This document shows positions 1 through 64,000 of a stretch of 64,000 nucleotides of DNA, piece after piece. Source of the stretch: Desulfosarcina ovata subsp. ovata (lineage in GTDB: Bacteria; Desulfobacterota; Desulfobacteria; Desulfobacterales; Desulfosarcinaceae); NCBI RefSeq assembly GCF_009689005.1, contig NZ_AP021879.1:3720001-3784000 (forward strand). Direction: 5' to 3'. Positions within the stretch are counted from its first letter, which is position 1. Each line of letters opens with the position of its first letter. The notes beneath the pieces are model-generated. The model searched no databases. It was not told the origin of the DNA and saw only the letters and a program-made list of their open reading frames with translations. The position numbers and the translations under genes were made by a program.

Positions 1-2641
1 CGATCAGCGGATTGATCTGTCCGCTGATCTTCACCGGCGCCTGTTTGCCCCACATGCCCTCCAGAAGCACATCGGCCCGTTTCTCGGCGATGGATTCGAG
101 GCCCGAAATCCGTCCCCCGAGATCGTTGAAACGGGCACTGTAATGGGGTTTGATGAAGTTGTCGGAAAAATCCACCTCCCCACCGCGCAGACTCACTTGG
201 GCAATTTTAATCATCGGTGCCGTTGAATGGGCTGCAGGGGCATGGGGCGCCGGTGCCGTTTCAGTGGCCGCATTGGCGGGGCCATCTTCCCCTTTGGTCG
301 AGGCAAACATGGAAACCAGGTTGACACTGCCCTCGGGGTCGACAATCACACGAGCAAAAAAATCAGACAGGGAAATCTGGTCGATGGAAAGGCGGGTCGG
401 GTTTGTCGCCACTTCCATCTTCGCCAGTTGCAGGGCATCCCACTTGAGAAAATCGTCGGCGTTTTTGCGGTCGATGGAGGCAAACCGGGTCAGTCCGGCC
501 TTTCCCCGATAGGCGATCGCCGGTTCGGCGCCCTGCTTCTGGCTGAACTTCAGGCGCCCCTGGGTGTTGAAAAAACCCTGGGTGACGATCAGCCCGGCCT
601 GCTCGGAAAGGTAGGGCTGGAACGGACGAATATCCATCTGCTTCATCGTTACCGCAAGGTCGAGACCAGGCGGCGTCAGCGCAACAGTGCCGCCGACGGT
701 TATCTGCCCCCCCTGTTGCCACCGCAAGGCAAGGTCGGCCTTGCCGGTTTTCCCGGCTGCCGTGGAAAGCGCTTCCGCAGTGAAGTTGATATTGTCCAGC
801 CTGAATTTCGCCGGCTTGGCCGGAACCCGATCTTCCACGTCAACGCTAAAATCGGAAAGGCTGAGGGTATTCAGGGTCAGCACCAGCTGTGAAACGTCAC
901 CCGTTGATGCCGATGATTCTTCCGGTTGCGGTGACGCGTTCACGGCGGGTTCGGCTGACTCCGCGGGAACAAAGGCACTGGCCAGATTCAGGACGCCATC
1001 TTTCTCCCGCCGGCAGGCAAGCTGCCCACCGGCAATATCGAGACTGCCGATGGTGATTTCGCGTTGGTTCAGATCGGCGGTGGTATCGCTCACGCGCAGC
1101 TTGGCCAGGCTGACCAGGGACGCATCATCGTCTTCCGCCACCATTTTGAGGGCATCGATATTGACATACCCCCCGGCCAGCGAAACCAGTGGTCCGTCCT
1201 CTGTCTGTCGGAAGCGATAGCCGGTGCCCAGGGAAAGGCGCCCATCCACGGTCTTGAAATCAAACCGGTCCTGGTAATAGGGCCCATAGCGGGACAGGTC
1301 CAAATCGGCCAGGGCGATTTCGCCCGTGGCCTGGAGCGGCGCCAGAGCGGCAGTGCCCTTCAGGGTAATGGCTTCCCCGACCTCGGTTTTCAGGGCCAGC
1401 TGATAAGCGGCCGTGCGGTCACTGTTCAGGCCGAAGTTATCTACCGTCACCCCCAGGTCGTTGACTGTGGTGGTGAAAACGGTGCGGTTGGCGCGGTCGG
1501 TGAAATGAACAACACCCTTTTCCAGATTCAGCCGGTCGATGGTGATGCGTGGCGCAGTGGCTGCCGGATCGCCGGCAGCAGCCCCGTCCGCCGCCGGGTC
1601 ATCCGCCCGGGTGGCGGGCAGCGGCAGTTTTAATGCCCCCGAGGGCAGACGTTCCAGGAAAAGCTCGGGGGCGGTCAGATCCACCTGGGCCAGCCGCACC
1701 TGGCCGGTGAGCAGTGCCGAAGGCAGCAGGTCAAGTTTCAGTTCGCCCTGGTTGAAAAGGGGGGTGCCGTCGCCATGGGCCAGTTGAAGATTGCTCAGCG
1801 AAATCACCCCGGCAACGGTCAGATCCGGATGGCCGACTGCATCCATCTGAAAGTCGACGTCGTTTTCCAGGTCCACGATCAGGGCATGCAGGGCCAACCC
1901 CTCGGGGATAGGCATATAGGGCAGGTAGTGGGGCAGATCGACCGATTCGAGACCGATCGTTGCGCTCGCATCCCGCGCGGGGCTGAACGGCCGGCTTTTG
2001 CCGTCCAGAAAAAAATCTGCATCGTTGACGCGGGCGGAAAGGTTCAACAGGGTGTATACATCCACATCGGCCGGACGGCTGGAAAAATCGGTGACGCGCA
2101 GGTTGAGCCCTTCAATCCGATGGCTGACCGCGACCACGCGATCATCGACGGTGATGCGGCCTCCGCTGATCCGGGCATCGTAAATCGCAAGGTTGAATCC
2201 ACCGCTTTCGGCGGCAGCGGTTTCGGTATCGGGCGGATCGCCCCCCCCCGCACCGATATCCGAAAAATTGAAGGTGGCCTCACCGGAACGGATCAGGTTG
2301 ATCTCCGGATCCACCAGCCGGACCGTTTTCAGGACCAGGGCCCATTTGAAAAGGGACGAGGTCTGCAGGTTGACGTAGGCCTCGCCCAGTTTGACAAACG
2401 GCGCGCCATCGGTCTCACGCACATCCAGCCCCCTGAGGGTCACCGACAAGGTGATGGGATTGACCCGCACCGCCTCCACCGCCACCTGCCGATGGATGAT
2501 GCCGGCAACCTTCTTTTCCAGAACACTGCGCAGAATAAACGGCGCCGCAATAAACCCGAACAACAGGTAGATCAGCAATGCAGCCCCCAGTCCAATGGCC
2601 AGTTTCTTCTGCCGGGGCGTCAAATCGGCGGTTTTGATCAT
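1..2641 (-). CDS. DUF748 / AsmA-like envelope protein (3' end outside window)
   Basis: The frame is open from an ATG at 2641 to base 1, giving at least 880 residues, with the C-terminus cut by the window edge. One N-terminal membrane segment (about residues 14-33) is followed by a long repeat-like, presumably periplasmic, beta-rich region. Phrases such as K-I-S-G-x-I-N-P-L near the cut and V-N-P-I-T-L-S-V near residue 60 are typical of DUF748, an AsmA/TamB-related family thought to act in outer-membrane lipid or protein homeostasis. It lies 64 bp downstream of the aminotransferase gene on the same strand, so cotranscription is possible. Family assignment is fairly sure; the specific role is unknown. 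Confidence 0.75.
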   Translation of the reverse strand, partial: MIKTADLTPRQKKLAIGLGAALLIYLLFGFIAAPFILRSVLEKKVAGIIHRQVAVEAVRVNPITLSVTLRGLDVRETDGAPFVKLGEAYVNLQTSSLFKWALVLKTVRLVDPEINLIRSGEATFNFSDIGAGGGDPPDTETAAAESGGFNLAIYDARISGGRITVDDRVVAVSHRIEGLNLRVTDFSSRPADVDVYTLLNLSARVNDADFFLDGKSRPFSPARDASATIGLESVDLPHYLPYMPIPEGLALHALIVDLENDVDFQMDAVGHPDLTVAGVISLSNLQLAHGDGTPLFNQGELKLDLLPSALLTGQVRLAQVDLTAPELFLERLPSGALKLPLPATRADDPAADGAAAGDPAATAPRITIDRLNLEKGVVHFTDRANRTVFTTTVNDLGVTVDNFGLNSDRTAAYQLALKTEVGEAITLKGTAALAPLQATGEIALADLDLSRYGPYYQDRFDFKTVDGRLSLGTGYRFRQTEDGPLVSLAGGYVNIDALKMVAEDDDASLVSLAKLRVSDTTADLNQREITIGSLDIAGGQLACRREKDGVLNLASAFVPAESAEPAVNASPQPEESSASTGDVSQLVLTLNTLSLSDFSVDVEDRVPAKPAKFRLDNINFTAEALSTAAGKTGKADLALRWQQGGQITVGGTVALTPPGLDLAVTMKQMDIRPFQPYLSEQAGLIVTQGFFNTQGRLKFSQKQGAEPAIAYRGKAGLTRFASIDRKNADDFLKWDALQLAKMEVATNPTRLSIDQISLSDFFARVIVDPEGSVNLVSMFASTKGEDGPANAATETAPAPHAPAAHSTAPMIKIAQVSLRGGEVDFSDNFIKPHYSARFNDLGGRISGLESIAEKRADVLLEGMWGKQAPVKISGQINPLI

Positions 2642-2705
2642 GGTGGCGGTTCCCTCGCTTTTCACGTTTGCGTCACTGTTTGGAACGGTCCGGTGGCACG
2701 ACGAA

Positions 2706-3788
2706 TTACAGCGCGCCGGCAATCACATCCAGGGCCTGATCGACCAGGTCTGGATCGGCCTGGGTTCCCATGTGGCCGAGACGGAAGACCTTCCCGGCCA
2801 ATGGCCCGTAACTGCCGGCCACTACGAGCCCGGCGTCACGCAGCCGCCGGTCCCAGGTTTCCCAGGTCAAGCCCTGGGGAATTTTTGCTGCCGTCACCGT
2901 TGGTGATGGAACGGCACCGGCGGCCGGAAAGAGGTCGATTCCCATCTCCACCAGTCGCTGGCGGCAACGGCTGGCCACGCGGTCGTGGCGGTTGAAGCTG
3001 TTTTCCAGCCCTTCGTCCAGGAGGAGCCCGGCAGCCACGTACAGGGCCGCCACCCCCTGCCAGTTAGGCGTGTAGGGGAAATAGCGGTTTTCAACGGCCT
3101 GACGAAATGGGTTGAGGGCATCGTAGCCCACATAGCCCACGGCATCGATGATCTCCCATGCCTTGGGACTCACCGACAGGAAGCTCATCTCCGGTGGGGC
3201 GGAGAGGCACTTCTGCGCCCCACCCAGGCACAGGTCGATATGCCAGTCATCGGCCAGCACCGGTACCCCGCCGGCCCCGGCCACCGTGTCCACGTAGAAC
3301 AGGGGAATCTGGTAGGCATTTTTCAGTCGCCCCAACTCCTCCAGGGGATTGAGGGTTCCGGATGGCGTCTCACAGTGAACCGCCGTGATCATGCGCGGTT
3401 TGAACTCGGCGATGGCCGCTTCGATACGCGCCATGTCGTTGATGGTCTCATCGTAGCTGAAGCCCACGGTCTTCACGTCGGCGCCCAACGACTGGGCCAT
3501 TTCACCAATGCCGTAACCGAACACTCCCGTGGCCACGGTCAGCACCCGGTCCCCAGGCACCAGGCAGCTCTTCAACGCGCTCCACAGCGCCAGCATGCCT
3601 TCGCCGGTCATGATCACGATATCGTCACGGGTGTTGAAAATCGTTTTCAACCGCCGCTGGGTGCGGGTGTACAACTCGACGAATTCAGGTTCCAGGTCAC
3701 CGGATCCGTATGCGTCCAGGTAAACCTTACGGATAGCGTCAGGCACCACCACCGGTCCGGGAACCATGGGAATGGGATAGGTTTTCAT
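2706..3788 (-). CDS. Class V aminotransferase, alanine-glyoxylate aminotransferase family
   Basis: PLP-dependent aminotransferase of about 360 residues, the usual length. Near the N-terminus it has the P-G-P turn (V-P-G-P-V). Mid-protein there is Y-V-D-T-V-A, whose Asp should contact the PLP pyridine nitrogen, and G-G-A-Q-K-C, whose Lys is the predicted Schiff-base residue. The ATG at 3788 is preferred over an upstream in-frame ATG at 3803 because GGAAGG sits about 7 nt before it. The family covers alanine-, serine- and phosphonate-related transaminations, and the true substrate cannot be read from the sequence. The gene may be cotranscribed with the DUF748 gene downstream. Confidence 0.85.
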   Translation of the reverse strand: MKTYPIPMVPGPVVVPDAIRKVYLDAYGSGDLEPEFVELYTRTQRRLKTIFNTRDDIVIMTGEGMLALWSALKSCLVPGDRVLTVATGVFGYGIGEMAQSLGADVKTVGFSYDETINDMARIEAAIAEFKPRMITAVHCETPSGTLNPLEELGRLKNAYQIPLFYVDTVAGAGGVPVLADDWHIDLCLGGAQKCLSAPPEMSFLSVSPKAWEIIDAVGYVGYDALNPFRQAVENRYFPYTPNWQGVAALYVAAGLLLDEGLENSFNRHDRVASRCRQRLVEMGIDLFPAAGAVPSPTVTAAKIPQGLTWETWDRRLRDAGLVVAGSYGPLAGKVFRLGHMGTQADPDLVDQALDVIAGAL

Positions 3789-3849
3789 TAAAGATCCTTC
3801 CAATGGGATTGTCCGTTGGGAAACTGAAGGAGCGCACCTGCTGACGCGG

Positions 3850-4536
3850 TCAGCCCGGCTGGATCGAACGAATCTGATCCAGCAGGGGTTGAATCCGCTT
3901 CCGGTGCTCCGGCGGAATCATGAGCACGAACACCGGCTGGTTGGCCACCAACCCCGTCGGTGCCCCCCCAAGACGGCCGGACGAATAGTTCTGCCGGTTT
4001 TCAGGGTCGGCCAGAAACCCCATCACATCGGCAAAATTCCCTGTGTACCCCTGGGCGTCGATATGCTCCAGATGCTGTAAAAAAACGTCGTTGACCGTCA
4101 GAATAAACGGGTCCATATCGGCAAACCCGGTGGTCGCGCAGTTTCGGGCGGAGACCATGCAGCGGCACCCGAAGGGACGCACGGCGTATAGCGGGCAGGC
4201 ATCATCGGTCAATACCGGGCACGGGCCGGCCTCGGGGTCCATCGGTTCTTCGGGAAGATCGCCGTCCCGGGCACAGATATCGGCCATCCGGTTGATGGAA
4301 ACCTTGGGGATGAAGCGGTCGGGATGGGCCAGCCGGGCAATGGTTTCCAGTTGACCGATCAGGTTGTTCGTTTCCAGGTGGTCAATGATACGATAGCCTT
4401 CCAGGGTCGTCAGGGTAACATTGGCGCTGCAGCAGTGCGCACAGTATTTCTCACAGGCCAGATCGAACTGGCTGAGGAATTCGTCGTAAATGCCGATCAT
4501 CCGTTCCAAAATGGCCAGCTTGGTATTCAGTTCCAT
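3850..4536 (-). CDS. YkgJ-type cysteine cluster protein
   Basis: A 228-residue protein with the Cys-rich pattern of the YkgJ/CxxCxxCC zinc- or iron-chelating family. Clustered Cys lie in C-E-K-Y-C-A-H-C-C, with further Cys in G-P-C-P-V-L-T, A-C-P-L-Y and R-P-F-G-C-R-C-M, the classic tail of this family. No signal peptide is visible, so it is probably cytosolic. The ATG at 4536 is chosen because AGGA lies about 11 nt before it and the family similarity begins just after it; the longer frame adds unrelated residues. Metal-cluster binding is family knowledge; the substrate is unknown. Confidence 0.75.
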   Translation of the reverse strand: MELNTKLAILERMIGIYDEFLSQFDLACEKYCAHCCSANVTLTTLEGYRIIDHLETNNLIGQLETIARLAHPDRFIPKVSINRMADICARDGDLPEEPMDPEAGPCPVLTDDACPLYAVRPFGCRCMVSARNCATTGFADMDPFILTVNDVFLQHLEHIDAQGYTGNFADVMGFLADPENRQNYSSGRLGGAPTGLVANQPVFVLMIPPEHRKRIQPLLDQIRSIQPG

Positions 4537-4577
4537 AGTATCGGTTTTCCTATAGGGTGAGAGCAGTGTGGTTTCAG

Positions 4578-4766
4578 GCCCCCTTATACCCCAATCGGTT
4601 TGCTTTTTCCAGCACCACTGCACACCTGCACACCTGGCCATTCATGGGCCTCTATGCGCTGATGACGGTGCTGCCCCAAACCCGCCTGGTGGGTCTGGGG
4701 CTTGTCATACATATGCTCCTGGACGCAACGGATTGCCTGTGGATGGGATGGCCCGGCGGGATCTGA
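4578..4766 (+). pseudogene. C-terminal remnant of a DUF6122-like membrane protein
   Basis: The plus-strand frame encodes P-N-R near its start, then L-H-T-W-P-F, K/Q-T-R-L-V-G-L-G-L-V-I-H and D-A-T-D-C-L before a stop at 4764-4766. From memory this order (PNR, LHxW, TR-x-G-x-G-L-x-I-H, D-x-x-DC) is the C-terminal half of DUF6122 small membrane proteins. The N-terminal half is absent, no ribosome site precedes the match, and the segment lies in the gap between two minus-strand genes. I read it as a decayed gene, not a working one. Confidence 0.5.
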
Positions 4767-4820
4767 ACGGATTCGTATGAAACCCGCACGGGCAGATGAC
4801 CGATGGATGATGGAAGCCGG

Positions 4821-5309
4821 CTACCAGATCTTGATACTGCGCCCCTTCAGGGACAGCAACTCTTCGGTGGTTTGCCTGAGCCGGTCGGCCAGAACATTGG
4901 TAAAGACACGGTAAATGACATAGCCGAAAGCCATTTTGTCGTTTCCGCTAAGCTGTTCAATATAATAGATGTCCGTGGACAGGCAGACGGTATCACCCAC
5001 GGCCACGGCCGAGGCCGATCGCGGAGCACAGGCAATGGCTCCCATTTCACCGAACACCTCTCCTCTTTCCTGAAGCAGGGTTACCGGTTTGCCGTCTTTC
5101 ATCAGCCGGACCTTGCCGTAAATCAGAAAATAGAGCCATGTATCGGCGCTGCCCTGTTCAAAAATGGTCTCTCCAGGGTTGTAACGCCGGATCTTGCTCA
5201 TGGTCAATAGGTTGCGCAGTTCCTCCTCCTGAAACGGGTCAAAGATGGTCAGTTTTTTGATGTCGTTAAGGACTCTCTGGTTTTCCCTTAAAAAATCGGT
5301 TTCCTGCAT
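4821..5309 (-). CDS. Cyclic nucleotide-binding domain protein without DNA-binding domain
   Basis: 162 residues that are essentially one cNMP-binding beta-roll. Features are Y-N-P-G-E-T-I-F-E-Q-G near residue 45, G-K-V-R-L, and the phosphate-binding-cassette-like G-E-V-F-G-E-M-G-A followed by R-S-A-S-A, then a C-terminal helix. The E and R of the cassette are present, so nucleotide binding is plausible. Unlike Crp/Fnr there is no helix-turn-helix; the last 40 residues form one long helix. It probably regulates a partner protein. GAGG precedes the ATG. About 250 bp upstream carry no gene I can support. Confidence 0.8.
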   Translation of the reverse strand: MQETDFLRENQRVLNDIKKLTIFDPFQEEELRNLLTMSKIRRYNPGETIFEQGSADTWLYFLIYGKVRLMKDGKPVTLLQERGEVFGEMGAIACAPRSASAVAVGDTVCLSTDIYYIEQLSGNDKMAFGYVIYRVFTNVLADRLRQTTEELLSLKGRSIKIW

Positions 5310-5559
5310 GGTAGCCTCGCTGATTCGGTCAATTCAAGACAGAAGTAATAAGTTCTCAGATCCAGGGCAAAAACGTATACGAGGGTGTATGGTGGATCAT
5401 CCGGATGATTGTCCCTGACGGGCAATAAAATGGTTTTCACCTTCGCAGGACGAATCACTGCATGATGCATGCCCGGAAATCAGGTCGCACACTATTTTTC
5501 AACGGATTCGGACAATAAGAAGTGGGATGAAAAACGAGTGGAAGACAATCGGAAACAGC

Positions 5560-6651
5560 CTATTCTGATTCCGTGCGATGCTCGATCCTGGCAAACCAGG
5601 CCTTGAGGACCGCATTGGCCAGGGTGGCCAAGGGAATGGCGAAAAAGAGTCCCCACAGCCCCCACAGGCCACCGAACAGGAGCACCGCCACCACGATGGC
5701 GACGGGATGGAGATTGACCACCCCGGAAAGCAGCAGGGGAGCCAAAAGGTTGCCATCCAATACCTGAATCACCGCATAGGCGATCATGGCGGAAATGAAC
5801 TCACCGCCCCACCCCCATTGGATAAAGGCGATCAGGGCCATGACAAACCCCATCACCGTAACACCGATGTAGGGAATAATCACCGAAAGGCCCACGAACA
5901 GAGAAACCAGAAGTGAAAACTGCAGACCCAGCCCCCGGAACACCGCGTAGCTGACCACCCAAATAATCAGCAGTTCCCATCCTTTGCCCCGGATGTAGTT
6001 GGTGATCTGAACATTGGCCTCCTGCCAGACCGACTCGGTCAGGTCCATATTATCCGGCAGAAAACGTCTCCCCCAGGCCAGGATGGCGGCTTTGTCCTTG
6101 AGCATGAAAAAGACCATAAAGGGTACCAGCACCAGATAGACCACCAAATGCATAAGGCCGACAACCGAGGCCAGGGATAGCGTCAGTACCCGTTTTCCCA
6201 GCGTGGAGATACTGGCGTTGAGAAAATCGATCACCTGGCTGACCTGGCTTTCCGAAATCAGTTCCGGGTAGTTGGAGGGCAACTGCAGCAGACGGGACTG
6301 GATCGTGGCCAGCATTCCCGGAAGCTGCTGCACCAGTTGGCTGACCTGCCTGACCGCCAGTGGAAGCAGCCACAGCATAATCACGATCATGCCGGCCATG
6401 AAGACAATAAAGACGATCAGGACCGAGGCCAGGCGCGGCAGATGAGAGCGCTGTAGCAGGGCAACCATGCCGTCAAGCAAGTAGGCGATGATGATGCTGA
6501 TAAATACCGGCGTCAGCAGGCTGCCTAAAAAATAGACCAGCCCCGCTCCGACCAGAAGCATAAACCCCAGAATCACCCGCTGGGGATCGGAAAAATGGCG
6601 CTCTCTCCAGGATCTGAACAATTCAAGCATCGGATTCGGTCCGGTATCCAT
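5560..6651 (-). CDS. AI-2E family transporter (PerM/YdiK type)
   Basis: 363-residue integral membrane protein with about eight hydrophobic segments. A membrane-proximal soluble stretch follows the third segment (about residues 75-145), and the family-typical P-Y-I-G and G-x-x-L-x-P-L-L-L-S-G motifs occur in the C-terminal half. Members have been linked to autoinducer-2 export or to Na+/H+ exchange; the substrate cannot be told here. The ATG at 6651 is used, although a GTG three bases upstream is possible. It starts 29 bp after the PagL-like gene on the same strand, at the end of the S1-trxB-pagL-like run. Confidence 0.8.
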   Translation of the reverse strand: MDTGPNPMLELFRSWRERHFSDPQRVILGFMLLVGAGLVYFLGSLLTPVFISIIIAYLLDGMVALLQRSHLPRLASVLIVFIVFMAGMIVIMLWLLPLAVRQVSQLVQQLPGMLATIQSRLLQLPSNYPELISESQVSQVIDFLNASISTLGKRVLTLSLASVVGLMHLVVYLVLVPFMVFFMLKDKAAILAWGRRFLPDNMDLTESVWQEANVQITNYIRGKGWELLIIWVVSYAVFRGLGLQFSLLVSLFVGLSVIIPYIGVTVMGFVMALIAFIQWGWGGEFISAMIAYAVIQVLDGNLLAPLLLSGVVNLHPVAIVVAVLLFGGLWGLWGLFFAIPLATLANAVLKAWFARIEHRTESE

Positions 6652-6680
6652 CACGCTGAACCATCATTCGCACAAGCCCG

Positions 6681-7271
6681 TTAAAACCGGTAGCTGTAAA
6701 ACAGACCCAAGGTGTCCAACCCCTCGTTGGGGTTCGCCAGGTGGGCATTGGATATGTGGTCGAAGGCAACAACCAACCGATGATGCGAATCGATTATCCA
6801 TCCGATTTCAATCGGCGTTCTGAAAAGCACCTTGGCTCCGAGGGATTTTCGATCTTGTGTCCCGGCATGCCGTTTGCCATCATGCAGGGCCAAACCGAAT
6901 CCGGTAGCCACAAACCATTGGGACCTCAGTTTCCACTGCATCAGGAACCCGGCGTAAACCTTGCTGGTATCTCCCCGGGTGTTCAGGCTCAGCCCCAGAT
7001 TGGGAAACGCATCGGCAGCCAAAAGTGAGAACAGTCGGTAATTGAAGGTCGCCTCCACACAGATGTCCGGGCCACTTTCTTTGGACCGCCCGCTCCACAG
7101 GCCGTCGATATCGTGGGCGGCAACACCGAAACGGACCGATCTGATGAGCGCTGGCAGCCCTGGCCCGTCCATGCCCATGGCCTCGTCAATCGGCATGAAT
7201 ATCAGAAAAACCCCCCAGAGGAATCCGGCAAGGGCGCCTGCAACCCGTTTTCCCCGCCCGCGCCGATTCAC
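6681..7271 (-). CDS. PagL-like lipid A 3-O-deacylase / acyloxyacyl hydrolase family protein
   Basis: 196 residues with an N-terminal signal peptide (basic start, hydrophobic core to about residue 27, likely cleavage near A-M-G) and a C-terminal outer-membrane barrel signature ending Y-S-Y-R-F. The segment F-D-H-I-S-N-A-H near the C-terminus carries the His-x-Ser pair that is catalytic in PagL. A downstream Glu (N-E-G) is present, but its spacing differs from the Pseudomonas enzyme, so activity is less sure than family. The start is GTG at 7271, overlapping the trxB stop as GTGA, which suggests translational coupling. It would remodel lipid A in the outer membrane. Confidence 0.7.
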   Translation of the reverse strand: MNRRGRGKRVAGALAGFLWGVFLIFMPIDEAMGMDGPGLPALIRSVRFGVAAHDIDGLWSGRSKESGPDICVEATFNYRLFSLLAADAFPNLGLSLNTRGDTSKVYAGFLMQWKLRSQWFVATGFGLALHDGKRHAGTQDRKSLGAKVLFRTPIEIGWIIDSHHRLVVAFDHISNAHLANPNEGLDTLGLFYSYRF

Positions 7272-8248
7272 GAAGCGGCGTCCGGGGGTAGTTCGCAGGT
7301 ATCGGCCAGCATGGATGTTTTGGCTTCCACATAGTGGGCCGCAGCCAGTGCGGCCGTACAGCCGTCGGCAGCCGAAAGCACGATCTGACGGGCGAATTTT
7401 TCACGCAAATCCCCGATCACGTAAATCCCCGGTGTCCGGGTTTCGCATTTCTCATCGGTCACCACCATGCCGTCGGCGTTCATGCGGGTGCCGGCCGGGA
7501 CCAGTTCGTTGTTGGGATTGAAACCGATGAAAATAAACACGCCATCCACATCCAACTCGCGGGTGTCGGCGGTAACGGTATCCTTGAGGCCAACCTGTTC
7601 CACACCGTCGGCACCGGCCTTGATTTCCGTCACCACGGTATTCCAGAGCATTTCGATGTTGCAATCGTTGAAAATCCGCTGCTGCAGAATCTTGCTCGCC
7701 CGCAGTTCATCCCGCCGATGGGCGATGTAGACTTTTTTACACAGTTTGGCCAGATACAGGGCCTCTTCGGCGGCACTGTCACCGCCGCCGATGACGACTA
7801 CGGTTTTGCCCCTGAAAAAGAACCCGTCGCAAGTGGCACAGTAAGAAACCCCCTTGCCGTATAGTTCCCGTTCGCCAATCACATCGAGTTTCCGTGGGCT
7901 GCCGCCCGTGGCCAGGATGACGGCGTGAGTCTTGAGGGTGTCACCATTGGCCAGCCGAACCGTGTGATGGTCCAGACCCGGGTCCAATGCCGTGACTTCC
8001 TGGGAAATCATATCCAAATCGTAGGATTGGGCGTGCTGGGTGAACTTCATGGAGAGTTCGGCGCCACTGATATGGACAAAACCGGGGTAGTTCTCCACCT
8101 CGTCGCTCATGGTCACCTGCCCGCCGGTGACCCCCTTTTCCACCAGTGCGGTTTTCAACGCCGCCCGCATGGCGTAAATGGCTGCGGAGAGGCCGCCGGG
8201 CCCCCCGCCGATAATGACCAGATCGTAAAGTTCATCACTACCTGCCAT
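7268..8248 (-). CDS. trxB: Thioredoxin reductase
   Basis: FAD/NADPH thioredoxin-disulfide reductase of 326 residues. It has an N-terminal FAD-binding G-G-G-P-G-G, the redox-active C-A-T-C near residue 140, an NADPH-binding G-G-G-D-S-A-A-E-E, and the C-terminal G-D-x-R motif. The ATG at 8248 is fixed by GGAGG 7 nt upstream; the longer in-frame extension runs back into the S1 gene. The S1 stop codon lies inside this ribosome-binding region, and the PagL-like gene overlaps its 3' end by 4 bp, so the three genes form one transcription unit. Confidence 0.93.
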   Translation of the reverse strand: MAGSDELYDLVIIGGGPGGLSAAIYAMRAALKTALVEKGVTGGQVTMSDEVENYPGFVHISGAELSMKFTQHAQSYDLDMISQEVTALDPGLDHHTVRLANGDTLKTHAVILATGGSPRKLDVIGERELYGKGVSYCATCDGFFFRGKTVVVIGGGDSAAEEALYLAKLCKKVYIAHRRDELRASKILQQRIFNDCNIEMLWNTVVTEIKAGADGVEQVGLKDTVTADTRELDVDGVFIFIGFNPNNELVPAGTRMNADGMVVTDEKCETRTPGIYVIGDLREKFARQIVLSAADGCTAALAAAHYVEAKTSMLADTCELPPDAAS

Positions 8249-8250
8249 GA

Positions 8251-9720
8251 TCAACCTCCGTTTTTCTTCCGGGAAAGGGCTTCCTTCAACTGATCCCCCA
8301 GCGACCCCAAGGTATCCGACGATCCACCGGAAAATTCCTGCCATCCCTGGTCGTCGGTGCCGCCACCGGCACCGAGAGAAATTTTGCGTTCCGCCACGTT
8401 AATGCTGTCAACGGTTACGGTGATCGCCGCACCCGGTTTAAGGGCCTCAATTTGCGCCGCATTGTCCGATGCGGCGATTTTCGATTTGGGCAAAAGACCG
8501 GTAATACCCGGTGCCAGGTTCACGAAGATACCGAATCCTTCTTTCTTCTCGACCCGCCCCTGCACGGTCTTACCCGGTTTGAACGTTTCCTGGACATCGG
8601 CCCAGGGATCGCCTTCCGCATCCTTTATACTAAGTGAAATCCGCTTGCGGTCAAGGTCGAACGCCTTGACCATCACCATGATTTCGTCCCCGGGGGAGAC
8701 AATCTCTTCGGGACGCATCACCCGGCGGGTGTAACTCATCTCGCTGATGTGAACCAACCCTTCAATGCCGGGGAAAAGTTCCACAAAAGCACCGAAATTG
8801 GCGCATCGGGTCACTTTGCCCAGCATCTTGGCCCCCACCGGAACACGCTGCTGGGCGTCGGCCCAGGGATCGCCCATGGCCTGCTTCACCGAAAGCGCGA
8901 TCTTCTGGGTTCCCGGCTTCTCCCCGGCTTTGATGCCCAGCACCTTGACCTGCAGTCGATCGCCCACCGTGACCGCCTGATCGGGGGTATCCAGCCGGGA
9001 CCAACTCAGCTCACTGATGTGCACCAGTCCTTCCACGCCGGGGGCCAGGCTCACGAAGGCGCCAAAGGGGACGATCCGCACCACGCTGCCTTCCAGCAGA
9101 GCATCGGGCTGCAGTTCGGCCATGAACGCCTTGCGACTTTCGTCCAGCTCCTTTTGCAGGATCTCCCGCCGCGAAACGACGATATTGCGCCCCGACTCCT
9201 CAAACCGCTTGATCAGGAAGGTCAATGTCTGCCCCACATAAACACTGGGGTCTTCCACATAGGCAACGTCCATCTGGCTGATGGGGCAAAAGGCCCGCCG
9301 CTTGATCATCTCCACATGAAACCCACCCTTGATCGCGGCGACCACCTTGCCCTCCACCGGAATGCGCTCGGTCCAGGCGTCCTTGAGCATATTGAGCCCG
9401 CCGATCCCGGAAATGGCTTTGGAGAGGCGGATTTCACTTTCGTCGGCGGCGACCACATACAGATCCAACTCGTCGCCCTCGGCAACGGACAGCTGCCCGT
9501 CGTCGTCAAGCAGCTCGTTTTTTTCCACCACCCCGTCAACCTTGGTGCCCGTGTCGACAAACACGTTGCTGCCACCAATGGAGATAATGCGCCCCCGGAT
9601 CCGGTCGCCCACCTGAATGTTTTCATTCATGCCGGTGCTGTAGGATTCAAACAGTTCGGCAAAACTCTCTTCCGCGTCCACTTCCGGTTCCGGTGATGCG
9701 TTTTCAAAATCGTCGTTCAT
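8251..9720 (-). CDS. S1 RNA-binding domain protein (ribosomal protein S1-like)
   Basis: 489 residues with about five S1 OB-fold repeats. The clearest are the consecutive copies with G-A-F-V-S-L-x-P-G-V-E-G-L-V-H-I-S-E (about residue 225) and G-A-F-V-E-L-F-P-G-I-E-G-L-V-H-I-S-E (about 315). The acidic N-terminal 35 residues and a low-complexity C-terminus lie outside the repeats. Genuine S1 in related bacteria usually has six repeats and about 560 residues, so this may be a paralogue, not the main rpsA product. It heads the S1-trxB run; its stop overlaps the trxB ribosome-binding site. Confidence 0.85.
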   Translation of the reverse strand: MNDDFENASPEPEVDAEESFAELFESYSTGMNENIQVGDRIRGRIISIGGSNVFVDTGTKVDGVVEKNELLDDDGQLSVAEGDELDLYVVAADESEIRLSKAISGIGGLNMLKDAWTERIPVEGKVVAAIKGGFHVEMIKRRAFCPISQMDVAYVEDPSVYVGQTLTFLIKRFEESGRNIVVSRREILQKELDESRKAFMAELQPDALLEGSVVRIVPFGAFVSLAPGVEGLVHISELSWSRLDTPDQAVTVGDRLQVKVLGIKAGEKPGTQKIALSVKQAMGDPWADAQQRVPVGAKMLGKVTRCANFGAFVELFPGIEGLVHISEMSYTRRVMRPEEIVSPGDEIMVMVKAFDLDRKRISLSIKDAEGDPWADVQETFKPGKTVQGRVEKKEGFGIFVNLAPGITGLLPKSKIAASDNAAQIEALKPGAAITVTVDSINVAERKISLGAGGGTDDQGWQEFSGGSSDTLGSLGDQLKEALSRKKNGG

Positions 9721-9844
9721 GATTGTTCTCCCAGTTCATAAAATGTGGGGCAACTTCACCAAAATTTAACCGCTTTTGCAAGCCAATTGTCGCTTATGGC
9801 GAATTCTTGCGCCGCCGGCCATACCGCCCCCGGCGCATCGGGGC

Positions 9845-9872
9845 TTGACAAGCATCTCCGGATGGCTATGCT
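9845..9872 (+). promoter_or_regulatory. Putative sigma-70 promoter for hsp20
   Basis: TTGACA at 9845-9850, a 16-bp spacer and TATGCT at 9867-9872. It stands about 100 bp before the Hsp20 start in the gap divergent from the S1 gene. The -35 is perfect and the -10 matches at four of six positions. No sigma-32-type CCCCAT box is evident. Confidence 0.5.
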
Positions 9873-9978
9873 TTTCTCAACACCAGCCATTGCCCATCGA
9901 CCGCGAGGCCCCAAACCGGCCGGCGCCGGTCGCAAACGATCCGGCTGGCGCCCATCCACCCAAATCGCGAGGAACGTC

Positions 9979-10428
9979 ATGGCCATCATCAAGTGGGACC
10001 CGTTTGGCGATATCGCCACCCTTCAGGATCGTATTAACAAACTTTTTGAAGATTCGTTCCCCCAACAGCTGGCTGACGGCGAAACGCTACCCTCCTGTGC
10101 CTGGACGCCCCATACCGATATCTATGAAAACGACAGCGGCTTTTTCGTTGCCGTCGACCTGCCCGGTGTGAAAAAGGAAGATGTCACCGTGGAGGTCAAG
10201 AACAACGTCATGACCATCAGCGGTAAGCGGTCCGAGGATCCGGAATGCCAGACGACCAACTATTATCGCCGTGAACGCATCTGCGGTAAATTTTACCGGA
10301 CCTTCAGCCTGCATGCCATGATCGCGCCCGCAGATATCAAGGCAACGTTCAAAAACGGCGTCCTGATCATCGAAATGCCCCGACCTGCGGCCGATCCGCC
10401 CAGACAGATTTCTGTGGATATCGAGTAA
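9979..10428 (+). CDS. Hsp20 / alpha-crystallin family small heat shock protein
   Basis: 149 residues. The alpha-crystallin domain covers about residues 45-135, with the usual D-L-P-G-V-K-K-E-D-V near residue 65, Y-Y-R-R-E-R mid-domain, and the conserved A-x-F-K-N-G-V-L-x-I-x-M-P near the C-terminus. It is an ATP-independent holdase in the cytosol. The ATG at 9979 is set by GAGGAA about 6 nt upstream and by the family-typical start M-A-I-I-K-W-D-P-F; the longer frame upstream is not part of the family. It is divergent from the S1 gene. Confidence 0.92.
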   Translation: MAIIKWDPFGDIATLQDRINKLFEDSFPQQLADGETLPSCAWTPHTDIYENDSGFFVAVDLPGVKKEDVTVEVKNNVMTISGKRSEDPECQTTNYYRRERICGKFYRTFSLHAMIAPADIKATFKNGVLIIEMPRPAADPPRQISVDIE

Positions 10429-10546
10429 ATGGATTTATTCGGCGATCGGTATTCAAATTTCATGGTTCGTGCTTATTGTTTGGTTATTCGGACGGCCCGG
10501 CTTTGCATAAAGCCCCATCTGGAAATCCTACAAATGGAGCGGCACC

Positions 10547-10696
10547 ATGAAAAATAGAAATATCGTACCCAACGAAAAAGAATGCATCAGCCAGTGCATC
10601 ATGCAGTACTGGTCCAGTTCCAGCGAACCCACCCGTGATCGTGACGCAAAATATGAACGCTGCCTGACCAACTGCAACATATGCGGGTCTGCCTGA
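10547..10696 (+). CDS. 49-residue Cys-rich small protein
   Basis: Short frame with GGAG 8 nt before the ATG and a strong hairpin terminator 30 bp after the stop, so it reads as a complete monocistronic gene. It contains C-x3-C near residue 15 and C-x3-C-x2-C in the last 12 residues, separated by a charged linker with an aromatic Q-Y-W. Five Cys in 49 residues suggest metal or cluster binding, or disulfides; no signal peptide is seen. I do not recognise the family. Confidence 0.6.
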   Translation: MKNRNIVPNEKECISQCIMQYWSSSSEPTRDRDAKYERCLTNCNICGSA

Positions 10697-10725
10697 CCTG
10701 AAACGGTGCACTGAAAAAACAACCC

Positions 10726-10766
10726 ACGCCCCGGCGACGGAAAAACTCGTCCACGGGGCGTTTTAT
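10726..10766 (+). terminator. Rho-independent terminator after the Cys-rich small gene
   Basis: The perfect arms ACGCCCCG and CGGGGCGT enclose a 20-nt loop that contains a second short GACG/CGTC pairing, followed directly by TTTTATT. It separates the small gene from the rlmK-like gene. Confidence 0.75.
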
Positions 10767-10791
10767 TGGAGTTTTCGATTTTACCCCAACC

Positions 10792-11760
10792 ATGAATGAT
10801 ACTCCCAGAATTTCCGAACATTTCCATCGGCAGGCAGCAATGCTGGCCAACCGCGTCAAGAAGCGTTTCAAGCACCTTTCCAAACGGTTCTCACGGCAGC
10901 AGATCGATGTGTTCCGCCTCTACGACTGGGACATTCCTGAAATTCGTGCCGTGGTGGACTGGTACGGCGGCCACCTGGTGATCGGCGAGTACATGCGGCG
11001 CCAGTCGGTACCCGAATGGCTGCTCCTGATGGGCCGGGCAGTGGCCGACACCCTGAACGTGCCCGCCGAACGGCTGCACCTGAAACAGCGCTGGGCCGGC
11101 CGCCAGGAGGGCAAACGCTACGAACGCATCGACTATACGGATAAAAAGATCGTTCTGCACGAACGGGATTTCAAATTTCTGGTCAATCCGTACGACTATG
11201 TGGATACGGGCCTTTTTTCCGACCATCGCGACACCCGGCAGATGGTTCGCCAGATGGCCGCAGGCAAGGATTTTCTCAATCTGTACTGTTATACGGCGTC
11301 GTTTTCCTGCTACGCGGCCAAAGGCGGCGCCCGCAGCACCGTCTCCGTGGACCGCTCGGAGAGTGTCATCCAGTGGGCCGGGGAGAATCTGAAGCTGAAC
11401 GAAATCGATCCGAAAAACAATCGGCTGGTCCATGCCCACACCTTCGACTATCTGAAAAAAGCACACCGGGAGGGAAAACAGTTCGATCTTGCCGTGGTGG
11501 ATCCCCCCTCCTATTCCACCACCAAAGTGCGCAACGAATCCTTCGACATCGCACGCGACCATCCCCGCCTCCTTTCGGCGGTGATCGACCTGATGCGGCC
11601 CAAGGCCACGCTCTTCTTCTCCACCAACCACCAGGATTTCACCCTTTGCATGGACCGGATCAAGGCCGCTGCAGTAGAAGAAATCACGGCCCAGACCATC
11701 CCGGAAGACTACCGGAACAAGCGCAAGACCATCCATCGCTGCTGGCGCATCACGGTGTAA
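10792..11760 (+). CDS. rlmK: Stand-alone RlmK-like 23S rRNA (m7G2069) methyltransferase
   Basis: 322-residue class I SAM methyltransferase that matches the C-terminal (RlmK) half of gammaproteobacterial RlmKL along its length. The features are R-L-Y-D-W-D-I-P-E near residue 42, a short PUA-like linker, Y-D-Y-V-D-T-G-L-F-S-D-H-R, the SAM-binding F-L-N-L-Y-C-Y-T-A-S, the catalytic-loop D-P-P-S-Y-S, and the terminal I-H-R-C-W-R-I. The THUMP and RlmL N-terminal half is absent, so here RlmK is a separate protein. It presumably makes m7G at position 2069 of 23S rRNA; position specificity is by homology only. Confidence 0.85.
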   Translation: MNDTPRISEHFHRQAAMLANRVKKRFKHLSKRFSRQQIDVFRLYDWDIPEIRAVVDWYGGHLVIGEYMRRQSVPEWLLLMGRAVADTLNVPAERLHLKQRWAGRQEGKRYERIDYTDKKIVLHERDFKFLVNPYDYVDTGLFSDHRDTRQMVRQMAAGKDFLNLYCYTASFSCYAAKGGARSTVSVDRSESVIQWAGENLKLNEIDPKNNRLVHAHTFDYLKKAHREGKQFDLAVVDPPSYSTTKVRNESFDIARDHPRLLSAVIDLMRPKATLFFSTNHQDFTLCMDRIKAAAVEEITAQTIPEDYRNKRKTIHRCWRITV

Positions 11761-11827
11761 GCGGACACGGAAAAATTGACAAGCGCCCTGCTTTCGGGGT
11801 AAGAAAATCGTAACTGACAGGTGCGGG

Positions 11828-12010
11828 CGCCGGCGCTTCGAACGCCCGTTAAAAGGAAAGATGGTGAGAGCCCATCGCATACCAGCCGTTGCTGTAATCG
11901 GGAACGACCGCCGCAAAAACGCCACTGCCGACCGGGTGTCGACGGGAAGGCGCGGCCAGTAGGGAAACGCTCGACGCCCGTAAGCCAGAAAGCCTGCCTG
12001 TGCACTGCCC
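11828..12010 (+). promoter_or_regulatory. Cobalamin (B12) riboswitch
   Basis: The conserved cobalamin aptamer parts occur in order: AAGGAAAG then GGTGAGAGCCC (the GGTGA-A-TCC-like P3-P4 segment), the B12-box core GCCACTGCC at 11921, GGGAAGGCGCGGCCAGTAGG, then AAGCCAGAAAGCCTGCC (the P2/P7 AGCCAG-GA-ACCTGCC element) ending near 12000. About 190 nt follow before the TrpD-like start, including a run of seven T at 12115-12121 after a G+C-rich short stem that may be the expression platform. B12 binding would be expected to lower expression of the three downstream genes. Confidence 0.88.
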
Positions 12011-12201
12011 GGCGGCATCATCGATGCCTGCCGGAAACGGATACCGCTGGAAGCTGTCCGTATCGTTTTCGTCTGGTCGTTCAGGCGAAAGGATACTGGC
12101 ATCGGCTGCCGCGGTTTTTTTATTGTGCAGCGCCGTATATCGCAATATCCTGCCTCCTGTCCGGCCCATCCGATATTTCCATATCACGGAGTTAACCGAC
12201 C

Positions 12202-13314
12202 ATGAGTACGGACAAAACCTTCGGCGCATTGATCACCCGCCTCATCGACAAGACGGACCTCACCCGCGACGAGGCCCGCGAAGCCTTCACCGTTATCCTG
12301 AATGACAACACTACGGCCATGCAGCAGGGGGCATTTCTGGCGGCCCTGCGCGCCAAGGGCGAGACCGAAGCGGAAGTCGCCGGCGCCTGGGAGGCCATTT
12401 TCGACCTGGACACGGTCAAGGTGACCCCCGATACGGGCATGCCCGTCGTCGAGAACAGCGGCACCGGTATGGACAGCTACAAGACCTTCAATATCAGCAC
12501 CGCCGCCGCCATCGTGGCCGCGGCAGCCGGCGTGCCCATGGCCCGCCACGGCGCCCGGGCAATCACCTCCGTCTGCGGCACGGTGGATATGGCCGAAGCG
12601 CTGGGCGTGGATGTGGCCTGCGATGCCGACCTGGTGGCCCGCAGCATCAAGGATGCCGGCATCGGCCTGTTCAATGGCATGAGCCCGACCATTCACCCCA
12701 TGGCCCTGGGCCGCATTCTCTCCCAGATCCATTTCGGCTCGACCCTGAACATCGCCGCCTCCCTGGCCAACCCGGCCATGCCCCGGTTTGGTATTCGCGG
12801 TGTCTACGCCCGGGAAATGATCGACCCGGTGGTCCGGGTCATGAAAGCCATCGGCTACCAGCAGGCCCTGGTGTTCCACGGGGCGGTAGACGGCACCAAC
12901 AAGGGCATGGACGAGGCGTCGGTCTGCGGCACCACCTGGTGTGCGCAGCTGGGCGAGGATGGCACCGTCGACACGTTTCGCCTGCAGCCGTCCGAACTGG
13001 GCCTGGCCGATCACAACCCGGCCGACCTGGCACCGGAGAAGGATCTGGCGCGGGAATCCAGGCGCTTCGTGGCCCTGATCCGGGGGCAGGAAAACGGCAC
13101 CAGCACCCGCCGACAGGCCCTGGAACTCAACACGGCCCTGATTCTGAAGGTCGCCGGCAAGGTGGACACCATCCCCACCGGCATGGCCCTGGCCGGCGCC
13201 ACCATCGACAGCGGCAACGCATACGCCACCCTGGAAAACTGGGTCACCACCCAGAACCGGCAACCGGAGGAGGGACTGGCCAGGCTGCGTCGGCTGCAAA
13301 ACGCCATCAATTAG
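12202..13314 (+). CDS. TrpD-like nucleoside phosphorylase-fold phosphoribosyltransferase
   Basis: 370 residues with the anthranilate phosphoribosyltransferase layout: an N-terminal helical domain, then G-T-G-M-D (GTGGD in TrpD), F-N-I-S-T-A-A-A, R-H-G-A-R-A-I-T-S (KHGNRxxSS in TrpD) and S-L-A-N-P. Several TrpD substrate-pocket positions differ, including the G-x-R-T-x-F-N segment, which here reads F-G-S-T-L-N, so anthranilate is probably not the acceptor. It is the first gene behind the cobalamin riboswitch, with no trp genes nearby. I infer a role linked to corrinoid metabolism, for example attachment of ribose phosphate to a lower-ligand base. This is a hypothesis, not a recognised function. 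Confidence 0.75.
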   Translation: MSTDKTFGALITRLIDKTDLTRDEAREAFTVILNDNTTAMQQGAFLAALRAKGETEAEVAGAWEAIFDLDTVKVTPDTGMPVVENSGTGMDSYKTFNISTAAAIVAAAAGVPMARHGARAITSVCGTVDMAEALGVDVACDADLVARSIKDAGIGLFNGMSPTIHPMALGRILSQIHFGSTLNIAASLANPAMPRFGIRGVYAREMIDPVVRVMKAIGYQQALVFHGAVDGTNKGMDEASVCGTTWCAQLGEDGTVDTFRLQPSELGLADHNPADLAPEKDLARESRRFVALIRGQENGTSTRRQALELNTALILKVAGKVDTIPTGMALAGATIDSGNAYATLENWVTTQNRQPEEGLARLRRLQNAIN

Positions 13315-13324
13315 GAGAACCGCC

Positions 13325-13525
13325 ATGGAACTGCTCGTCATCAAAACCGGCAGCCGATATCTGCGCGTCAAGGACGACGATTGCACGGCCGTGGGGCTGG
13401 ACAAAGCCAGCGTTTTTCCCATGGCAATGCTGGAAACCGTCAAGGTCCATCTGGCAGCGGCCCGGGCGCACGGATTTCCCGAAGCCGTCATCTTTCGACT
13501 GACCCTGACGGAAACACCGCTTTGA
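13325..13525 (+). CDS. 66-residue hypothetical protein of the B12-riboswitch operon
   Basis: It starts 10 bp after the TrpD-like stop with AGGAG before the ATG, and 25 bp precede the dehydrogenase start. It is a single small alpha/beta-looking domain (M-E-L-L-V-I-K-T-G-x-R-Y-L-R-V) with one Cys and no membrane segment. I do not recognise it. The tight spacing argues it belongs to the operon and may be a partner of one of its two enzymes. Confidence 0.6.
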   Translation: MELLVIKTGSRYLRVKDDDCTAVGLDKASVFPMAMLETVKVHLAAARAHGFPEAVIFRLTLTETPL

Positions 13526-13550
13526 AACCATGGGAAAGGGAAATTCAACC

Positions 13551-14609
13551 ATGAAAATCGTGCTGACCGGCCTGGAGCAAATCGAGACTCAGCCGGCGGA
13601 CCAACCGGCCGTCGAGAGCGGCATGACCCGGCTCGCCGTGCGCTACTGCGGCATCTGCCGGACCGATGCCAAAATGTGGCATGAGGGCCACCGCGATCTG
13701 ATCTTTCCCCGGGTTCCCGGCCACGAAGTGCTGGCCGAGGACGAGCATGGCCAACGGTTTACCGTCTGGCCTGGCCGGATCTGCGGCCGCTGCCGGTACT
13801 GCACCAGCGGCCGCGAGAATCTCTGCGAATCCATGCAGATCATGGGTTTTCATTTTGATGGCGGCTTCAGCCGGACCCTGCTGGCCCCCACCGAGAGCCT
13901 GATTCCGGTACCGGACACGATCACCCCGCACCAGGCCTGTTTCGCCGAACCGGTGGGCTGTGTCCACAACGCCCTGACGGCGCTCAACCTACAGCCGGGA
14001 GAACGGGTGGTGGTCTTCGGTGGCGGCACCGTCGGCCTGATTGCCGCCCTGGTAGCAAAGACACAAGGCGCAATCCCCCTGGTAATTGAAAAAAACGCCC
14101 GGAAAATCGCCAGGGCCGGTGCATTTCTGGGTGCCACGCAGATCACCGCCCTGCGGGAAACCCACGAGAGCGAATTCGATGCGGCGATCAACGCCTGCCC
14201 CGACCCCATCGCCTTCAGCCAGGCGGTCACCAAGCTGGCCAAGGGCGGCCGCCTCTCCTTTTTCAGCGGTCTGAAAAAAAACCAGACCATTGAAAGCAAC
14301 CTGATCAACCTGCTGCACTACCGCGAAGCAGCCCTATTCGGCGCCTACGGCCTGACCCGGCAGAATATGGTGGCCGCATTGGGGCTGATCGCCCGTCACC
14401 AGCCGGCCTTGGAGCATCTGGTCGAGGCCATCGTCCCGCCGGAACAGCTCAGCCGGCAGCTGCCCCGCGTGCTGGCCGGCGATGGGTTCAAGGTCATTTT
14501 GGATTTTACCGGCAAGACCGGCCGACGCAGCGCCGCCCCGCCCCCACCGAAAACCGAGGCCGCCGTTGCCGGCAAGACCGATGCGAACCGCCTGTTCCAG
14601 CGAAAATGA
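13551..14609 (+). CDS. Zinc-dependent medium-chain alcohol dehydrogenase
   Basis: 352 residues. Catalytic zinc ligands are visible in Y-C-G-I-C-R-T-D and P-G-H-E. The structural zinc loop is C-x2-C-x2-C-x7-C (C-G-R-C-R-Y-C ... L-C). The Rossmann motif is G-G-G-T-V-G near residue 165. The last 25 residues are an Ala/Pro-rich tail. The ATG at 13551 is preferred to 13530 because AAGGG stands before it. The substrate is unknown. Placement behind a cobalamin riboswitch makes a cobamide-linked role possible, such as making an aminopropanol-like precursor in the manner of threonine dehydrogenase, but the sequence does not prove it. Confidence 0.8.
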   Translation: MKIVLTGLEQIETQPADQPAVESGMTRLAVRYCGICRTDAKMWHEGHRDLIFPRVPGHEVLAEDEHGQRFTVWPGRICGRCRYCTSGRENLCESMQIMGFHFDGGFSRTLLAPTESLIPVPDTITPHQACFAEPVGCVHNALTALNLQPGERVVVFGGGTVGLIAALVAKTQGAIPLVIEKNARKIARAGAFLGATQITALRETHESEFDAAINACPDPIAFSQAVTKLAKGGRLSFFSGLKKNQTIESNLINLLHYREAALFGAYGLTRQNMVAALGLIARHQPALEHLVEAIVPPEQLSRQLPRVLAGDGFKVILDFTGKTGRRSAAPPPPKTEAAVAGKTDANRLFQRK

Positions 14610-14625
14610 TCCGCAGTGATCGGAT

Positions 14626-17103
14626 TCAGGGGTCCCCCCGGACGGAGTCCAGAACCGGCGCCGCTGCTGGGGCCACACTGCGCAGGTGCAGATCCCGCTG
14701 GGGAAAGGGGACCTCGACGCCCAGTTCGCGGAAACGGCGGTCGATGGCCTGATTCAACTCGCTGCGCACATCGTTCATGTAATCGATGTCATCGATCCAG
14801 ACGCGGATCTGAAAATTCAATGAACTGTCCCCGAAATCCATAAAATAGATCAGCGGCGACGGATCATTGAGAATCCGTGGGTTTTCCGCGGTGCAGTGCT
14901 TCAGGGTTTTCAGCACCAGGGGCACGTCCGATCCGTAAGCCACGCCAACGGTAAGAATGATGCGCATGTTGCGATCATCCAGGGTCCAGTTGGTCAGCTG
15001 GTTGGTAATCAGATCACTGTTGGGCACGACGATGTCGGAACGGTCGAAGGTCTGGATAATGGTTGCCCGCAAACCGATGTCACGGATCGTGGCCCACTGG
15101 TTGCCCAGCTGAATGATGTCACCGACCTTGACCGGACGCTCGAAAAGCAGGATCAGTCCGCAGACAAAATTGTTCACGATGGTCTGGAGGCCGAAGCCGA
15201 TGCCGACACTGAGCGCCGAGGCGATGATGGTCAGATTGGTCAGTTCGAACCCGAGAGTGGCCAGGGCAAGCATGACCCCCACCAGCACAATGGTGTAGTG
15301 AAGCAGGCGGGAGATGGAAAGACCGATGCCCGGATCCAGTTTTTTGCGCGCAAACACATCACGCATCAAAAACATCTGAATCAGGCGGGACGACAGCAGG
15401 GCGCCGTACAGGCAGGCGCCTGCGGCCAGTACCAGCCCAATGGTAATCCGGTTTTGGCCAACGGTCACGCCAAACGCCAGAAGCCGGGAAATCGGCTCCA
15501 CCGGGCTGGTGAAGACCCGCCAGGTCTGAAGCACCACCCCCACACAGAAAAGCAAAACAATCAGGCTGAACCCTTTGGTGATACGATCGATGATCTTTGT
15601 CGTATGCGCCGGAAGAAAGGGAATTTGCTGGACGGCCGGGCTGCGGAATGCCGATTCCAGGAGTCCGCGAATCAGCAGCATGATCAGCCGGGCCAGCACA
15701 ACAATGAAAATGGTCGCCATTGATGACTGAAAAATATGCCGGGAGAGCGCACTGTAACCGGTGATCTCAAATATGGCGATCGCCAGGCAGGCCAGGGAGG
15801 CCAGGGTTAACAATGCCGTGTATCCGCGTGTCCGTCTGGCCGTGACGGGGCGCAGGATAAACCGGATGCAAAGGCTGCCGACGCCAATGGTGGTGGCCAG
15901 CAGGTAGAGCCGGAAAAGCGGCATGGGCAGTCCGATGCCGATGAAGATGCGGGTGACCAGCAAAACGGCGGCCAAAAGATACATCATCATCACCCGGCGG
16001 CGGACGGCGGTAATACTTCCCACCAGGCGCGCGGTGGTGAACAGGATCATCGCCGTCAACACCAGTTCCCACGCAACGGGCATGGGCTGGTATGCGTTCC
16101 AGAGAGCGATGGCGGAAATCAGGCTCCCCACCGCATAGGGGTTGCGGCGCATGAAGCGCAGCGCATCGATGCCTTCAAGAATCACGCCCGATCGGCGGAT
16201 GCCAACGGCAACAACCACGAGAAGCACCACCTGCAGGCCTATCGCCCACGCGATTCTGGAGAAATAATCCTTCTGAAAAACGAGAAGGCGTTTGACGCCG
16301 GCAATGATGTCAAAAAACAGCCAGGCGTTTACCCGTTGATAGAAGGCGGAAGCATACATCGGTGGGGAAAAATCCTGCAGGAATTCACCGCGGGCCCCCC
16401 GGATCATCGGTTCCACATCGACCAGTATGGTGTTGATGCCCGTTTGGATATCAAAGACCCGTTTTTGAACCGTCATCAAGTGCTTCATCTGTACCATGAC
16501 AATGGAAAGTGCATTGTCGATGGTTTGCATGGCCCGTTTAAATGTCTGGGCAACCAACGGCAGGGTCATGGCGGTACCGGCAGCGGTTTTCCACATCGTC
16601 CAGTATGCCTGATCTTCCTGCCATTGGCCATGCCAGAGATCGAGTTTGCGCAGTCCTGCCAGAAGCGGCTGCCGATGGGCCGACAAGGCCTCGTTCACGA
16701 CTTCCACCGACTGGCGAAAACGCACCAGGCGCTCGTAATTCAGGCCGACGGCCTGTTTCAGCGCGACCAGTTCCCGGGACAGGGCGTCAAGCCGGTTTTC
16801 CAGACGAACAAATTCGGGCGCATCCGCCCCGGGCACAGTGATATCGGCAATCTGGCGCTTCATCTGCGCCAGGCGCTGGCTCAGATCCGCGGCCTTGGGA
16901 ATCAGTTCCGCAAACCCTGAAGGGGAAGCCAATGCACGATCCTCGGCGCTTTTATCCGGTTCGGAAAGGGGCTCTGCATTAACCGTGCATGGAGAAATGC
17001 ACATCCATAGCAGGGTTAAAACAATCAGTATCCATCCAACCCGGCAGGGGTAACGCAAAACGGAGCGAGCGGGATGGCAATTTACGCAAAAACATTTTTT
17101 CAT
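14626..17103 (-). CDS. MscS-family mechanosensitive channel with large N-terminal domain
   Basis: 825 residues. A signal peptide ends near V-N-A, followed by about 230 residues of helical periplasmic domain, about ten membrane segments, and a C-terminal MscS core. The core carries the pore-lining helix with G-I-G-F-G-L-Q, then the beta domain F-E-R-P-V-K-V-G-D-I-I and the V-P-N-S-D-L-I-T motif. The build resembles MscK/YjeP-type channels that relieve osmotic pressure. The ATG at 17103 is preferred to a more upstream one because the signal peptide starts there, though the ribosome site is weak. The gene lies 50 bp downstream of the RNase H-fold gene and converges with the dehydrogenase gene. 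Confidence 0.85.
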   Translation of the reverse strand: MKKCFCVNCHPARSVLRYPCRVGWILIVLTLLWMCISPCTVNAEPLSEPDKSAEDRALASPSGFAELIPKAADLSQRLAQMKRQIADITVPGADAPEFVRLENRLDALSRELVALKQAVGLNYERLVRFRQSVEVVNEALSAHRQPLLAGLRKLDLWHGQWQEDQAYWTMWKTAAGTAMTLPLVAQTFKRAMQTIDNALSIVMVQMKHLMTVQKRVFDIQTGINTILVDVEPMIRGARGEFLQDFSPPMYASAFYQRVNAWLFFDIIAGVKRLLVFQKDYFSRIAWAIGLQVVLLVVVAVGIRRSGVILEGIDALRFMRRNPYAVGSLISAIALWNAYQPMPVAWELVLTAMILFTTARLVGSITAVRRRVMMMYLLAAVLLVTRIFIGIGLPMPLFRLYLLATTIGVGSLCIRFILRPVTARRTRGYTALLTLASLACLAIAIFEITGYSALSRHIFQSSMATIFIVVLARLIMLLIRGLLESAFRSPAVQQIPFLPAHTTKIIDRITKGFSLIVLLFCVGVVLQTWRVFTSPVEPISRLLAFGVTVGQNRITIGLVLAAGACLYGALLSSRLIQMFLMRDVFARKKLDPGIGLSISRLLHYTIVLVGVMLALATLGFELTNLTIIASALSVGIGFGLQTIVNNFVCGLILLFERPVKVGDIIQLGNQWATIRDIGLRATIIQTFDRSDIVVPNSDLITNQLTNWTLDDRNMRIILTVGVAYGSDVPLVLKTLKHCTAENPRILNDPSPLIYFMDFGDSSLNFQIRVWIDDIDYMNDVRSELNQAIDRRFRELGVEVPFPQRDLHLRSVAPAAAPVLDSVRGDP

Positions 17104-17152
17104 TTTTGGCTCGTCTGAAGACAAATGGTGTGGGGATCGTTGCTGGTCATCA

Positions 17153-18010
17153 TCACCACTTCGGCTGCAGGGAACGCAGAAAAGTGACCTCCCCCTGGTA
17201 GCGGGAGACGGTGGGCCGGTCAACCCGGTGGGGATTCCGCGGAATCCGGGGTATGGGCAGCTTTGTTGCGCCGGCCATGGGGGATCGTCCGAGGGCCAGG
17301 TTGTAAGCGCTGACCATTATCATCTCCAGGTTGATAACATCCTGCAGGTTATACGCCAGCAGCGTCTCCAGGGCACGCTCGTCATTGTTGCGCAGGTAGA
17401 CGTTCCAAAGCACCACCGCAAAAAGCCCGTCAACGTCTGCCAAATCCCCGCGCGACAGGCCCATCTGGGTTTCGCAACGTTTCAGCCCGCCCTTGAATCC
17501 GAGTCCGGCCAGCACATAGCGCAAATCGATGTGGGCATGGTCCAGCCGGCAGCCCAGCACCCGCTCGATCACCGGCACGTCGAAGCACTTACCGTTGTAA
17601 GTCACCAGCAGCTTGTAACGCTGAATGTCATCGGCAAAATCGTCCAGGTTCTGCCCGTTCACGTAAGTGGTCATCGCCGACCCGTCGTACACGGCAATCG
17701 TGGAAATCGTGCAATCCGCCTCCAGTCCCGTGGTCTCAATGTCCAGGTAGGCCGCCTGATCGCGAAATTCGTTGAACAGTCGCCAGTGCTGGCCGGCCGG
17801 CAGGCGACTGGCGAAATAATTGGCATTCATCGCCGTCAGCTGACGCTGTGATTCGTGCAGTTCGGTGGCAATCCGATTTTTTTTGGCCGGTGTCAGCTTC
17901 AGCGGCAGGCCGTCGTCGAACGACGCCCAGTCGGTCAGGCCGGCCGCCCAGAGGCTCTGCTCCGTTTTCGGTCCGACACCCGGGATATGAAGAAAGGTAT
18001 GGCGCAGCAT
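17153..18010 (-). CDS. RNase H-fold 3'-5' exonuclease-like protein (YprB type)
   Basis: 285 residues. The DEDD exonuclease pattern is readable: D-I-E-T-T-G-L near residue 92, Y-N-G-K-C-F-D-V-P near 140, and Y-N-L-Q-D-V near 222. A short N-terminal helix-hairpin-helix-like element (I-P-G-V-G-P-K-T) precedes the nuclease domain. This matches the YprB/RNase_H_2 family, which acts on nucleic acid 3' ends. The MscS gene follows 50 bp downstream. The start codon is supported only by a weak GAG ribosome site. Confidence 0.75.
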   Translation of the reverse strand: MLRHTFLHIPGVGPKTEQSLWAAGLTDWASFDDGLPLKLTPAKKNRIATELHESQRQLTAMNANYFASRLPAGQHWRLFNEFRDQAAYLDIETTGLEADCTISTIAVYDGSAMTTYVNGQNLDDFADDIQRYKLLVTYNGKCFDVPVIERVLGCRLDHAHIDLRYVLAGLGFKGGLKRCETQMGLSRGDLADVDGLFAVVLWNVYLRNNDERALETLLAYNLQDVINLEMIMVSAYNLALGRSPMAGATKLPIPRIPRNPHRVDRPTVSRYQGEVTFLRSLQPKW

Positions 18011-18357
18011 AGATGGGTGCTCATCGCAAATTAAAAGATGGTCCGTATTCTGCTCTTTTTGCCGTCATAGGTCAACAACCTACCGGCCATCAGGAATTTT
18101 CTTAGGGTATTTTCGGCTCAGATCCGATTACCAGTCGAAACGGGCTGGTCTCCGCCATCGTCAACAACCACGTATTCGGCCGGCTGGTCCTTCCAACGTT
18201 CGGTTCAATCGTGAAATAAGCGTGACGGGACGGGATTAAATGCCTTGGCTTTCAAACGGGCTTTGCGGTAGGGTGGCATCGGTAAAAAGACATCCAAATA
18301 CGGTAACCCTGGAATCAATTTCCTGGTTGATCACCCGGTGCATAGAGAGTCTCATTG
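18011..18357 (+). other. 347-bp intergenic region, no gene seen
   Basis: This lies between two divergently transcribed genes. I see no convincing frame, RNA or terminator. It presumably holds promoters for both flanking genes, but no clear -35/-10 pair could be picked out. Confidence 0.5.
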
Positions 18358-20193
18358 ATGACCACCCCCCTTGAACTGCTTGCCCCGGCCAAAAATGCCG
18401 CCCTCGGCATGGCCGCCATCGACCATGGCGCGGATGCCGTGTACATCGGCGCGCCCCAGTTCAGCGCCAGGGCGGAAGCCGGCAGCGACGTGGCGGACAT
18501 CTCGCGGCTGATCCGTCACGCCCATCTTTATTACGCCAGGGTCTATGTGGCCCTGAACACGATCCTGACCGATGCCGAAATCCCGCAGGCCCGCGATATC
18601 ATCCACACGGTTTATGAGATGGGTGCGGATGGACTGATCATTCAGGATGTGGGCCTGCTGGAGCTGGATCTTCCGCCCATCCCGCTCATCGCCAGCACCC
18701 AAATGCACAACGACACGCCCGAGAAAGTGAAGTTTCTGGAAGGGGTGGGCTTTTCCCGGGTTATTCTGGCCAGGGAACTCTCCTGTGAGGAGATCGGCCG
18801 CATTCGCCGTGAGACCGCCATCGAACTAGAATCCTTTGTCCACGGCGCCCTGTGCGTTTCCTACAGCGGGCAGTGCTACATGAGCCAGGCCGTGGCACAA
18901 AGAAGCGGCAATCGGGGCGTCTGCGCCCAGCCCTGCCGCAGCCGTTATACCCTGAGCGACCGTACCGGCAACACCCTGGTGGAGCGCAAGTTTCTTCTCT
19001 CATTGAAAGATTTGAACCTCTCCAATCACATTTCCGACCTAGTGGATGCCGGCGTCACCGCCTTTAAAATCGAAGGCCGCCTGAAAGAGATCGACTATGT
19101 CAAAAACGTCGTTGCCGCCTACCGGATGGCCATCGATGACTATATCCAGACCCATCCGGGCTACGGTCGGGCATCTTCCGGCAGTTCGACCCATACCTTT
19201 TCGCCGGACCTGGACAGGACCTTCAATCGCGGCTATACCCCCTATTTCATCGATGGCCGGAAAGAGAAAATCGCCTCTTTCGACACCCAGAAAGCCATCG
19301 GCCAGTCCGTGGGAACGGTGACCGCCACGGGCAAGGATTTTTTTGAAATCAGCGGCAGTGAACTCGAAAACGGGGACGGGCTCTGTTTTTTCAACCGGGA
19401 AAAAAATCTGGTGGGGTTCCGCGTCGATCAGGTTCGGGAGAAACGGATCTATCCCAATTCCATGCAGGGACTTCGGGTGGGTACCCGGCTGTTCCGCAAC
19501 CACGATCACGCCTTTTGCCGGGCCCTGAAAAAGCGCTCGGCCAAACGGCAGATCGCCCTTGAAATCCGCTTCGAGCAGAATCCGGACGGCATTCGCGTGG
19601 CGGTCACAGACGAAGACGGCCACCAGAGCCATGTTGACCAGCGCCTTGCATGGGAGCCGGCCAATCACCCGGAGCGGATGAAAGAACAGATCCACACGCA
19701 CCTGTCCCGCACCGGGGACACGCCCTACACGGTGGCCCGGGTAAGCATCCGGCCCGGCACGCCCGGCTTCATCCCCCTGAGCACCTTAAATGAAATCCGG
19801 CGCAACGCCCTTGACCACCATACACGGATCCGGCTTGAGGCCTGTCCGCGTACCTCCTATCACCCGGTTCCCAATTCCGTGCCCTACCCGCAAAGCGAGT
19901 TGACCCATACGGCCAACATCCTGAACGACCATGCCGAACAATTCTACCGGCGCCACGGGGTCCGCCGCCTGGAACGGGCTTTTGAAACCCTGGCCGATCC
20001 GGCCGGTAAAACCGTGATGACCACCCGCTACTGCATCCGGCACCAGTTGGACGCCTGCTTCAAGATGCCCAAAAACCGGAGAATGCTCGAGGCGCCACTG
20101 TACATTGACGACGGCCGCCATCGGTACCGGCTGGAATTCGACTGCAAAAACTGCCGAATGCACGTGGTGCTGGAAGGCCCCATCCGGAAGTAG
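18358..20193 (+). CDS. U32 family peptidase-like protein (RlhA-type)
   Basis: 611 residues. The N-terminal TIM-barrel-like domain begins L-L-A-P-A-K-N, and the U32 signature reads E-x-F-V-H-G-A-L-C-V-S-Y-S-G-Q-C-Y near residue 165, followed by R-G-x-C-A-Q-P-C-R. These Cys are the likely iron-sulfur ligands of the tRNA/rRNA hydroxylase members. The C-terminal half with F-N-R-G-Y matches the DUF3656-containing form seen in E. coli RlhA, which hydroxylates C2501 of 23S rRNA. The ATG at 18358 has GAGAG before it. rRNA hydroxylation is inferred from family layout. Confidence 0.82.
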   Translation: MTTPLELLAPAKNAALGMAAIDHGADAVYIGAPQFSARAEAGSDVADISRLIRHAHLYYARVYVALNTILTDAEIPQARDIIHTVYEMGADGLIIQDVGLLELDLPPIPLIASTQMHNDTPEKVKFLEGVGFSRVILARELSCEEIGRIRRETAIELESFVHGALCVSYSGQCYMSQAVAQRSGNRGVCAQPCRSRYTLSDRTGNTLVERKFLLSLKDLNLSNHISDLVDAGVTAFKIEGRLKEIDYVKNVVAAYRMAIDDYIQTHPGYGRASSGSSTHTFSPDLDRTFNRGYTPYFIDGRKEKIASFDTQKAIGQSVGTVTATGKDFFEISGSELENGDGLCFFNREKNLVGFRVDQVREKRIYPNSMQGLRVGTRLFRNHDHAFCRALKKRSAKRQIALEIRFEQNPDGIRVAVTDEDGHQSHVDQRLAWEPANHPERMKEQIHTHLSRTGDTPYTVARVSIRPGTPGFIPLSTLNEIRRNALDHHTRIRLEACPRTSYHPVPNSVPYPQSELTHTANILNDHAEQFYRRHGVRRLERAFETLADPAGKTVMTTRYCIRHQLDACFKMPKNRRMLEAPLYIDDGRHRYRLEFDCKNCRMHVVLEGPIRK

Positions 20194-20267
20194 GTCCTGT
20201 GATGGCCTTTCGGCCAGGATGCCCCTCCCCGTTTCATTGATGACACGCGTTGCCTGCCAATGGGGAC

Positions 20268-21830
20268 CTATGAGGTCAGGGGATATTCCCGGCCAAAGGG
20301 AATGTTCAGTTTTTTCATTCGGCTGCGCAGGGTGTTGGGGTTGATCACCAGCAGTTCGGCCGCACCGTCGGGACCGTAAATTTTCCCTTTGGTCATGCGC
20401 AGCACGCGCTTAATGTGCTCGGCCATGGCCTGGTCCAGGGCCAGGATGGCTGGATTTGTTTCGCCCACCGGCTGAATATCCTGCGGGGTCTCCACCCCGC
20501 CCAAAAACTCGATCTCCAGACCGGCATTTTCATTCTGTCCGCGACTGCGGATGAGGGTGCGCTCAACCAGATTCTCCAGCTCCCGGACATTGCCCGGCCA
20601 GTGATACGCCTGAAGCCGCTCGATGGCTCTGGCGGTGACCGGCGGCAGAGTGTGGATTCTCAGCTCCTTGGCTTTTTTCTGCAGGAAATGATGGAACAGG
20701 GTCGGGATATCTTCTTTTCTGTGTCTCAGGGGAGGAATCGTGATCGGAAAGATATTCAACCGAAACCACAAATCCTCGCGGAACTGCCGGGTCTTGATCA
20801 TCTCTTCGAGATTCTGATGGGTCGCCGTGATAATTCTCACATCCACCGGTATCGGCCGGGTTCCCCCCACCCGGTTGATCTCCTTGTTCTGAAGGACGCG
20901 AAGCAGCCGGACCTGTGCCTGCAGGGGAAGCTCCCCGATTTCATCCAGAAAAATGCTGCCCGTATGGGCCCGTTCAAAATAGCCGCGTTTCAGGGTGACG
21001 GCACCGGTGAAAGCGCCTTTTTCATGGCCGAACAGCTCGCTGTCAAAAAGGGTTTCCGGGATCGCACCACAATTGACCTTGATGAAGGGACCGTCCTGGC
21101 GCGGCGAGGAGTAGTGAATCACATTGGCGATCACCTCCTTGCCGACACCGGTCTCCCCCAGGAGCATCGCCGGACTGCCTAACGGTGCCACCTGCCGAAC
21201 CATTTCCATGACCCCTTTCAATCCGGAATCGGCGCCCATGATATCATCCGTCGACCGATGGAACAGCTCCCGGTTCAATTCACGGTTTTCGGCATCCAGC
21301 ATATCCTTGAATCTAACCATTTCCATGTACCGGATGGCATTGGAAACCGCGATGTCAAAGGGCTTTCTGAGCAGGCCGATGAGTTCGGCATGGGTTTCAT
21401 GATAGACGTTTTTCTGCTCGGCGATCACCGTCAATGCGCCCAATCGCTTATTTTCGATCACCAGCCGCATCACCAGAAGGGAAATATTCGCTTTTCCCGT
21501 CTGCTGATAAACGGTTTTGGAAACCGCATCGTGTTCCGGGCTGCTGACAATTTTGACCTCCTGCCATTGGGCGAACTCTTCCTCAATCTGGGTAATCGCG
21601 TCCTTGGGCAGGGCGATCGACGGCAGCCGGGGAACGCTTCCCCGGCGGGAGACAGTGGCCAGATTCGAAATCATGCCGGTCTCCTGCTCGTATAGATACA
21701 GGGACATCCATGAAACCGGCATATGGGTCTCGATAAAGCGAAGGCAGCGCTGCATGGCTTTTTCAATATTGAGGCTGCTGCAGATATGAATGGTTGCCTG
21801 ACGGAAAAATTCGTTTTCATCCACCTGCAT
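20268..21830 (-). CDS. Sigma-54-dependent activator with GAF sensor domain
   Basis: 520 residues: a GAF-like domain (about 10-165), an AAA+ domain (about 200-430) and a C-terminal Fis-type helix-turn-helix (about 470-510). The AAA+ domain has Walker A G-E-T-G-V-G-K-E, the sigma-54 contact loop G-A-F-T-G-A and Walker B I-F-L-D-E-I-G. No receiver domain, so it should sense a ligand directly through GAF. The ATG at 21830 has GGGAGGA 8 nt upstream, better than the ATG 27 bases earlier. It is divergent from the AOR gene, whose upstream region has a sigma-54 promoter and an inverted repeat, so it is the probable activator of that operon. Confidence 0.92.
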
Positions 21831-21922
21831 AGTAGAGTCCTCCCGGTTTTGATCCAAGCACAGTCGGGTTCAGGCGGTTCCGCCTGCGTCCCAAGATGCC
21901 GGCCATAGTATCATGACATTTA

Positions 21923-21974
21923 ACAATTATCACTATATTTCATGCTTTTAGTCATTATATATCGTGATAATTGT
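21923..21974. promoter_or_regulatory. Perfect inverted repeat, likely enhancer-binding site (UAS)
   Basis: ACAATTATCAC at 21923-21933 and its exact complement GTGATAATTGT at 21964-21974, with centres 41 bp (about four helical turns) apart. It lies in the gap between the activator gene and the AOR gene, about 45-95 bp upstream of the sigma-54 promoter, where activator sites normally stand. Confidence 0.65.
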
Positions 21975-22016
21975 CGGCATATATTTTAACAACTTGATTT
22001 TACTTATTTTTTAAGA

Positions 22017-22034
22017 TTGGCACAACTTTGGCTT
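22017..22034 (+). promoter_or_regulatory. Sigma-54 (-24/-12) promoter of the AOR operon
   Basis: TTGGCAC followed by TTGGCT, with GG at 22019-22020 and GC at 22031-22032 separated by exactly 10 bp, the invariant sigma-54 geometry. Transcription from here would begin near 22043. This rules out the TTG at 22028 as the AOR start and leaves a leader of about 110 nt. Confidence 0.8.
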
Positions 22035-22153
22035 TACCGTTACCAGAACCAACAAGCCCATATCCACCGAGCGAAGGGGATGCACAAAAAAAGGATCTGG
22101 CAACACCCACAGACCATGCCCCCTTGGTTCACAAGCAAGTCATGGAGACGTTT

Positions 22154-24040
22154 ATGCCGCTGCAAAGAAAAACCGCGTTTATCAATTTGAGTACCCGTGA
22201 AGTCGATGTTCAGGATATCCCGCTGAGCCTGAGAAAAAATTTTTTCGGCGGCAGGGGACTGAATATGTACTATCTGACCCATCTGGCGCCCAAGGGGCTC
22301 GATCCCTTTGATGCTGAAAGTCCGTTGATCTTCGGTGCCGGCCTGATGACCGGTGTACTGGGGGGACGAATGAACGTTTCCGGTAAATCGCCCGAGAGCG
22401 GTTATCTCGCCGATTCCAATGTGGGCGGATATTTTGGCGCCGAGCTGGCCGGCACCGGATTCAGCCATCTGGTGATCACCGGCAAAAGCCCCACCCCGGT
22501 CTATCTGTATATCAATAATGGAAACATCGCCTTTGTGAACGCCACCCATCTGTGGGGCAAAAAAACCGGGGAAACCCAAACCCTGATCCGCGATGAACTG
22601 AAAGATGACAAAATCCAGACCATGTGCATCGGCCCTGCCGGTGAAAACCGGGTCCGGTTTGCCTGCATCATCACCGGCCCCAAAAACGCCGCCGGCAGAA
22701 CCGGCCTGGGAGCGCTGATGGGTTCCAAAAACCTCAAAGCGATCGCGGTCAGGGGCAACACGCCGTTTTCCATCCATGATCCCAAGGGCTATCTCGATCT
22801 TCTCAGAGCGACCAGCCGGAAAGCCACCAGCAGCGCCTGGGGCAAGGCCCTCGGCGAATACGGAACCCCGATTCTTTTTAAGAACGCCAATACCCGGGGA
22901 TGGACCAGCTACCGGTATCACCAGAAAACCACCGTCGGCGACCGGGGCCAGGAACTGTTTGCCGAAAATTTCAAAGCCAAAATGGGCAACGGCGCGAACT
23001 CCTGTTTCGGGTGTCCCGTCCACTGCCGGCACCGCTTCGAGATCAAGGCCGGCCGCTTCAAGGGAACCAAAGGCGAAGGCCCCGAATATGCCAGCTTTGC
23101 GTCGATGGGGCCGACCCTGGGCAACCTGGATTTGTCCTCGGTGGTCTATTTATCCGAACTTTGCAATCAATACGGGGTCGACACCATTTCAGGCGGCAAC
23201 TACCTGGGCTTCGCATTCACCTTGTTTGAGAAGGGCATCATCACCAAAGCCGATGTGGGCTATGCACTCAACTGGGGCGATCACGATGCCATCGAACGGC
23301 TGCTGACCGACACCGTGTACCGGAAAGGCTTTGGCGATATCATGGCCGAAGGCAGTTTTGCCGTAAATCGGCTCCCCGCCGAAGCCGGAAAGCACCTGCT
23401 GACCATAAAAAATGTATCCATCGAAATGACCGATGAACGGGCGGCCAAAGCACTGGCGTTCGGGCTGGCCGTGGCCACCCGGGGAACCTGCCACATGCGC
23501 AGCCGGCCGTCCGCCGATGTGGTCAATTACCCCAGGGAAATTCTCAGCCAATTCTACGGCGGTGACGTGGGTAAGGATTTCAAGGATTACACGGGCAAGG
23601 CCCGCATGGTCTGGTGGCACGAACTGTTCAATGCGGTGACCGATTCGGTGGGGATTTGCCGTCTGGCCGGCGTCTTCAGCAGCATCAACGCCATCGGGTA
23701 TCTGGACATCTGCCAATTGCTGCAAAAAGCCGTCGGCCTTGATATGAGCGATGACGATCTCTACACCCTGGGCGAAAGGATTTACACCACGGAACGGATG
23801 TTCATCAACCGCGAAGGCATATCGAGAAAGGATGACCACCTGCCGGATCTGTATTACGAGCAGCCGATTCCCGATGGCCCCACCCAAGGGGAGACCATCG
23901 ACAAAGCCAAGTTCGAGACCCTGCTGGACGACTACTACCGGCTCCACGGCTGGAACGATATCGGCATCCCCACCGAGGACACCGTCAATCGTTTGAACCT
24001 GGACGCGTTAATCAATCAGGAGGTGGCCAAATGCGCATAA
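22154..24040 (+). CDS. Tungsten-type aldehyde:ferredoxin oxidoreductase (AOR family)
   Basis: 628 residues. The N-terminal domain has F-F-G-G-R-G-L-N, and S-G-K-S-P-E-S-G-Y is typical of the pterin-binding region. A 4Fe-4S site is built from C-F-G-C-P-V-H-C near residue 287 plus a later Cys in G-I-C-R-L-A. It oxidises aldehydes to carboxylates with ferredoxin as electron acceptor, using a tungsto- or molybdo-bispterin; the substrate is not determinable. The ATG at 22154 (M-P-L-Q-R-K) has GGAG 7 nt upstream and lies downstream of the sigma-54 promoter. The stop overlaps the ferredoxin gene by 10 bp. Confidence 0.9.
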   Translation: MPLQRKTAFINLSTREVDVQDIPLSLRKNFFGGRGLNMYYLTHLAPKGLDPFDAESPLIFGAGLMTGVLGGRMNVSGKSPESGYLADSNVGGYFGAELAGTGFSHLVITGKSPTPVYLYINNGNIAFVNATHLWGKKTGETQTLIRDELKDDKIQTMCIGPAGENRVRFACIITGPKNAAGRTGLGALMGSKNLKAIAVRGNTPFSIHDPKGYLDLLRATSRKATSSAWGKALGEYGTPILFKNANTRGWTSYRYHQKTTVGDRGQELFAENFKAKMGNGANSCFGCPVHCRHRFEIKAGRFKGTKGEGPEYASFASMGPTLGNLDLSSVVYLSELCNQYGVDTISGGNYLGFAFTLFEKGIITKADVGYALNWGDHDAIERLLTDTVYRKGFGDIMAEGSFAVNRLPAEAGKHLLTIKNVSIEMTDERAAKALAFGLAVATRGTCHMRSRPSADVVNYPREILSQFYGGDVGKDFKDYTGKARMVWWHELFNAVTDSVGICRLAGVFSSINAIGYLDICQLLQKAVGLDMSDDDLYTLGERIYTTERMFINREGISRKDDHLPDLYYEQPIPDGPTQGETIDKAKFETLLDDYYRLHGWNDIGIPTEDTVNRLNLDALINQEVAKCA

Positions 24041-24408
24041 AAGTCGATCAATCCAAATGCACGGGCTGTCTGATCTGTGAAATCACCTGCTCTCTGGTGC
24101 ATACCGGCCAGGTACAGCGGCAAGCATCCGCCATCCAGGTAAAATTCGGTCATCTGGACCATGCGCCTCATCAACCGGTGGTCTGCAGACAGTGCAAGCG
24201 GATGCTGTGCCTGAAATCCGAGGACAAAAAATCGGATGACGCGTTAAGGCAGACATTTTTCTGGAAAAACGACAACCACAGAAAAGCGGATTGTGCCTTC
24301 GATGCACTGTTTGCCTCCGGCGACAACCTGATTCATTGCAACCTGTGCGGCGGAGATCCCGAATGCATCAAAAGCTGCCCGACCGGTGCGTTGGGTTTGA
24401 GCGCCTGA
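24031..24408 (+). CDS. AOR-associated 4Fe-4S ferredoxin-like protein
   Basis: 125 residues with C-T-G-C-L-I-C-E-I-T-C near the N-terminus and C-N-L-C ... C-I-K-S-C-P near the C-terminus. Together with an internal C-R-Q-C, these could bind two or more 4Fe-4S clusters in the manner of polyferredoxin subunits. A central stretch of about 30 residues (K-K-S-D-D-A-L ...) interrupts the usual spacing. It overlaps the AOR stop by 10 bp, so it is very likely the electron-transfer partner made from the same message. Confidence 0.85.
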   Translation: MRIKVDQSKCTGCLICEITCSLVHTGQVQRQASAIQVKFGHLDHAPHQPVVCRQCKRMLCLKSEDKKSDDALRQTFFWKNDNHRKADCAFDALFASGDNLIHCNLCGGDPECIKSCPTGALGLSA

Positions 24409-24447
24409 AAAAGACGGACAGTCCACTTTTCATCCAAAAAAAGAAGG

Positions 24448-24489
24448 CCGGCAGATAGCCCTGCGGTCCGAAGCGCAGGGTTCTGCTGG
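24448..24489. repeat. Hairpin-forming inverted repeat after the ferredoxin gene
   Basis: The inner arms CCCTGCG and CGCAGGG enclose GTCCGAAG. The outer arms CCGGCAGA and TCTGCTGG pair with one mismatch or wobble. No T-run follows, so it is not a plain rho-independent terminator; it may stabilise the message 3' end. The remaining sequence to 24628 shows nothing else. Confidence 0.5.
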
Positions 24490-24628
24490 TTGATCATTGA
24501 ACCCACCCGCCGGATCTCTCTCCCCACCAAACCCGATTTTTCCTTCAAGATTTCCCGAAAAACACCAATAACGACCATACCAGGCGCCACAATGCATCAC
24601 TTTTTTACGCATTTTCAGGGGGGCCAGC

Positions 24629-24745
24629 ATGCTTAACCGACTGACGGTCAAAGGCCGCATGTTCATCATCAACGTCTCGATTCTGGTATTGTTGGTGACC
24701 CTGGTCGCCTTTGCCATCCGCAACAAAAACATGGTCAAGGTATAA
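24629..24745 (+). CDS. 38-residue single-membrane-segment peptide or truncated sensor N-terminus
   Basis: It has a strong ribosome site (AGGGGGG 6 nt before the ATG) and encodes L-T-V-K-G-R-M followed by about 20 hydrophobic residues, then stops. This is how many methyl-accepting or Cache sensors begin, so it may be the remnant of a lost sensor gene. Alternatively it is a real small membrane peptide translated ahead of the kinase gene, whose own start at 24795 has a poor ribosome site. Confidence 0.4.
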   Translation: MLNRLTVKGRMFIINVSILVLLVTLVAFAIRNKNMVKV

Positions 24746-24794
24746 CATTGGTATATCCTTTGCTGACAAACAGAACCGGGTTGTTCCCGAGCCC

Positions 24795-27700
24795 ATGCTG
24801 AAGGCACTGAAAAACACGCGTCTGGACGTCAAAGTGGCTCTGTTGGGAGCCAGCGGCGTACTGATCACGGCCATCGCCCTGGTCGCCCTTGCCGTCTGGC
24901 ATAGCGGCCAGTACAACCAACTGGCCCAATCTGAAGTGGAACAACTGATCAACGCCGATCTGGACCACATCACCCAGGGGGTTTACCAGATCATCAAGAC
25001 GGCCAACGAGGCGGTTCAGTCGCAGGTGGACTACAATCTCAACGTTGCCCGGCACCTGCTTGAGGCTGCCGGTAAGGTCAGCCTGGCAACGGACACGGTA
25101 TCCTGGACGGTGACCAATCAGTTTACCCGGCAATCCGACCAGCTGAACCTGCCCAAACTGCTCATCGGCAACACCTGGGTGGGCCAGCACGCCGACCTTG
25201 CCGTCGAAGCCCCGATTGTCGACCCGGTCACCCGCCTGGTCGGCGAAACCGCCACGATCTTCCAACGCATGAACGCTGACGGCGACATGCTGCGTGTCGC
25301 CACCACGGTACGGACCAAAGAGAACCAGCGCGCCATCGGAACCTACATTCCGGCGGTCAATCCCGATGGTTCGAAAAATCCGGTGGTGGCCGCCATTCTC
25401 AGGGGGGAGACCTACCATGGCCGTGCCTATGTGGTGAACGCCTGGTACCTGACCGCCTATGAACCATTGAGAGACGGGTCCGGCAACCTGGTGGGCATGC
25501 TCTACGTGGGCGTCAAACAAAAGGATGTCGAGTCACGCGTCAGAAAGGCCATTCTCCAGACCCGCGTGGGCAAAACCGGATATGTCTATGTCCTCGGCGG
25601 AAATGGAGAAGCGCGCGGTCGCTACATCATTTCCCACAAAGGCGAACGCGATGGCGAAAATATCTGGAATAGCCGGGATGGCGACGGCCGGTATGTGGTC
25701 CAGACCATCATCCACACGGCAGCAGGGTTAAAACCCGGTGAAATGGCCACCGAACGCTATCGCTGGCAGAACCCGGGAGAACCGGCACCACGCTGGAAGA
25801 TTGCCCGCCTGGCCTATTATGGACCCTGGGACTGGATCATCGGCACCAGCGTCTACCTGGACGAGCTTCAGACCTACCGCACCCTGCTCGCTGAAGGGCG
25901 ATTGCGGATGACCCGCGGCATGGGCATCGCCGGCGTCATCATCACGGTTCTGGTCGGGCTGATCGGAATGTTGATCGCCTGGACCATCACGCGCCCGGTC
26001 CGCCAGATGACCGTGGTGGCCGAAAAAATTGCCGGTGGCAACCTGCACCAGAAGGTCAACGTCGAATCCAGTGACGAAATCGGTGTTCTGGGCCATACGT
26101 TCAACGTGATGGCCGACCGGCTCAACCAATCCATCGAGGGACTGAAAAAGAGCGAGGAAAAATATCGCGGCATTTTTGAAAACGCCATTGAGGGCCTTTT
26201 CCGGGAAACGCCTGACGGTCAGCTGATCAACGCCAATCCAGCCATGGCCAGAATCCTCGGTTACGATTCACCGGAAGCACTCATTTCGAGTATCACGGAC
26301 GTCAGGCGGCAGCTCTATGTCAACCCGAAGGACCGTCAGGCACTGGACACGATCATCTCCGAGTTTCGGGATGCGATCGGATGGGAAACCCGCCTTTACC
26401 GAAAGGACGGTGTCCAGATATGGGCATCCATCAGTGCCCGCATGATCCGTGACAAAACGGGCAAAAGGGCCTTCGTCGAGGGGTTCGTAACGGACATCAG
26501 TGACCGCAAAATGGCCGAGGAGGACCTCGCCGAGTCGAGAAACTATCTTGATGAGATAATCAATGCCATTGCTGACCCGCTGTTCGTCAAAGACCGGTAC
26601 CATCGTTGGATCCTGGTCAACAATGCCATGTGCGCCTTCATGGGGCAGCCCCGGGAAAAACTGATCGGAAAATCCGACTATGATTTTCTGTCAAAAGAAG
26701 AGGCCGATGTATTTTGGTCAAAGGACGAGTTGGTGTTGACCAGCGGGGAAACCAACATCAACGAAGAGACGCTTACTGATGCTGAGGGCATCGTCCATAC
26801 TCTTCTGACAAAAAAAAACCTTTACACGGACAAGCAGGGCACAGCGTACATTGTCGCCATCATCCGGGACATCACCGACCAGAAACTGGCCGAGGCGGAA
26901 AAGACGCGCCTGGAAGCCCGGCTTACCCAGGCTCAGAAAATGGAAGCCATCGGCACCCTGGCCGGCGGCATCGCCCATGACTTTAACAATATCCTGCAAC
27001 CGATGATGGGGTACAGTGAACTGCTGAAGCATTCTCTGAACGGTGATGGACCGCAACAACGTTACGTCGATGGGCTTTACCAATCCTGCATGCGGGCGAA
27101 GGAGCTGGTCAACCAGATTTTGACCTTCAGCCGCCAATCGGAAAACAAGACCGTCGCGGTTCGAATTCAGACCATTCTCAAAGAGGTCATCAAATTAAGC
27201 CGTTCCACGATCCCGTCCTATATTGAAATCAACCAAAAGATCCGGAAAGACTGCCCTCCGGTGGTGATCGATCCCACCCAACTGCACCAGATTGCGATGA
27301 ATCTGATCGTCAACGCCTACCATGCCGTGGAAGACTCTGGTGGAAAGATCACGGTTTGCCTCAAAGAGATCGTGCTGGAAAAAAACGATGGCCTGGCCAC
27401 GTCGCTTCAACCGGGGAGGTACGCCGTCCTGTCGATTGCCGATACGGGCTACGGTATGGATGCGACCATGATGGACAAAATCTTCGAGCCCTATTTCACC
27501 ACCAAACCCCAAGGCAAGGGAACCGGCCTCGGCCTTTCGGTGGTGTACGGCATCGTCAAGAACCTGGATGGGGAGATAAAGGTGTACAGCGAAGTCGGCC
27601 AAGGAACGACGATCAATATCTACCTGCCCGCATCGGCCGATGCAGCTGGAAAGGCCTTGTCGCCAAAAACGCAAAATCACCCTACCGGCAATGAACGGAT

Positions 27701-28076
27701 TTTATTGGTGGATGATGAATCCCTGATTGTGGAATCGGCGACGGCCATCCTGACGGAACTCGGCTATCAGGTAACCTCACAGTCAAGCAGCGTCGAGGCA
27801 CTGGAACACTTCAGAAACCATCCGGATGCCTTCGATCTGGTCATTACCGACATGACCATGCCGATTATGACCGGCGAGCAAATGGCCGAGCAGATGATGC
27901 GCATCAATCCCCTGACCCCGATCATTATCTGCACCGGGTTCAGCGAACAGATCAGCCGGGGAAAGGCAAAAGCCATTGGAATCAAGGCATTTTTGATGAA
28001 ACCGGTCACCATCGCGGAAATGTCTCGCAAAGTGAGAACGGTGTTGGATCAGTCCTCAGATACCATGGCCGCATAA
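24795..28076 (+). CDS. Cache-HAMP-PAS-PAS hybrid histidine kinase with receiver
   Basis: 1093 residues. Membrane segment 1 (about 12-32), a large periplasmic Cache-type domain (about 60-365), membrane segment 2 (about 375-395), HAMP with T-R-P-V-R-Q-M, and two PAS domains (about 455-580 and 595-705). The HisKA core has I-A-H-D-F-N-N-I-L (phospho-acceptor His), the ATPase domain has D-T-G-Y-G-M and G-T-G-L-G-L-S, and the C-terminal receiver has its Asp in L-V-I-T-D-M. The ATG at 24795 precedes the membrane segment, but its ribosome site is weak. No output regulator is adjacent, so the phosphorelay partner is unknown. Confidence 0.88.
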   Translation: MLKALKNTRLDVKVALLGASGVLITAIALVALAVWHSGQYNQLAQSEVEQLINADLDHITQGVYQIIKTANEAVQSQVDYNLNVARHLLEAAGKVSLATDTVSWTVTNQFTRQSDQLNLPKLLIGNTWVGQHADLAVEAPIVDPVTRLVGETATIFQRMNADGDMLRVATTVRTKENQRAIGTYIPAVNPDGSKNPVVAAILRGETYHGRAYVVNAWYLTAYEPLRDGSGNLVGMLYVGVKQKDVESRVRKAILQTRVGKTGYVYVLGGNGEARGRYIISHKGERDGENIWNSRDGDGRYVVQTIIHTAAGLKPGEMATERYRWQNPGEPAPRWKIARLAYYGPWDWIIGTSVYLDELQTYRTLLAEGRLRMTRGMGIAGVIITVLVGLIGMLIAWTITRPVRQMTVVAEKIAGGNLHQKVNVESSDEIGVLGHTFNVMADRLNQSIEGLKKSEEKYRGIFENAIEGLFRETPDGQLINANPAMARILGYDSPEALISSITDVRRQLYVNPKDRQALDTIISEFRDAIGWETRLYRKDGVQIWASISARMIRDKTGKRAFVEGFVTDISDRKMAEEDLAESRNYLDEIINAIADPLFVKDRYHRWILVNNAMCAFMGQPREKLIGKSDYDFLSKEEADVFWSKDELVLTSGETNINEETLTDAEGIVHTLLTKKNLYTDKQGTAYIVAIIRDITDQKLAEAEKTRLEARLTQAQKMEAIGTLAGGIAHDFNNILQPMMGYSELLKHSLNGDGPQQRYVDGLYQSCMRAKELVNQILTFSRQSENKTVAVRIQTILKEVIKLSRSTIPSYIEINQKIRKDCPPVVIDPTQLHQIAMNLIVNAYHAVEDSGGKITVCLKEIVLEKNDGLATSLQPGRYAVLSIADTGYGMDATMMDKIFEPYFTTKPQGKGTGLGLSVVYGIVKNLDGEIKVYSEVGQGTTINIYLPASADAAGKALSPKTQNHPTGNERILLVDDESLIVESATAILTELGYQVTSQSSSVEALEHFRNHPDAFDLVITDMTMPIMTGEQMAEQMMRINPLTPIIICTGFSEQISRGKAKAIGIKAFLMKPVTIAEMSRKVRTVLDQSSDTMAA

Positions 28077-28263
28077 TCACTGGCGCCTGTGCCTGGCGGT
28101 GTCAACGGATTAACGATTTGTCGGCAAAATTGACGCTATGTCCGCGGCCAATCCCATTCCAGATGTTAACCATTTAAAATATCACCGTATTCCGAACCGG
28201 CCGATTACGGCATAATTCTTGTTAGATAATTTCATCGAACAAACCGATAACACCGAGGCGGCC

Positions 28264-29046
28264 ATGATTGACAGAACCCAGATGACCATCGATGCCTATC
28301 TCAGGCAGGCGGGGTTGAAACCCCAAACGGCAACATCTTCGAAAAATTTCATTCCGCTGAAGCCGGTCAATGGTACCGGCTTCGGTGAGGTGCTGGGTGA
28401 CCTGACATCGACTGATGGTTTGACCGTCAGCGGCCACTCGAAAGGGACAACCATCGCCGAATATCTCAGCCAGCGGTCTTCATCGGCCAGATCCGGATTT
28501 TTCAGCCAGTCCACCCTGGGAAGCGGTTTGCTGAGCGGCGGTTACCGCAACCGGCTAAACACGGCCATGCTGCAATCCGCCTCCCGGACCGGCATTTCCG
28601 AAACGGCGGTAGCCCAAATGACCGCCGCCCCGGCATCCACGCCGGAAAACAATGGGCAGATCGGCCGTAGCATCCGCAAAGCGGCAAAAAAGTATAATCT
28701 ACCCGAGGATCTGATCGAAAGCGTCATCCGCGCCGAGTCCGACTTCCAGCCGGACGCGGTCTCTCCGGCAGGGGCCCAGGGGTTGATGCAGCTGATGCCG
28801 GCCACCGCCCGGGAGCTGGGCGTCACCGATCCCTTTGACGTGCAACAGAATATCGACGGCGGCGCCCGCTACATCCGCCAGATGCTGGATCGTTTCGACG
28901 GTGATGTCAAGCTGGCCCTGGCGGCCTACAACGCAGGCCCCGGAACGGTTGACCGCTACAATGGCGATGTGCCCTACCGGGAGACCCGAAATTACGTGAA
29001 ACGGGTACTGGCCGGAATGTCGTCAACATCCAAAGCCACCGTTTAG
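28264..29046 (+). CDS. SLT-type lytic transglycosylase
   Basis: 260 residues. The C-terminal half is a goose-lysozyme-like SLT domain: catalytic Glu in R-A-E-S-D-F, then G-A-Q-G-L-M-Q-L-M-P-A-T-A, G-G-A-R-Y-I, and A-L-A-A-Y-N-A-G-P-G. It cleaves peptidoglycan glycan strands. The N-terminal 130 residues are low-complexity Ser/Thr-rich linker, and no signal peptide is visible, which is odd for a peptidoglycan enzyme and is seen in flagellum- or phage-type transglycosylases. The ATG at 28264 has GAGG 7 nt upstream. It is followed 20 bp later by mutM. Confidence 0.85.
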   Translation: MIDRTQMTIDAYLRQAGLKPQTATSSKNFIPLKPVNGTGFGEVLGDLTSTDGLTVSGHSKGTTIAEYLSQRSSSARSGFFSQSTLGSGLLSGGYRNRLNTAMLQSASRTGISETAVAQMTAAPASTPENNGQIGRSIRKAAKKYNLPEDLIESVIRAESDFQPDAVSPAGAQGLMQLMPATARELGVTDPFDVQQNIDGGARYIRQMLDRFDGDVKLALAAYNAGPGTVDRYNGDVPYRETRNYVKRVLAGMSSTSKATV

Positions 29047-29066
29047 GGCGTTATGGAACCTTAGCG

Positions 29067-29936
29067 ATGCCCGAATTGCCCGAAGTCCAAACCATTGTCG
29101 ACCAACTCAACCAGCAGGCCATCGTTGGCCGCACCATCACCGCCGCCCGCGTTTACTGGCCCAAAACCATTGCCTCGCCGGACCCGGAGCAGTTCTGCGA
29201 AACCATCACCGGACTTACCGCCCGGAAGCTTACCCGACGGGGCAAATTCATTGTCTGCCAACTATCCAAAGGGCAGACCCTGCTGATTCACCTGCGCATG
29301 AGCGGGCGGTTGAACTGGACGGCAAAGGGAAACGCACGCAACAAACATGAACATGTGATTCTGGAAATCGATCAGACACACGAATTGCGCTTTCAGGACA
29401 CGCGCAAGTTCGGCCGCCTGTTCCTGACCCAGGCGCCCCAGACCATTCTTGGCCGCCTGGGGCCCGAACCGCTGGACAAAACGTTCACCGGCAGGCGCTT
29501 TCTGTCCATGCTGCAACGCACCCGCCGGCAAATCAAGCCGCTTTTGCTGGACCAGCATTTTCTGGCCGGTCTGGGCAACATCTATGTGGACGAGGCGCTC
29601 TGGGCCGCCCGCATCCACCCCTTGCGAACCAGCAACACCCTTACCGCAGCAGAGGCGTTTGCCCTGCACCGGTCCATTCGACAGGTGTTAAGAAAGGGCA
29701 TCATGAATATGGGCACGTCACTGGGAAATGGTCAGGGCAATTTTTACTCGGCAAACAATCGCCCGGGAAAAAATGCAGATCAGTTGAAAGTGTTTCGTCG
29801 CACCGGCAGGCCCTGCCTACGCTGCGGAACCACGATTGTCCGCCGGATGGTGGCCCAGCGCAGCAGTCACATCTGCACGAAATGCCAGCAGCCGCCGTGC
29901 GACGGAAAGACGCCCAAAAAACGGACAACGGCATGA
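29067..29936 (+). CDS. mutM: Formamidopyrimidine-DNA glycosylase
   Basis: 289 residues starting M-P-E-L-P-E-V, with the catalytic N-terminal Pro and adjacent Glu. The helix-two-turn-helix region includes G-L-G-N-I-Y-V-D-E-A. The C-terminal zinc finger C-x2-C-x16-C-x2-C is complete. The enzyme removes 8-oxoguanine and ring-opened purines and nicks the abasic site. Length and motifs are normal for the family, with a short basic tail beyond the finger. Confidence 0.93.
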   Translation: MPELPEVQTIVDQLNQQAIVGRTITAARVYWPKTIASPDPEQFCETITGLTARKLTRRGKFIVCQLSKGQTLLIHLRMSGRLNWTAKGNARNKHEHVILEIDQTHELRFQDTRKFGRLFLTQAPQTILGRLGPEPLDKTFTGRRFLSMLQRTRRQIKPLLLDQHFLAGLGNIYVDEALWAARIHPLRTSNTLTAAEAFALHRSIRQVLRKGIMNMGTSLGNGQGNFYSANNRPGKNADQLKVFRRTGRPCLRCGTTIVRRMVAQRSSHICTKCQQPPCDGKTPKKRTTA

Positions 29937-29967
29937 AAAACGACCAGAAAACGGGCCGGCACCCTTT

Positions 29968-30231
29968 TCAGGTGGCGAAAAGCACAATAACAAGAATGAT
30001 CAAAAGGGCCACCCCCACATAGACCATCCTCCGTGAGGAAGAAACCGGCGACACGCCTGAAGCGTTGCGCGTTTTCTCTTTATACGATCTGATCGTATCA
30101 ATTTTCTTGATCTGTCGAGCCCTTTCCTGCCGCCTTGCGTCTGCGCCTCTGCGATCATGCGGACCGGTTCTGCGCTCGTTGGCAAAAAACATGTGAACCT
30201 GCCGTCGATCAATGCCAATTCTTCGTTCCAT
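29968..30231 (-). CDS. Small tail-anchored protein with N-terminal RR/DRR motifs
   Basis: 87 residues. The N-terminus is strongly basic with repeated E-R-R, I-D-R-R and H-D-R-R motifs, like the short RRxxxDRR tags found in PilZ-type and other envelope regulators of deltaproteobacteria. A single C-terminal membrane helix (about residues 68-85) ends the protein. The ATG at 30231 has CAGG close upstream; an in-frame start 36 bases earlier is less good. It converges with mutM. Function unknown. Confidence 0.6.
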   Translation of the reverse strand: MERRIGIDRRQVHMFFANERRTGPHDRRGADARRQERARQIKKIDTIRSYKEKTRNASGVSPVSSSRRMVYVGVALLIILVIVLFAT

Positions 30232-30369
30232 AAACCTGCCCCCCATGGAAATGCTGAAAAGCACCACATTGCAAACCGTTTGTTATAACCAATATACAAT
30301 CACGCCACTTGAGTTTGTCAACCGGGTTTGATCGACTGAGCCACCCATTCGTTATTTCTCGTCAACCAT

Positions 30370-30427
30370 CGTTATTGTATATCACAACCCATAACGACAT
30401 TGACAAACCGGCCCATCAATCAATAGA
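30370..30427 (+). promoter_or_regulatory. Putative promoter and operator of the tonB operon
   Basis: TTGACA at 30400-30405, a 16-bp spacer and AATAGA at 30422-30427, followed by AC. An inverted repeat CGTTAT/ATAACG (30370-30375 and 30391-30396) lies just upstream. The same TTGACA-N16-(T/A)ATAGAAC layout recurs before the receptor gene at 31791, suggesting shared control. Confidence 0.45.
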
Positions 30428-30483
30428 ACCTTCCAATATGCCGCTCATAACTTAACGAAATCGTATTGGAATCTGCTAATACC

Positions 30484-30864
30484 ATGGACGTCCGCCGGCT
30501 CAACCGTTTTGCGGCTTGCTATCGCTGCTTTCGCACAAAAAGGTCCTGCCTGGGAAAAATCATTTTGGCCGGCAGCCTTTCCGCCATTCTCTGCGTGCAT
30601 GGCCTGTCCGCCGATGCCGCCCAAGACAAACGCGTCGAGCGGGACACCGATAATGACGGTAAAATCGACCAGGTCGCTCTGCTGGACCCGCGCGGCAATC
30701 CCGTGCGCCTGGAGATCGACAGCAACGCGGACGGGCGTTTCGATAAAATCCAGCACTACCGCGACGGCAAACTGACCGCCATCGAAAGCGACCGGGACCA
30801 CAACGGGTCGATGGACACCCGCGACACCTTCGAAGATGGCGAAGATCAGCTCAAATGCCCATGA
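30484..30864 (+). CDS. Secreted EF-hand-like calcium-binding-repeat protein
   Basis: 126 residues. A signal-peptide-like segment (about 20-45) precedes three Asp-rich loops of the D-x-D-x-D-G type (D-T-D-N-D-G-K-I-D, D-S-N-A-D-G-R-F-D, D-R-D-H-N-G-S-M-D), each followed by a short beta turn. Such loops bind calcium in thrombospondin-3 and dockerin-like repeats. The ribosome site is weak. Its last codons overlap the truncated ExbD frame at 30855, and from memory related operons place ExbB genes between these two. The abrupt junction suggests a deletion. Confidence 0.55.
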   Translation: MDVRRLNRFAACYRCFRTKRSCLGKIILAGSLSAILCVHGLSADAAQDKRVERDTDNDGKIDQVALLDPRGNPVRLEIDSNADGRFDKIQHYRDGKLTAIESDRDHNGSMDTRDTFEDGEDQLKCP

Positions 30865-31031
30865 CGTCGCTGATCGATATCGTCTTCATGCTGCTGATTT
30901 ATTTTCTGCTGACCACTAATTTCATGGTCGATGAAGGCATTAAAATCAAAAACCAGGCGGTCAAAGTCATGGACATCGCCAAGGCCGCCGGTGCCGGCAG
31001 GCTCTGCCTGGCCACGGAAAAGGAGTTGTAG
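30855..31031 (+). pseudogene. Truncated ExbD-like fragment
   Basis: 58 residues. P-M-T-S-L-I-D-I-V-F-M-L-L-I-Y-F followed by T-T-N-F and V-D-E-G-I-K matches the transmembrane segment and first periplasmic residues of ExbD, including the essential membrane Asp. Normal ExbD is about 135 residues; here the periplasmic domain ends after about 30 residues of unrelated-looking sequence. No ExbB gene is present upstream. The fragment overlaps the preceding gene and abuts tonB by 3 bp. It is either a decayed gene or an unusually short membrane peptide. Confidence 0.55.
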
Positions 31032-31034
31032 GCC

Positions 31035-31754
31035 ATGGAAGCCCGTCTGCACCCATCGGCCATGGATCGCCCATCTTCCCCCAACTGGCTGCTCAGGACG
31101 CTGATCATCCTCTCGGTGGCGATCCACGGGGTGCTGTTCATGCACCTGTCGGGCATCTACCACACTCGGGCACTGACTTACATCGAAATGTCCCTGCAGA
31201 ATATCGCCCGGCCGGCCGCAAGGGATATCCCCCGGCCGCGTCCCCGGCCCAAGGTACCCGAACCCCAGGATCAAGTGAAGACGCTCAAAGCCGTTGCCCG
31301 TCCCGTACCCCGTTTCAGGCCCCTGGCCATGGCGCCGGTGGAGAGCAACCTGCCCGACAGCCTGATGGAGGGCATCAGCGCCCCGGATGTTCCGCAAACA
31401 CCGGGTGTGGAGAGCGCCGCCTGGGTCCCCGGCCCCCAGACCGATTTGGCCGCCGGCGACTACATGACCGCCGACAGCTACCTGGACATGGTGAGGCTCA
31501 AAATCGAAAGCCGCAAGCGCTACCCCGAAGCCGCCAAAACGAGAAGCATCGAGGGCCGCGTGGCGATTCATTTTATTCTGGCCACCGACGGAAGTGTACG
31601 CGACATCACCGTCACCAAAGGGGCCAGAAGCAGTGCCTTGAACATGGCTGCCGTTAACGCCGTTCAGCGGGCCGCACCATTTCCCCGGCCACCCGCCAAC
31701 CTGTTCAAGAACGATCTGTCCCTGGAACTGACCATCGTTTTCGAGCTGACCTGA
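31035..31754 (+). CDS. TonB-family energy transducer
   Basis: 239 residues. One N-terminal membrane anchor (about 18-40) carries an in-membrane His (I-H-G-V-L-F). A Pro/Arg-rich periplasmic linker (P-R-P-R-P-R-P-K-V-P) follows. The C-terminal TonB fold (about 150-239) has Y-P-E-A-A and G-R-V-A-I-H-F-x-L-x-x-D-G-S-V. It transmits inner-membrane proton-motive energy to outer-membrane receptors. GGAG precedes the ATG. The receptor gene follows after 230 bp with its own promoter. Working ExbB/ExbD partners are not in the window. Confidence 0.88.
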   Translation: MEARLHPSAMDRPSSPNWLLRTLIILSVAIHGVLFMHLSGIYHTRALTYIEMSLQNIARPAARDIPRPRPRPKVPEPQDQVKTLKAVARPVPRFRPLAMAPVESNLPDSLMEGISAPDVPQTPGVESAAWVPGPQTDLAAGDYMTADSYLDMVRLKIESRKRYPEAAKTRSIEGRVAIHFILATDGSVRDITVTKGARSSALNMAAVNAVQRAAPFPRPPANLFKNDLSLELTIVFELT

Positions 31755-31772
31755 ATACGTCAATTTTGTCTT

Positions 31773-31818
31773 AATGTCATTATGTCTTTCTTGACATTGT
31801 AACTCTTTTTTATATAGA
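31773..31818 (+). promoter_or_regulatory. Putative promoter and operator of the TonB-dependent receptor gene
   Basis: TTGACA at 31791-31796, a 16-bp spacer and TATAGA at 31813-31818, followed by AC. A perfect inverted repeat AATGTCA / TGACATT (31773-31779 and 31792-31798) overlaps the -35, as expected for a repressor site. No recognisable Fur box or riboswitch is seen in the roughly 160-nt leader. Confidence 0.5.
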
Positions 31819-31985
31819 ACTCTTTTTCCCCAAGAGACTTTCGAACTATTCAAACATAACTCCGTTTATTGCGGCGATCCCTTTTTAAGTACTTGCGGAA
31901 CCGAACTGCTCAGAATGGAAAATCGATCAAGGGCTCATATGGAACGGATAAAAAAGTTAAAAAACTCAAGGAGGAGAAGGAGAGG

Positions 31986-34094
31986 ATGATGAACCGAAAG
32001 AAACAGTTCAGAGCGGGGTTAATTTTTTTAAGTTTATTATTGGTGGTGCTTTGTCCTCTATTTAGTTTATCTGCCATGGCGGATGAGAGCAAAGGATACC
32101 AGGAGTATTCGTTGGGAGAAATCGTTGTCAGTGGGAAAGGGTCATCGGTCCGCGATATCGCCATTAGCGACGAGATAACCGTCGAGGATTTCGAGGCTGT
32201 CAATGCGGACAGCGTGGCCGACGCCCTCACCTATGTACCGGGTGTGCGGGTCACTTATGGCCGTAAAATGCTTCCCGAGATCAACATTCACGGGTTCGAC
32301 AAACAGCGCATATTAACCCTGATCGACGGGGTTCCCTACTACGAAACCAAGTACGGAAGCCTGGACCTCAACCAGGTCGGCCTGGAGGGGGTCGCCCGCA
32401 TCGACGTGGTTAAAGGGGCCCCTTCCGTCCTTTACGGCCCCAACGCTCTGGGCGGAGTGGTCAATATCATCACTAAAAATGCGTCCAGTGAGAAACCGGT
32501 CTTGTCGGCCACGGCCGAGTACGGTGTGGACGGCATCGACGATGCTTACAGAGTGGGGCTGTCCCATGGCATGAAAAAAGGCAACATCAACTACTGGCTG
32601 AGTTATTCACGCAAGGAATGGGACTCCTGGGATCTATCCGACGATTTCGACTCTCGTGAAGGGACGATTATGGTACGGCAGGCAGACGGATCCCGCACAA
32701 GGACGCCTGCCGTTATCCAGGACGAGGGCGAACGGGTCAATTCGGATTATGAAACCGACAACTTTTGGGCCAAAATTGGTGTCGAGCCCTCGGAAGACAC
32801 GGAAATATACGTCAACTTCCATTACATCAAAACCGAAAAAGGCGATCCGCCCGACATAGACTTTGTGCAGGTACGGTACGATTATAACTATGCGCACTTT
32901 GACCGAATCAGCGCCTACGACGACTGGGGCGTCGACCTGAGTGCCGAGCATGCCTTTACGGACGCGTTCAGTTTGCAGGCAAAGCTTTACTACCATGACC
33001 ACAGCGATGAATACGAATCTTACACGGATGAAACTTATACCCAAGCCTGGGCTTTGAGCACATACAACGACTCCATCCTAGGGGGCATACTGCTAGGAGA
33101 CTACCAAATTACGGATTGGGACACCCTGCGATTTTCTTTGCATTACAAAGAAGACTTCCACGAACAACGCGACCTTGAGGAGATACCCTATGCCGAAAGC
33201 GAGGCCGCAACAGGCTCCGTCGGTTTCGAAAACGAGATGACACTCTTCGACGACAAATTGTCGATTATAGCCGGCATCAGCTATGACTGGTATGAGGTTA
33301 CCAAAGCCGAGGATAACCCGAACGACGACAACAACATCATCAAAGCGGATACCCCGGACACCATGGATGAATTTAATCCCATGATCGGCGCCACCTATCA
33401 GATTGTCGACAGCATCCAGTTGTTTGCTTCCGTTGCCAAGAAAACCCGTTTTCCTACTCTTGACCAAATCTATGATGGCGACACACCCAACTTGGGTCTG
33501 GAGGCGGAAACCGCCATCAACTATACGGCCGGTCTCTTTTGGACGTTCGAAGATAAGCTGAAGCTGCAGGTAGCCCCGTTTTTTCACGACATTTCGGATT
33601 ATATCACCGACGATGCACCTGACAATCCAGAAAGCCAGTCGAAAAATTACGCTGAAGTCCAGATGCGGGGGTGGGAGGTCAATATGGAAATCACACCTTA
33701 CAAAGATCTCCTTTTTAAACTCGGCTACATGACCAACGACGCCAGCAACAAAAGCCACGAGCGGGCCAGCGACGAGGTGGTCGGTGTTCCCGAATACACA
33801 GCAACGATCAGTGTGCAGTACACCCTGCCGACTATCGGCACCCAGCTGAACTTGACCATGCTCTACATGGGCGAGTCATACAGGGAGTTGCCGAGCCTTG
33901 AAGAACCTGACACCGAGGTTATAAAAAACGAGACTTACCAATTGTGCAACGCCAAAATCACCCAACCATTCATGTCAGATCGCCTGAAGGTATTTTTGGC
34001 GGTGGAAAACCTCTTCGACGAGGATTACGAAGCTGAGGAAGGTTTCCCCGCACCGGGCATGCGCACGTGGATAGGCGTGAAATTTGATCTGTAA
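31986..34094 (+). CDS. TonB-dependent outer-membrane receptor
   Basis: 702 residues. A signal peptide ends near S-A-M-A. A plug domain (about 45-165) has A-D-A-L-T-Y-V-P-G-V-R-V and V-V-K-G-A-P-S-V-L-Y-G-P-N-A-L-G-G-V-V-N-I-I-T. A 22-strand-type barrel follows, rich in alternating aromatic and acidic residues. A TonB-box-like E-I-V-V-S follows the signal peptide. The start lies behind AAGGAGGAGAAGGAGAGG, with a second in-frame ATG next to it. The coding sequence is more AT-rich than its neighbours. The ligand is unknown; gene context suggests a cofactor-like or haem-like substrate. Confidence 0.92.
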   Translation: MMNRKKQFRAGLIFLSLLLVVLCPLFSLSAMADESKGYQEYSLGEIVVSGKGSSVRDIAISDEITVEDFEAVNADSVADALTYVPGVRVTYGRKMLPEINIHGFDKQRILTLIDGVPYYETKYGSLDLNQVGLEGVARIDVVKGAPSVLYGPNALGGVVNIITKNASSEKPVLSATAEYGVDGIDDAYRVGLSHGMKKGNINYWLSYSRKEWDSWDLSDDFDSREGTIMVRQADGSRTRTPAVIQDEGERVNSDYETDNFWAKIGVEPSEDTEIYVNFHYIKTEKGDPPDIDFVQVRYDYNYAHFDRISAYDDWGVDLSAEHAFTDAFSLQAKLYYHDHSDEYESYTDETYTQAWALSTYNDSILGGILLGDYQITDWDTLRFSLHYKEDFHEQRDLEEIPYAESEAATGSVGFENEMTLFDDKLSIIAGISYDWYEVTKAEDNPNDDNNIIKADTPDTMDEFNPMIGATYQIVDSIQLFASVAKKTRFPTLDQIYDGDTPNLGLEAETAINYTAGLFWTFEDKLKLQVAPFFHDISDYITDDAPDNPESQSKNYAEVQMRGWEVNMEITPYKDLLFKLGYMTNDASNKSHERASDEVVGVPEYTATISVQYTLPTIGTQLNLTMLYMGESYRELPSLEEPDTEVIKNETYQLCNAKITQPFMSDRLKVFLAVENLFDEDYEAEEGFPAPGMRTWIGVKFDL

Positions 34095-34120
34095 TAAAGC
34101 GTTTTGAATTGACATGCAGC

Positions 34121-34156
34121 GGCGGTCCCCCACCACAAAAGGGGACCGCCTTTTCA
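34121..34156 (+). terminator. Rho-independent terminator after the receptor gene
   Basis: A 10-bp perfect stem, GGCGGTCCCC paired with GGGGACCGCC, around a 10-nt A-rich loop, followed by TTTTC. It separates the receptor transcript from the phosphatase-led operon, although the latter starts only 60 bp later. Confidence 0.8.
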
Positions 34157-34216
34157 TTGTTCTTCTACATACAAGTATCGTAGCCTTGAGGCCATCTCTT
34201 CGCGAAGGAATAAAAC

Positions 34217-35521
34217 ATGCGTTTCTACCCATTCAGATGTTGGCCCAAAATCGGTCTGCTCTGCCTCTGCCTAACGTTGACGATTGCCTGCGGCGGCGGC
34301 GAGAAAACATTTACACGATCGAAAAGCACATCCGGGCCGGTTCCGGAAAGCCCTCATTCTCTAACGTTTTGGGGACAAACGGCCACTCCCCAACGAATCA
34401 TCTTAAACCTGACCACCACACCCGCCACCAGCCAGGCGGTCACCTGGCGCACGGTGGTTCCGGTGGCTCATCCCCAGGCCCAGATCGCACCGGCCAGCGG
34501 CCTGTCCGACTTTGACAAAAATGCCCGGTCAGTGGCCGCCGACACCGAAACGGTCACCCTGGACGATGGGCGTATGCTGGCCCATCACGCGGTGGTGTTC
34601 GACGCCCTTGCGCCGGATACGGTGTATGCCTACCGGGTGGGGGCCACAGGGGCATGGAGCGAGTGGAACCAGTTCAAAACCGCCGACGATCACCCGGCAC
34701 CGTTTAAATTTGTCACCTTCGGGGATCCCCAGGAGGAGGTCCGGTCCAAGTGCTCAAGGGTTTTCCGGGCGGCGTATCAACACGCACCCGATGCCGATTT
34801 CTGGCATTTTGTCGGCGATCTCGTGGACAACGGGGACAGGGATGCGGAGTGGGCCGAATTGTTTGACGCCTTCGGGTGGATTCCCCGCATGACGCCGATG
34901 ATCTTCCTGCCGGGCAACCATGCCTATCCCAACCGCCGACGGGTCAAACCCGACGCGTTTCGGATTTTCGACCTGTGGCGACCCCACTTTACCCTGCCCG
35001 AAAACGGACCGGCCGGCCTGGAGGAGACCGTCTACTTTCTCGACTATCAGGGCGTCCGGATGGTAATGCTCAACGGCAACGAGAAACTGGCCGAACAGGC
35101 CCTGTGGCTGGACCGCATTCTGTCCCGCAACCCGCAGCCCTGGACCATCGCCGCCATTCACCAGCCGGTGTACAACACGGGCAAATGGCGCAACCGGTCC
35201 ACGCTTCAGGATCTTTTCGTGCCGATATTCGACAAATATGCGGTCGATCTGGTGCTCCAGGGCCACGACCACACTTACAGCCGCACATATAAACTGAAAA
35301 ACGGCACCCGGGTCGGCCCGGATGAGCCGGGGACGGTTTATGTGATCTCGGTCAGTGGGCCCAAATCCTATCCGGTCGGCCCGCAGCATGCGGCCCTGAT
35401 GGAGAAGTCAGGGACCGGACGGCAACTGTTTCAGGTCATCCGCGTCTCCCAACGGCATCTGGAATATGAGGCGCTCGATGCTGCGGGAACACGCTATGAC
35501 GCATTTGTGCTCAAAAAATAG
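34217..35521 (+). CDS. Purple-acid-phosphatase-like lipoprotein (metallophosphoesterase)
   Basis: 434 residues. The N-terminus has a lipoprotein signal with lipobox-like L-T-I-A-C-G-G-G. A fibronectin-like domain (about 50-155) precedes a calcineurin-type domain whose metal motifs read F-G-D-P, G-D-L-V-D-N-G, G-N-H, I-H-Q-P-V-Y and G-H-D-H-T-Y-S-R. That is the order and spacing of purple acid phosphatases. It should hydrolyse phosphate esters at the cell envelope. The next gene starts 44 bp downstream, so it probably leads the operon to 39257. The biological substrate is unknown. Confidence 0.85.
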   Translation: MRFYPFRCWPKIGLLCLCLTLTIACGGGEKTFTRSKSTSGPVPESPHSLTFWGQTATPQRIILNLTTTPATSQAVTWRTVVPVAHPQAQIAPASGLSDFDKNARSVAADTETVTLDDGRMLAHHAVVFDALAPDTVYAYRVGATGAWSEWNQFKTADDHPAPFKFVTFGDPQEEVRSKCSRVFRAAYQHAPDADFWHFVGDLVDNGDRDAEWAELFDAFGWIPRMTPMIFLPGNHAYPNRRRVKPDAFRIFDLWRPHFTLPENGPAGLEETVYFLDYQGVRMVMLNGNEKLAEQALWLDRILSRNPQPWTIAAIHQPVYNTGKWRNRSTLQDLFVPIFDKYAVDLVLQGHDHTYSRTYKLKNGTRVGPDEPGTVYVISVSGPKSYPVGPQHAALMEKSGTGRQLFQVIRVSQRHLEYEALDAAGTRYDAFVLKK

Positions 35522-35564
35522 TTGTGGTTGTGAAACGGCAAACCACATCTCAAAGGAGGTCGGC

Positions 35565-36542
35565 ATGCTCGGTTTTGGATTGTGCAGGGCAGCGGAGAGG
35601 CGGATAAGCATTTCCGGTTCGGTCAGGCATCCGTTGGAGGTCACCCAGGCAATGCTCGAAAAGCTGGCCGCCGCGGAAGTCCACCTCAATGAAATCTGTA
35701 CCGACGGCGAGTTCCGCGGCGTCTTTAAGCTTCTCGGAGTGCCCCTCAGGGATATCTTGTCACTATCCGGAATAGAAAAAAAGCATACCGATTTCGACTC
35801 ACCGGTGGATCTGGCCGTAAGGGTCACCAGCAGCAACGGCCAAAGCGTTGTGCTCTCCTGGGGAGAGCTGTATTACAAAAGCACCGCTGAAGTGATCGTG
35901 GCCATCTCTGCCCACCCCATCTTCCCCAATAAAAGCATCGATAAATTCAAGGACAAGGACGCCTATCACCACATGATGGATATCCTTAAACGGGAAATCC
36001 GGTTTCCGAAACTGGTGGTCCCCTCGGACAGGTACGCCGATCGATCCATCGAAGCCATCACGGCCATCGAGGTAGTTGACCGCTGCTCCGATGTCGGGGC
36101 CGATCCGTCGCCGGAGCCGTACAGCCCGCAGGTCACCGTCGGCGGGGAGGGCCGGCAACCGGTGACATTTGAGGATTTTTCCGAAGGGGAGTTCATCACG
36201 GCCACCGTACACGTGGTCGGCGACGGAAAAGGCTACCACGGTACCCACACTTACAGCGGCATACCACTTAAAACCGTCATTGAGCAGGCCCGCGTAAAAG
36301 CGGATGTCAATACGGTGTTTATCGTCTCCGCACCCGACGCGCACCGGGTCCTGGTCTCATGGGGAGAACTTTTTCTCAATCCTCACGGTGATCGGATTAT
36401 TCTGGCGCGCAAAGAGGACGGCAAGCCGATCACCCGAAACGGCAAATTCATCCTGATTCCGGCCGACGATCTGATGGCTGACCGGCAGGTCAAATCCGTC
36501 AAGTGCATTGAAGCCGTCTCCATGGAAAGTGGCAACCAATGA
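35565..36542 (+). CDS. Tandem sulfite-oxidase-fold-like protein, cytosolic form
   Basis: 325 residues made of two related domains (about 12-172 and 188-318). Each has the order beta strand, G-V-P-L-R-D-I-L (G-I-P-L-K-T-V-I in the second), a V-x-S-x-x-G segment, then V-L-S-W-G-E-L-Y/F. This resembles the oxidoreductase molybdopterin-binding (sulfite oxidase) fold. Domain 1 has a Cys in E-I-C-T-D-G at about the place of the Mo-ligating Cys; domain 2 has V-V-G-D instead, so pterin binding is doubtful. No signal peptide. AGGAGG precedes the ATG at 35565. The stop overlaps the next gene as ATGA. Confidence 0.6.
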   Translation: MLGFGLCRAAERRISISGSVRHPLEVTQAMLEKLAAAEVHLNEICTDGEFRGVFKLLGVPLRDILSLSGIEKKHTDFDSPVDLAVRVTSSNGQSVVLSWGELYYKSTAEVIVAISAHPIFPNKSIDKFKDKDAYHHMMDILKREIRFPKLVVPSDRYADRSIEAITAIEVVDRCSDVGADPSPEPYSPQVTVGGEGRQPVTFEDFSEGEFITATVHVVGDGKGYHGTHTYSGIPLKTVIEQARVKADVNTVFIVSAPDAHRVLVSWGELFLNPHGDRIILARKEDGKPITRNGKFILIPADDLMADRQVKSVKCIEAVSMESGNQ

Positions 36543-37615
36543 CAAAAAAGATCGTGCTTGCCGTTATCGCCGCTGCGGCAGTATTTTTTTACTACCGCCA
36601 GACCCATCGGGATTACTACGACTACCTGACCATGTCCGGGGCAACCCCCCTCGCCGTAGCCCGCCGGGTGCCCGCCGGCGTCCGTCTCGAGATTGACGGC
36701 CTGGTGAAAAAAACCTACCGCTTTTCCGGCGATGCGCTCAATGCCCTGGCCACCACCCGCATCCGCACCCGCGAAATCTCACCCTCGGGAAATTTCCTGG
36801 GGGCTTACATCCATGTGGGCATCCCGGCATTCAACATCCTTGAGGGAATTGCCCCGAAAAAACCGGACCACGCCGGTTTCGACCAGCCGCTGGACATCCT
36901 GGTGACATTCCATTCCGCATCGGGAAAACGCGCCTGTTTCAGTTTCAACGAACTGATCATGACCGGGGACGGCAAGCCCGTGACCCTGGCCTTCAGCCGC
37001 CAGCCGGTCGAACCCACCACGGACGCGGTCCGGGAGCAATATACGGGCAACGTCTATGCCGCCGACCTGGAGGGTCTGCGCCTGATCTGCCCCAGGGAGC
37101 CGGACACCGCCCGCTACCTGGAAAACGTGGTCCGCATCAGCTACACGACCATTCCGGTGGACGAGAAGGCGCTGCCGCCGCGCAGGAAAAAATTCTCCTG
37201 CCAGAGCGACAGCATTACCTGCATCGATGGGAATACGGCCACACCGGGCATTCTTACCCCGGTTGCCCGGACGTCCAACGATCACTGGATCCGGATCGGT
37301 CACGGTCACGGATATGACGAAATCGCCACGGTCGAGGGGTATCGGCTGCGCGATTTTCTGCGTACCAACTTTCCCGGCCTGACCGCCGAGGATTTCTTTC
37401 TCTTTGTCGCCTGTGACGGCTACCGGGCCCTGTTTTCGGGTCGCGAGATTTTCTCCACAGACGACGGTGCGGCCATGATCATCGCCGACCGCCTGAACGG
37501 AAAGCGCCCGGCCGAGGGGTATCTGCTGGCCCCGACTCGGGATTTTTTTTCCGACCGGGGCATGTGGGGCTTTTCCCAGGTGGTCTGGATTCACCACACA
37601 CAAATCGAGGAATAA
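36539..37615 (+). CDS. Membrane-anchored tandem sulfite-oxidase-fold-like protein
   Basis: 358 residues. An N-terminal membrane anchor (about 4-20) would place the rest in the periplasm. Two domains follow, with P-A-F-N-I-L near residue 95 and Y-R-L-R-D-F-L near 275 taking the place of G-V-P-L-R-D-I-L, and A-C-F-S-F-N-E-L and A-L-F-S-G-R-E-I in the place of V-L-S-W-G-E-L. The Mo-binding Cys position is not conserved, but several other Cys (F-S-C-Q-S, I-T-C-I-D) are present. The start overlaps the previous stop and the stop lies 2 bp before the CcsA-like gene, so the three are coupled. Function unknown. Confidence 0.6.
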   Translation: MTKKIVLAVIAAAAVFFYYRQTHRDYYDYLTMSGATPLAVARRVPAGVRLEIDGLVKKTYRFSGDALNALATTRIRTREISPSGNFLGAYIHVGIPAFNILEGIAPKKPDHAGFDQPLDILVTFHSASGKRACFSFNELIMTGDGKPVTLAFSRQPVEPTTDAVREQYTGNVYAADLEGLRLICPREPDTARYLENVVRISYTTIPVDEKALPPRRKKFSCQSDSITCIDGNTATPGILTPVARTSNDHWIRIGHGHGYDEIATVEGYRLRDFLRTNFPGLTAEDFFLFVACDGYRALFSGREIFSTDDGAAMIIADRLNGKRPAEGYLLAPTRDFFSDRGMWGFSQVVWIHHTQIEE

Positions 37616-37617
37616 TC

Positions 37618-38364
37618 ATGTTTACAACAGGTTCCCTGGCCTGCCTGGTCGCCGCCGCCGGCGGCTATGGCATGGCCTTGATTTTTTACCTGCGGCGCTG
37701 GCCGTATGCCGGCCGGGCCGCCCTGGCAATCGCCTTTGTTTTGCAGGGACTCTACCTTTTGGGCCGCGGATGGCTGGGCGGGGTATTTGTTCCCAACCCC
37801 ATCTTCGAAGGGCCGTTCCTGCTTCCCTGGAGCATCGCCCTGATCATCCTGATCCGAAGCCTTGTCGATCCGGACGCGCCCATAGCGGTGACACTGATGC
37901 TGGTGATAGGGCTCACCCTGTTCTCTATTTTTTATCCCCAGGGAATGATCCCCCCCTCCCCCAAAAAACTGAACATCTGGGCCCTGTTCTTCTTCACATC
38001 CGAATCCATGGCCCATGCCCTGTTTTACATCGGGGCGGGCGTCGCCACGATGTCGCTTTTCGGGAAAACGCCGGCGGATGGGCATCTGACCTGGATTGTT
38101 TGGGGATTCATCGCTTACACCATCGCCCAGGTAACCGGGGCCGTTTGGTGTTTCCTGGGCTGGGGGAATACCTTCAGCTGGGGGGCCAGGCACCTGGGTT
38201 CGGCTGCCATCTGGACCTTTTTTGCCGCCTGCCTGCACATGAAGTTCATTCCTGCCTGGAACCGGAGGAACGCACTGGTCACCATCGTCGGCGCCATGCT
38301 GGTCTTTTTTATCAGCTACGGAAACTATCTGCGTGAAATGCGCTTTCCACGGGTGGGGGGATGA
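37618..38364 (+). CDS. CcsA/ResC-like membrane protein with degenerate WWD motif
   Basis: 248 residues with about seven to eight membrane helices. A-H-A-L-F-Y-I-G near residue 140 and V-T-G-A-V-W then L-G-W-G-N-T-F-S-W-G-A-R-H then A-A-C-L-H-M-K follow the CcsA order (G-A-x-W-A, W-G-x-Y-W-x-W-D-P-K-E, Y-x-L-H). The D-P-K-E part of the haem-handling WWD loop is replaced. The candidate haem-ligand His residues remain. GAGGAA precedes the ATG. It abuts the ResB-like gene, reproducing the usual System II cytochrome c synthase pair. The altered WWD loop makes standard cytochrome c ligation doubtful. Confidence 0.7.
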   Translation: MFTTGSLACLVAAAGGYGMALIFYLRRWPYAGRAALAIAFVLQGLYLLGRGWLGGVFVPNPIFEGPFLLPWSIALIILIRSLVDPDAPIAVTLMLVIGLTLFSIFYPQGMIPPSPKKLNIWALFFFTSESMAHALFYIGAGVATMSLFGKTPADGHLTWIVWGFIAYTIAQVTGAVWCFLGWGNTFSWGARHLGSAAIWTFFAACLHMKFIPAWNRRNALVTIVGAMLVFFISYGNYLREMRFPRVGG

Positions 38365-38369
38365 CAATC

Positions 38370-39257
38370 ATGAAACGGATCTGGACAGTGCTGGGTGATA
38401 TCCGGGTTGCCGTCGTGCTCTTGATGATGGCCTCGGCAACGCTGTTTACGGGAACCTTTTACGCCGGCCGGAACTTCGTGCTCTTCTCCGAAATGAACCG
38501 CCAGACGGTTCAGGCCTGGCTGGCGATGAATCTGAGTGCCCGGCCGGAAACGGTCTGGTGGGTGCCGGTGCTGTTTGTCATCATGGGCGCCCTGGGCCTC
38601 AACACATTTATCTGCGCCACCAACCGGTTCGTTCAGATCGTGGCCAAACGCCAATCCCTGACAAGGGGAAGATTCGTCTATCTTCTGATTCCGTCGATGG
38701 TCCATTTTACGTTCATCATTATCATGCTTGGCCATCTAACGACCTTCGTCACCGGATCATGGCAGACCCTTTCCCTGGAAACGAATCAGCGCTTCACCGT
38801 CGACGGAAGCCCCACCCCTTACCGGGTGCAGGCCATCGAGGACCGCTATTTCCCTGCCCCCTCGGCAATGGGGGATCAGATATCCCAGACCGTCGTCACC
38901 CTGTCGGATGCCGACCAGGACGTCATCACCCTTCGGTATGGACGACCGGTGCGGGTCGACGGCCGGTTCTTCTTTCTGGACAAAATAAAGCAAAAGAGGC
39001 GCACCAAAACCCGGATTGCGCCTCCGGCAGACGACCCCACCTGCAACCAGGCGGAGGTATTCAACAACCCCGGGAAAACACCCAAAAGAAGCGACCAGCT
39101 GTTGCTGGTCGTATCCGATCCGGGACTGGCCGTGATCCTCTGCGGGCTGGCGCTGATCCTTTGCCTGATGACCGGCTATTTTCTGGTTCAGACCGCCAAC
39201 AATCGGCATGGACGCAAAGTCGGGAAGCGACCGGCCGCGATTGCCCAGCAGGGATAA
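38370..39257 (+). CDS. ResB-like membrane protein, short form
   Basis: 295 residues. Four membrane helices: about 10-30 (I-R-V-A-V-V-L-L-M-M-A-S-A), about 65-88, about 108-128 with S-M-V-H-F-T, and a last one about 245-268. A periplasmic region of roughly 115 residues lies between the third and fourth. This is the ResB/Ccs1 topology, but that family is usually 450-550 residues with a larger periplasmic domain. The ATG at 38370 is preferred since a G-run lies 9 nt before it; an ATG at 38361 overlaps the previous stop. Paired with the CcsA-like gene, it is the probable second subunit of a specialised haem-handling complex. Confidence 0.7.
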   Translation: MKRIWTVLGDIRVAVVLLMMASATLFTGTFYAGRNFVLFSEMNRQTVQAWLAMNLSARPETVWWVPVLFVIMGALGLNTFICATNRFVQIVAKRQSLTRGRFVYLLIPSMVHFTFIIIMLGHLTTFVTGSWQTLSLETNQRFTVDGSPTPYRVQAIEDRYFPAPSAMGDQISQTVVTLSDADQDVITLRYGRPVRVDGRFFFLDKIKQKRRTKTRIAPPADDPTCNQAEVFNNPGKTPKRSDQLLLVVSDPGLAVILCGLALILCLMTGYFLVQTANNRHGRKVGKRPAAIAQQG

Positions 39258-39260
39258 GGA

Positions 39261-39833
39261 TCAGCCCTTCACCCGCGACATATACTGACCGGTCTCCGTG
39301 TTGACCCGGATCACTTCGCCGGCGGTCATGTATTCGGGCACCAGAACGGTTACCCCGTTGACCAGCGTGGCCGGTTTGTTGCGGTTGGTGGCCGTGGCGC
39401 CTTTGATCACCGGCGTGGTTTCGGCGATCTCCAGGTCGATGGTCTGGGGCAGTTCGATGCACAACGGGTGGCCGTCCCGAAGCAGGGCCGTGATGCCTTC
39501 CAGGCCGTCGACCAGCCACTGGATCTGGTCTTCCAGGGTCTCGGCGGAGAGGGTGTACTGCTCATAATTTTCGCTGTCCATGAAGGTGTACAGCTCCTGA
39601 GCCTGATACAGGAAACTGACCCGCCGCTTGTCCACCACCATCTCGTCCAGCATGTCGTTACCTTTGTAGGTCTGGTCCAGCTTCTGGCCCGAGATCAACG
39701 AGGCATAGCGAACCTTGTACAAGGTGTTGGCCCCCCGGGCCGACGGTGTGTGCACGTCGATCTGCTTCACCTGGTAGGGCTGGTTGTCGATATTGATGAT
39801 ATGGCCTTTCTGAAGATTGCTGGCTTTGGGCAC
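39261..39833 (-). CDS. efpL: Elongation factor P-like protein EfpL (YeiP)
   Basis: 190 residues with the three-domain EF-P layout. The conserved tip loop in domain I is T-P-S-A-R-G-A-N-T-L, where Arg replaces the modified Lys of EF-P, as in YeiP/EfpL. The C-terminal domains contain V-D-L-E-I-x-E-T-x-P-x-I-K-G-A-T-A and K-P-A-T-L. The protein relieves ribosome stalling at proline-rich and other difficult motifs. The start is GTG at 39833 with GGAGAA about 7 nt upstream. It converges with the ResB-like gene, the two stops only 3 bp apart. Confidence 0.9.
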   Translation of the reverse strand: MPKASNLQKGHIINIDNQPYQVKQIDVHTPSARGANTLYKVRYASLISGQKLDQTYKGNDMLDEMVVDKRRVSFLYQAQELYTFMDSENYEQYTLSAETLEDQIQWLVDGLEGITALLRDGHPLCIELPQTIDLEIAETTPVIKGATATNRNKPATLVNGVTVLVPEYMTAGEVIRVNTETGQYMSRVKG

Positions 39834-39909
39834 GCGGGTTCTCCTTCAACCGTATAACGGATTCGTTTGCAATGGGACATAAAAAAGCATTCATGAATGA
39901 TCCGGTTTA

Positions 39910-40015
39910 TATAGCATTCAAGATAATGTTTTTGGCAAGGCCAGAGGGAGGAAGCTGTATAAGCATACCGCGACGACCGATAACGCCGTCCAAAAACATT
40001 ATCTTGAATGCTATA
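39910..40015. mobile_element. 106-bp MITE-like element with perfect 26-bp terminal inverted repeats
   Basis: Arms at 39910-39935 and 39990-40015 are exact reverse complements over 26 bp, starting TATAGCATTCAAG and ending CTTGAATGCTATA. They surround a 54-bp G+C-rich core that encodes nothing. The ends begin and finish in TATA, compatible with TA target duplication, but no longer flanking duplication is clear. It sits in the intergenic gap before the 40109 gene. It could be a non-autonomous transposon or a long hairpin. Confidence 0.65.
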
Positions 40016-40108
40016 GCCTTTATCCCGATTCAGGGCAATATGATTGACGTTGAACGCATCCGGCAACATAATGAATCTGGAGCGCAAATTTGAAATTCGA
40101 GGAAAATC

Positions 40109-40477
40109 GTGAATCTCCCCGGCGAACTGAAAAAACTCTACCAGGCGGATCTGAACCCGGCGCAGCAGGAACGGCTTTTTGAAAACATGGCAACAATCTT
40201 CGCGCGTGCCATCGAGAACCGCGCACCCAAAAACCGCCCTCCCGGGAAAGCGGGGCTGAAGGCGGAAAAAGGCTATTACCGCCTGCTCTATCTGGAGGGT
40301 GAATTGCTCGACAACGTCAGACCGGCAGAAGGCATGCCGCCCGCTTCGGACTATCACTGGGATCACCTCGAAAGTATCATCGGCCAACTGAAGGACCTGC
40401 CCGAACTGCAGGCGGAAATCCTTGCCGCCCTTAAATCCGCCCTGAATGCGGTTCTCCACCCGTCTCCCCCCGCATAA
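40109..40477 (+). CDS. 122-residue hypothetical protein
   Basis: The start is GTG with GAGGAAA about 7 nt upstream. The protein is helical and charged, with no Cys, no membrane segment and no signal peptide; the C-terminus ends in a short Pro stretch. I recognise no motif. It precedes the DUF6812-like and PilT-type genes on the same strand by about 120 bp, so a link to them is possible but unproven. Confidence 0.6.
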   Translation: MNLPGELKKLYQADLNPAQQERLFENMATIFARAIENRAPKNRPPGKAGLKAEKGYYRLLYLEGELLDNVRPAEGMPPASDYHWDHLESIIGQLKDLPELQAEILAALKSALNAVLHPSPPA

Positions 40478-40598
40478 GGTTGTAACATTGGGGTAAACTT
40501 TTCCCGACAATTGCCGAAATAGATCAATCAAGTTGCGTAAATCACCCGTACACGATTTGACAGGCGTTGGCATAAATTACCCATAACCGGAGATTGTC

Positions 40599-40850
40599 AT
40601 GCAAGAGGAACCCCAGGACAGAACCAAAGTCCGCATCTATACGGACCAATTCATCATTGTCGGCGAAATCGCCATGTTTTCCGACACCCGGCTGACCGAC
40701 TATATCATCAGTGCCCACGACTTTATCGCCATTACGCATGCCCAGGTATGCAACCTTGAAAACAAGGTGCTGTTCAACGCAGACTTTCTCAATCTTCAGA
40801 AAGACAAAGTCGTTATCATTGTTCCCGAAACAATGATGAAGCCGGTCTGA
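40599..40850 (+). CDS. Small DUF6812-like protein next to PilT-type genes
   Basis: 83 residues forming one beta-rich domain: V-R-I-Y-T-D-x-F-I-I-V-G-E-I, then R-L-T-D-Y-I, then an A-Q-V segment and L-N-K-D-K-V/I-I-V-P at the end. I recall this pattern in DUF6812 proteins encoded beside twitching ATPases. GGAG precedes the ATG. It lies 49 bp before the first PilT-type gene. A regulatory or accessory role in pilus retraction is inferred from position only. Confidence 0.65.
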   Translation: MQEEPQDRTKVRIYTDQFIIVGEIAMFSDTRLTDYIISAHDFIAITHAQVCNLENKVLFNADFLNLQKDKVVIIVPETMMKPV

Positions 40851-40899
40851 CGGCAATCTGGAAATGAACGATCCACAAACCAACACAATCTGGTGACCC

Positions 40900-41976
40900 A
40901 TGGCGATTCTGGATAAGGTTTTTCAGGCAGCAGTCAACTTCAATGCCTCCGACATCCATGTCACTCCCGGCGAACCGTTCATCATTCGCCGATTGGGGCG
41001 GCTGGTCAAAATGAAAAGTGCGCCGTTGGCCGAAGCGCAGACGCGGCAGGTCGTTTTCGAGATTCTCACCCAGGAGCAGCGCAAACGGCTGATGGACGAG
41101 CAACAGCTGGATTTTGCCGTGGATCGCGACGCGCTCGGCCGCTTCCGGGGAAGTGCCATGCTGCACAATAACGGTCTCAGTGCGGTGTTTCGCAGCATCC
41201 CCAAAACCATCCCGACACTGGCGACCCTCGGCCTGCCGGCGATCGTGGAAAAAGTAATGGACAATCACCAGGGCCTGATCCTGGTGACCGGCGCCACCGG
41301 CCAGGGCAAGTCCACCACCCTGGCGTCGATGATCGATCACATCAATTCTCACCGGGCCCATCATATCCTGACCGTTGAAGATCCCATCGAATTTGTCCAT
41401 CCCATCAAAAAGGGGGTGGTCAATCAGCGGCAGCTGGGCATGGATACCCACTCTTACGGCAATGCCCTGAAAGCCGCCCTGCGGGAAGATCCGGATGTAA
41501 TCATGATTGGCGAACTGAGAGACCTGGAAACCATTTCCCTGGCCATATCGGCCGCCGAAACCGGCCATCTGGTGCTCGGCACCCTGGCTACCGCCAGCGC
41601 CCCGAAAACCGTGGACCGCATCATCGATGCCTACCCGGCCACGGAACAGAACCAGATCCGCACCATGCTCAGCGAGTCGCTGCGGGCGGTGATCACTCAA
41701 CGTCTGATTCCTGATAGGGACAAGAAAAAAATGGAAGTGGCCACCGAGGTGCTCATCGGCACCCTGCCCATGGCCAACCTGATCCGCGACGGCAAGACGT
41801 TTCAGATTCCCTCCATGATGCAGACCGCTAAAAACGTAGGCATGCAGATCATGGATGAATCGATCCTGGCCCTGCTCCAGGATGAAAAAATCGATGCCCA
41901 TGAGGCCCAGTCCCAGGCCAATGATCCAAAACGGTTTCAGGCGTTTGTGGACCGGGCCGAGCGAACGGCAAAATAA
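40900..41976 (+). CDS. PilT/PilU-type ATPase, divergent paralogue
   Basis: 358 residues of the type IV pilus retraction ATPase family. It has the N-terminal PAS-like domain with A-S-D-I-H-V, Walker A G-A-T-G-Q-G-K-S-T, the Asp box E-D-P-I-E-F, and Walker B-like D-P-D-V-I-M-I-G-E-L-R-D. Two departures from canonical PilT are clear: Q replaces S in the Walker A, and the His box reads G-T-L-A-T-A-S-A with the His lost. The family-typical A-I-R-N-L-I-R is replaced by M-A-N-L-I-R-D. It may be a PilU-like partner of the next gene product rather than an autonomous motor. Confidence 0.88.
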   Translation: MAILDKVFQAAVNFNASDIHVTPGEPFIIRRLGRLVKMKSAPLAEAQTRQVVFEILTQEQRKRLMDEQQLDFAVDRDALGRFRGSAMLHNNGLSAVFRSIPKTIPTLATLGLPAIVEKVMDNHQGLILVTGATGQGKSTTLASMIDHINSHRAHHILTVEDPIEFVHPIKKGVVNQRQLGMDTHSYGNALKAALREDPDVIMIGELRDLETISLAISAAETGHLVLGTLATASAPKTVDRIIDAYPATEQNQIRTMLSESLRAVITQRLIPDRDKKKMEVATEVLIGTLPMANLIRDGKTFQIPSMMQTAKNVGMQIMDESILALLQDEKIDAHEAQSQANDPKRFQAFVDRAERTAK

Positions 41977-41999
41977 GCGTACCGCCGGAAAGGCAGACA

Positions 42000-43052
42000 A
42001 TGGCAACGATCGACACCTATTTCAAAGAGATGAAGCAAGAAGGCGCCAGTGACCTGCATCTGGCCATCGGCTTTCCTCCCATGATCCGCCAGAGCGGCGA
42101 ACTGCGGCCGCTGGAACACCCGGTCATTACGGCCGAAGCCAACCGTAAGATTCTTTTCGAAATCCTCACCGACGAGCAGCAGGAAAGCGTGGAGGAGAAT
42201 CTGGACTTCGACATGGCCTATGAGCTGGCGGGGGTGGGGCGTTTCCGCTGCAACATTTTTCACCAGCAGCGGGGCTTCGGCGCGGTGTTCCGGATCATTC
42301 CGACCACGATCCTGACCCTGGAACAGCTGAACCTTCCCGAGGCGGTCCGGTCCGTCGCCGACTTCAAAAAGGGGTTGGTACTGGTCACCGGCCCCACGGG
42401 CAGCGGCAAATCGACCACCCTGGCGGCCATGATCAATTATATCAACGAAACCCGGGACGCCCATATCATCACCATCGAAGACCCCCTGGAGTTTGTACAC
42501 CCCAATAAGAAATGCATCTTCACCCAGCGTGAAATCGGCACCCACGCCAAGAGCTTCGCCGACGCGCTCAAGGTCGCCGGCCGGGAGGATCCGGACGTGA
42601 TCCTGGTGGGCGAAATGCGCGACCTGGAAACCATCTCCCTGGCCCTGACCTGTGCCGAGCTGGGGATTCTGGTTTTCGGCACCCTGCACACCAACAGCGC
42701 GGCCAAAACCATCGACCGCATCATCAACGCTTTTCCCTCGAACCAGCAGGCCCAGGCGCGCACCATGCTCTCCGAGTCCCTGAGGGCCGTCATCGCCCAG
42801 CAACTGCTCCGCACCGCGGACGGCAAGGGGCGCTGCGCGGCCAATGAAATCCTCATCGGTTCGTCGGCCCTGGCCAGCATGATCCGGGAAGGCAAGATCA
42901 CCCAGATCGAGTCACTGATTCAGACGGGAACCAAGTCGGGCATGCAGACCATGGATCAGCATCTGATGCAACTGGTGGAAGAAGAGAAGATCACCCGCGA
43001 GGCGGCCTACGAAAAGGCGATCAATAAAAAGCTGTTCGAGCCCCTGGAGTAA
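42000..43052 (+). CDS. PilT-type twitching motility ATPase
   Basis: 350 residues, 23 bp after the divergent paralogue. Motifs are canonical: A-S-D-L-H-L, Walker A G-P-T-G-S-G-K-S-T-T, Asp box I-E-D-P-L-E-F-V-H, Walker B D-P-D-V-I-L-V-G-E-M-R-D and His box G-T-L-H-T-N-S-A. The hexameric motor disassembles type IV pili to retract them. The C-terminal M-I-R-E-G-K region is close to the PilU branch, so PilT versus PilU identity is not settled. The pair is probably cotranscribed and forms the retraction machinery. Confidence 0.9.
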   Translation: MATIDTYFKEMKQEGASDLHLAIGFPPMIRQSGELRPLEHPVITAEANRKILFEILTDEQQESVEENLDFDMAYELAGVGRFRCNIFHQQRGFGAVFRIIPTTILTLEQLNLPEAVRSVADFKKGLVLVTGPTGSGKSTTLAAMINYINETRDAHIITIEDPLEFVHPNKKCIFTQREIGTHAKSFADALKVAGREDPDVILVGEMRDLETISLALTCAELGILVFGTLHTNSAAKTIDRIINAFPSNQQAQARTMLSESLRAVIAQQLLRTADGKGRCAANEILIGSSALASMIREGKITQIESLIQTGTKSGMQTMDQHLMQLVEEEKITREAAYEKAINKKLFEPLE

Positions 43053-43062
43053 ACGCCCGCCC

Positions 43063-44064
43063 CTATTCCAGGATTTTGAAAAACATGCGCACATCCGGGC
43101 TTTCGGCCTGGCGCCGGGCGTACTCCGGAAGGCTCTGCTGCACGAACCCCATCTGGGTGTAAAGGTCCTCCAGCCGGGGGTTGTTGGTCAGGGAGATGAA
43201 ACGGGTAAATCCCTGGGCGACCATCAGGGCCATGAAGGACTTGACCGTATAGACCCCCACCCGCTGGTTGCGGAAACGGGTGGAGATGGCCAGCGCGCCC
43301 AGTTCCACGGTACGGTCGTCAACGATCTTCCGCTCCACACAGCCCACCACGATGCCGTCGATGGCGGTGACGAAAAAGCGCTTCCGATGCTCCATGATGT
43401 AAGCTTTGCTGCGCGACTTGAGATAGCCGGCCCGCCGGTACATGGAGAGAATCCGGAAAACGATGTCCACCTGGTCGTCGCTCTCCACCGGGTGGAAGGA
43501 TTCCTCGAAGTTGTTGGCGATCAGCGTGCCCGTCCCCTCGACAGTGAACAGCTCGTGCTTGATGGTGTGCTTACCGGCCGGCAGGATGTGCACCCGCTCG
43601 CAGTGGCCGGCCTCGATCTTCTGACAGATGCAGGCCATGGCCCCCTTGAAGTTGACGTTGGCGATCAGATCGCCGAAATCCTCCAGGGCTTCGCGCACCC
43701 GGCCGGTGGTGACGGCATTGATTTTATAGCCCTGCCGATCGATCAGGTAGCGGCGCTCGAGAAAGATCACCTTGTACATGGACTCGCTGTGGCCCAGCAC
43801 CGCATCGTAGAAATCGATCTCGGGATTGATGCGCACGAGTCGGGTCTCGGGCAGGCGGGTTTCCAGCTGGCGGATCCGCTTCTGGTTGGCAAAGCGGTTG
43901 GGCATGTTGTGCAAAAGGGTGGTCCGGGCGCCGAATCGGGTCAGGAATTTGATATCGCTGATGATCTCCTGAAAGTGGCCGCGCAGGATCCCCTCCCGGC
44001 AGGCGATGAAGAGCTCACGGCCGGCAAGGGCATGCGCATATTCTTTCAGGTAGAGTTTGGGCAT
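43063..44064 (-). CDS. N-acetylglutamate-synthase-like protein (kinase-like domain plus GNAT)
   Basis: 333 residues. The N-terminal about 190 residues have an amino-acid-kinase-like fold: they contain R-V-H-I-L-P and E-L-F-T-V-E-G-T-G-T-L-I, the segment that in ArgA-type synthases reads L-F-T-R-D-G-x-G-T. The C-terminal GNAT domain (about 195-333) has E-L-G-A-L-A-I and R-N-Q-R-V-G-V-Y, the acetyl-CoA loop. By this layout it would make N-acetylglutamate for arginine synthesis, but the kinase-like part is degenerate. The ATG at 44064 has AGGCGG upstream. It lies 46 bp downstream of purB on the same strand. Confidence 0.65.
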   Translation of the reverse strand: MPKLYLKEYAHALAGRELFIACREGILRGHFQEIISDIKFLTRFGARTTLLHNMPNRFANQKRIRQLETRLPETRLVRINPEIDFYDAVLGHSESMYKVIFLERRYLIDRQGYKINAVTTGRVREALEDFGDLIANVNFKGAMACICQKIEAGHCERVHILPAGKHTIKHELFTVEGTGTLIANNFEESFHPVESDDQVDIVFRILSMYRRAGYLKSRSKAYIMEHRKRFFVTAIDGIVVGCVERKIVDDRTVELGALAISTRFRNQRVGVYTVKSFMALMVAQGFTRFISLTNNPRLEDLYTQMGFVQQSLPEYARRQAESPDVRMFFKILE

Positions 44065-44110
44065 GGTTTGCCGCCTGGGTTCCCTTGCATCCGGCCGGAT
44101 GAACGCCGGT

Positions 44111-45463
44111 TCAGAAATCCTGAATGCCGGTATAGGTCTGCGGCGTGATCGCCAACAGCTCCTTTTTAACCCCCTCACTCACATCCAGGCCGTTGATGAA
44201 GGCAGCAATGGCCGCCTGGTCGATGGCCGCGTGGGTGCGGGTCAGGGCCAGAAGGGCCTCATAGGGTTTGGGATAGCCCTCCCGGCGCAGAATCGTCTGA
44301 ATCCCCTCGGCCACCACGGCCCAGTTGTTCTCCAGGTCCCGCTGCAGGGCGGTTTCGTTGAGGATCAGTTTGGCCATGCCCCGCTGTATCGATTTCAAGG
44401 CGATCAGGGTGTGGCCCAGGGGCACGCCGATGTTGCGCGTTACCGTGGAGTCGGTCAGATCCCGCTGCAGCCGCGAGATGGGCAGTTTGGCGGAGAGATG
44501 CGCCAGAATGGCGTTGGCGACGCCCAGGTTGCCTTCGGCATTTTCGAAATCGATGGGGTTGACCTTGTGGGGCATGGTCGACGATCCGATCTCTCCTTTC
44601 TTAATCTGCTGCTTGAAATAGTCCATGGAAATGTAGGTCCACAAATCCCGGCACAGGTCCAATAGGATCGTATTGATCCGTTTCACCCCGTCGAAAAAGG
44701 CCGCCAGGTGGTCGTAATGCTCGATCTGGGTGGTCACCCGGGAGCGCTGCAGCCCCAGGGTATCATTGACAAAATGATCGGCAAAGGCGAACCAGTCGAT
44801 ATCCGGGTAGGCCACATGGTGGGCGTTGAAATTGCCCGTGGCGCTGCCGAACTTGGCGGCAAAGGGAACGGCGGCCAGCAGCTTCATCTGGGACTTCAGC
44901 CGGTCCACGAAAACGTAGATCTCCTTGCCCAGCCGCGTGGGCGATGCCGGCTGGCCATGGGTGCGGGCCAGCATGGAGACCCCTTTCCACTGCCCGGCCT
45001 TGTCGGCCAGGTCGGCCACCACCGCGTCCAGCACCGGCAACATGACGGTCTGCCAGCCCTCTTTCAGGCTCAGGGGCATGGCCGTGTTGTTGATGTCCTG
45101 AGAGGTGAGACCAAAATGAATGAATTCCTTGTAAGCGCCAAGCCCCAGACGGTCAAACTGCTCCTTGACAAAGTACTCCACCGCCTTGACATCGTGGTTG
45201 GTGGTCTTTTCAATCGCCTTGACGCCGGCGGCATCATCCATGGAAAAATTTCGGGAAGCCTCCCGCAGAGAATTGAAGACCGCCGGGTCGACATCGGCCA
45301 ACTGGGGCAGCGGCAGCTCGCACAGGGCGATGAAGTACTCGATCTCCACCCGCACCCGGTAGCGGATCAGGGCGCCTTCACTGAAATAGTCGGAAAGGGC
45401 CGCGGTGGCGCGGTGGTAGCGGCCGTCAACCGGCGAAACGGCGGTCAGGGGAGAAAGGGTCAT
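44111..45463 (-). CDS. purB: Adenylosuccinate lyase
   Basis: 450 residues starting L-T-A-V-S-P-V-D-G-R-Y, as in the E. coli-type enzyme. The superfamily signature reads G-S-S-T-M-P-H-K-V-N-P near residue 293, T-S-Q-D-I-N-N is near 122, and A-R-T-H-G-Q-P is near 165. It cleaves adenylosuccinate and SAICAR in purine synthesis. AAAGGAG lies before the ATG. The 170-bp palindromic element separates it from recD2 upstream. Confidence 0.95.
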   Translation of the reverse strand: MTLSPLTAVSPVDGRYHRATAALSDYFSEGALIRYRVRVEIEYFIALCELPLPQLADVDPAVFNSLREASRNFSMDDAAGVKAIEKTTNHDVKAVEYFVKEQFDRLGLGAYKEFIHFGLTSQDINNTAMPLSLKEGWQTVMLPVLDAVVADLADKAGQWKGVSMLARTHGQPASPTRLGKEIYVFVDRLKSQMKLLAAVPFAAKFGSATGNFNAHHVAYPDIDWFAFADHFVNDTLGLQRSRVTTQIEHYDHLAAFFDGVKRINTILLDLCRDLWTYISMDYFKQQIKKGEIGSSTMPHKVNPIDFENAEGNLGVANAILAHLSAKLPISRLQRDLTDSTVTRNIGVPLGHTLIALKSIQRGMAKLILNETALQRDLENNWAVVAEGIQTILRREGYPKPYEALLALTRTHAAIDQAAIAAFINGLDVSEGVKKELLAITPQTYTGIQDF

Positions 45464-45576
45464 GGAAGCTCCTTTATTTTATTGTCGGCCAGTTGTCGCC
45501 AGCCGTTACTGGTTCTTCGATTCATTTTTAGGCCGCTTATAGATAAAAGGGGGTCCAATGTCAAATGGGGGGTAAG

Positions 45577-45747
45577 GGCTAAGGATCGGGAATTTTATTA
45601 ATTAAACGAAATTGCTTGTTCTTGCGCCCGTCTTCCGCGTTGCATCAACGGCCACATACTCCCGGTATGCAACCGTTGATGCGCCTTGAAGACGAACACA
45701 AGCCCGGCGCAATTACGTTCAATTAATTTCATCCCCGATCCTAAGCC
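45577..45747. repeat. 171-bp imperfect palindromic element
   Basis: Two arms of about 75 bp are inverted copies with several mismatches. The outer ends are GGCTAAGGATCGGG and CCCGATCCTAAGCC. Both arms carry ATTAATT-(A/G)-AACG-(A/T)-AATTGC in the middle, and CGTCTTC with GCATCAACGG near the centre. The centre is a short hairpin CATAC-TCCCG-GTATG. The right end reaches into the recD2 coding sequence and supplies its TAG stop. It looks like an interspersed repeat able to form a large hairpin. Confidence 0.75.
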
Positions 45748-48242
45748 GCCGGCCAGCCTTGCAATAACTCCCGCAGCATGGTCTGGCGCTGGCTGGTATC
45801 CTGGTTGTGCACGGCCATGGCCATGGCCTTGCGGGTGCCGACCAGCACGGCCAGTTTGCGGGCCCGTGTCAGACCGGTGTAGAGAAGATTCCGGAAGAGC
45901 ATCTTGAAATGCTGGGTCAGCACTGGAATGATCACGGCTTCAAACTCACTGCCCTGGGATTTATGGATCGTGATGGCGTAAGCCAGGTCCAGTTCGACGA
46001 TGTCGTCGCGCTGGTATTCCACCTGGCGGTTGTCGGGGAAGAATGTCACCGTGCAGGTCAGGGCCGCGTTGTCGATGGCCACGATCTCGCCGATGTCGCC
46101 GTTGAACACGCCCAGGTCGTAGTTGTTGCGGCGGTGGATGACCCGGTCGCCGGTTCGGAAAATGCGCTCGCCCACCTGGAGCTGCGCCTTTCCCGGGACG
46201 GCCGGATTGGCCGTCTCCTGGAGCATGGCATTGAGGCTCACCGTCCCCAGGCTGCCCCGGGTCATGGGCGAAAGCACCTGGATTTCGCATTGCTCGCCGC
46301 AGTACTTGGGAATCCACTCCAAAACCAGTTTGTTGACGATGTCGCTGGCCGAAAGCCCGTAATGCAGAGATGACCAGGGATGGACTTTTTTCACCACGGC
46401 CACCAGCTCCTGCACCCGGCTCTCGGCCTGCAGCACCTGGGCCAGATCGACGTGCTCGAATTTTTTAGGGATGGTCAGCTCGGTCTCGTAGGGCACCACC
46501 GCCTCGCGAACGCGAAATTCGTATGGGTTCTCGCCGGAATCCGTGTCCGCCGCCAAAGCTTGTAAGCGTGGATCGTAAACCCGTTTGACCCGCGAGACAA
46601 AATTGAGCTGTGCCTGGGTGGCCTCGTCCGAATCCATGAAAAAGCAGTCGGCCCCGTTGGTCCAGACCTCGGGTTTTTTGAAGGGGGAATCGATGCGGGG
46701 CAACTCCCCCTGGTTGATCTGATGGGCGTAGCGGATGATCAGCGACCGGGCCGCCTGGCGGAAAATGCGCGTCAGGCGAAAACAGGCCACGCTGCCCGAG
46801 GCGATGATATCCCGCAGTACGTTGCCGGCCCCCACCGAGGGCAGCTGGTCGGCATCCCCGATAAAAAGCACCTGGCAATCCGGGGGCAGCGCCTTGAGCA
46901 GGGCCGCCGTCAGGCTGATGTCCAGCATGGAGCACTCGTCAACGATAAGCACATCGGCGTCAAGGGGATTCTCCTCATTTCTCTTGAAACCGCCCAGCTG
47001 CCACTCCAGCAGACGATGGATGGTCCTGGATTCCCGGCCGATCACATCGGTCATGCGCTGGGCCGCCCGGCCGGTGGGGGCGGCCAGCAGCACCTGACGG
47101 CCCATGGCTTCGAGCAGTTTGACCAGCACCAGGGTGGTGGTGGTCTTGCCCACGCCGGGGCCACCGGTCAGGACGGCAAAGCGCTGCGCCACGATGTGCT
47201 GGACGGCATCCGCCTGTTCATCGCTGAGGGTGATCCGGTTGGACTGGCAGTAGCTGTCGATCCAGCGTTTGACGCGCTGCATGGCCACCGGTACCGTTCC
47301 CTCCAGGCCGTTGAGCCGGCGGGCCACGGCCAACTCGTCGTAGTAGAGGGTCCGGGAGTAGAAGCAGCGCTGGTCGACCCCTTCATCGGCGGGCTGCAAC
47401 CGCACCATCACCTGACCGTCGTTTTCCATGACCTGCAGCAGATCGGGCAGTCGCGCGCTCACATCCAGGGCCAACAGGTCGTTCACCTGGATGAGAATCT
47501 GGCCTTCGGTCAGGTAGCAGTGGCCGAAATCCCGGCTGGCGGCGAGCACGTGGCTGATCCCGGCCATGATGCGCTGCCGGCTGTCCAGGGCCAGACCGAT
47601 GGAGAGCGCCACCTTGTCGGCCGAAAAAAAACCGATGCCGTAAAAATCCCGCGCCAGCCGGTAGGGATCTTCGGTAACCATGGGAATGGCCGCGTCACCG
47701 TATTCCTTGTAGATGCGCACGGCAAACAGGGTGCTGATGCCGTGGGACTGAAGGAACATCATCACATCCCGGATGGCCCGGTGTTCGGTCCAGGCAGCAC
47801 TGATCATGGTCAGTTTTTTCTGGGCAATCCCCGGCACCTCGGTCAACCGCTCGATCTCGCCTTCGAAAACGTCCAGGGTCTGGCTGCCGAAATGCCGGAC
47901 GATTTTCCTGGCCGTTTTGGGGCCGACCCCCTTGATCAGTCCCGATCCGAGATACTTTTCCAGGGCCGCGCTGGTGGCCGGCCGGTGCTCGACGGCCCGG
48001 GTGGCGTTGAACTGGCGGCCGTATTTGGGGTTGATGGTCCATGCGCCGAAAAACTCCATGGTTGCCCCGGCAAACACCTTGGTCTGATGAACAATCACCG
48101 TCTCCTGCTGGTGGGGATTGTCAAAGGGGGAGACGCGCAGCACCGACCAGCCGTTGTCGGCATTATGGAAAGTGACCCGGTCCACAATGCCGCGCAGCCG
48201 TTCGGTGATCACGCCGGTCGGTTTGGCCATGGGGGATTGCAT
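45741..48242 (-). CDS. recD2: RecD2-type ATP-dependent DNA helicase
   Basis: 833 residues. An N-terminal OB-like region is followed by helix-hairpin-helix repeats (G-V-G-P-K-T-A-R-K-I near 100, V-P-G-I-A-Q-K-K near 140). The SF1B motor follows: Walker A G-G-P-G-V-G-K-T-T-T near 350, D-E-C-S-M-L, G-D-A-D-Q-L-P-S-V-G-A-G, and C-terminal A-I-T-I-H-K-S-Q-G-S-E-F. RecD2 is a 5'-3' helicase in repair, independent of RecBC. The ATG at 48242 is the best guess; the next in-frame ATG at 48230 is possible. The stop codon falls inside the palindromic element, so the last residues may differ from relatives. Confidence 0.9.
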   Translation of the reverse strand: MQSPMAKPTGVITERLRGIVDRVTFHNADNGWSVLRVSPFDNPHQQETVIVHQTKVFAGATMEFFGAWTINPKYGRQFNATRAVEHRPATSAALEKYLGSGLIKGVGPKTARKIVRHFGSQTLDVFEGEIERLTEVPGIAQKKLTMISAAWTEHRAIRDVMMFLQSHGISTLFAVRIYKEYGDAAIPMVTEDPYRLARDFYGIGFFSADKVALSIGLALDSRQRIMAGISHVLAASRDFGHCYLTEGQILIQVNDLLALDVSARLPDLLQVMENDGQVMVRLQPADEGVDQRCFYSRTLYYDELAVARRLNGLEGTVPVAMQRVKRWIDSYCQSNRITLSDEQADAVQHIVAQRFAVLTGGPGVGKTTTTLVLVKLLEAMGRQVLLAAPTGRAAQRMTDVIGRESRTIHRLLEWQLGGFKRNEENPLDADVLIVDECSMLDISLTAALLKALPPDCQVLFIGDADQLPSVGAGNVLRDIIASGSVACFRLTRIFRQAARSLIIRYAHQINQGELPRIDSPFKKPEVWTNGADCFFMDSDEATQAQLNFVSRVKRVYDPRLQALAADTDSGENPYEFRVREAVVPYETELTIPKKFEHVDLAQVLQAESRVQELVAVVKKVHPWSSLHYGLSASDIVNKLVLEWIPKYCGEQCEIQVLSPMTRGSLGTVSLNAMLQETANPAVPGKAQLQVGERIFRTGDRVIHRRNNYDLGVFNGDIGEIVAIDNAALTCTVTFFPDNRQVEYQRDDIVELDLAYAITIHKSQGSEFEAVIIPVLTQHFKMLFRNLLYTGLTRARKLAVLVGTRKAMAMAVHNQDTSQRQTMLRELLQGWPAA

Positions 48243-48264
48243 CCGTGCAAAATTGCCTTTCCAA

Positions 48265-48393
48265 TTAAATGATATGCGAAAACCCGTCCATGACCAGCAG
48301 CGCGGCCTGATATTGCGGGTCGATATCAATTCGGGTCGCATCGTTCTTTTTACGAACATATCCAATGGAATGAACCGCTATCGGTGTTTTCAT
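48265..48393 (-). pseudogene. N-terminal fragment of a TrmO-like tRNA methyltransferase
   Basis: 42 codons with a good AAGGAG ribosome site. H-S-I-G-Y-V-R, A-T-R-I-D-I-D-P-x-Y and the closing D-G-F-S-H-I-I are the start of the TrmO/TsaA (YaeB) family, which methylates t6A37 of tRNA and normally has 150-235 residues. A stop follows immediately and the recD2 start lies 22 bp downstream, with no trace of the rest. It is a truncated gene still carrying translation signals. Confidence 0.55.
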
Positions 48394-48544
48394 CGTCGTC
48401 TCCTTGGCCTCCCCTCGTGAAAACGAAGCAGTGGACATCCATACAATCAACTTGCAACCGGATCTTCAAGCAATATATTGTGTTATTATTGTCGATGATA
48501 AACTGGGCCAACCGGCCCTTCACCTGGCAAGCGGGTGCTTAAGT

Positions 48545-49363
48545 ATGGGCTACGTATTCGATTTTCACGATGCCAGAAACTACGATGGCTGGATGCTGAA
48601 ACGCAAGAACCGCTTTGCCGCCGACCTGGAAAGCCGCCTGATGCTGGGCATGCTGGACCCGGCTGCCGGAGAATCGATCCTCGACATCGGCTGCGGGACC
48701 GGCGCCTCGTGCCTGCCGCTGCTGGAGAAAGGTCTCGATGTGACGGGAATCGATCCGTCACCCTACATGCTGGACATCCTGTCCGAAACCCTGGGCAACC
48801 GGGTCTCCCTGTACCGGGGGGTGGCCGAGGATCTGCCTTTTGACGACAATTCGTTCAATCATGCCTGCCTGTTTACCAGCCTGGAATTTGTGGATAATCC
48901 CCAAAAAGCACTCGAAGAGGCCTTTCGGGTGGCAAAAGACCGTGTTTTCATCGGCTTTCTGAATCGCTATGCCATCACTGGCATTGGCCGGCGGGTGCGG
49001 GGCATCTTCACGCCGACCATCTACAACCGGGCCACCTTTTTCAGTGTCTGGGAAATCAAAGGCATGGTCCGGAAACTGATGGGTCCCGTACCGGTGTGCT
49101 GGCGTACGGTCTGCCAGCTTCCCGGTCCCTGGAGCACCTGGATGAAACAGATCGAGGGCTCCGGACTGGTGCAGCGATTTCCCTTCGGAACCTTTGCCGG
49201 CATGGTCGTCACCCTTCTGCCCCGTTTCCGGACCCGCCCCCTGGCCATCCGCTACCAGCCCAAAAAAGTCGGCCACATGGCCGCCGGCACGGCTGGGTGC
49301 TCCGGCATGGCACCATCCAACGGGTTTGAGACATCCCACCGACAGTCGGACGAAAAACGCTGA
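48545..49363 (+). CDS. Class I SAM-dependent methyltransferase
   Basis: 272 residues with the methyltransferase core: motif I I-L-D-I-G-C-G-T-G-A near residue 45, G-I-D-P-S near 68, and E-D-L-P-F-D-D-N-S-F near 95. This is the UbiE/Methyltransf_11 pattern. The C-terminal 100 residues are basic and of unknown role. The start at 48545 (M-G-Y-V-F-D-F) is chosen because the similarity begins there; the upstream extension is not conserved-looking. The substrate cannot be told. It is divergent from the TrmO fragment and recD2. Confidence 0.75.
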   Translation: MGYVFDFHDARNYDGWMLKRKNRFAADLESRLMLGMLDPAAGESILDIGCGTGASCLPLLEKGLDVTGIDPSPYMLDILSETLGNRVSLYRGVAEDLPFDDNSFNHACLFTSLEFVDNPQKALEEAFRVAKDRVFIGFLNRYAITGIGRRVRGIFTPTIYNRATFFSVWEIKGMVRKLMGPVPVCWRTVCQLPGPWSTWMKQIEGSGLVQRFPFGTFAGMVVTLLPRFRTRPLAIRYQPKKVGHMAAGTAGCSGMAPSNGFETSHRQSDEKR

Positions 49364-49372
49364 CGGGATATT

Positions 49373-49392
49373 CAGGGTAACCGCATTTGGAT
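49373..49392. repeat. Interspersed repeat, CAGGGTnACCGCATTTGGAT type, copy 1
   Basis: CAGGGTAACCGCATTTGGAT lies here, directly after the methyltransferase gene. The same motif with one change is at 62594-62613 and in inverted, shortened form at 62731-62746. No gene covers it. Confidence 0.6.
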
Positions 49393-49429
49393 GTATTTTT
49401 TCTGGTGGCGTGATCAGAAACCCACCGTC

Positions 49430-49542
49430 CCGATTCGATCAATGCCAAATGAAAAAATCCAAATGTCAATTGAAGGATCGGGTCGATTATAAAAGGGCAG
49501 AATACCACCAATTGACATTTTTCATTGGACATTTGATATTCG
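49430..49542. repeat. Inverted pair of an AT-rich interspersed repeat
   Basis: The left copy (49430-49482) and right copy (49508-49542) run in opposite directions. They share a perfect 12-bp core, AAATGTCAATTG at 49461-49472 and CAATTGACATTT at 49509-49520. The left copy, reversed, matches 61333-61384 along about 50 bp. The remaining gap to 49610 has no gene; the AmrS ribosome site AAAGGAG is at its end. Confidence 0.65.
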
Positions 49543-49610
49543 ACGGATATATCGACAAACCCGTATGTCAGACGAATCCGTAAAACTGATCAAGAAAGGA
49601 GCCTGATTCC

Positions 49611-50633
49611 ATGGAAGCCTGGCTCTACGACACCCTTGACGATCAACAGGTCCGTTGCCGGCTCTGCAGCCACCAATGCCTGATCGGCAAGGACAAACGC
49701 GGCATCTGCGGGGTTCGCGAGAACCGCGGGGGCGTTCTGCAGACATTGGTGTATGGCCGCCTGATCGCGGCCGGCGACGATCCCATCGAAAAAAAACCGA
49801 TTTTTCATCTTCTGCCCGGCAGCCGCTCCTTTTCCATCGCCACCGTGGGATGCAATTTCAAATGCCGTTTCTGCCAGAATGCCAACATTGCCCAGATGCC
49901 ATCGGACCGGGGAGGCCAGATCGCCGGCGATCCGGCCACACCCCGGGCCGTGGTAACGGCGGCCCGGGAACGCGGTTGCAAAAGCATCAGCTACACCTAT
50001 ACCGAACCGACGGTGTTTTTTGAATTTGCCTGCGACACGGCCGAACTGGCCCACGCCCAGGGGATGAAAAACATCTTCGTGACCAACGGCTACATGAGTG
50101 CCGACGCCTTAGCGCGGATCAGTCCCTGGCTGGATGCGGCCAACGTGGACCTCAAGGCCTTCAGCGACGATTTTTACAAAAAACAGTGCAGCGCCCGCCT
50201 GGAGCCGGTCAAGGCGACCCTACGACGGATGAAAGAACGGGGGGTCTGGGTCGAGGTCACGACCCTGATCATTCCCGGACTCAACGACGATCCCGACGAA
50301 CTCTCGCGCTTGGCCGCTTTCATCGCCGGGGATCTGGGAACGGAAACCCCCTGGCATGTCAGCCGATTCCATCCGACCTACCGGTTGACCGATCGGGAGG
50401 CAACCCCGGTGGCAACGCTGCTCAGGACGCGGGACATCGGTATTGCCGCCGGCCTGAAATACGTCTATACGGGAAATATTCCCGGCCGGGGGGGCGAAGA
50501 TACCCTCTGCCCCGGATGCCAACAGACCGTCATCGCCCGTCAGGGATTCCGGATTCTGGACAACCACCTGGAAGCCGGCCGCTGCCTTGGGTGTGGAACA
50601 CCCATCGACGGTATCGGCATGCAGCCGGCGTGA
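49611..50633 (+). CDS. amrS: AmmeMemoRadiSam system radical SAM enzyme AmrS
   Basis: 340 residues. An N-terminal Cys pair region (C-R-L-C-S-H-Q-C) precedes the radical-SAM cluster C-N-F-K-C-R-F-C near residue 85. Y-T-Y-T-E-P-T-V-F-F-E-F follows the cluster, as in the AmrS/PflA-like group, and two C-x2-C pairs (C-P-G-C, C-L-G-C) end the protein. AmrS usually goes with AmmeMemoRadiSam partners AmrA/AmrB, which are not adjacent here. The chemistry is reductive cleavage of SAM; the substrate is unknown. The Ser/Thr kinase gene follows within 12 bp. Confidence 0.88.
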   Translation: MEAWLYDTLDDQQVRCRLCSHQCLIGKDKRGICGVRENRGGVLQTLVYGRLIAAGDDPIEKKPIFHLLPGSRSFSIATVGCNFKCRFCQNANIAQMPSDRGGQIAGDPATPRAVVTAARERGCKSISYTYTEPTVFFEFACDTAELAHAQGMKNIFVTNGYMSADALARISPWLDAANVDLKAFSDDFYKKQCSARLEPVKATLRRMKERGVWVEVTTLIIPGLNDDPDELSRLAAFIAGDLGTETPWHVSRFHPTYRLTDREATPVATLLRTRDIGIAAGLKYVYTGNIPGRGGEDTLCPGCQQTVIARQGFRILDNHLEAGRCLGCGTPIDGIGMQPA

Positions 50634-50644
50634 AAGACAAGAAG

Positions 50645-51553
50645 ATGCCAACCATCGCCACGCTCAATCTGGATCATCTGGTCGGACAGCCGGTTGGCAC
50701 CGCCGTTCTGCTTAAAAAACTGGGGCACGGAGCCATGTCCGCCGTTTTCGTGGCTTACCAGAAAAGCCTCAAGCGGCAGATTGCCGTTAAAGTTCTGCCC
50801 AAGTCGATGCTGACCGAAAAAAGCGCCCAGTTTTTCCAGCAGGAAGCCGAAGCGGCGGCGATCCTGGCGCACCCGCACATCATCCCCATCTATGAAGTGG
50901 GAAAGACCGACGACTTTCTCTTTTTTACCATGCAGCTGGTCCACGGCCATGCGCTCTCCTACTATATCCAACGCACCCGCAAAAACATCGTTCCGTCCAA
51001 GCGGTTCATGCCGCTGAAAACGGTGATCACGCTGATGCTGAACCTGCTTGACGCCCTGGCCTATGCCCACGACAACGACATCGTGCACCGGGATATCAAG
51101 CCGGACAACATCATGATCGAAGATCATTCCAAACGCCCCCTGATCACCGATTTCGGTGTGGCGCGGGTCTCCCGGACCAAGGGAAAAAGCGAGCGACTGT
51201 TGCTTGGCACCCCCATGTACATGGCACCCGAGCAGATACTGTCAGGCACCGTTGACGGCCGGGCAGACCAGTACAGCGCCGGCGTGATGATGCTCGAGAT
51301 GCTCATGTCGCGGCTGCCCTATCCCCCCTATCGGACAGCCATGGACCTGCTCAAAATGAAACTGTCGTTGAAAGACCGGCTCTTTCAACAGCGTCCCTCC
51401 CAGGTTCACCCGGTGGCCAACCGGGCCCTGGATAAAATCCTGTTCAAAGCACTGGCCTTCGATCCTGACCGACGATACGCGTCCTGCCGCGATTTCGCCC
51501 GCAATCTGGAACGATTTCAGGCCAGCTTCGCCAGATCATCGCCAGCCAGATGA
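50645..51553 (+). CDS. Hanks-type Ser/Thr protein kinase
   Basis: 302 residues, essentially only the kinase domain: G-loop L-G-H-G-A-M-S-A-V, Lys in I-A-V-K-V, catalytic loop H-R-D-I-K-P-D-N, D-F-G, and A-P-E-Q. All catalytic residues are intact. No transmembrane or sensor domain, so it is a soluble kinase. A GTG at 50630 overlapping the amrS stop is an alternative start. It stands between amrS and the 845-residue gene, 7 bp before the latter, so that protein is a natural candidate substrate; this is inference. Confidence 0.85.
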   Translation: MPTIATLNLDHLVGQPVGTAVLLKKLGHGAMSAVFVAYQKSLKRQIAVKVLPKSMLTEKSAQFFQQEAEAAAILAHPHIIPIYEVGKTDDFLFFTMQLVHGHALSYYIQRTRKNIVPSKRFMPLKTVITLMLNLLDALAYAHDNDIVHRDIKPDNIMIEDHSKRPLITDFGVARVSRTKGKSERLLLGTPMYMAPEQILSGTVDGRADQYSAGVMMLEMLMSRLPYPPYRTAMDLLKMKLSLKDRLFQQRPSQVHPVANRALDKILFKALAFDPDRRYASCRDFARNLERFQASFARSSPAR

Positions 51554-51560
51554 GGACATC

Positions 51561-54098
51561 ATGCCGTTAGACAGCGCCATAAAAAGCCAGCTCTCCCAAT
51601 TCGGTCGGACAATTGCCCTGCTATTCAACCGATCAATGATGTACCAGCCCAACCACCCCTTCGTGGAGCAATCCATCGACCTGTTCTACGAGGGCGCTAT
51701 GGACCTTTTAAACCGGATCAACCCGCTGGTCTTCATTCTCAACCGCGAGGAATTTTTCGTGGATGAAGAACCCCTGGATCCGCGCCTGAATGTGTCCCGC
51801 CTGGTGATGCTGTTTAAAAACAACGGCATCCAATCCATCGCCCTCGAACCGGGTATCGAAAAACGGGAAGTGCGCGTCTTTCTGGAAGTATTCGGCAATA
51901 TCAGCAAATATGATGGTGCCGAGGGATTTAAAAAAGCCATCTTCGCCCGGGGGGTCTCCAGCATCAGAATCAATCATGTGCGCTATAAAAAGGTGACCGC
52001 GGACGATGAGATCGTTTCCCGGGATGCGCTCAAAGAACTGACGCCACAAATCATGGCCGCCGAAGACGAAGCCAAGGCACGCAAAATGTTCATGGACACG
52101 CTGCTCGAGAGCGTGCTCACCGAGGAGTTCGCCAAAACTTTGAACATCGAAAGTCTCATGGCCAACCCCGGTGCCGTTTCCCAGAACATGATCCAGGCGG
52201 ACCTCAAGCACGGCGACGGAGCCGAAAAAGGAACCGGAACCGAACCGGGCGGTGGTAATGGCCCGGGGGGCGGTGGCCCTGGAGGTGGCGGTCCGGGAGG
52301 TGGCGGTCCGGGGGGTGGCGGTCCGGGGGGCGGTGGTCCGGGGGGCGGTGGTCCGGGGGGCGGTGGTCCGGGGGGCGGTGGTCCGGGGGGCGGTGGTCCG
52401 GGGGGTGAAGGGGCCGGCAGCGGTGATGGCAGTGGCCGGGGTCCCGTGGGCGGCACCGGTTCGGGAACCGGAAACGGTTCGGGGATTGGCGAGGCTGGCC
52501 AGGGAAGTGGTGGATCCGGAACCGGTGGCGCCGGTACCGGTTCCGGACACGGCGGCAGCGGCGGCACCGGTGGTGGCCATGGCGGTCTGCTGTTCCAGCA
52601 GTTGGAAGTGATGCGCGTCGAAGTGGAAAAGCACCTGGCCGGCAAAGGGGACGTTGCTCTCACTGATCTGGCCGATGCGGTCTTCGACATGAAAAAGCAG
52701 CTTTTGGAAGGCATCGAAGCCCAGAAGGCCCTGGGTGTGGCCTATGAAAACGAAGCGGCCATTCTGGAAAACGCCGACGCCCTCACCGATCAGGTATTGA
52801 TCCAGCTGGTCAGGGACGAATACCAGGAGGGCAGGATCACGCCCGCCCGCATGGCCCAGATCCTCAGGCGCCTGGTTCCCGAAGCGGCCGAGCTCAAACG
52901 CCTGCTGCCAAAAATCAAACAGGCCCTGATCGATGAGGGCATGTCCCACACCGGCTATCTGGAGTTGGTTCAGGAACTCAGCAAGGAGCTGCAGAGCGAG
53001 GGATTGGCCAACATCCTCCAGGAGAGTGGGGAAGATATCGGTGTGGACGGCAACCAGTTGATCGAGGAGTTTAAAAACAACCCGGAGCAGGCCGCGCAGC
53101 TCATCTATCTGGCCTCCGAGATTCGCAAAGGCACTGGTGACGATGATCTGTTGGCAGAGATTCTGGCCGGCTATGTGGAGCAGATCGGCGGCCCGATGGC
53201 CATGGACCAAGCCGGGGAGAAGGACGATCCCGACCACCTGAAAAGTGTGGTTTCCAATATCGAGTCGAACATCGTCAGCCAGTTGAGCAAAATGGACATG
53301 GCTGACGATGTGATCACCAAACTGGAAGATCGGCTCAACGCCCGCATGGATTCGGTTATGGATCAGATGCGCGCCGAATGGCTCAAAACCCGGGGACAGG
53401 GGGGCGGGAATGCGGCCAAAAGACCGCACAAAACGCTCACCGTGCTGCAGACCCTGGAGCAGAGCGTCAGCGAACATGATGAACTCGGAGCCATTCTCAA
53501 GACGGTCCGCGCCAAGGTGGACGCCGGTGAAATCGATGAAAACGACTACAAGAAGATACAGGACGAAATCTCACTCCAGAAGCAGCTGATCAAGGAAAAG
53601 GAGGCCAACCGGGCCATGCCCACCGGTGTGATCAAGGCCGGGGCCATGGCGTTTATTTTGGAAAAGGAGATCGCGCGCGCCAATCGCTACGATTACGCGT
53701 TCTCAGCCCTGGCATTTTCCATGGTCCGCATCAAGCCCCGCGCCAAGGTGCCCGCCGGTGCGATCAACAATGAAATGCTCATGGAAAGCGTGCTGGCGCT
53801 TCTGTCCACAACGTTCCGCGAAGTCGATATCGTCGGCCAGTTGGGTAAGAACACCATCGTGGCGGTGTTGCCGCTGATCAGTCGCGAAGATTCCAAGAAA
53901 GCACTGAATCGGGTCATGAAAATTCTCCATGATGCCCCCGTGGATATCAACGGCATCGCCATTGACTTCAAATTTGCCGGTATTGCCATCACCTTTGACG
54001 GACAGGACACACCCGACGCCAAAAGCTTCATCCGGGTCATGGTCAGCCGGCTGCAGGACATGGCCAGCCGGTTGAAGAACATTCAATCGTTTTTATAA
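51561..54098 (+). CDS. Gly-rich-linker protein with degenerate GGDEF-like domain
   Basis: 845 residues. The N-terminal alpha/beta domain (about 1-160) has N-H-P and F-V-D-E-E-P-L-D. A Gly/Pro linker made of repeated G-G-G-G-P units lies at about 230-285 and a Gly/Ser-rich part continues to 345. A long helical, probably coiled region follows (350-690). The C-terminal domain (about 695-845) resembles a GGDEF fold, but the active-site loop reads V-G-Q-L-G-K-N-T-I-V instead of GG(D/E)EF, so diguanylate cyclase activity is unlikely. It is likely cotranscribed with the upstream kinase. Function unknown. Confidence 0.7.
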   Translation: MPLDSAIKSQLSQFGRTIALLFNRSMMYQPNHPFVEQSIDLFYEGAMDLLNRINPLVFILNREEFFVDEEPLDPRLNVSRLVMLFKNNGIQSIALEPGIEKREVRVFLEVFGNISKYDGAEGFKKAIFARGVSSIRINHVRYKKVTADDEIVSRDALKELTPQIMAAEDEAKARKMFMDTLLESVLTEEFAKTLNIESLMANPGAVSQNMIQADLKHGDGAEKGTGTEPGGGNGPGGGGPGGGGPGGGGPGGGGPGGGGPGGGGPGGGGPGGGGPGGGGPGGEGAGSGDGSGRGPVGGTGSGTGNGSGIGEAGQGSGGSGTGGAGTGSGHGGSGGTGGGHGGLLFQQLEVMRVEVEKHLAGKGDVALTDLADAVFDMKKQLLEGIEAQKALGVAYENEAAILENADALTDQVLIQLVRDEYQEGRITPARMAQILRRLVPEAAELKRLLPKIKQALIDEGMSHTGYLELVQELSKELQSEGLANILQESGEDIGVDGNQLIEEFKNNPEQAAQLIYLASEIRKGTGDDDLLAEILAGYVEQIGGPMAMDQAGEKDDPDHLKSVVSNIESNIVSQLSKMDMADDVITKLEDRLNARMDSVMDQMRAEWLKTRGQGGGNAAKRPHKTLTVLQTLEQSVSEHDELGAILKTVRAKVDAGEIDENDYKKIQDEISLQKQLIKEKEANRAMPTGVIKAGAMAFILEKEIARANRYDYAFSALAFSMVRIKPRAKVPAGAINNEMLMESVLALLSTTFREVDIVGQLGKNTIVAVLPLISREDSKKALNRVMKILHDAPVDINGIAIDFKFAGIAITFDGQDTPDAKSFIRVMVSRLQDMASRLKNIQSFL
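52252..52411 (+). repeat. In-frame 15-bp tandem repeat encoding GGGGP
   Basis: About ten copies of a 15-bp G+C-rich unit (GGTCCGGGGGGCGGT and close variants) inside the 845-residue gene. The 3' copies are nearly identical and the 5' copies vary at third positions. The 15-bp unit keeps the frame when copy number changes. Confidence 0.85.
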
Positions 54099-54107
54099 GG
54101 ACCGAAC

Positions 54108-55180
54108 GTGCAAAGAATATCTCCCCGATGGATTCTGTTTTTGCTGTTGGCCATCGTTGCCGCCGGCATCGCCATGGCCGCCGGCGGTGCGCCAGCGGTC
54201 AAACCGGCGTTCCCTCCCGGCCTGGACAGCTATGCCGACAGCCATATGAAAAGCATTCCCGACATCCTGGCCAACCGGATTCGCCAGGAGCCGTTCAACC
54301 TGGTGGCGACCCTGATTTTCGTTTGCGCCATCGTGCACACATTTTTAACCGGCCGGTTCATGGTCATCGCCCATCGATGGGCCCACGCCCACGAGGAAAA
54401 GATCAAACAGGGACGGGCGCCCCGTGAGTCGGTCCACCACGGGGCCGAGCTGTTTCACTTTCTCGGGGAGGTGGAAGCCGTGTTCGGCATCTGGGCCGCC
54501 ACCCTGGTGGGCGCCATTGTTCTGTTTTTCGACTGGTCCACGGCCAAGGCGTATATTGTCCACGGGGTCAATTTCACCGAAGCCATGTTCGTCGTGGTGA
54601 TCATGACCCTGGCGGCGACCCGCCCGATCCTTAAGCTCTCCGAACAGTTGATGTGGAAAATTGCCGGCCTTTTGGGCGGAACGCTCACCGCCTGGTGGTG
54701 GGCGATTCTGACCATTGGCCCGCTGCTGGGATCGCTGATTACCGAACCGGCGGCCATGACCATCGCCGCCATGCTGCTGGTGGAAAAATTTTATGCCCAC
54801 GCCCCTTCCAAAAAATTCAAATATGCCACGCTGGGCCTGCTTTTCGTCAACGTCTCCGTCGGTGGTACCCTGACCAGCTACGCGGCACCGCCGGTATTGA
54901 TGGTGGCCGGTCCCTGGCAGTGGGACACGATGTTCATGCTGACCCATTTCGGCTGGAAGGCCGCGACGGGCATACTGGTTGCCAATCTGGCCTACTTTTT
55001 CATTTTTCGCCATGAATTGGAGGAACTGCAACAGGCTTTCGCCATGGAAAACCTCAAGGATGAAATCCAGCAGCGCTATCTTAAACGGGCGGACATGGAA
55101 ACGATGATGGATGACTGCATGACCCGCCTCGAAGACCAGTTCCATTTCGTGAATGCCTTTACCGATCAACTGAAAGAAAC
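54108..55180 (+). pseudogene. Na+/H+ antiporter gene, 5' part, split by an IS element
   Basis: First 357 codons of a membrane protein with a signal or anchor sequence, several helices and the motif T-L-T-S-Y-A-A-P-P-V-L, as in the putative Na+/H+ antiporter family (PF07399). The start is GTG with AAGGA upstream. Coding sequence ends at the 9-bp target duplication GAAAGAAAC (55172-55180); the element then adds unrelated codons up to a stop at 55229. Joining 55180 to 56597 restores one continuous frame of 602 residues, so the gene was intact before the insertion. Confidence 0.85.
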
Positions 55181-56587
55181 CAATACCGTTCGGCATACAT
55201 ATTGCCGTAACATCTTGTTATTAAAATAAAAAATAGCGCTGGACAAAAAGATCGCTTTGTGTTTTAATCATGGTGGGTACAATTAATTAACCAGGAGGTC
55301 TCCATGAGCGAACACATCGACAAAAATGTTTTTCAAACAATTCTATCACCGGTGCTACCATTGATTGAGGTTACTCAAAATAGTCTCCATAATGATTTGG
55401 ACACTTACAAGCTTTCATTATCATCGTTCACCACAAATTTGCTTTTTGGAATAATAACCAGAATTAAAAGCGTTGGACAAATCGTCACTGAGATCAAAAC
55501 ATCACCAACTGCTAAGGCATTAGGATTGGTCGTCGCATCGAAGTCTATGTATAATGAAGCGTTTAATCGTTATCCCCCAGAAATATTTAAAGATATATTC
55601 CATCAGTTGGTAAAAGAATTGGATTTGCATAAAATTCCGGAAATCAGTCATCTTGGAAAAATGCTAATTGTAGATGGTTCGCTTTTTCCGGCCATTTCCA
55701 ATATGGCATGGGCTTGTTACAAGAAAACCGCTAATGCGATCAAAATGCATTTATCTTTTGAACTCAACCGAATGATTCCAACCGAATTTATCAGTACGGA
55801 AGGTAACTTTTCCGAAAAAGAATTTGTTAAGCAAATTCTTCGCGAAGGCATTACATATGTCTGTGATCGAGGCTATATCGCTTTCAATCTGTTCAAGCAG
55901 ATATCCGACAGCAATGCATTTTTTATTATTCGCGGAAAGTCGAATATGACGTACACTGTAAAAGAGTGTCTCACTGCCACCGTACCGGATACATTCTTGA
56001 AATTTTTCAGTGACATCACAGATTCAAATATAATATTCAATAGCGATGAAAACAAAGCAAGTTATCGTATTGTTAGCTTTACGGCTATGGGCGAAAACTA
56101 CATTTTGATCACAAACAGAAATGATTTGACAACTTACGAAATTATAATGCTTTACGCTTACAGGTGGCAAGTGGAACTTTTTTTTCGCTTCATAAAAAGA
56201 ACCTTCAAGGGAATTCACTTAATGAGCCAATCTCCTCATGGCGTACAGATACAATTCTACTTGTATATGATTGCTTATCTATTGTTATTATCATTCAAAC
56301 AAGATACGGAAATAATAAGCAGAGAAAATGAAAAAGATGAGCATGAATCTGAAGAAAATAATAAGAACGAAACCTTGCTAACTTCATCTTCATGCTCCAA
56401 TTCAAATGCAAAAAGACCATATGTTTGCGGGTTAGTAACTCTTCTTGGAGAAAAATTAAAACAGTTTTATAAAATTGGTCTTCACTGGTTATTAGCAGTA
56501 AAAAATAATTTGTTAGAAATATTTGATGTGAATATCGCCAAAGTTATTGCTCAATACTCTTATCAATGACTGTGCCGAACAGTATTG
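55181..56587 (+). mobile_element. IS4-family insertion sequence, 1407 bp
   Basis: The ends are CAATACCGTTCGGCA (55181-55195) and TGCCGAACAGTATTG (56573-56587), 15-bp terminal inverted repeats with one mismatch. The 9-bp direct repeat GAAAGAAAC flanks both ends (55172-55180 and 56588-56596). It carries one transposase gene, is much more AT-rich than its neighbours, and disrupts the antiporter gene. Intact ends and matching duplication indicate a recent insertion. Confidence 0.93.
55304..56569 (+). CDS. IS4-family DDE transposase
   Basis: 421 residues with a strong AGGAGG ribosome site. The DDE residues are seen in L-I-V-D-G-S, V-C-D-R-G-Y and the YREK signature Y-R-W-Q-V-E-L-F-F-R-F-I-K. The protein appears full length and undamaged, so the element may still be active. 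Codon use is AT-rich, unlike the host genes around it, showing transfer from elsewhere. Confidence 0.93.
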   Translation: MSEHIDKNVFQTILSPVLPLIEVTQNSLHNDLDTYKLSLSSFTTNLLFGIITRIKSVGQIVTEIKTSPTAKALGLVVASKSMYNEAFNRYPPEIFKDIFHQLVKELDLHKIPEISHLGKMLIVDGSLFPAISNMAWACYKKTANAIKMHLSFELNRMIPTEFISTEGNFSEKEFVKQILREGITYVCDRGYIAFNLFKQISDSNAFFIIRGKSNMTYTVKECLTATVPDTFLKFFSDITDSNIIFNSDENKASYRIVSFTAMGENYILITNRNDLTTYEIIMLYAYRWQVELFFRFIKRTFKGIHLMSQSPHGVQIQFYLYMIAYLLLLSFKQDTEIISRENEKDEHESEENNKNETLLTSSSCSNSNAKRPYVCGLVTLLGEKLKQFYKIGLHWLLAVKNNLLEIFDVNIAKVIAQYSYQ

Positions 56588-57332
56588 GAAAGAAACCGCT
56601 CAAAGCATCTCCAAACGCATGGAAGCCAGGGTCATGGCGGATCTCAAGGGTAAGGAGATCGACCCAGCACAGGTCCGTCGGGCCTTCGAGGAACGCAACC
56701 GCGAAATACAACTGCGCCGCATGCGCCGCAGCCTTCCCGGCCTGTTGCCGCGGGAAGAACGCCCCCCGTTCATCGATCCGGACTGGGACCGGCGGGACGA
56801 CCCGGTTCCTGCATGGGTAACCCTGGTACACATCGCGTTCATGGGTTGGACCATCATCAACGCCCATTACCCGGCCTTTTTTATTCCCGGAATTCTCTTC
56901 TTCCTGGGGTTCGCCCAGGTGAGCGCCCCCTACCAGAACCGCATCGACCTGAAACCGCCCCTGCTGGTCGGCTTTTTTCTCGGCGGCCTGGTCATTCACG
57001 GTGGCCTGCAGGGCTGGTGGATCGAACCGGTACTCAGCAACCTGAGCAAAATCCCGCTGATGCTCGGTGCCACCGTTTTAACGGCATTTAATGACAATGC
57101 GGCGATCACCTTTTTAAGCACCCTGGTACCGGACTTCTCGGATGGGATGAAATATTCGGTGGTGGCCGGTGCCGTCGTCGGCGGTGGCCTGACCGTCATC
57201 GCCAACGCGCCCAATCCTGCCGGCCTGAGCATTCTCAAGTCTCATTTTGACGAAGAGGTCTCGCCGGGGGGCATCCTTCTGGCCGCCGCTCTCCCGACAA
57301 TCATCATGTGGCTGATATTCCTCTTTTTATAG
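56588..57332 (+). pseudogene. Na+/H+ antiporter gene, 3' part, split by an IS element
   Basis: Begins with the second target duplication copy and continues the antiporter frame: A-Q-S-I-S-K-R-M-E, then several membrane helices including F-N-D-N-A-A-I-T-F and A-N-A-P-N-P-A-G, motifs typical of the same PF07399 family. A frame open from 56547 fuses some element codons to it, but no ribosome site supports separate expression. It ends at 57332, 1 bp before the convergent universal-stress gene. Confidence 0.85.
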
Positions 57333-57333
57333 T

Positions 57334-58266
57334 CTAGGGAACCACCCACAATGCCCCATCGGAAAACTGATTGACCAGAAAGCGACTCACACTACCGGTA
57401 AAGTACTGTTTTCCCATGCCCCGCCGGCCGACCACCAGGGTACCGAAACGCCCTTTGACGAATGCCTCGACAATCGCCTTGCCGATTCGGAAGCCCCCCT
57501 TGCGGACGTCGACCCGCACCTGACTTTCGGAGATACCGGCATCGCCGAGCATTTTCAATGCACGGGCAAAAAATCGATCGATGCACGCCTTGTCACCCTT
57601 CTGAATTACCGCTTCGAGATTCGAGGTATTCTTCTCGGAGAAGTCGATGGGGCAAAAATCGGCCAGTCGCGGAGCCACATGAAAAAAAGAGATCGAGATT
57701 TCGGGGTTACCCCCCAGGATGAAGGCCAGGTGGTCGACCGCGCGCAGGGAGCTTTCCGATCCGTCCACGGCCATCATCACCGAACCGGAAGGGGCCTTCC
57801 CGTCAACCAGCCAGACCGGAATCAGTTGTGAATTATCCACGATGTTGGTACTGACACTGCCCATGAACACCTCGGTCAGGCCCGAGATGCCACGCCGGCC
57901 GACGATGATGGCATCGTATACCAGGGCCGTGCCGTACTCCAAAACATCTTTGCCGACGCCAAATTTCCTGGGCAGCGAAATCTGCGCAATACTCTCTTCC
58001 GGCACGCCCAGGGAGACCATCAGCTCCTGGTAGCGGCCGAGCATGGCGCGGGCCTTCTCGTGGCTTTTGCGCATCAGCGACTGCAGCTCGGCATTGGCAC
58101 CGGGTTTTGTTCTGGCTTCATCCAGCAGATATTGAGAGATGGTGGGTTCGACATGGAACAGGACAAATTTCATTTCCTGCACGGTGCCACGGAGTTCAGC
58201 GGCATAGCGCAGGGCATTTTCCGAGTGCCGCGAATCATCGACGGCAATGAGGACTTTCTTCTCCAT
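57334..58266 (-). CDS. Tandem universal stress protein
   Basis: 310 residues with two UspA domains (about 1-150 and 155-310). Domain 1 has G-R-R-G-I-S-G then V-F-M-G-S, the G-x2-G-x9-G-S ATP-binding motif. Domain 2 has G-R-R-G-M-G-K and F-T-G-S-V with slightly shorter spacing. A GGGAGG ribosome site precedes the ATG. Tandem Usp proteins usually bind ATP and help survive energy stress. It converges with the interrupted antiporter gene. Confidence 0.9.
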   Translation of the reverse strand: MEKKVLIAVDDSRHSENALRYAAELRGTVQEMKFVLFHVEPTISQYLLDEARTKPGANAELQSLMRKSHEKARAMLGRYQELMVSLGVPEESIAQISLPRKFGVGKDVLEYGTALVYDAIIVGRRGISGLTEVFMGSVSTNIVDNSQLIPVWLVDGKAPSGSVMMAVDGSESSLRAVDHLAFILGGNPEISISFFHVAPRLADFCPIDFSEKNTSNLEAVIQKGDKACIDRFFARALKMLGDAGISESQVRVDVRKGGFRIGKAIVEAFVKGRFGTLVVGRRGMGKQYFTGSVSRFLVNQFSDGALWVVP

Positions 58267-58430
58267 GGTCTTGCCTCCCGGGATTGGGGGTGAATATCAA
58301 CGGACCACACCGCATTGTCAAAGGTGCCTGTTGCCATTGTACACAAAATGAACATATTTAACGATATCGATTTTGCATCGTCCCATTTTAACAGTTCCTT
58401 TTAACAGGTTACAAGAAAGGCGGATCGTTG

Positions 58431-61166
58431 ATGAAAACTTGGAAAAAATGGGTCCTGATTGCTCTAACGGTTCTCGTGGCCATCATCCTGACGATGGTTC
58501 TCCTGAAATTTTCCTTCGTCAATTTTCTCGTGGACTGGTGGTGGTTCCAATCCCAGCATATGACCCTCTACTTCTTCCTGCGGATCGTTCACCGATATCT
58601 TGTATTTGTCTTTTTCACCATCGTTTTCTTCGCCATTTTTTTCTTCAATTTCTGGATCGCATCCCGTTTTATCGGTTTCGCCGATAGGGAGTCCAACCGG
58701 GACAAACGCGATCTGGTCAAACGCCTGCACGAGAGCATGCAGCGGATGTACCTGCCGGTCTCGGTGATCATGGCGCTGCCGGTTGCCGTGCCCATGTTTC
58801 TCAACTGGGAAAAGGCATTGCTGTTTCTTTTCGGCGCCCCCAGTGGCATGACCGATCCGCTGTTCGGCAAGGACATCAGCTTCTATTTCTTTTCCCTGCC
58901 GGTCTATCATCTGATCCAGAAGGAAATTCTGCTGGTATCGGTCGTACTCTTCCTGGGAATTGTTTTCCTGTACTGGTACGAGCATCGTCTGCTCACCGCC
59001 AAGGATCAGGCCCTGCCCCGGGGCGCCCGGATCCATATCAGTATTCTCGGCGCCGTGATCGTGGGTATCCTGTGCTGGGGATTCCTGCTGGAACGCTACG
59101 ACCTGCTTTATGAAACGGCCAACCAGCCCGTGTTCTACGGCCCCGGATATGTGGAGATGCGTGTCATTCTGCCGTTTATCTGGTTGTCAGTCCTTTTTCT
59201 GGCGACGACGGGCATTGCGCTGATCTACAGCGCCAATCGGCGACGGGGGTGGAAAGTCGTGGCCATCTTCGGCCTGCTCTTCCTGCTCAGCGTGACCGCG
59301 AAAAACGCCGATTTCTTCGCCGACCAGATTCGCACCTACATCGTGGCCCCCAATCAGATCATTCGCGAACGCGATTATATTGCGGCCAATGTCCGCTCGA
59401 CCCTGGCGGCCTTCGGCCTTGACGATGTCACGACGCTCGATTTCAAACCCCGGGACAAAAACGCATTCAAGGCCGATGATCCCGACCTGATCCGCCGGCT
59501 TCAGAACATTCCCGTGTGGGACCGGGAAATGCTGGGCAACGTCTTTGAGGAAATTCAGGGAATCCGCACCTATTATGGATTCTCCACCATCGACGTGGAC
59601 CGCTACACCGTGGAAGGCAGTTACCGCCAGGTCTATTTGGGACCCAGGGAAATCGAGCTGGGCAAACTGCCCGCCTCGGCGCAGAACTGGATCAATACCC
59701 ACCTGCAATACACCCACGGCCGGGGCGTGGCCATGATTCCGGCCGCCCAGGCCGGGGACGAATTCATGACCTGGTTTATCAAGGATGTTCCGCCCAAGTC
59801 GGATTATGGATTGACTATCAAACGGTCCTCCATCTATTACGGTCTGGGGGACAAACCCTATGTGCTGGCACCCAACGACGCCGGAGAGATCGGCTACCCG
59901 CTGGACGATGGAGAAGCCATGGTCAATTACACGGGCACCGGTGGCGTGCCCATCCACTCACTCCTGCGGAAACTGGTGCTGGCCGACTATTTCAAGGACC
60001 GCAACATTTTTTTCACGACCAAAACCAACCGGCAGAGCCGGATCCTTTTCCGCCGCAACATCGTCGAGCAAATCCGGCATCTGACCCCGTTCCTCAAGCT
60101 GGATGCCGACCCGTATATCGTCACGACCGATGAAGGGCTGTTCTGGATCCAGGACGCCTACACCACGGCAGACAACTATCCCATGGTCGCGCCGCTGGAA
60201 GACGGATTCAACTACATCCGCAATTCCGTTAAAATCGTCACCGACGCCTATAACGGAACTGCCACCTACTATGTTGCCGATACCCGTGACCCCATCATCA
60301 AAGCCTACCAGCGGATGTATCCGGGGGTTTTCAAACCACTGGATCAGATGCCGGCAGAGTTGTGCAAGCACATCCGCTATCCCAACGACATCTTTCACAC
60401 CCAGGTGGCGGTATACGCCAAATATCATCAAGAGGATCCGGAACGCTTTTACCGTCAGGAAGACATCTGGGAATTCTCCAAAATGCCCCAGGGCCGCCGC
60501 CTGGTGCCGGCCAATCCCTATTACCTGACCCTGGATCTGATCAAATCGGGAGAGGAGGATTTTCTGCTCTTCATGCCGCTCTCCCCCTTCGGCCGCGACA
60601 ACCTGCGGGCCCTGATGATCGCCGGCAGCGATGGTGACAACTACGGCAAAATATTCGTCTACCGGTTCCCCCAGGACAAGCATGTGTACGGCCCGGCACA
60701 AATCAATTCGGTCATCAACCAGGATATCGTCATCTCTGCGCAGTTCACGTTGTGGAACCAGGAGGGGTCCCAGGTCATTCTGGGAAAAATGATCATCGAG
60801 CCCATGGGAGGATCGCTGCTTTATATCCAGCCGGTCTACCTGCAAGAGGACGGACCGCTCAAGATCCCGCAATTGAAACGGCTCATCATGGCCCTGGACG
60901 ACGCCGTGGTCATGGCTCCCAGCCTGGAAGAGGCGGCGGTAAAACTGGAAACGGAATTGATCCGGAAATCATCGCGCCGGCCGCAAATCGATCAACGGCA
61001 ACCGGTTCCGCAGGCCCCCGAAGAGACGCCCGCCACGAAAACACCGGCGACCGGCGCCGATTCAGCGGAAACGCCGGCAAAACCGCCCCAATCGCCGGCA
61101 ACCGAACGTCCGCAAACGGATTCCTCGGCCGCGCCCCAAAATGGAGTTCCGCCGAAAAAAGATTGA
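58431..61166 (+). CDS. UPF0182 family membrane protein
   Basis: 911 residues. About seven membrane helices in the first 300 residues, including D-W-W-W-F near residue 35, then a very large extracytoplasmic domain with N-Y-T-G-T-G-G-V-P and T-Y-Y-V-A-D, and a low-complexity Pro/Ala/Thr tail of about 80 residues. This is the UPF0182 layout, whose function is unknown. The ATG at 58431 has AAGG upstream, with a TTG three bases before as alternative. It is divergent from the universal stress protein gene. Confidence 0.85.
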   Translation: MKTWKKWVLIALTVLVAIILTMVLLKFSFVNFLVDWWWFQSQHMTLYFFLRIVHRYLVFVFFTIVFFAIFFFNFWIASRFIGFADRESNRDKRDLVKRLHESMQRMYLPVSVIMALPVAVPMFLNWEKALLFLFGAPSGMTDPLFGKDISFYFFSLPVYHLIQKEILLVSVVLFLGIVFLYWYEHRLLTAKDQALPRGARIHISILGAVIVGILCWGFLLERYDLLYETANQPVFYGPGYVEMRVILPFIWLSVLFLATTGIALIYSANRRRGWKVVAIFGLLFLLSVTAKNADFFADQIRTYIVAPNQIIRERDYIAANVRSTLAAFGLDDVTTLDFKPRDKNAFKADDPDLIRRLQNIPVWDREMLGNVFEEIQGIRTYYGFSTIDVDRYTVEGSYRQVYLGPREIELGKLPASAQNWINTHLQYTHGRGVAMIPAAQAGDEFMTWFIKDVPPKSDYGLTIKRSSIYYGLGDKPYVLAPNDAGEIGYPLDDGEAMVNYTGTGGVPIHSLLRKLVLADYFKDRNIFFTTKTNRQSRILFRRNIVEQIRHLTPFLKLDADPYIVTTDEGLFWIQDAYTTADNYPMVAPLEDGFNYIRNSVKIVTDAYNGTATYYVADTRDPIIKAYQRMYPGVFKPLDQMPAELCKHIRYPNDIFHTQVAVYAKYHQEDPERFYRQEDIWEFSKMPQGRRLVPANPYYLTLDLIKSGEEDFLLFMPLSPFGRDNLRALMIAGSDGDNYGKIFVYRFPQDKHVYGPAQINSVINQDIVISAQFTLWNQEGSQVILGKMIIEPMGGSLLYIQPVYLQEDGPLKIPQLKRLIMALDDAVVMAPSLEEAAVKLETELIRKSSRRPQIDQRQPVPQAPEETPATKTPATGADSAETPAKPPQSPATERPQTDSSAAPQNGVPPKKD

Positions 61167-61218
61167 AACGCCGGCCAGCTACCATCCGCCCCCGCCGCTG
61201 CCCGACGATGATCCCGGG

Positions 61219-61335
61219 GAAGGGGTCGACATCGCCGCGGCGGCACGGCAGGGAATTCCGGTGGCCAATGTTCCCACAGCAACATCAGGAAACGCCGACT
61301 CCGTAGCCGAGATGGGCATCTATCTGATGATTGGA
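61219..61335 (+). pseudogene. Fragment of a D-2-hydroxyacid dehydrogenase
   Basis: About 39 codons read E-G-V-D-I-A-A-A then G-I-P-V-A-N-V-P and S-G-N-A-D-S-V-A-E-M-G-I-Y-L-M. This is the catalytic-domain segment before the NAD-binding fold of D-isomer-specific 2-hydroxyacid dehydrogenases. Nothing of the rest remains. Similarity ends exactly where the interspersed repeat at 61333 begins, so a rearrangement at the repeat probably cut it. Confidence 0.65.
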
Positions 61336-61384
61336 TCCTTCAATTGACACTTGGATTTTTATATTTGGCATTGAATCGAATCCG
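61333..61384. repeat. Interspersed AT-rich repeat, single copy
   Basis: It begins GGATCCTTCAATTGACA and ends TTGAATCGAATCCG, matching the reverse of 49430-49482 along about 50 bp with few changes. It forms the breakpoint of the dehydrogenase fragment. Confidence 0.65.
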
Positions 61385-61387
61385 TTC

Positions 61388-61417
61388 TTGTAGTATCTAT
61401 CTATTTTAATTTATAAT
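61388..61417 (+). promoter_or_regulatory. Putative sigma-70 promoter of the response regulator gene
   Basis: TTGTAG at 61388-61393, an 18-bp AT-rich spacer and a perfect TATAAT at 61412-61417. It stands about 140 bp before the regulator start. Confidence 0.5.
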
Positions 61418-61556
61418 TTTTTGTTGTGTAGCCATTCCCACAGCCCCATCAACCAAATTACAATTTCATTTTCCCATGGTCGACAATGGATAAGGATTTT
61501 CTTTTTACAGCGATCACGCCTGCTCCTCCTAGCCAGCAAACAGGACTCAACATCAT

Positions 61557-62555
61557 ATGCCGACACTTACCGATTCAAAAATACTGGTGGTCGAAGATGA
61601 CCCCGAGATGTGTGAAAGTATAAGATATTTATTGGGATATTATGGTTTCGAAGTCAATACGAGTCAAAATCTGGTCGACGCGCTGAACACCCTTCTGGCC
61701 ATCGACTACGATCTGGTTCTCCTGGACCTCAAGCTTGGCGATCAAAGCGGTTTCGCCGTGATGGACCATCTTCAGGAAAGGGCGCTGGACACCCAGGTAA
61801 TCGTCGTTACCGGTTGCCATGCAGCGGATGATGCCATTACGGCCCTGAAAAAAGGGGCCACCGATTATTTGAAAAAACCGTTTGAAGCCGATGACCTGCT
61901 GAATTCAGTCAATCGGGTCCTTGATCGCCAGAAACACCAGCGTGAGTTGTCCCTGTTCAAACGAGTCGTGGCCGCTTCCCCCGAAGCGATAGTGATCGGC
62001 GACCACCAGGGCCGGGTAATTTATACCAATGTGGCCTACCACCGGCTGATGAATCCCCGGCAGCCGGTGCCGGCCTCAGCGGAATCCGGTGACGCCGCCC
62101 CTTTCTTCGATAGGGAAATCAAAACGGTCCTCGACACCGGCCTGCCATGGCAGGGCAAAGTTGAAATGACCGATGCCACCGGTCACCCCTTCACGGCCTG
62201 GAAACGGGTGGAGACGGTGCCGTATACCATTGGCGGCCTGAACTATGGGGTCGCCCTGCTGCACGATATGACTCCCCAGCTGGAGTTGGAAGCCAACCAG
62301 GAAAAATTTCGCAACCTGGTCGAACGGACCAGCGACTGGATCTGGGAAGTGGAAAAACTGAAAAATGCCCTTGCCAGGGTCAAGCATCTCAGCGGTATGC
62401 TGCCCATCTGCGCCGCGTGCAAAAGAATCCGTGACGACAATGGGTACTGGACCGAGATTGAAGCCTACATCGAGACCCATTCCGATGCCGAGTTCAGCCA
62501 CGGCATCTGCCCCGATTGCGCACGGAAACTCTATCCGGAACTCTATCCGGAATAA
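61557..62555 (+). CDS. Response regulator with PAS domain and C-terminal Cys motif
   Basis: 332 residues. The receiver (about 1-125) has E-D-D-P near residue 14, phospho-acceptor Asp in L-V-L-L-D-L and K-K-P-F. A PAS domain follows (about 135-255), then a short helix and a C-terminal segment I-C-A-A-C-K-R-I-R-D-D ... G-Y-W then F-S-H-G-I-C-P-D-C ending near L-Y-P-E. This last segment, with C-x2-C and H-x2-C-x2-C, is found at the ends of many sensor proteins of this lineage and probably binds a metal. No DNA-binding domain. The partner kinase may be the adjacent minus-strand gene. Confidence 0.82.
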   Translation: MPTLTDSKILVVEDDPEMCESIRYLLGYYGFEVNTSQNLVDALNTLLAIDYDLVLLDLKLGDQSGFAVMDHLQERALDTQVIVVTGCHAADDAITALKKGATDYLKKPFEADDLLNSVNRVLDRQKHQRELSLFKRVVAASPEAIVIGDHQGRVIYTNVAYHRLMNPRQPVPASAESGDAAPFFDREIKTVLDTGLPWQGKVEMTDATGHPFTAWKRVETVPYTIGGLNYGVALLHDMTPQLELEANQEKFRNLVERTSDWIWEVEKLKNALARVKHLSGMLPICAACKRIRDDNGYWTEIEAYIETHSDAEFSHGICPDCARKLYPELYPE

Positions 62556-62593
62556 GGCTGGCGATTTCTGGCAAAGATCGGTCGGTCGGGTTG

Positions 62594-62746
62594 CAGGGTG
62601 ACCGCATTTGGATTGATTTTTGTTTTTTCGCGGGCATGGCCCGCTCCTACGCGTACCAATCGTTTGGTTCTACACCGTTTTCTGTAAGAGCTGGCCATGC
62701 CTGCGACCAAATTTTTCTAATCCGGGCTCTAAATGCGGTTACCCTG
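62594..62746. repeat. REPIN-like element bounded by inverted repeats
   Basis: Two REP-like sequences face each other. The first (62628-62650) carries GCGGGCATGGCCCGC followed by TCCTAC. The second (62684-62706) is a degenerate inverted copy with GGCCATGCC. The pair is enclosed by CAGGGTGACCGCATTT (62594-62609) and its near-exact inverse (62731-62746). It lies in the gap between two convergent genes, the usual place for such elements. Confidence 0.7.
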
Positions 62747-62781
62747 GGTCGCGTTGCGACCCGCGCGCCGCAAACCACCGG

Positions 62782-64000
62782 CTACCCACCCGGGTGGACC
62801 GGCAAATCGATGGTAAAAGTTGTGCCTTGACCCGGTACGCTTTCACAGGTGATGGTACCATTCAGTGACTGGATAATACGATGAGCGACCGAAAGCCCCA
62901 GCCCGGCATGATCACCGCTTTTGGTGGTTACATAGGGGTCGAACGGCTTTTCCCGGATCGCCTCCGGGATCCCCGGGCCGTTATCGCTGACAACAATTTC
63001 CACATGGCCGCCGGCAACATCGCCGAACCGTGATGATTTCCCACCCAGTGGAAGCGCCAGATGGCGGGCGCGGATCGCTATCCGGCCGCCGCTTGCCGGC
63101 ATGGCTTCGGCGGCATTTTTGATGAGATTCAGGAAAACCTGCTTGAGTCCGTCCGAGTCAGCTTCAATGACCGGCAGATTCGGTTCGATATCGGTGGCAA
63201 AACGGATATCCGAGTCCCCTAAGGTCTCCCCGATCAGTTTGAGCATGTCCGCCAGCAGACGCTCGACATCGACCCGCGCCGTTACCGGCGCGTCGGTTTT
63301 GGAAAAAGCGGTCAATTTGTTAAGCAGACGTCCAACCCGGGAGATTTCCTCGCCGATAATCCGGATCTCCTCGTGGTCGATACCGGTATCGGCCATTTTC
63401 ATGTCCATCACTTTCAGATAATTTTTAATAACACCCAGCGGGTTGTTGATTTCGTGGACCACCCGTCTGGCCAGATCGGTTGTGGCGTCCATTCGCGAAG
63501 CATGAATCCTCGGCAATGTCTGTTTTCGGAGCTGATCCAGCCGCAAGGCCAAAGCCCCCTTATGGGCCAGCAGGTGCAGCAACTTGTGGTTCTCCGTAAG
63601 ATGCCGCATCCCGTCCCCGTCAAGGCCCAGCGCCAGGATCCCAACCGCATCCTCCTGAGCGACCAGGGGGAAACCATATATGCCTTCTCCGCCGAGCAGT
63701 TGGATAAGTTGCTGGTCGACAATGGCCGGTGTCTTGCCGGGTTCCGGGTTGAACGTGTTCATCGGGCATCGCTTGACGAACGCGTTGACCAGCAGGCTAC
63801 CGGTCATTTTTAGGGAAATGGCCAGCATGGGCTGTTTGACATAGCGACCCGATTTTTCAGCCAGATAGCCGATCAGTGCGTTTTTCTTCTCATCCATGAG
63901 AAAAAAAAGGACCCGTTTGACATCAAACAGAATCTTAAGGCCATCGGCAACACAGCGCATGATACTGCTCTGGTCCTTAGCGGTGAGAAATCCCTCAAGG
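62782..64000 (-). CDS. GAF-domain histidine kinase (5' end outside window)
   Basis: The frame is open through the window end; the internal ATG at 63960 is probably not the start, because the GAF-like similarity continues upstream. The visible part is a GAF domain (M-D-E-K-K-N-A-L-I-G-Y then G-F-P-L-V), then HisKA with V-V-H-E-I-N-N-P-L-G (phospho-acceptor His) and an ATPase domain with D-N-G-P-G-I-P and G-L-G-L-S. No membrane segment is seen in this part. It converges with the response regulator gene and may phosphorylate its product. Confidence 0.85.
   Translation of the reverse strand, partial: LEGFLTAKDQSSIMRCVADGLKILFDVKRVLFFLMDEKKNALIGYLAEKSGRYVKQPMLAISLKMTGSLLVNAFVKRCPMNTFNPEPGKTPAIVDQQLIQLLGGEGIYGFPLVAQEDAVGILALGLDGDGMRHLTENHKLLHLLAHKGALALRLDQLRKQTLPRIHASRMDATTDLARRVVHEINNPLGVIKNYLKVMDMKMADTGIDHEEIRIIGEEISRVGRLLNKLTAFSKTDAPVTARVDVERLLADMLKLIGETLGDSDIRFATDIEPNLPVIEADSDGLKQVFLNLIKNAAEAMPASGGRIAIRARHLALPLGGKSSRFGDVAGGHVEIVVSDNGPGIPEAIREKPFDPYVTTKSGDHAGLGLSVAHRIIQSLNGTITCESVPGQGTTFTIDLPVHPGG

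Follow-up and report, generated by a model that had tools for sequence, protein, structure and literature searches.

Bacteria are known to take up iron, haem, B12, sugars and some other metals by TonB-dependent transport. Molybdenum (Mo) and tungsten (W) are scarce to cells in sulfidic settings, and sulfate reducers and syntrophs need both; TunR, for which our literature search found no paper, is a tungstate regulator of sulfate reducers. Azotobacter catechol siderophores carry Mo or W, and we know of no sulfite-oxidase (SUOX) or CcsA/ResB parts in their uptake. The periplasmic protein MsrP binds Moco through a Cys residue and repairs methionine; its membrane partner MsrQ is, to our knowledge, unrelated to CcsA/ResB. 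We know of no uptake route for Moco/Wco, and none for Moco was found in the literature searched. That search also found no description of a TonB-dependent Mo/W or Moco system, in line with the original prediction, which knew of no named system with the gene set described below. A 2024 review of TonB-dependent substrates contains no word beginning "molybd" or "tungst", a silence of little weight since the same review also lacks cobalt, nickel and copper. PruR, described in PMC13259868, is a periplasmic pterin-binding protein of one domain (about 170 aa) and the signalling partner of DcpA. The iron-regulated Bacteroides locus with CcsA genes in PMC10434189 has a gene set different from that of the present island.

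The island lies within a window of 64 kb, by which we mean the whole stretch of DNA analysed (Table 1). Its genes encode, in order, TonB, a TonB-dependent receptor (TBDR), a phosphatase, two sulfite-oxidase-fold proteins (SOR1 and SOR2), a CcsA-like protein and a short ResB-like protein. Open reading frames and family matches confirmed this predicted gene set, including a lipoprotein-like start of the phosphatase (a lipobox, LTIACGGG, was read from its N-terminal sequence) and the tandem domains of both SOR proteins. The prediction of a single strand with overlapping or abutting last genes also held: the phosphatase and SOR1 frames share 56 bp, SOR1 and SOR2 share 4 bp, as do CcsA and ResB, and SOR2 abuts CcsA. 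The receptor frame (31869-34094) is open from a TTG at 31869, and its start was taken as the ATG. A sequence scan found no CxxCH in any of the eight island proteins checked.

Table 1. Features of the island and its upstream remnants (window coordinates).
Feature	Position	Strand	Evidence
Truncated EF-hand/VCBS-like lipoprotein gene copy	30466..30864	+	tblastn of 616-aa G012 protein, 68% over 73 aa
exbD remnant with internal deletion	30777..31028	+	tblastn, two pieces, 62% and 86% identity
TonB	31035..31754	+	PF03544 7.6e-15; TIGR01352 60.5 bits
TBDR, plug and barrel	31986..34094 (ATG used)	+	PF00593 (beta-barrel) 7.9e-38; PF07715 (plug) 4.8e-24
Purple-acid-phosphatase-like metallophosphoesterase	34217..35521	+	PF16656 5.6e-19; PF00149 2.4e-17
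SOR1, two tandem SUOX/PruR-like domains	35466..36542	+	PF00174 6.2e-9; AlphaFold pLDDT 89.7; PDB fold matches
SOR2, same kind as SOR1, with N-terminal membrane anchor	36539..37615	+	search match to SOR1 1.7e-14
CcsA-like membrane protein	37618..38364 (ATG); alternative start GTG 37564	+	PF01578
Short ResB/CcsB-like protein	38361..39257	+	AlphaFold pLDDT 89.5; fold match to CcsBA

We propose, with about even confidence for and against, that the island serves TonB-dependent acquisition of Mo/W (or Moco) with reductive release in the periplasm, the ligand being suggested by relatives of the locus. The system, apparently undescribed, occurs chiefly in sulfate reducers and bacteria related to them. 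Energy coupling is available: the island encodes one TonB, and a second tonB gene, with exbB and exbD, lies outside it on the chromosome. In genome G012 a gene for the 616-aa lipoprotein-like protein (the label VCBS is ours) heads an exbB-exbD-tonB block, and the remnants upstream of the island's tonB correspond to the lipoprotein gene and to exbD, the latter without the codons for residues 71-131 (G012 numbering); tblastn gave no match to exbB within the window. An intact lipoprotein-exbB-exbD-tonB block, with the longer lipoprotein paralogue at 5582-7339 of locus L185, is present elsewhere on the same chromosome.

Comparison of the SOR1 AlphaFold model with PDB structures returned enzymes of the SUOX fold (SoxC, Z 16.1; SorA, Z 15.8) together with PruR (7kom, Z 15.3, rmsd 2.0 over 121 residues; 7rkb, PruR with neopterin, Z 14.2), and YedY/MsrP (1xdy) was a PDB match at E 2.7e-7. 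The fold claim for the SOR proteins rests on this model, because PDB sequence searches with the SOR profile gave weak matches only and those with SOR2 no useful match. In a weak HMMER alignment covering domain 1, the Mo-ligating Cys of YedY falls on T79 of SOR1; the six commonest residues at this position in SOR relatives are R, S, K, E, Q and T, and Cys is not among them. As modelled, SOR1 has the fold of SUOX and PruR without the Cys that binds Mo. SOR2, which by itself has no Pfam match, found SOR1 with 26% identity and has a hydrophobic N-terminus; a clear signal peptide was not found at the N-terminus of SOR1. CcsA and ResB genes were near 15 and 14, respectively, of the 27 SOR genes with 4 kb on both sides. 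The short ResB and SOR occurred in shared genomes in 12/25 cases versus 22/369, where the 25 genomes were hand-picked from the match listing (E up to 2.3e-26), G370 was dropped because its match, in a long frame, was partial while the likewise partial G076 and G062 were kept, and the SOR profile contained the window's own SOR1 and SOR2, which match by construction. The predicted co-occurrence was found: the set recurs as a system, and TonB uptake loci repeatedly carry the CcsA/ResB-like pair.

The CcsA-like protein matched PF01578 with 31.4 bits from the ATG (cut-off 29.9) and 29.4 bits from the GTG, and scored 40.5 bits against the CcsB equivalog TIGR03144, below the cut-off of 187.6. By itself the ResB-like protein had no Pfam match; PF05140 was matched by 8 of its 38 aligned relatives, and its AlphaFold model resembled CcsBA (7s9y) with Z 11.7 and rmsd 3.2 over 219 residues. 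Alignment to CcsBA mapped TM-His1 to H207 of CcsA, kept in 51/51 sequences, and a weak alignment (E 0.042) mapped TM-His2 to H115 of ResB, kept in 53/53. The window ResB has an additional His, H125, ten residues past H115, at a position that is His or Tyr in 52/53 sequences and Ala in CcsBA. In the window CcsA, Phe stands where P-His1 would be, H207 is the last His and P-His2 is absent, and the Asp of the WWD motif, kept in 7/51, is replaced by Gly. Across the family the P-His1 column holds F in 43, Y in 4 and H in 3 of 51; the adjoining column has His in 16, and 11/51 have a His located over 15 aa past TM-His1, so some CcsA relatives may keep P-His1/P-His2. Judged from these residues, the window pair is probably a b-haem electron conduit and not a cytochrome c synthase, because it lacks the periplasmic haem-presenting residues and keeps the transmembrane haem ligands. 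The original prediction had held that multihaem cytochromes beside relatives would mark an ordinary System II locus. At least three CxxCH motifs in one ORF were found in 1/89 class B stretches (among which are the window, contigs that occur more than once and a few SOR-free stretches), in 0/15 class A stretches and in 4/40 random regions; the one case, L207, has an ORF with nine CxxCH motifs on the opposite strand beside a CcsA-like gene. With the haem-presenting residues lost from the window pair and multihaem genes scarce nearby, we rejected an ordinary System II locus.

The neighbours of SOR relatives point to the ligand, for they include transporters and regulators of Mo/W type (TupA-like, WtpA, ModA, ModE-like, PF12727). 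Mo/W markers, picked after the loci had been seen, were present in 20/69 SOR-set loci (among these are the duplicate contig pair L068/L124 and L015, which has no SOR; the L111 marker is a weak 27-bit match) as against 0/15 class A loci and 1/40 random 20-kb regions, the controls being four stretches from each of ten single-contig genomes and most SOR loci being MAG contigs of unequal length. The other 49 loci, many of them on short contigs, had no marker. After removal of the three loci that had supplied marker queries (L049, L081 and L015), the count was 17/66 (p 0.0013); among later-fetched, non-duplicate loci it was 6/13 (p 0.0005) at a threshold of 1e-5, laxer than the 1e-6 of the main set, with L205, L208, L209 and L210 being repeats of earlier contigs. 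NCBIfam cut-offs were exceeded by WtpA in L139, L196, L198 and L201, and by ModA in L197 and in L047, where it lies just downstream of a CcsA-ResB pair. WtpA, which was outside the main marker set, was later found in L116, L139, L141 and L142 and in none of the controls. SOR2 relatives occur beside WtpA and WtpB-like genes; in the Bacteroidales locus L139 the SOR gene is flanked by wtpA and a wtpB-like gene, and in L203 a TupA-like domain is fused to SOR in a protein of 596 aa. In locus L128 the receptor ORF of a receptor-SOR operon is preceded, at a distance of about 65 bases, by an Mo/W-cofactor riboswitch (RF01055, 59.9 bits), and a TupA-like gene by a second. Of the 36 distinct SOR loci covered by the Rfam scan (repeats L085 and L210 and a second scan of L095 left out), L128 is the only one with this riboswitch. 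A single plus-strand run in L120 encodes a receptor, SOR, a permease, TonB, ExbB, ExbD, two TupA-like binding proteins, a TupB-like protein and an ATPase. L123 is closely related to the window pair; in it TBDR, SOR1, SOR2, CcsA and ResB follow in the same order without the phosphatase, and a ModE-like gene lies 0.8 kb beyond ResB with one ORF between. The 64-kb window itself contains no Mo/W marker and no Mo/W riboswitch. This, the choice of markers after the fact, the 49 loci lacking one, the single riboswitch among 36 loci, the many SOR genes with no CcsA or ResB gene nearby and the lack of a clear signal peptide in SOR1 weigh against the Mo/W reading, as do cobalamin synthesis genes close to two relatives.

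On the proposed mechanism, the TBDR, energized by TonB and ExbBD, would bring into the periplasm Mo or W, probably as an organic complex (a metallophore or pterin cofactor). The SOR proteins, without the Mo-ligating Cys, may bind the metal complex or pterin, and the phosphatase may trim phosphate off the ligand. The CcsA/ResB-like pair would hold haem b in the membrane through the aligned TM-His1 and TM-His2 and pass electrons to the periplasm so that the complex is reduced and the metal released or accepted. Passage across the inner membrane would fall to an ABC transporter, which in relatives is of Tup, Wtp, Mod or FecCD type; FecCD-type genes are present elsewhere in the window's chromosome.

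The same parts could instead salvage intact Moco/Wco from outside the cell, a reading we hold to be rather unlikely. The receptor would import the cofactor, the SUOX-fold proteins, which lack the Mo Cys, would carry it in the periplasm, the phosphatase would trim a phosphate or nucleotide tail, in the G012 relative together with a deaminase-fold protein (PF00383, with a hydrophobic N-terminal stretch), and the haem pair would keep the pterin dithiolene or metal reduced before entry. Acquisition of corrinoid or cobalt, with SOR proteins fused to TP_methylase binding corrinoids, is improbable. Its case begins with a sister clade of the CcsA/ResB pair: 15 loci (class A), one of them (L014) in this genome, which are cobalamin-regulated TonB loci of CobN and FecCD type, with a cobalamin riboswitch in 9/15 fetched stretches and CobN in 9/15 (phmmer). 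A tetrapyrrole-methylase domain occurs on 37 of 69 SOR proteins (five known duplicates removed; fusion match PF00590, 5.7e-34), a pointer to tetrapyrroles that counts against the Mo/W reading. CbiB, CobD, CobS and CobT lie upstream of the set in L065, on the same strand with one opposite ORF between (L067 has the same gene sizes), BtuB (1nqf, 5.2e-16, plug region only) was the sole PDB sequence match of the window receptor at E <= 1e-15, and a cobalamin riboswitch lies in the window 18 kb from the island. Against this, cobalamin riboswitches were found in 0/36 distinct SOR loci scanned (versus 9/15 in class A; p 1.6e-6) and CobN in 0/69 SOR-set loci; SOR loci have Mo/W genes and an Mo/W riboswitch instead. 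Tetrapyrrole uptake by the SOR class, suggested by the fusion, remains a rival, made less likely by the riboswitch and transporter results.

Import of haem by the receptor and its movement by the CcsA/ResB pair is quite improbable. These are haem-handling families with the transmembrane ligands kept, 47/69 SOR relatives carry one CxxCH, and among NCBIfam subfamilies the receptor scores best to TIGR01785 (haem receptors); its 171.6 bits, however, are far under the curated cut-off of 316.85. The name carries little weight, because the L128 receptor, under an Mo/W riboswitch, scores best to siderophore receptors and second to haem receptors. P-His1, P-His2 and the WWD Asp are absent from the window pair, and the presence of CxxCH in SOR proteins is not associated with that of the pair (25/22 versus 11/11, p 1.0 over the 69 ORFs; p 0.19 over 27 with long flanks), so that we rejected it as a partner feature. 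The same null result speaks against a dedicated System II synthase for CxxCH-bearing SOR proteins, an idea drawn from CcsA/ResB homology and the frequency of the motif; SOR1 and SOR2 of the window lack CxxCH, and with the losses from the pair we regard it as very improbable. Uptake of iron siderophores with reductive release by the haem pair is decidedly unlikely: FecCD-type ABC genes occur in L011 (G012), L061, L128 and others, and there are siderophore-receptor-like scores, but the recurrent binding proteins and regulators are of Mo/W type (among markers sought, which did not include Fur sites or iron markers). The original prediction, that the CcsA/ResB pair is repurposed with the receptor to handle a haem-like or metal cofactor, is therefore kept in part. 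Repurposing for uptake and reduction of a metal cofactor survive, whereas haem as cargo is unlikely given the receptor score and the ties of relatives to Mo/W transport and regulation.

If the Mo/W reading is true, it would account for scavenging of these metals by sulfate reducers and syntrophs, show that cytochrome c synthase parts can turn into a membrane redox device for uptake, and assign a role to SUOX-fold proteins whose sole match is the molybdopterin oxidoreductase model. Among known systems, CcsBA (System II) shares families, fold region and both transmembrane His ligands with the window pair, which differs in its short ResB, the absent P-His1, P-His2 and WWD Asp, and its setting in uptake loci with few multihaem genes. 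Class A carries a sister clade of the same pair but has cobalamin riboswitches, CobN and no annotated SOR neighbour. TupABC, WtpABC and ModABC, the recurrent neighbours of SOR (inserted in L139, fused in L203), are inner-membrane oxyanion importers; the present system has, beyond these, an outer-membrane receptor with TonB/ExbBD, proteins of SUOX fold and a haem pair. PruR shares with the modelled SOR1 a SUOX fold without the Mo Cys, whereas SOR is tandem and sits in uptake loci. The Azotobacter catechol siderophores offer a parallel in organic Mo/W complexes as the uptake form, and the proposed CcsA/ResB and SOR step would resemble MsrP-MsrQ (YedY/YedZ), likewise a SUOX-fold periplasmic protein paired with a membrane haem protein.

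The island belongs to a recurrent and genuine system, for which literature searches found no published description. Its gene set at 30.5–39.3 kb, comprising tonB, a TonB-dependent receptor, a phosphatase lipoprotein, two tandem sulfite-oxidase-fold (SUOX/PruR-like) proteins (SOR1 and SOR2), a CcsA-like protein and a ResB-like protein, was recovered by ORF and family searches as in the original prediction, and the ORF coordinates bore out the overlapping or abutting last genes. Two points had to be corrected: what precedes tonB is a 616-aa lipoprotein-like gene in truncated form, and tonB is separated from it by an exbD remnant. CxxCH was absent from all eight island proteins checked. The ORF after the island, on the opposite strand, is presumably efp-like, judging by its sequence.

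Within the same GTDB family, SOR2 had matches in three of 30 genomes and the ResB-like protein in four, the genome under study being counted. Across the phylum the SOR profile matched in 35 of 395 genomes and the ResB-like profile in 199; among the matches listed for the latter, many were N-terminal only, within longer frames typical of canonical ResB, and those at the top were full-length short forms. In a hand-picked set of 25 genomes whose short ResB matched most strongly, SOR was present in 12, versus 22 of the 369 others (p 5.6e-8). A contig scan with SOR returned 59 loci, mostly from Desulfobacterota MAGs, and some of the remaining loci are labelled Nitrospirae, Acidobacteria, Spirochaetes, Aminicenantes or Bacteroidales.

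The CcsA/ResB pair is common to two locus classes. Class A consists of a substrate-binding protein (SBP), a FecCD permease and an ATPase, with CobN in 9 of 15 loci (phmmer) and a cobalamin riboswitch within the fetched stretch of 9 of 15; class B, that of the island, consists of a SOR-fold protein, the receptor, CcsA and ResB, often with TonB/ExbBD. When CcsA and ResB of 47 loci were combined in one tree, all 15 class A pairs formed one clade (support 0.96), and the window pair grouped with those of a related genome, G012, and of L123, inside class B. The chromosome under study also holds a paralogous class A locus (L014) with its own CcsA/ResB pair; its CobN scored 971 bits with TIGR02257, and its domain matches include PF11932, PF01032 and PF02514. 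An APC-type permease lies close to 24 of the 69 SOR ORFs and may be the inner-membrane importer in SOR loci that have no ABC genes.

Features of the window, of a class A paralogue in the same genome (L014) and of loci of relatives (other L numbers)
Locus	Coordinates	Feature
Window	11802-12015	Single cobalamin riboswitch
Window	12202	trpD-like ORF, same strand as the riboswitch
Window	40900-43052	Two neighbouring ATPase genes, PilT/PilU-like by look of sequence
L011 (G012)	4127-5569 and 5582-5654	Group II intron match (RF00029), between ResB-like and deaminase-like genes
L014	6.383-6.402 Mb	DUF3450, TtpC-like, ExbB, ExbD, TonB, TPR, SBP, FecCD, ATPase, CobN, receptor; cobalamin riboswitch
L055	5395-7197	PF00590 tetrapyrrole-methylase domain (SOR-fused or free-standing, also in other SOR loci)
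L058	8946-9896	PF00590 tetrapyrrole-methylase domain, likewise
L120		PF12727-type regulator divergent from one + run
L120, + run		Receptor, SOR, permease, TonB, ExbB, ExbD, two SBPs, TupB-like, ATPase
L120	8887-10206	APC-family permease (PF13520) next to SOR; likewise in other SOR loci
L123 (window subtype)		Receptor, SOR1, SOR2, CcsA, ResB, in window order; phosphatase missing
L123	13619-14449	Beside ResB-like: weak methanogenesis marker protein 11 / TiaS relative (TIGR03280 41 bits, below cut-off)
L139		ModE-like gene, then SOR flanked by WtpA and WtpB-like genes; layout common to L141, L142
L201 and L204		SOR, WtpA, receptor, lipoprotein, ExbB, ExbD, TonB; SOR2 last in L201, none at that place in L204
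L203	8477-10267	Fusion: TupA-like substrate-binding domain + tandem SUOX-fold SOR

TonB-dependent acquisition of molybdenum or tungsten (Mo/W) is the best reading of the island, and we give it an even chance. Mo/W markers (TupA-, ModA- or PBP-type SBPs, and ModE-like or HTH_17-PF12727 regulators) occurred in 20 of the 69 SOR-set loci, 1 of 40 random regions and none of the 15 class A loci; with the three loci from which queries had been taken left out, the count was 17 of 66 (p 0.0013), and in later-fetched loci 6 of 13. WtpA exceeded its NCBIfam cut-off in four loci and ModA in two, in one of which (L047) it lies directly downstream of a CcsA-ResB pair. Six TupA-like proteins tested scored 133–369 bits against the equivalog cut-off of 400, and two WtpB-like permeases 274 and 288 against 340, so these are relatives and not proven TupA or WtpB. 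The gene layouts of L120, L201, L204 and L139 (common to L141 and L142) and the fusion in L203 also favour Mo/W. L196 and L198 have SOR2 relatives next to WtpA and WtpB-like genes, and in L123, of the window subtype, a ModE-like gene lies 0.8 kb past ResB. Against the Mo/W reading counts L065, which adjoins cobalamin genes, as L067 apparently also does. The marker search also speaks against it, with none found in 49 of the 69 SOR-set loci and none in the whole 64 kb of the window. Regulation in relatives speaks for it: scanning of 36 distinct SOR loci detected no cobalamin riboswitch, and the Mo/W-cofactor riboswitch RF01055 in L128 only, where one of two copies lies ~65 bases upstream of the receptor ORF; the cobalamin riboswitch of the window (78 bits) is 18 kb away from the island.

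The window occupies 3.72–3.78 Mb of a 7.63-Mb single-contig genome. At 3.11 Mb of the same chromosome lies a lipoprotein-exbB-exbD-tonB block; behind it come genes for a NikA/OppA-like SBP and an Opp/Nik-type permease, separated by a 436-aa ORF which we take to be transposase-like. At 2.75 Mb a FecCD gene adjoins a relative (71%) of the substrate-binding protein of G012. Counting the island, parts that make up a single locus in G012 (L011) are thus spread over three sites here. The intron region of L011 presumably includes a reverse-transcriptase-like ORF.

The predicted SOR1 model (pLDDT 89.7) has two SUOX-fold domains, and its top structure matches were tied: SoxC (Z 16.1, rmsd 2.1, 133 residues), SorA (15.8, 2.4, 136) and PruR (15.3, 2.0, 121). 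In an alignment of SOR domain 1 the Mo-ligating Cys was not conserved. A fused tetrapyrrole-methylase domain is present in 37 of the 69 SOR ORFs. SAM is expected to be absent outside the cytoplasm and, since an apparent export signal precedes the methylase domain in the relatives, that domain would act as a binding domain.

The predicted ResB-like model (pLDDT 89.5) matched CcsBA (Z 11.7 and 10.9, 219 residues) and CcmF (Z 8.2) at the head of its match list, values below ~13, the level at which helical matches stand alone; sequence agreed with the fold match, PF05140 being found in 8 of 38 ResB-like and PF01578 in 27 of 36 CcsA-like relatives. With histidines named after PMC11322641, TM-His1 (CcsA H207) was kept in 51 of 51 proteins and TM-His2 (ResB H115) in 53 of 53, the ResB mapping being a weak alignment (E 0.042). 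The P-His1 position held Phe in 43, Tyr in 4 and His in 3 of 51, with His one column on in 16; the WWD Asp was retained in 7 of 51, and a His lay >15 residues past TM-His1 in 11 of 51. The window protein has Phe at P-His1, Gly replacing the WWD Asp and no His further on. The pair therefore likely keeps its membrane haem, and by these alignments that of the window has lost the residues through which haem is presented to an apocytochrome.

We propose that the receptor would import a ligand, SOR1 and SOR2 would bind it, the haem pair would deliver electrons, and the ligand would then be released to an ABC importer. Such a redox step would explain why the same kind of pair occurs in Mo/W-type and cobalamin-regulated loci, because the cargo is in either case a complexed, redox-active metal, whereas movement of haem by the pair would leave its presence in both locus types unexplained. 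Salvage of an intact Mo/W-pterin cofactor by the island's system would be the boldest reading and has a low probability. Compared with known systems, the ResB-like family differs from CcsBA at ResB position 125, which is Ala in the latter and His (42 of 53) or Tyr (10 of 53) in the former; PruR, described in PMC13259868 as binding pterin in the periplasm, resembles SOR domain 1 in having no Mo-ligating Cys.
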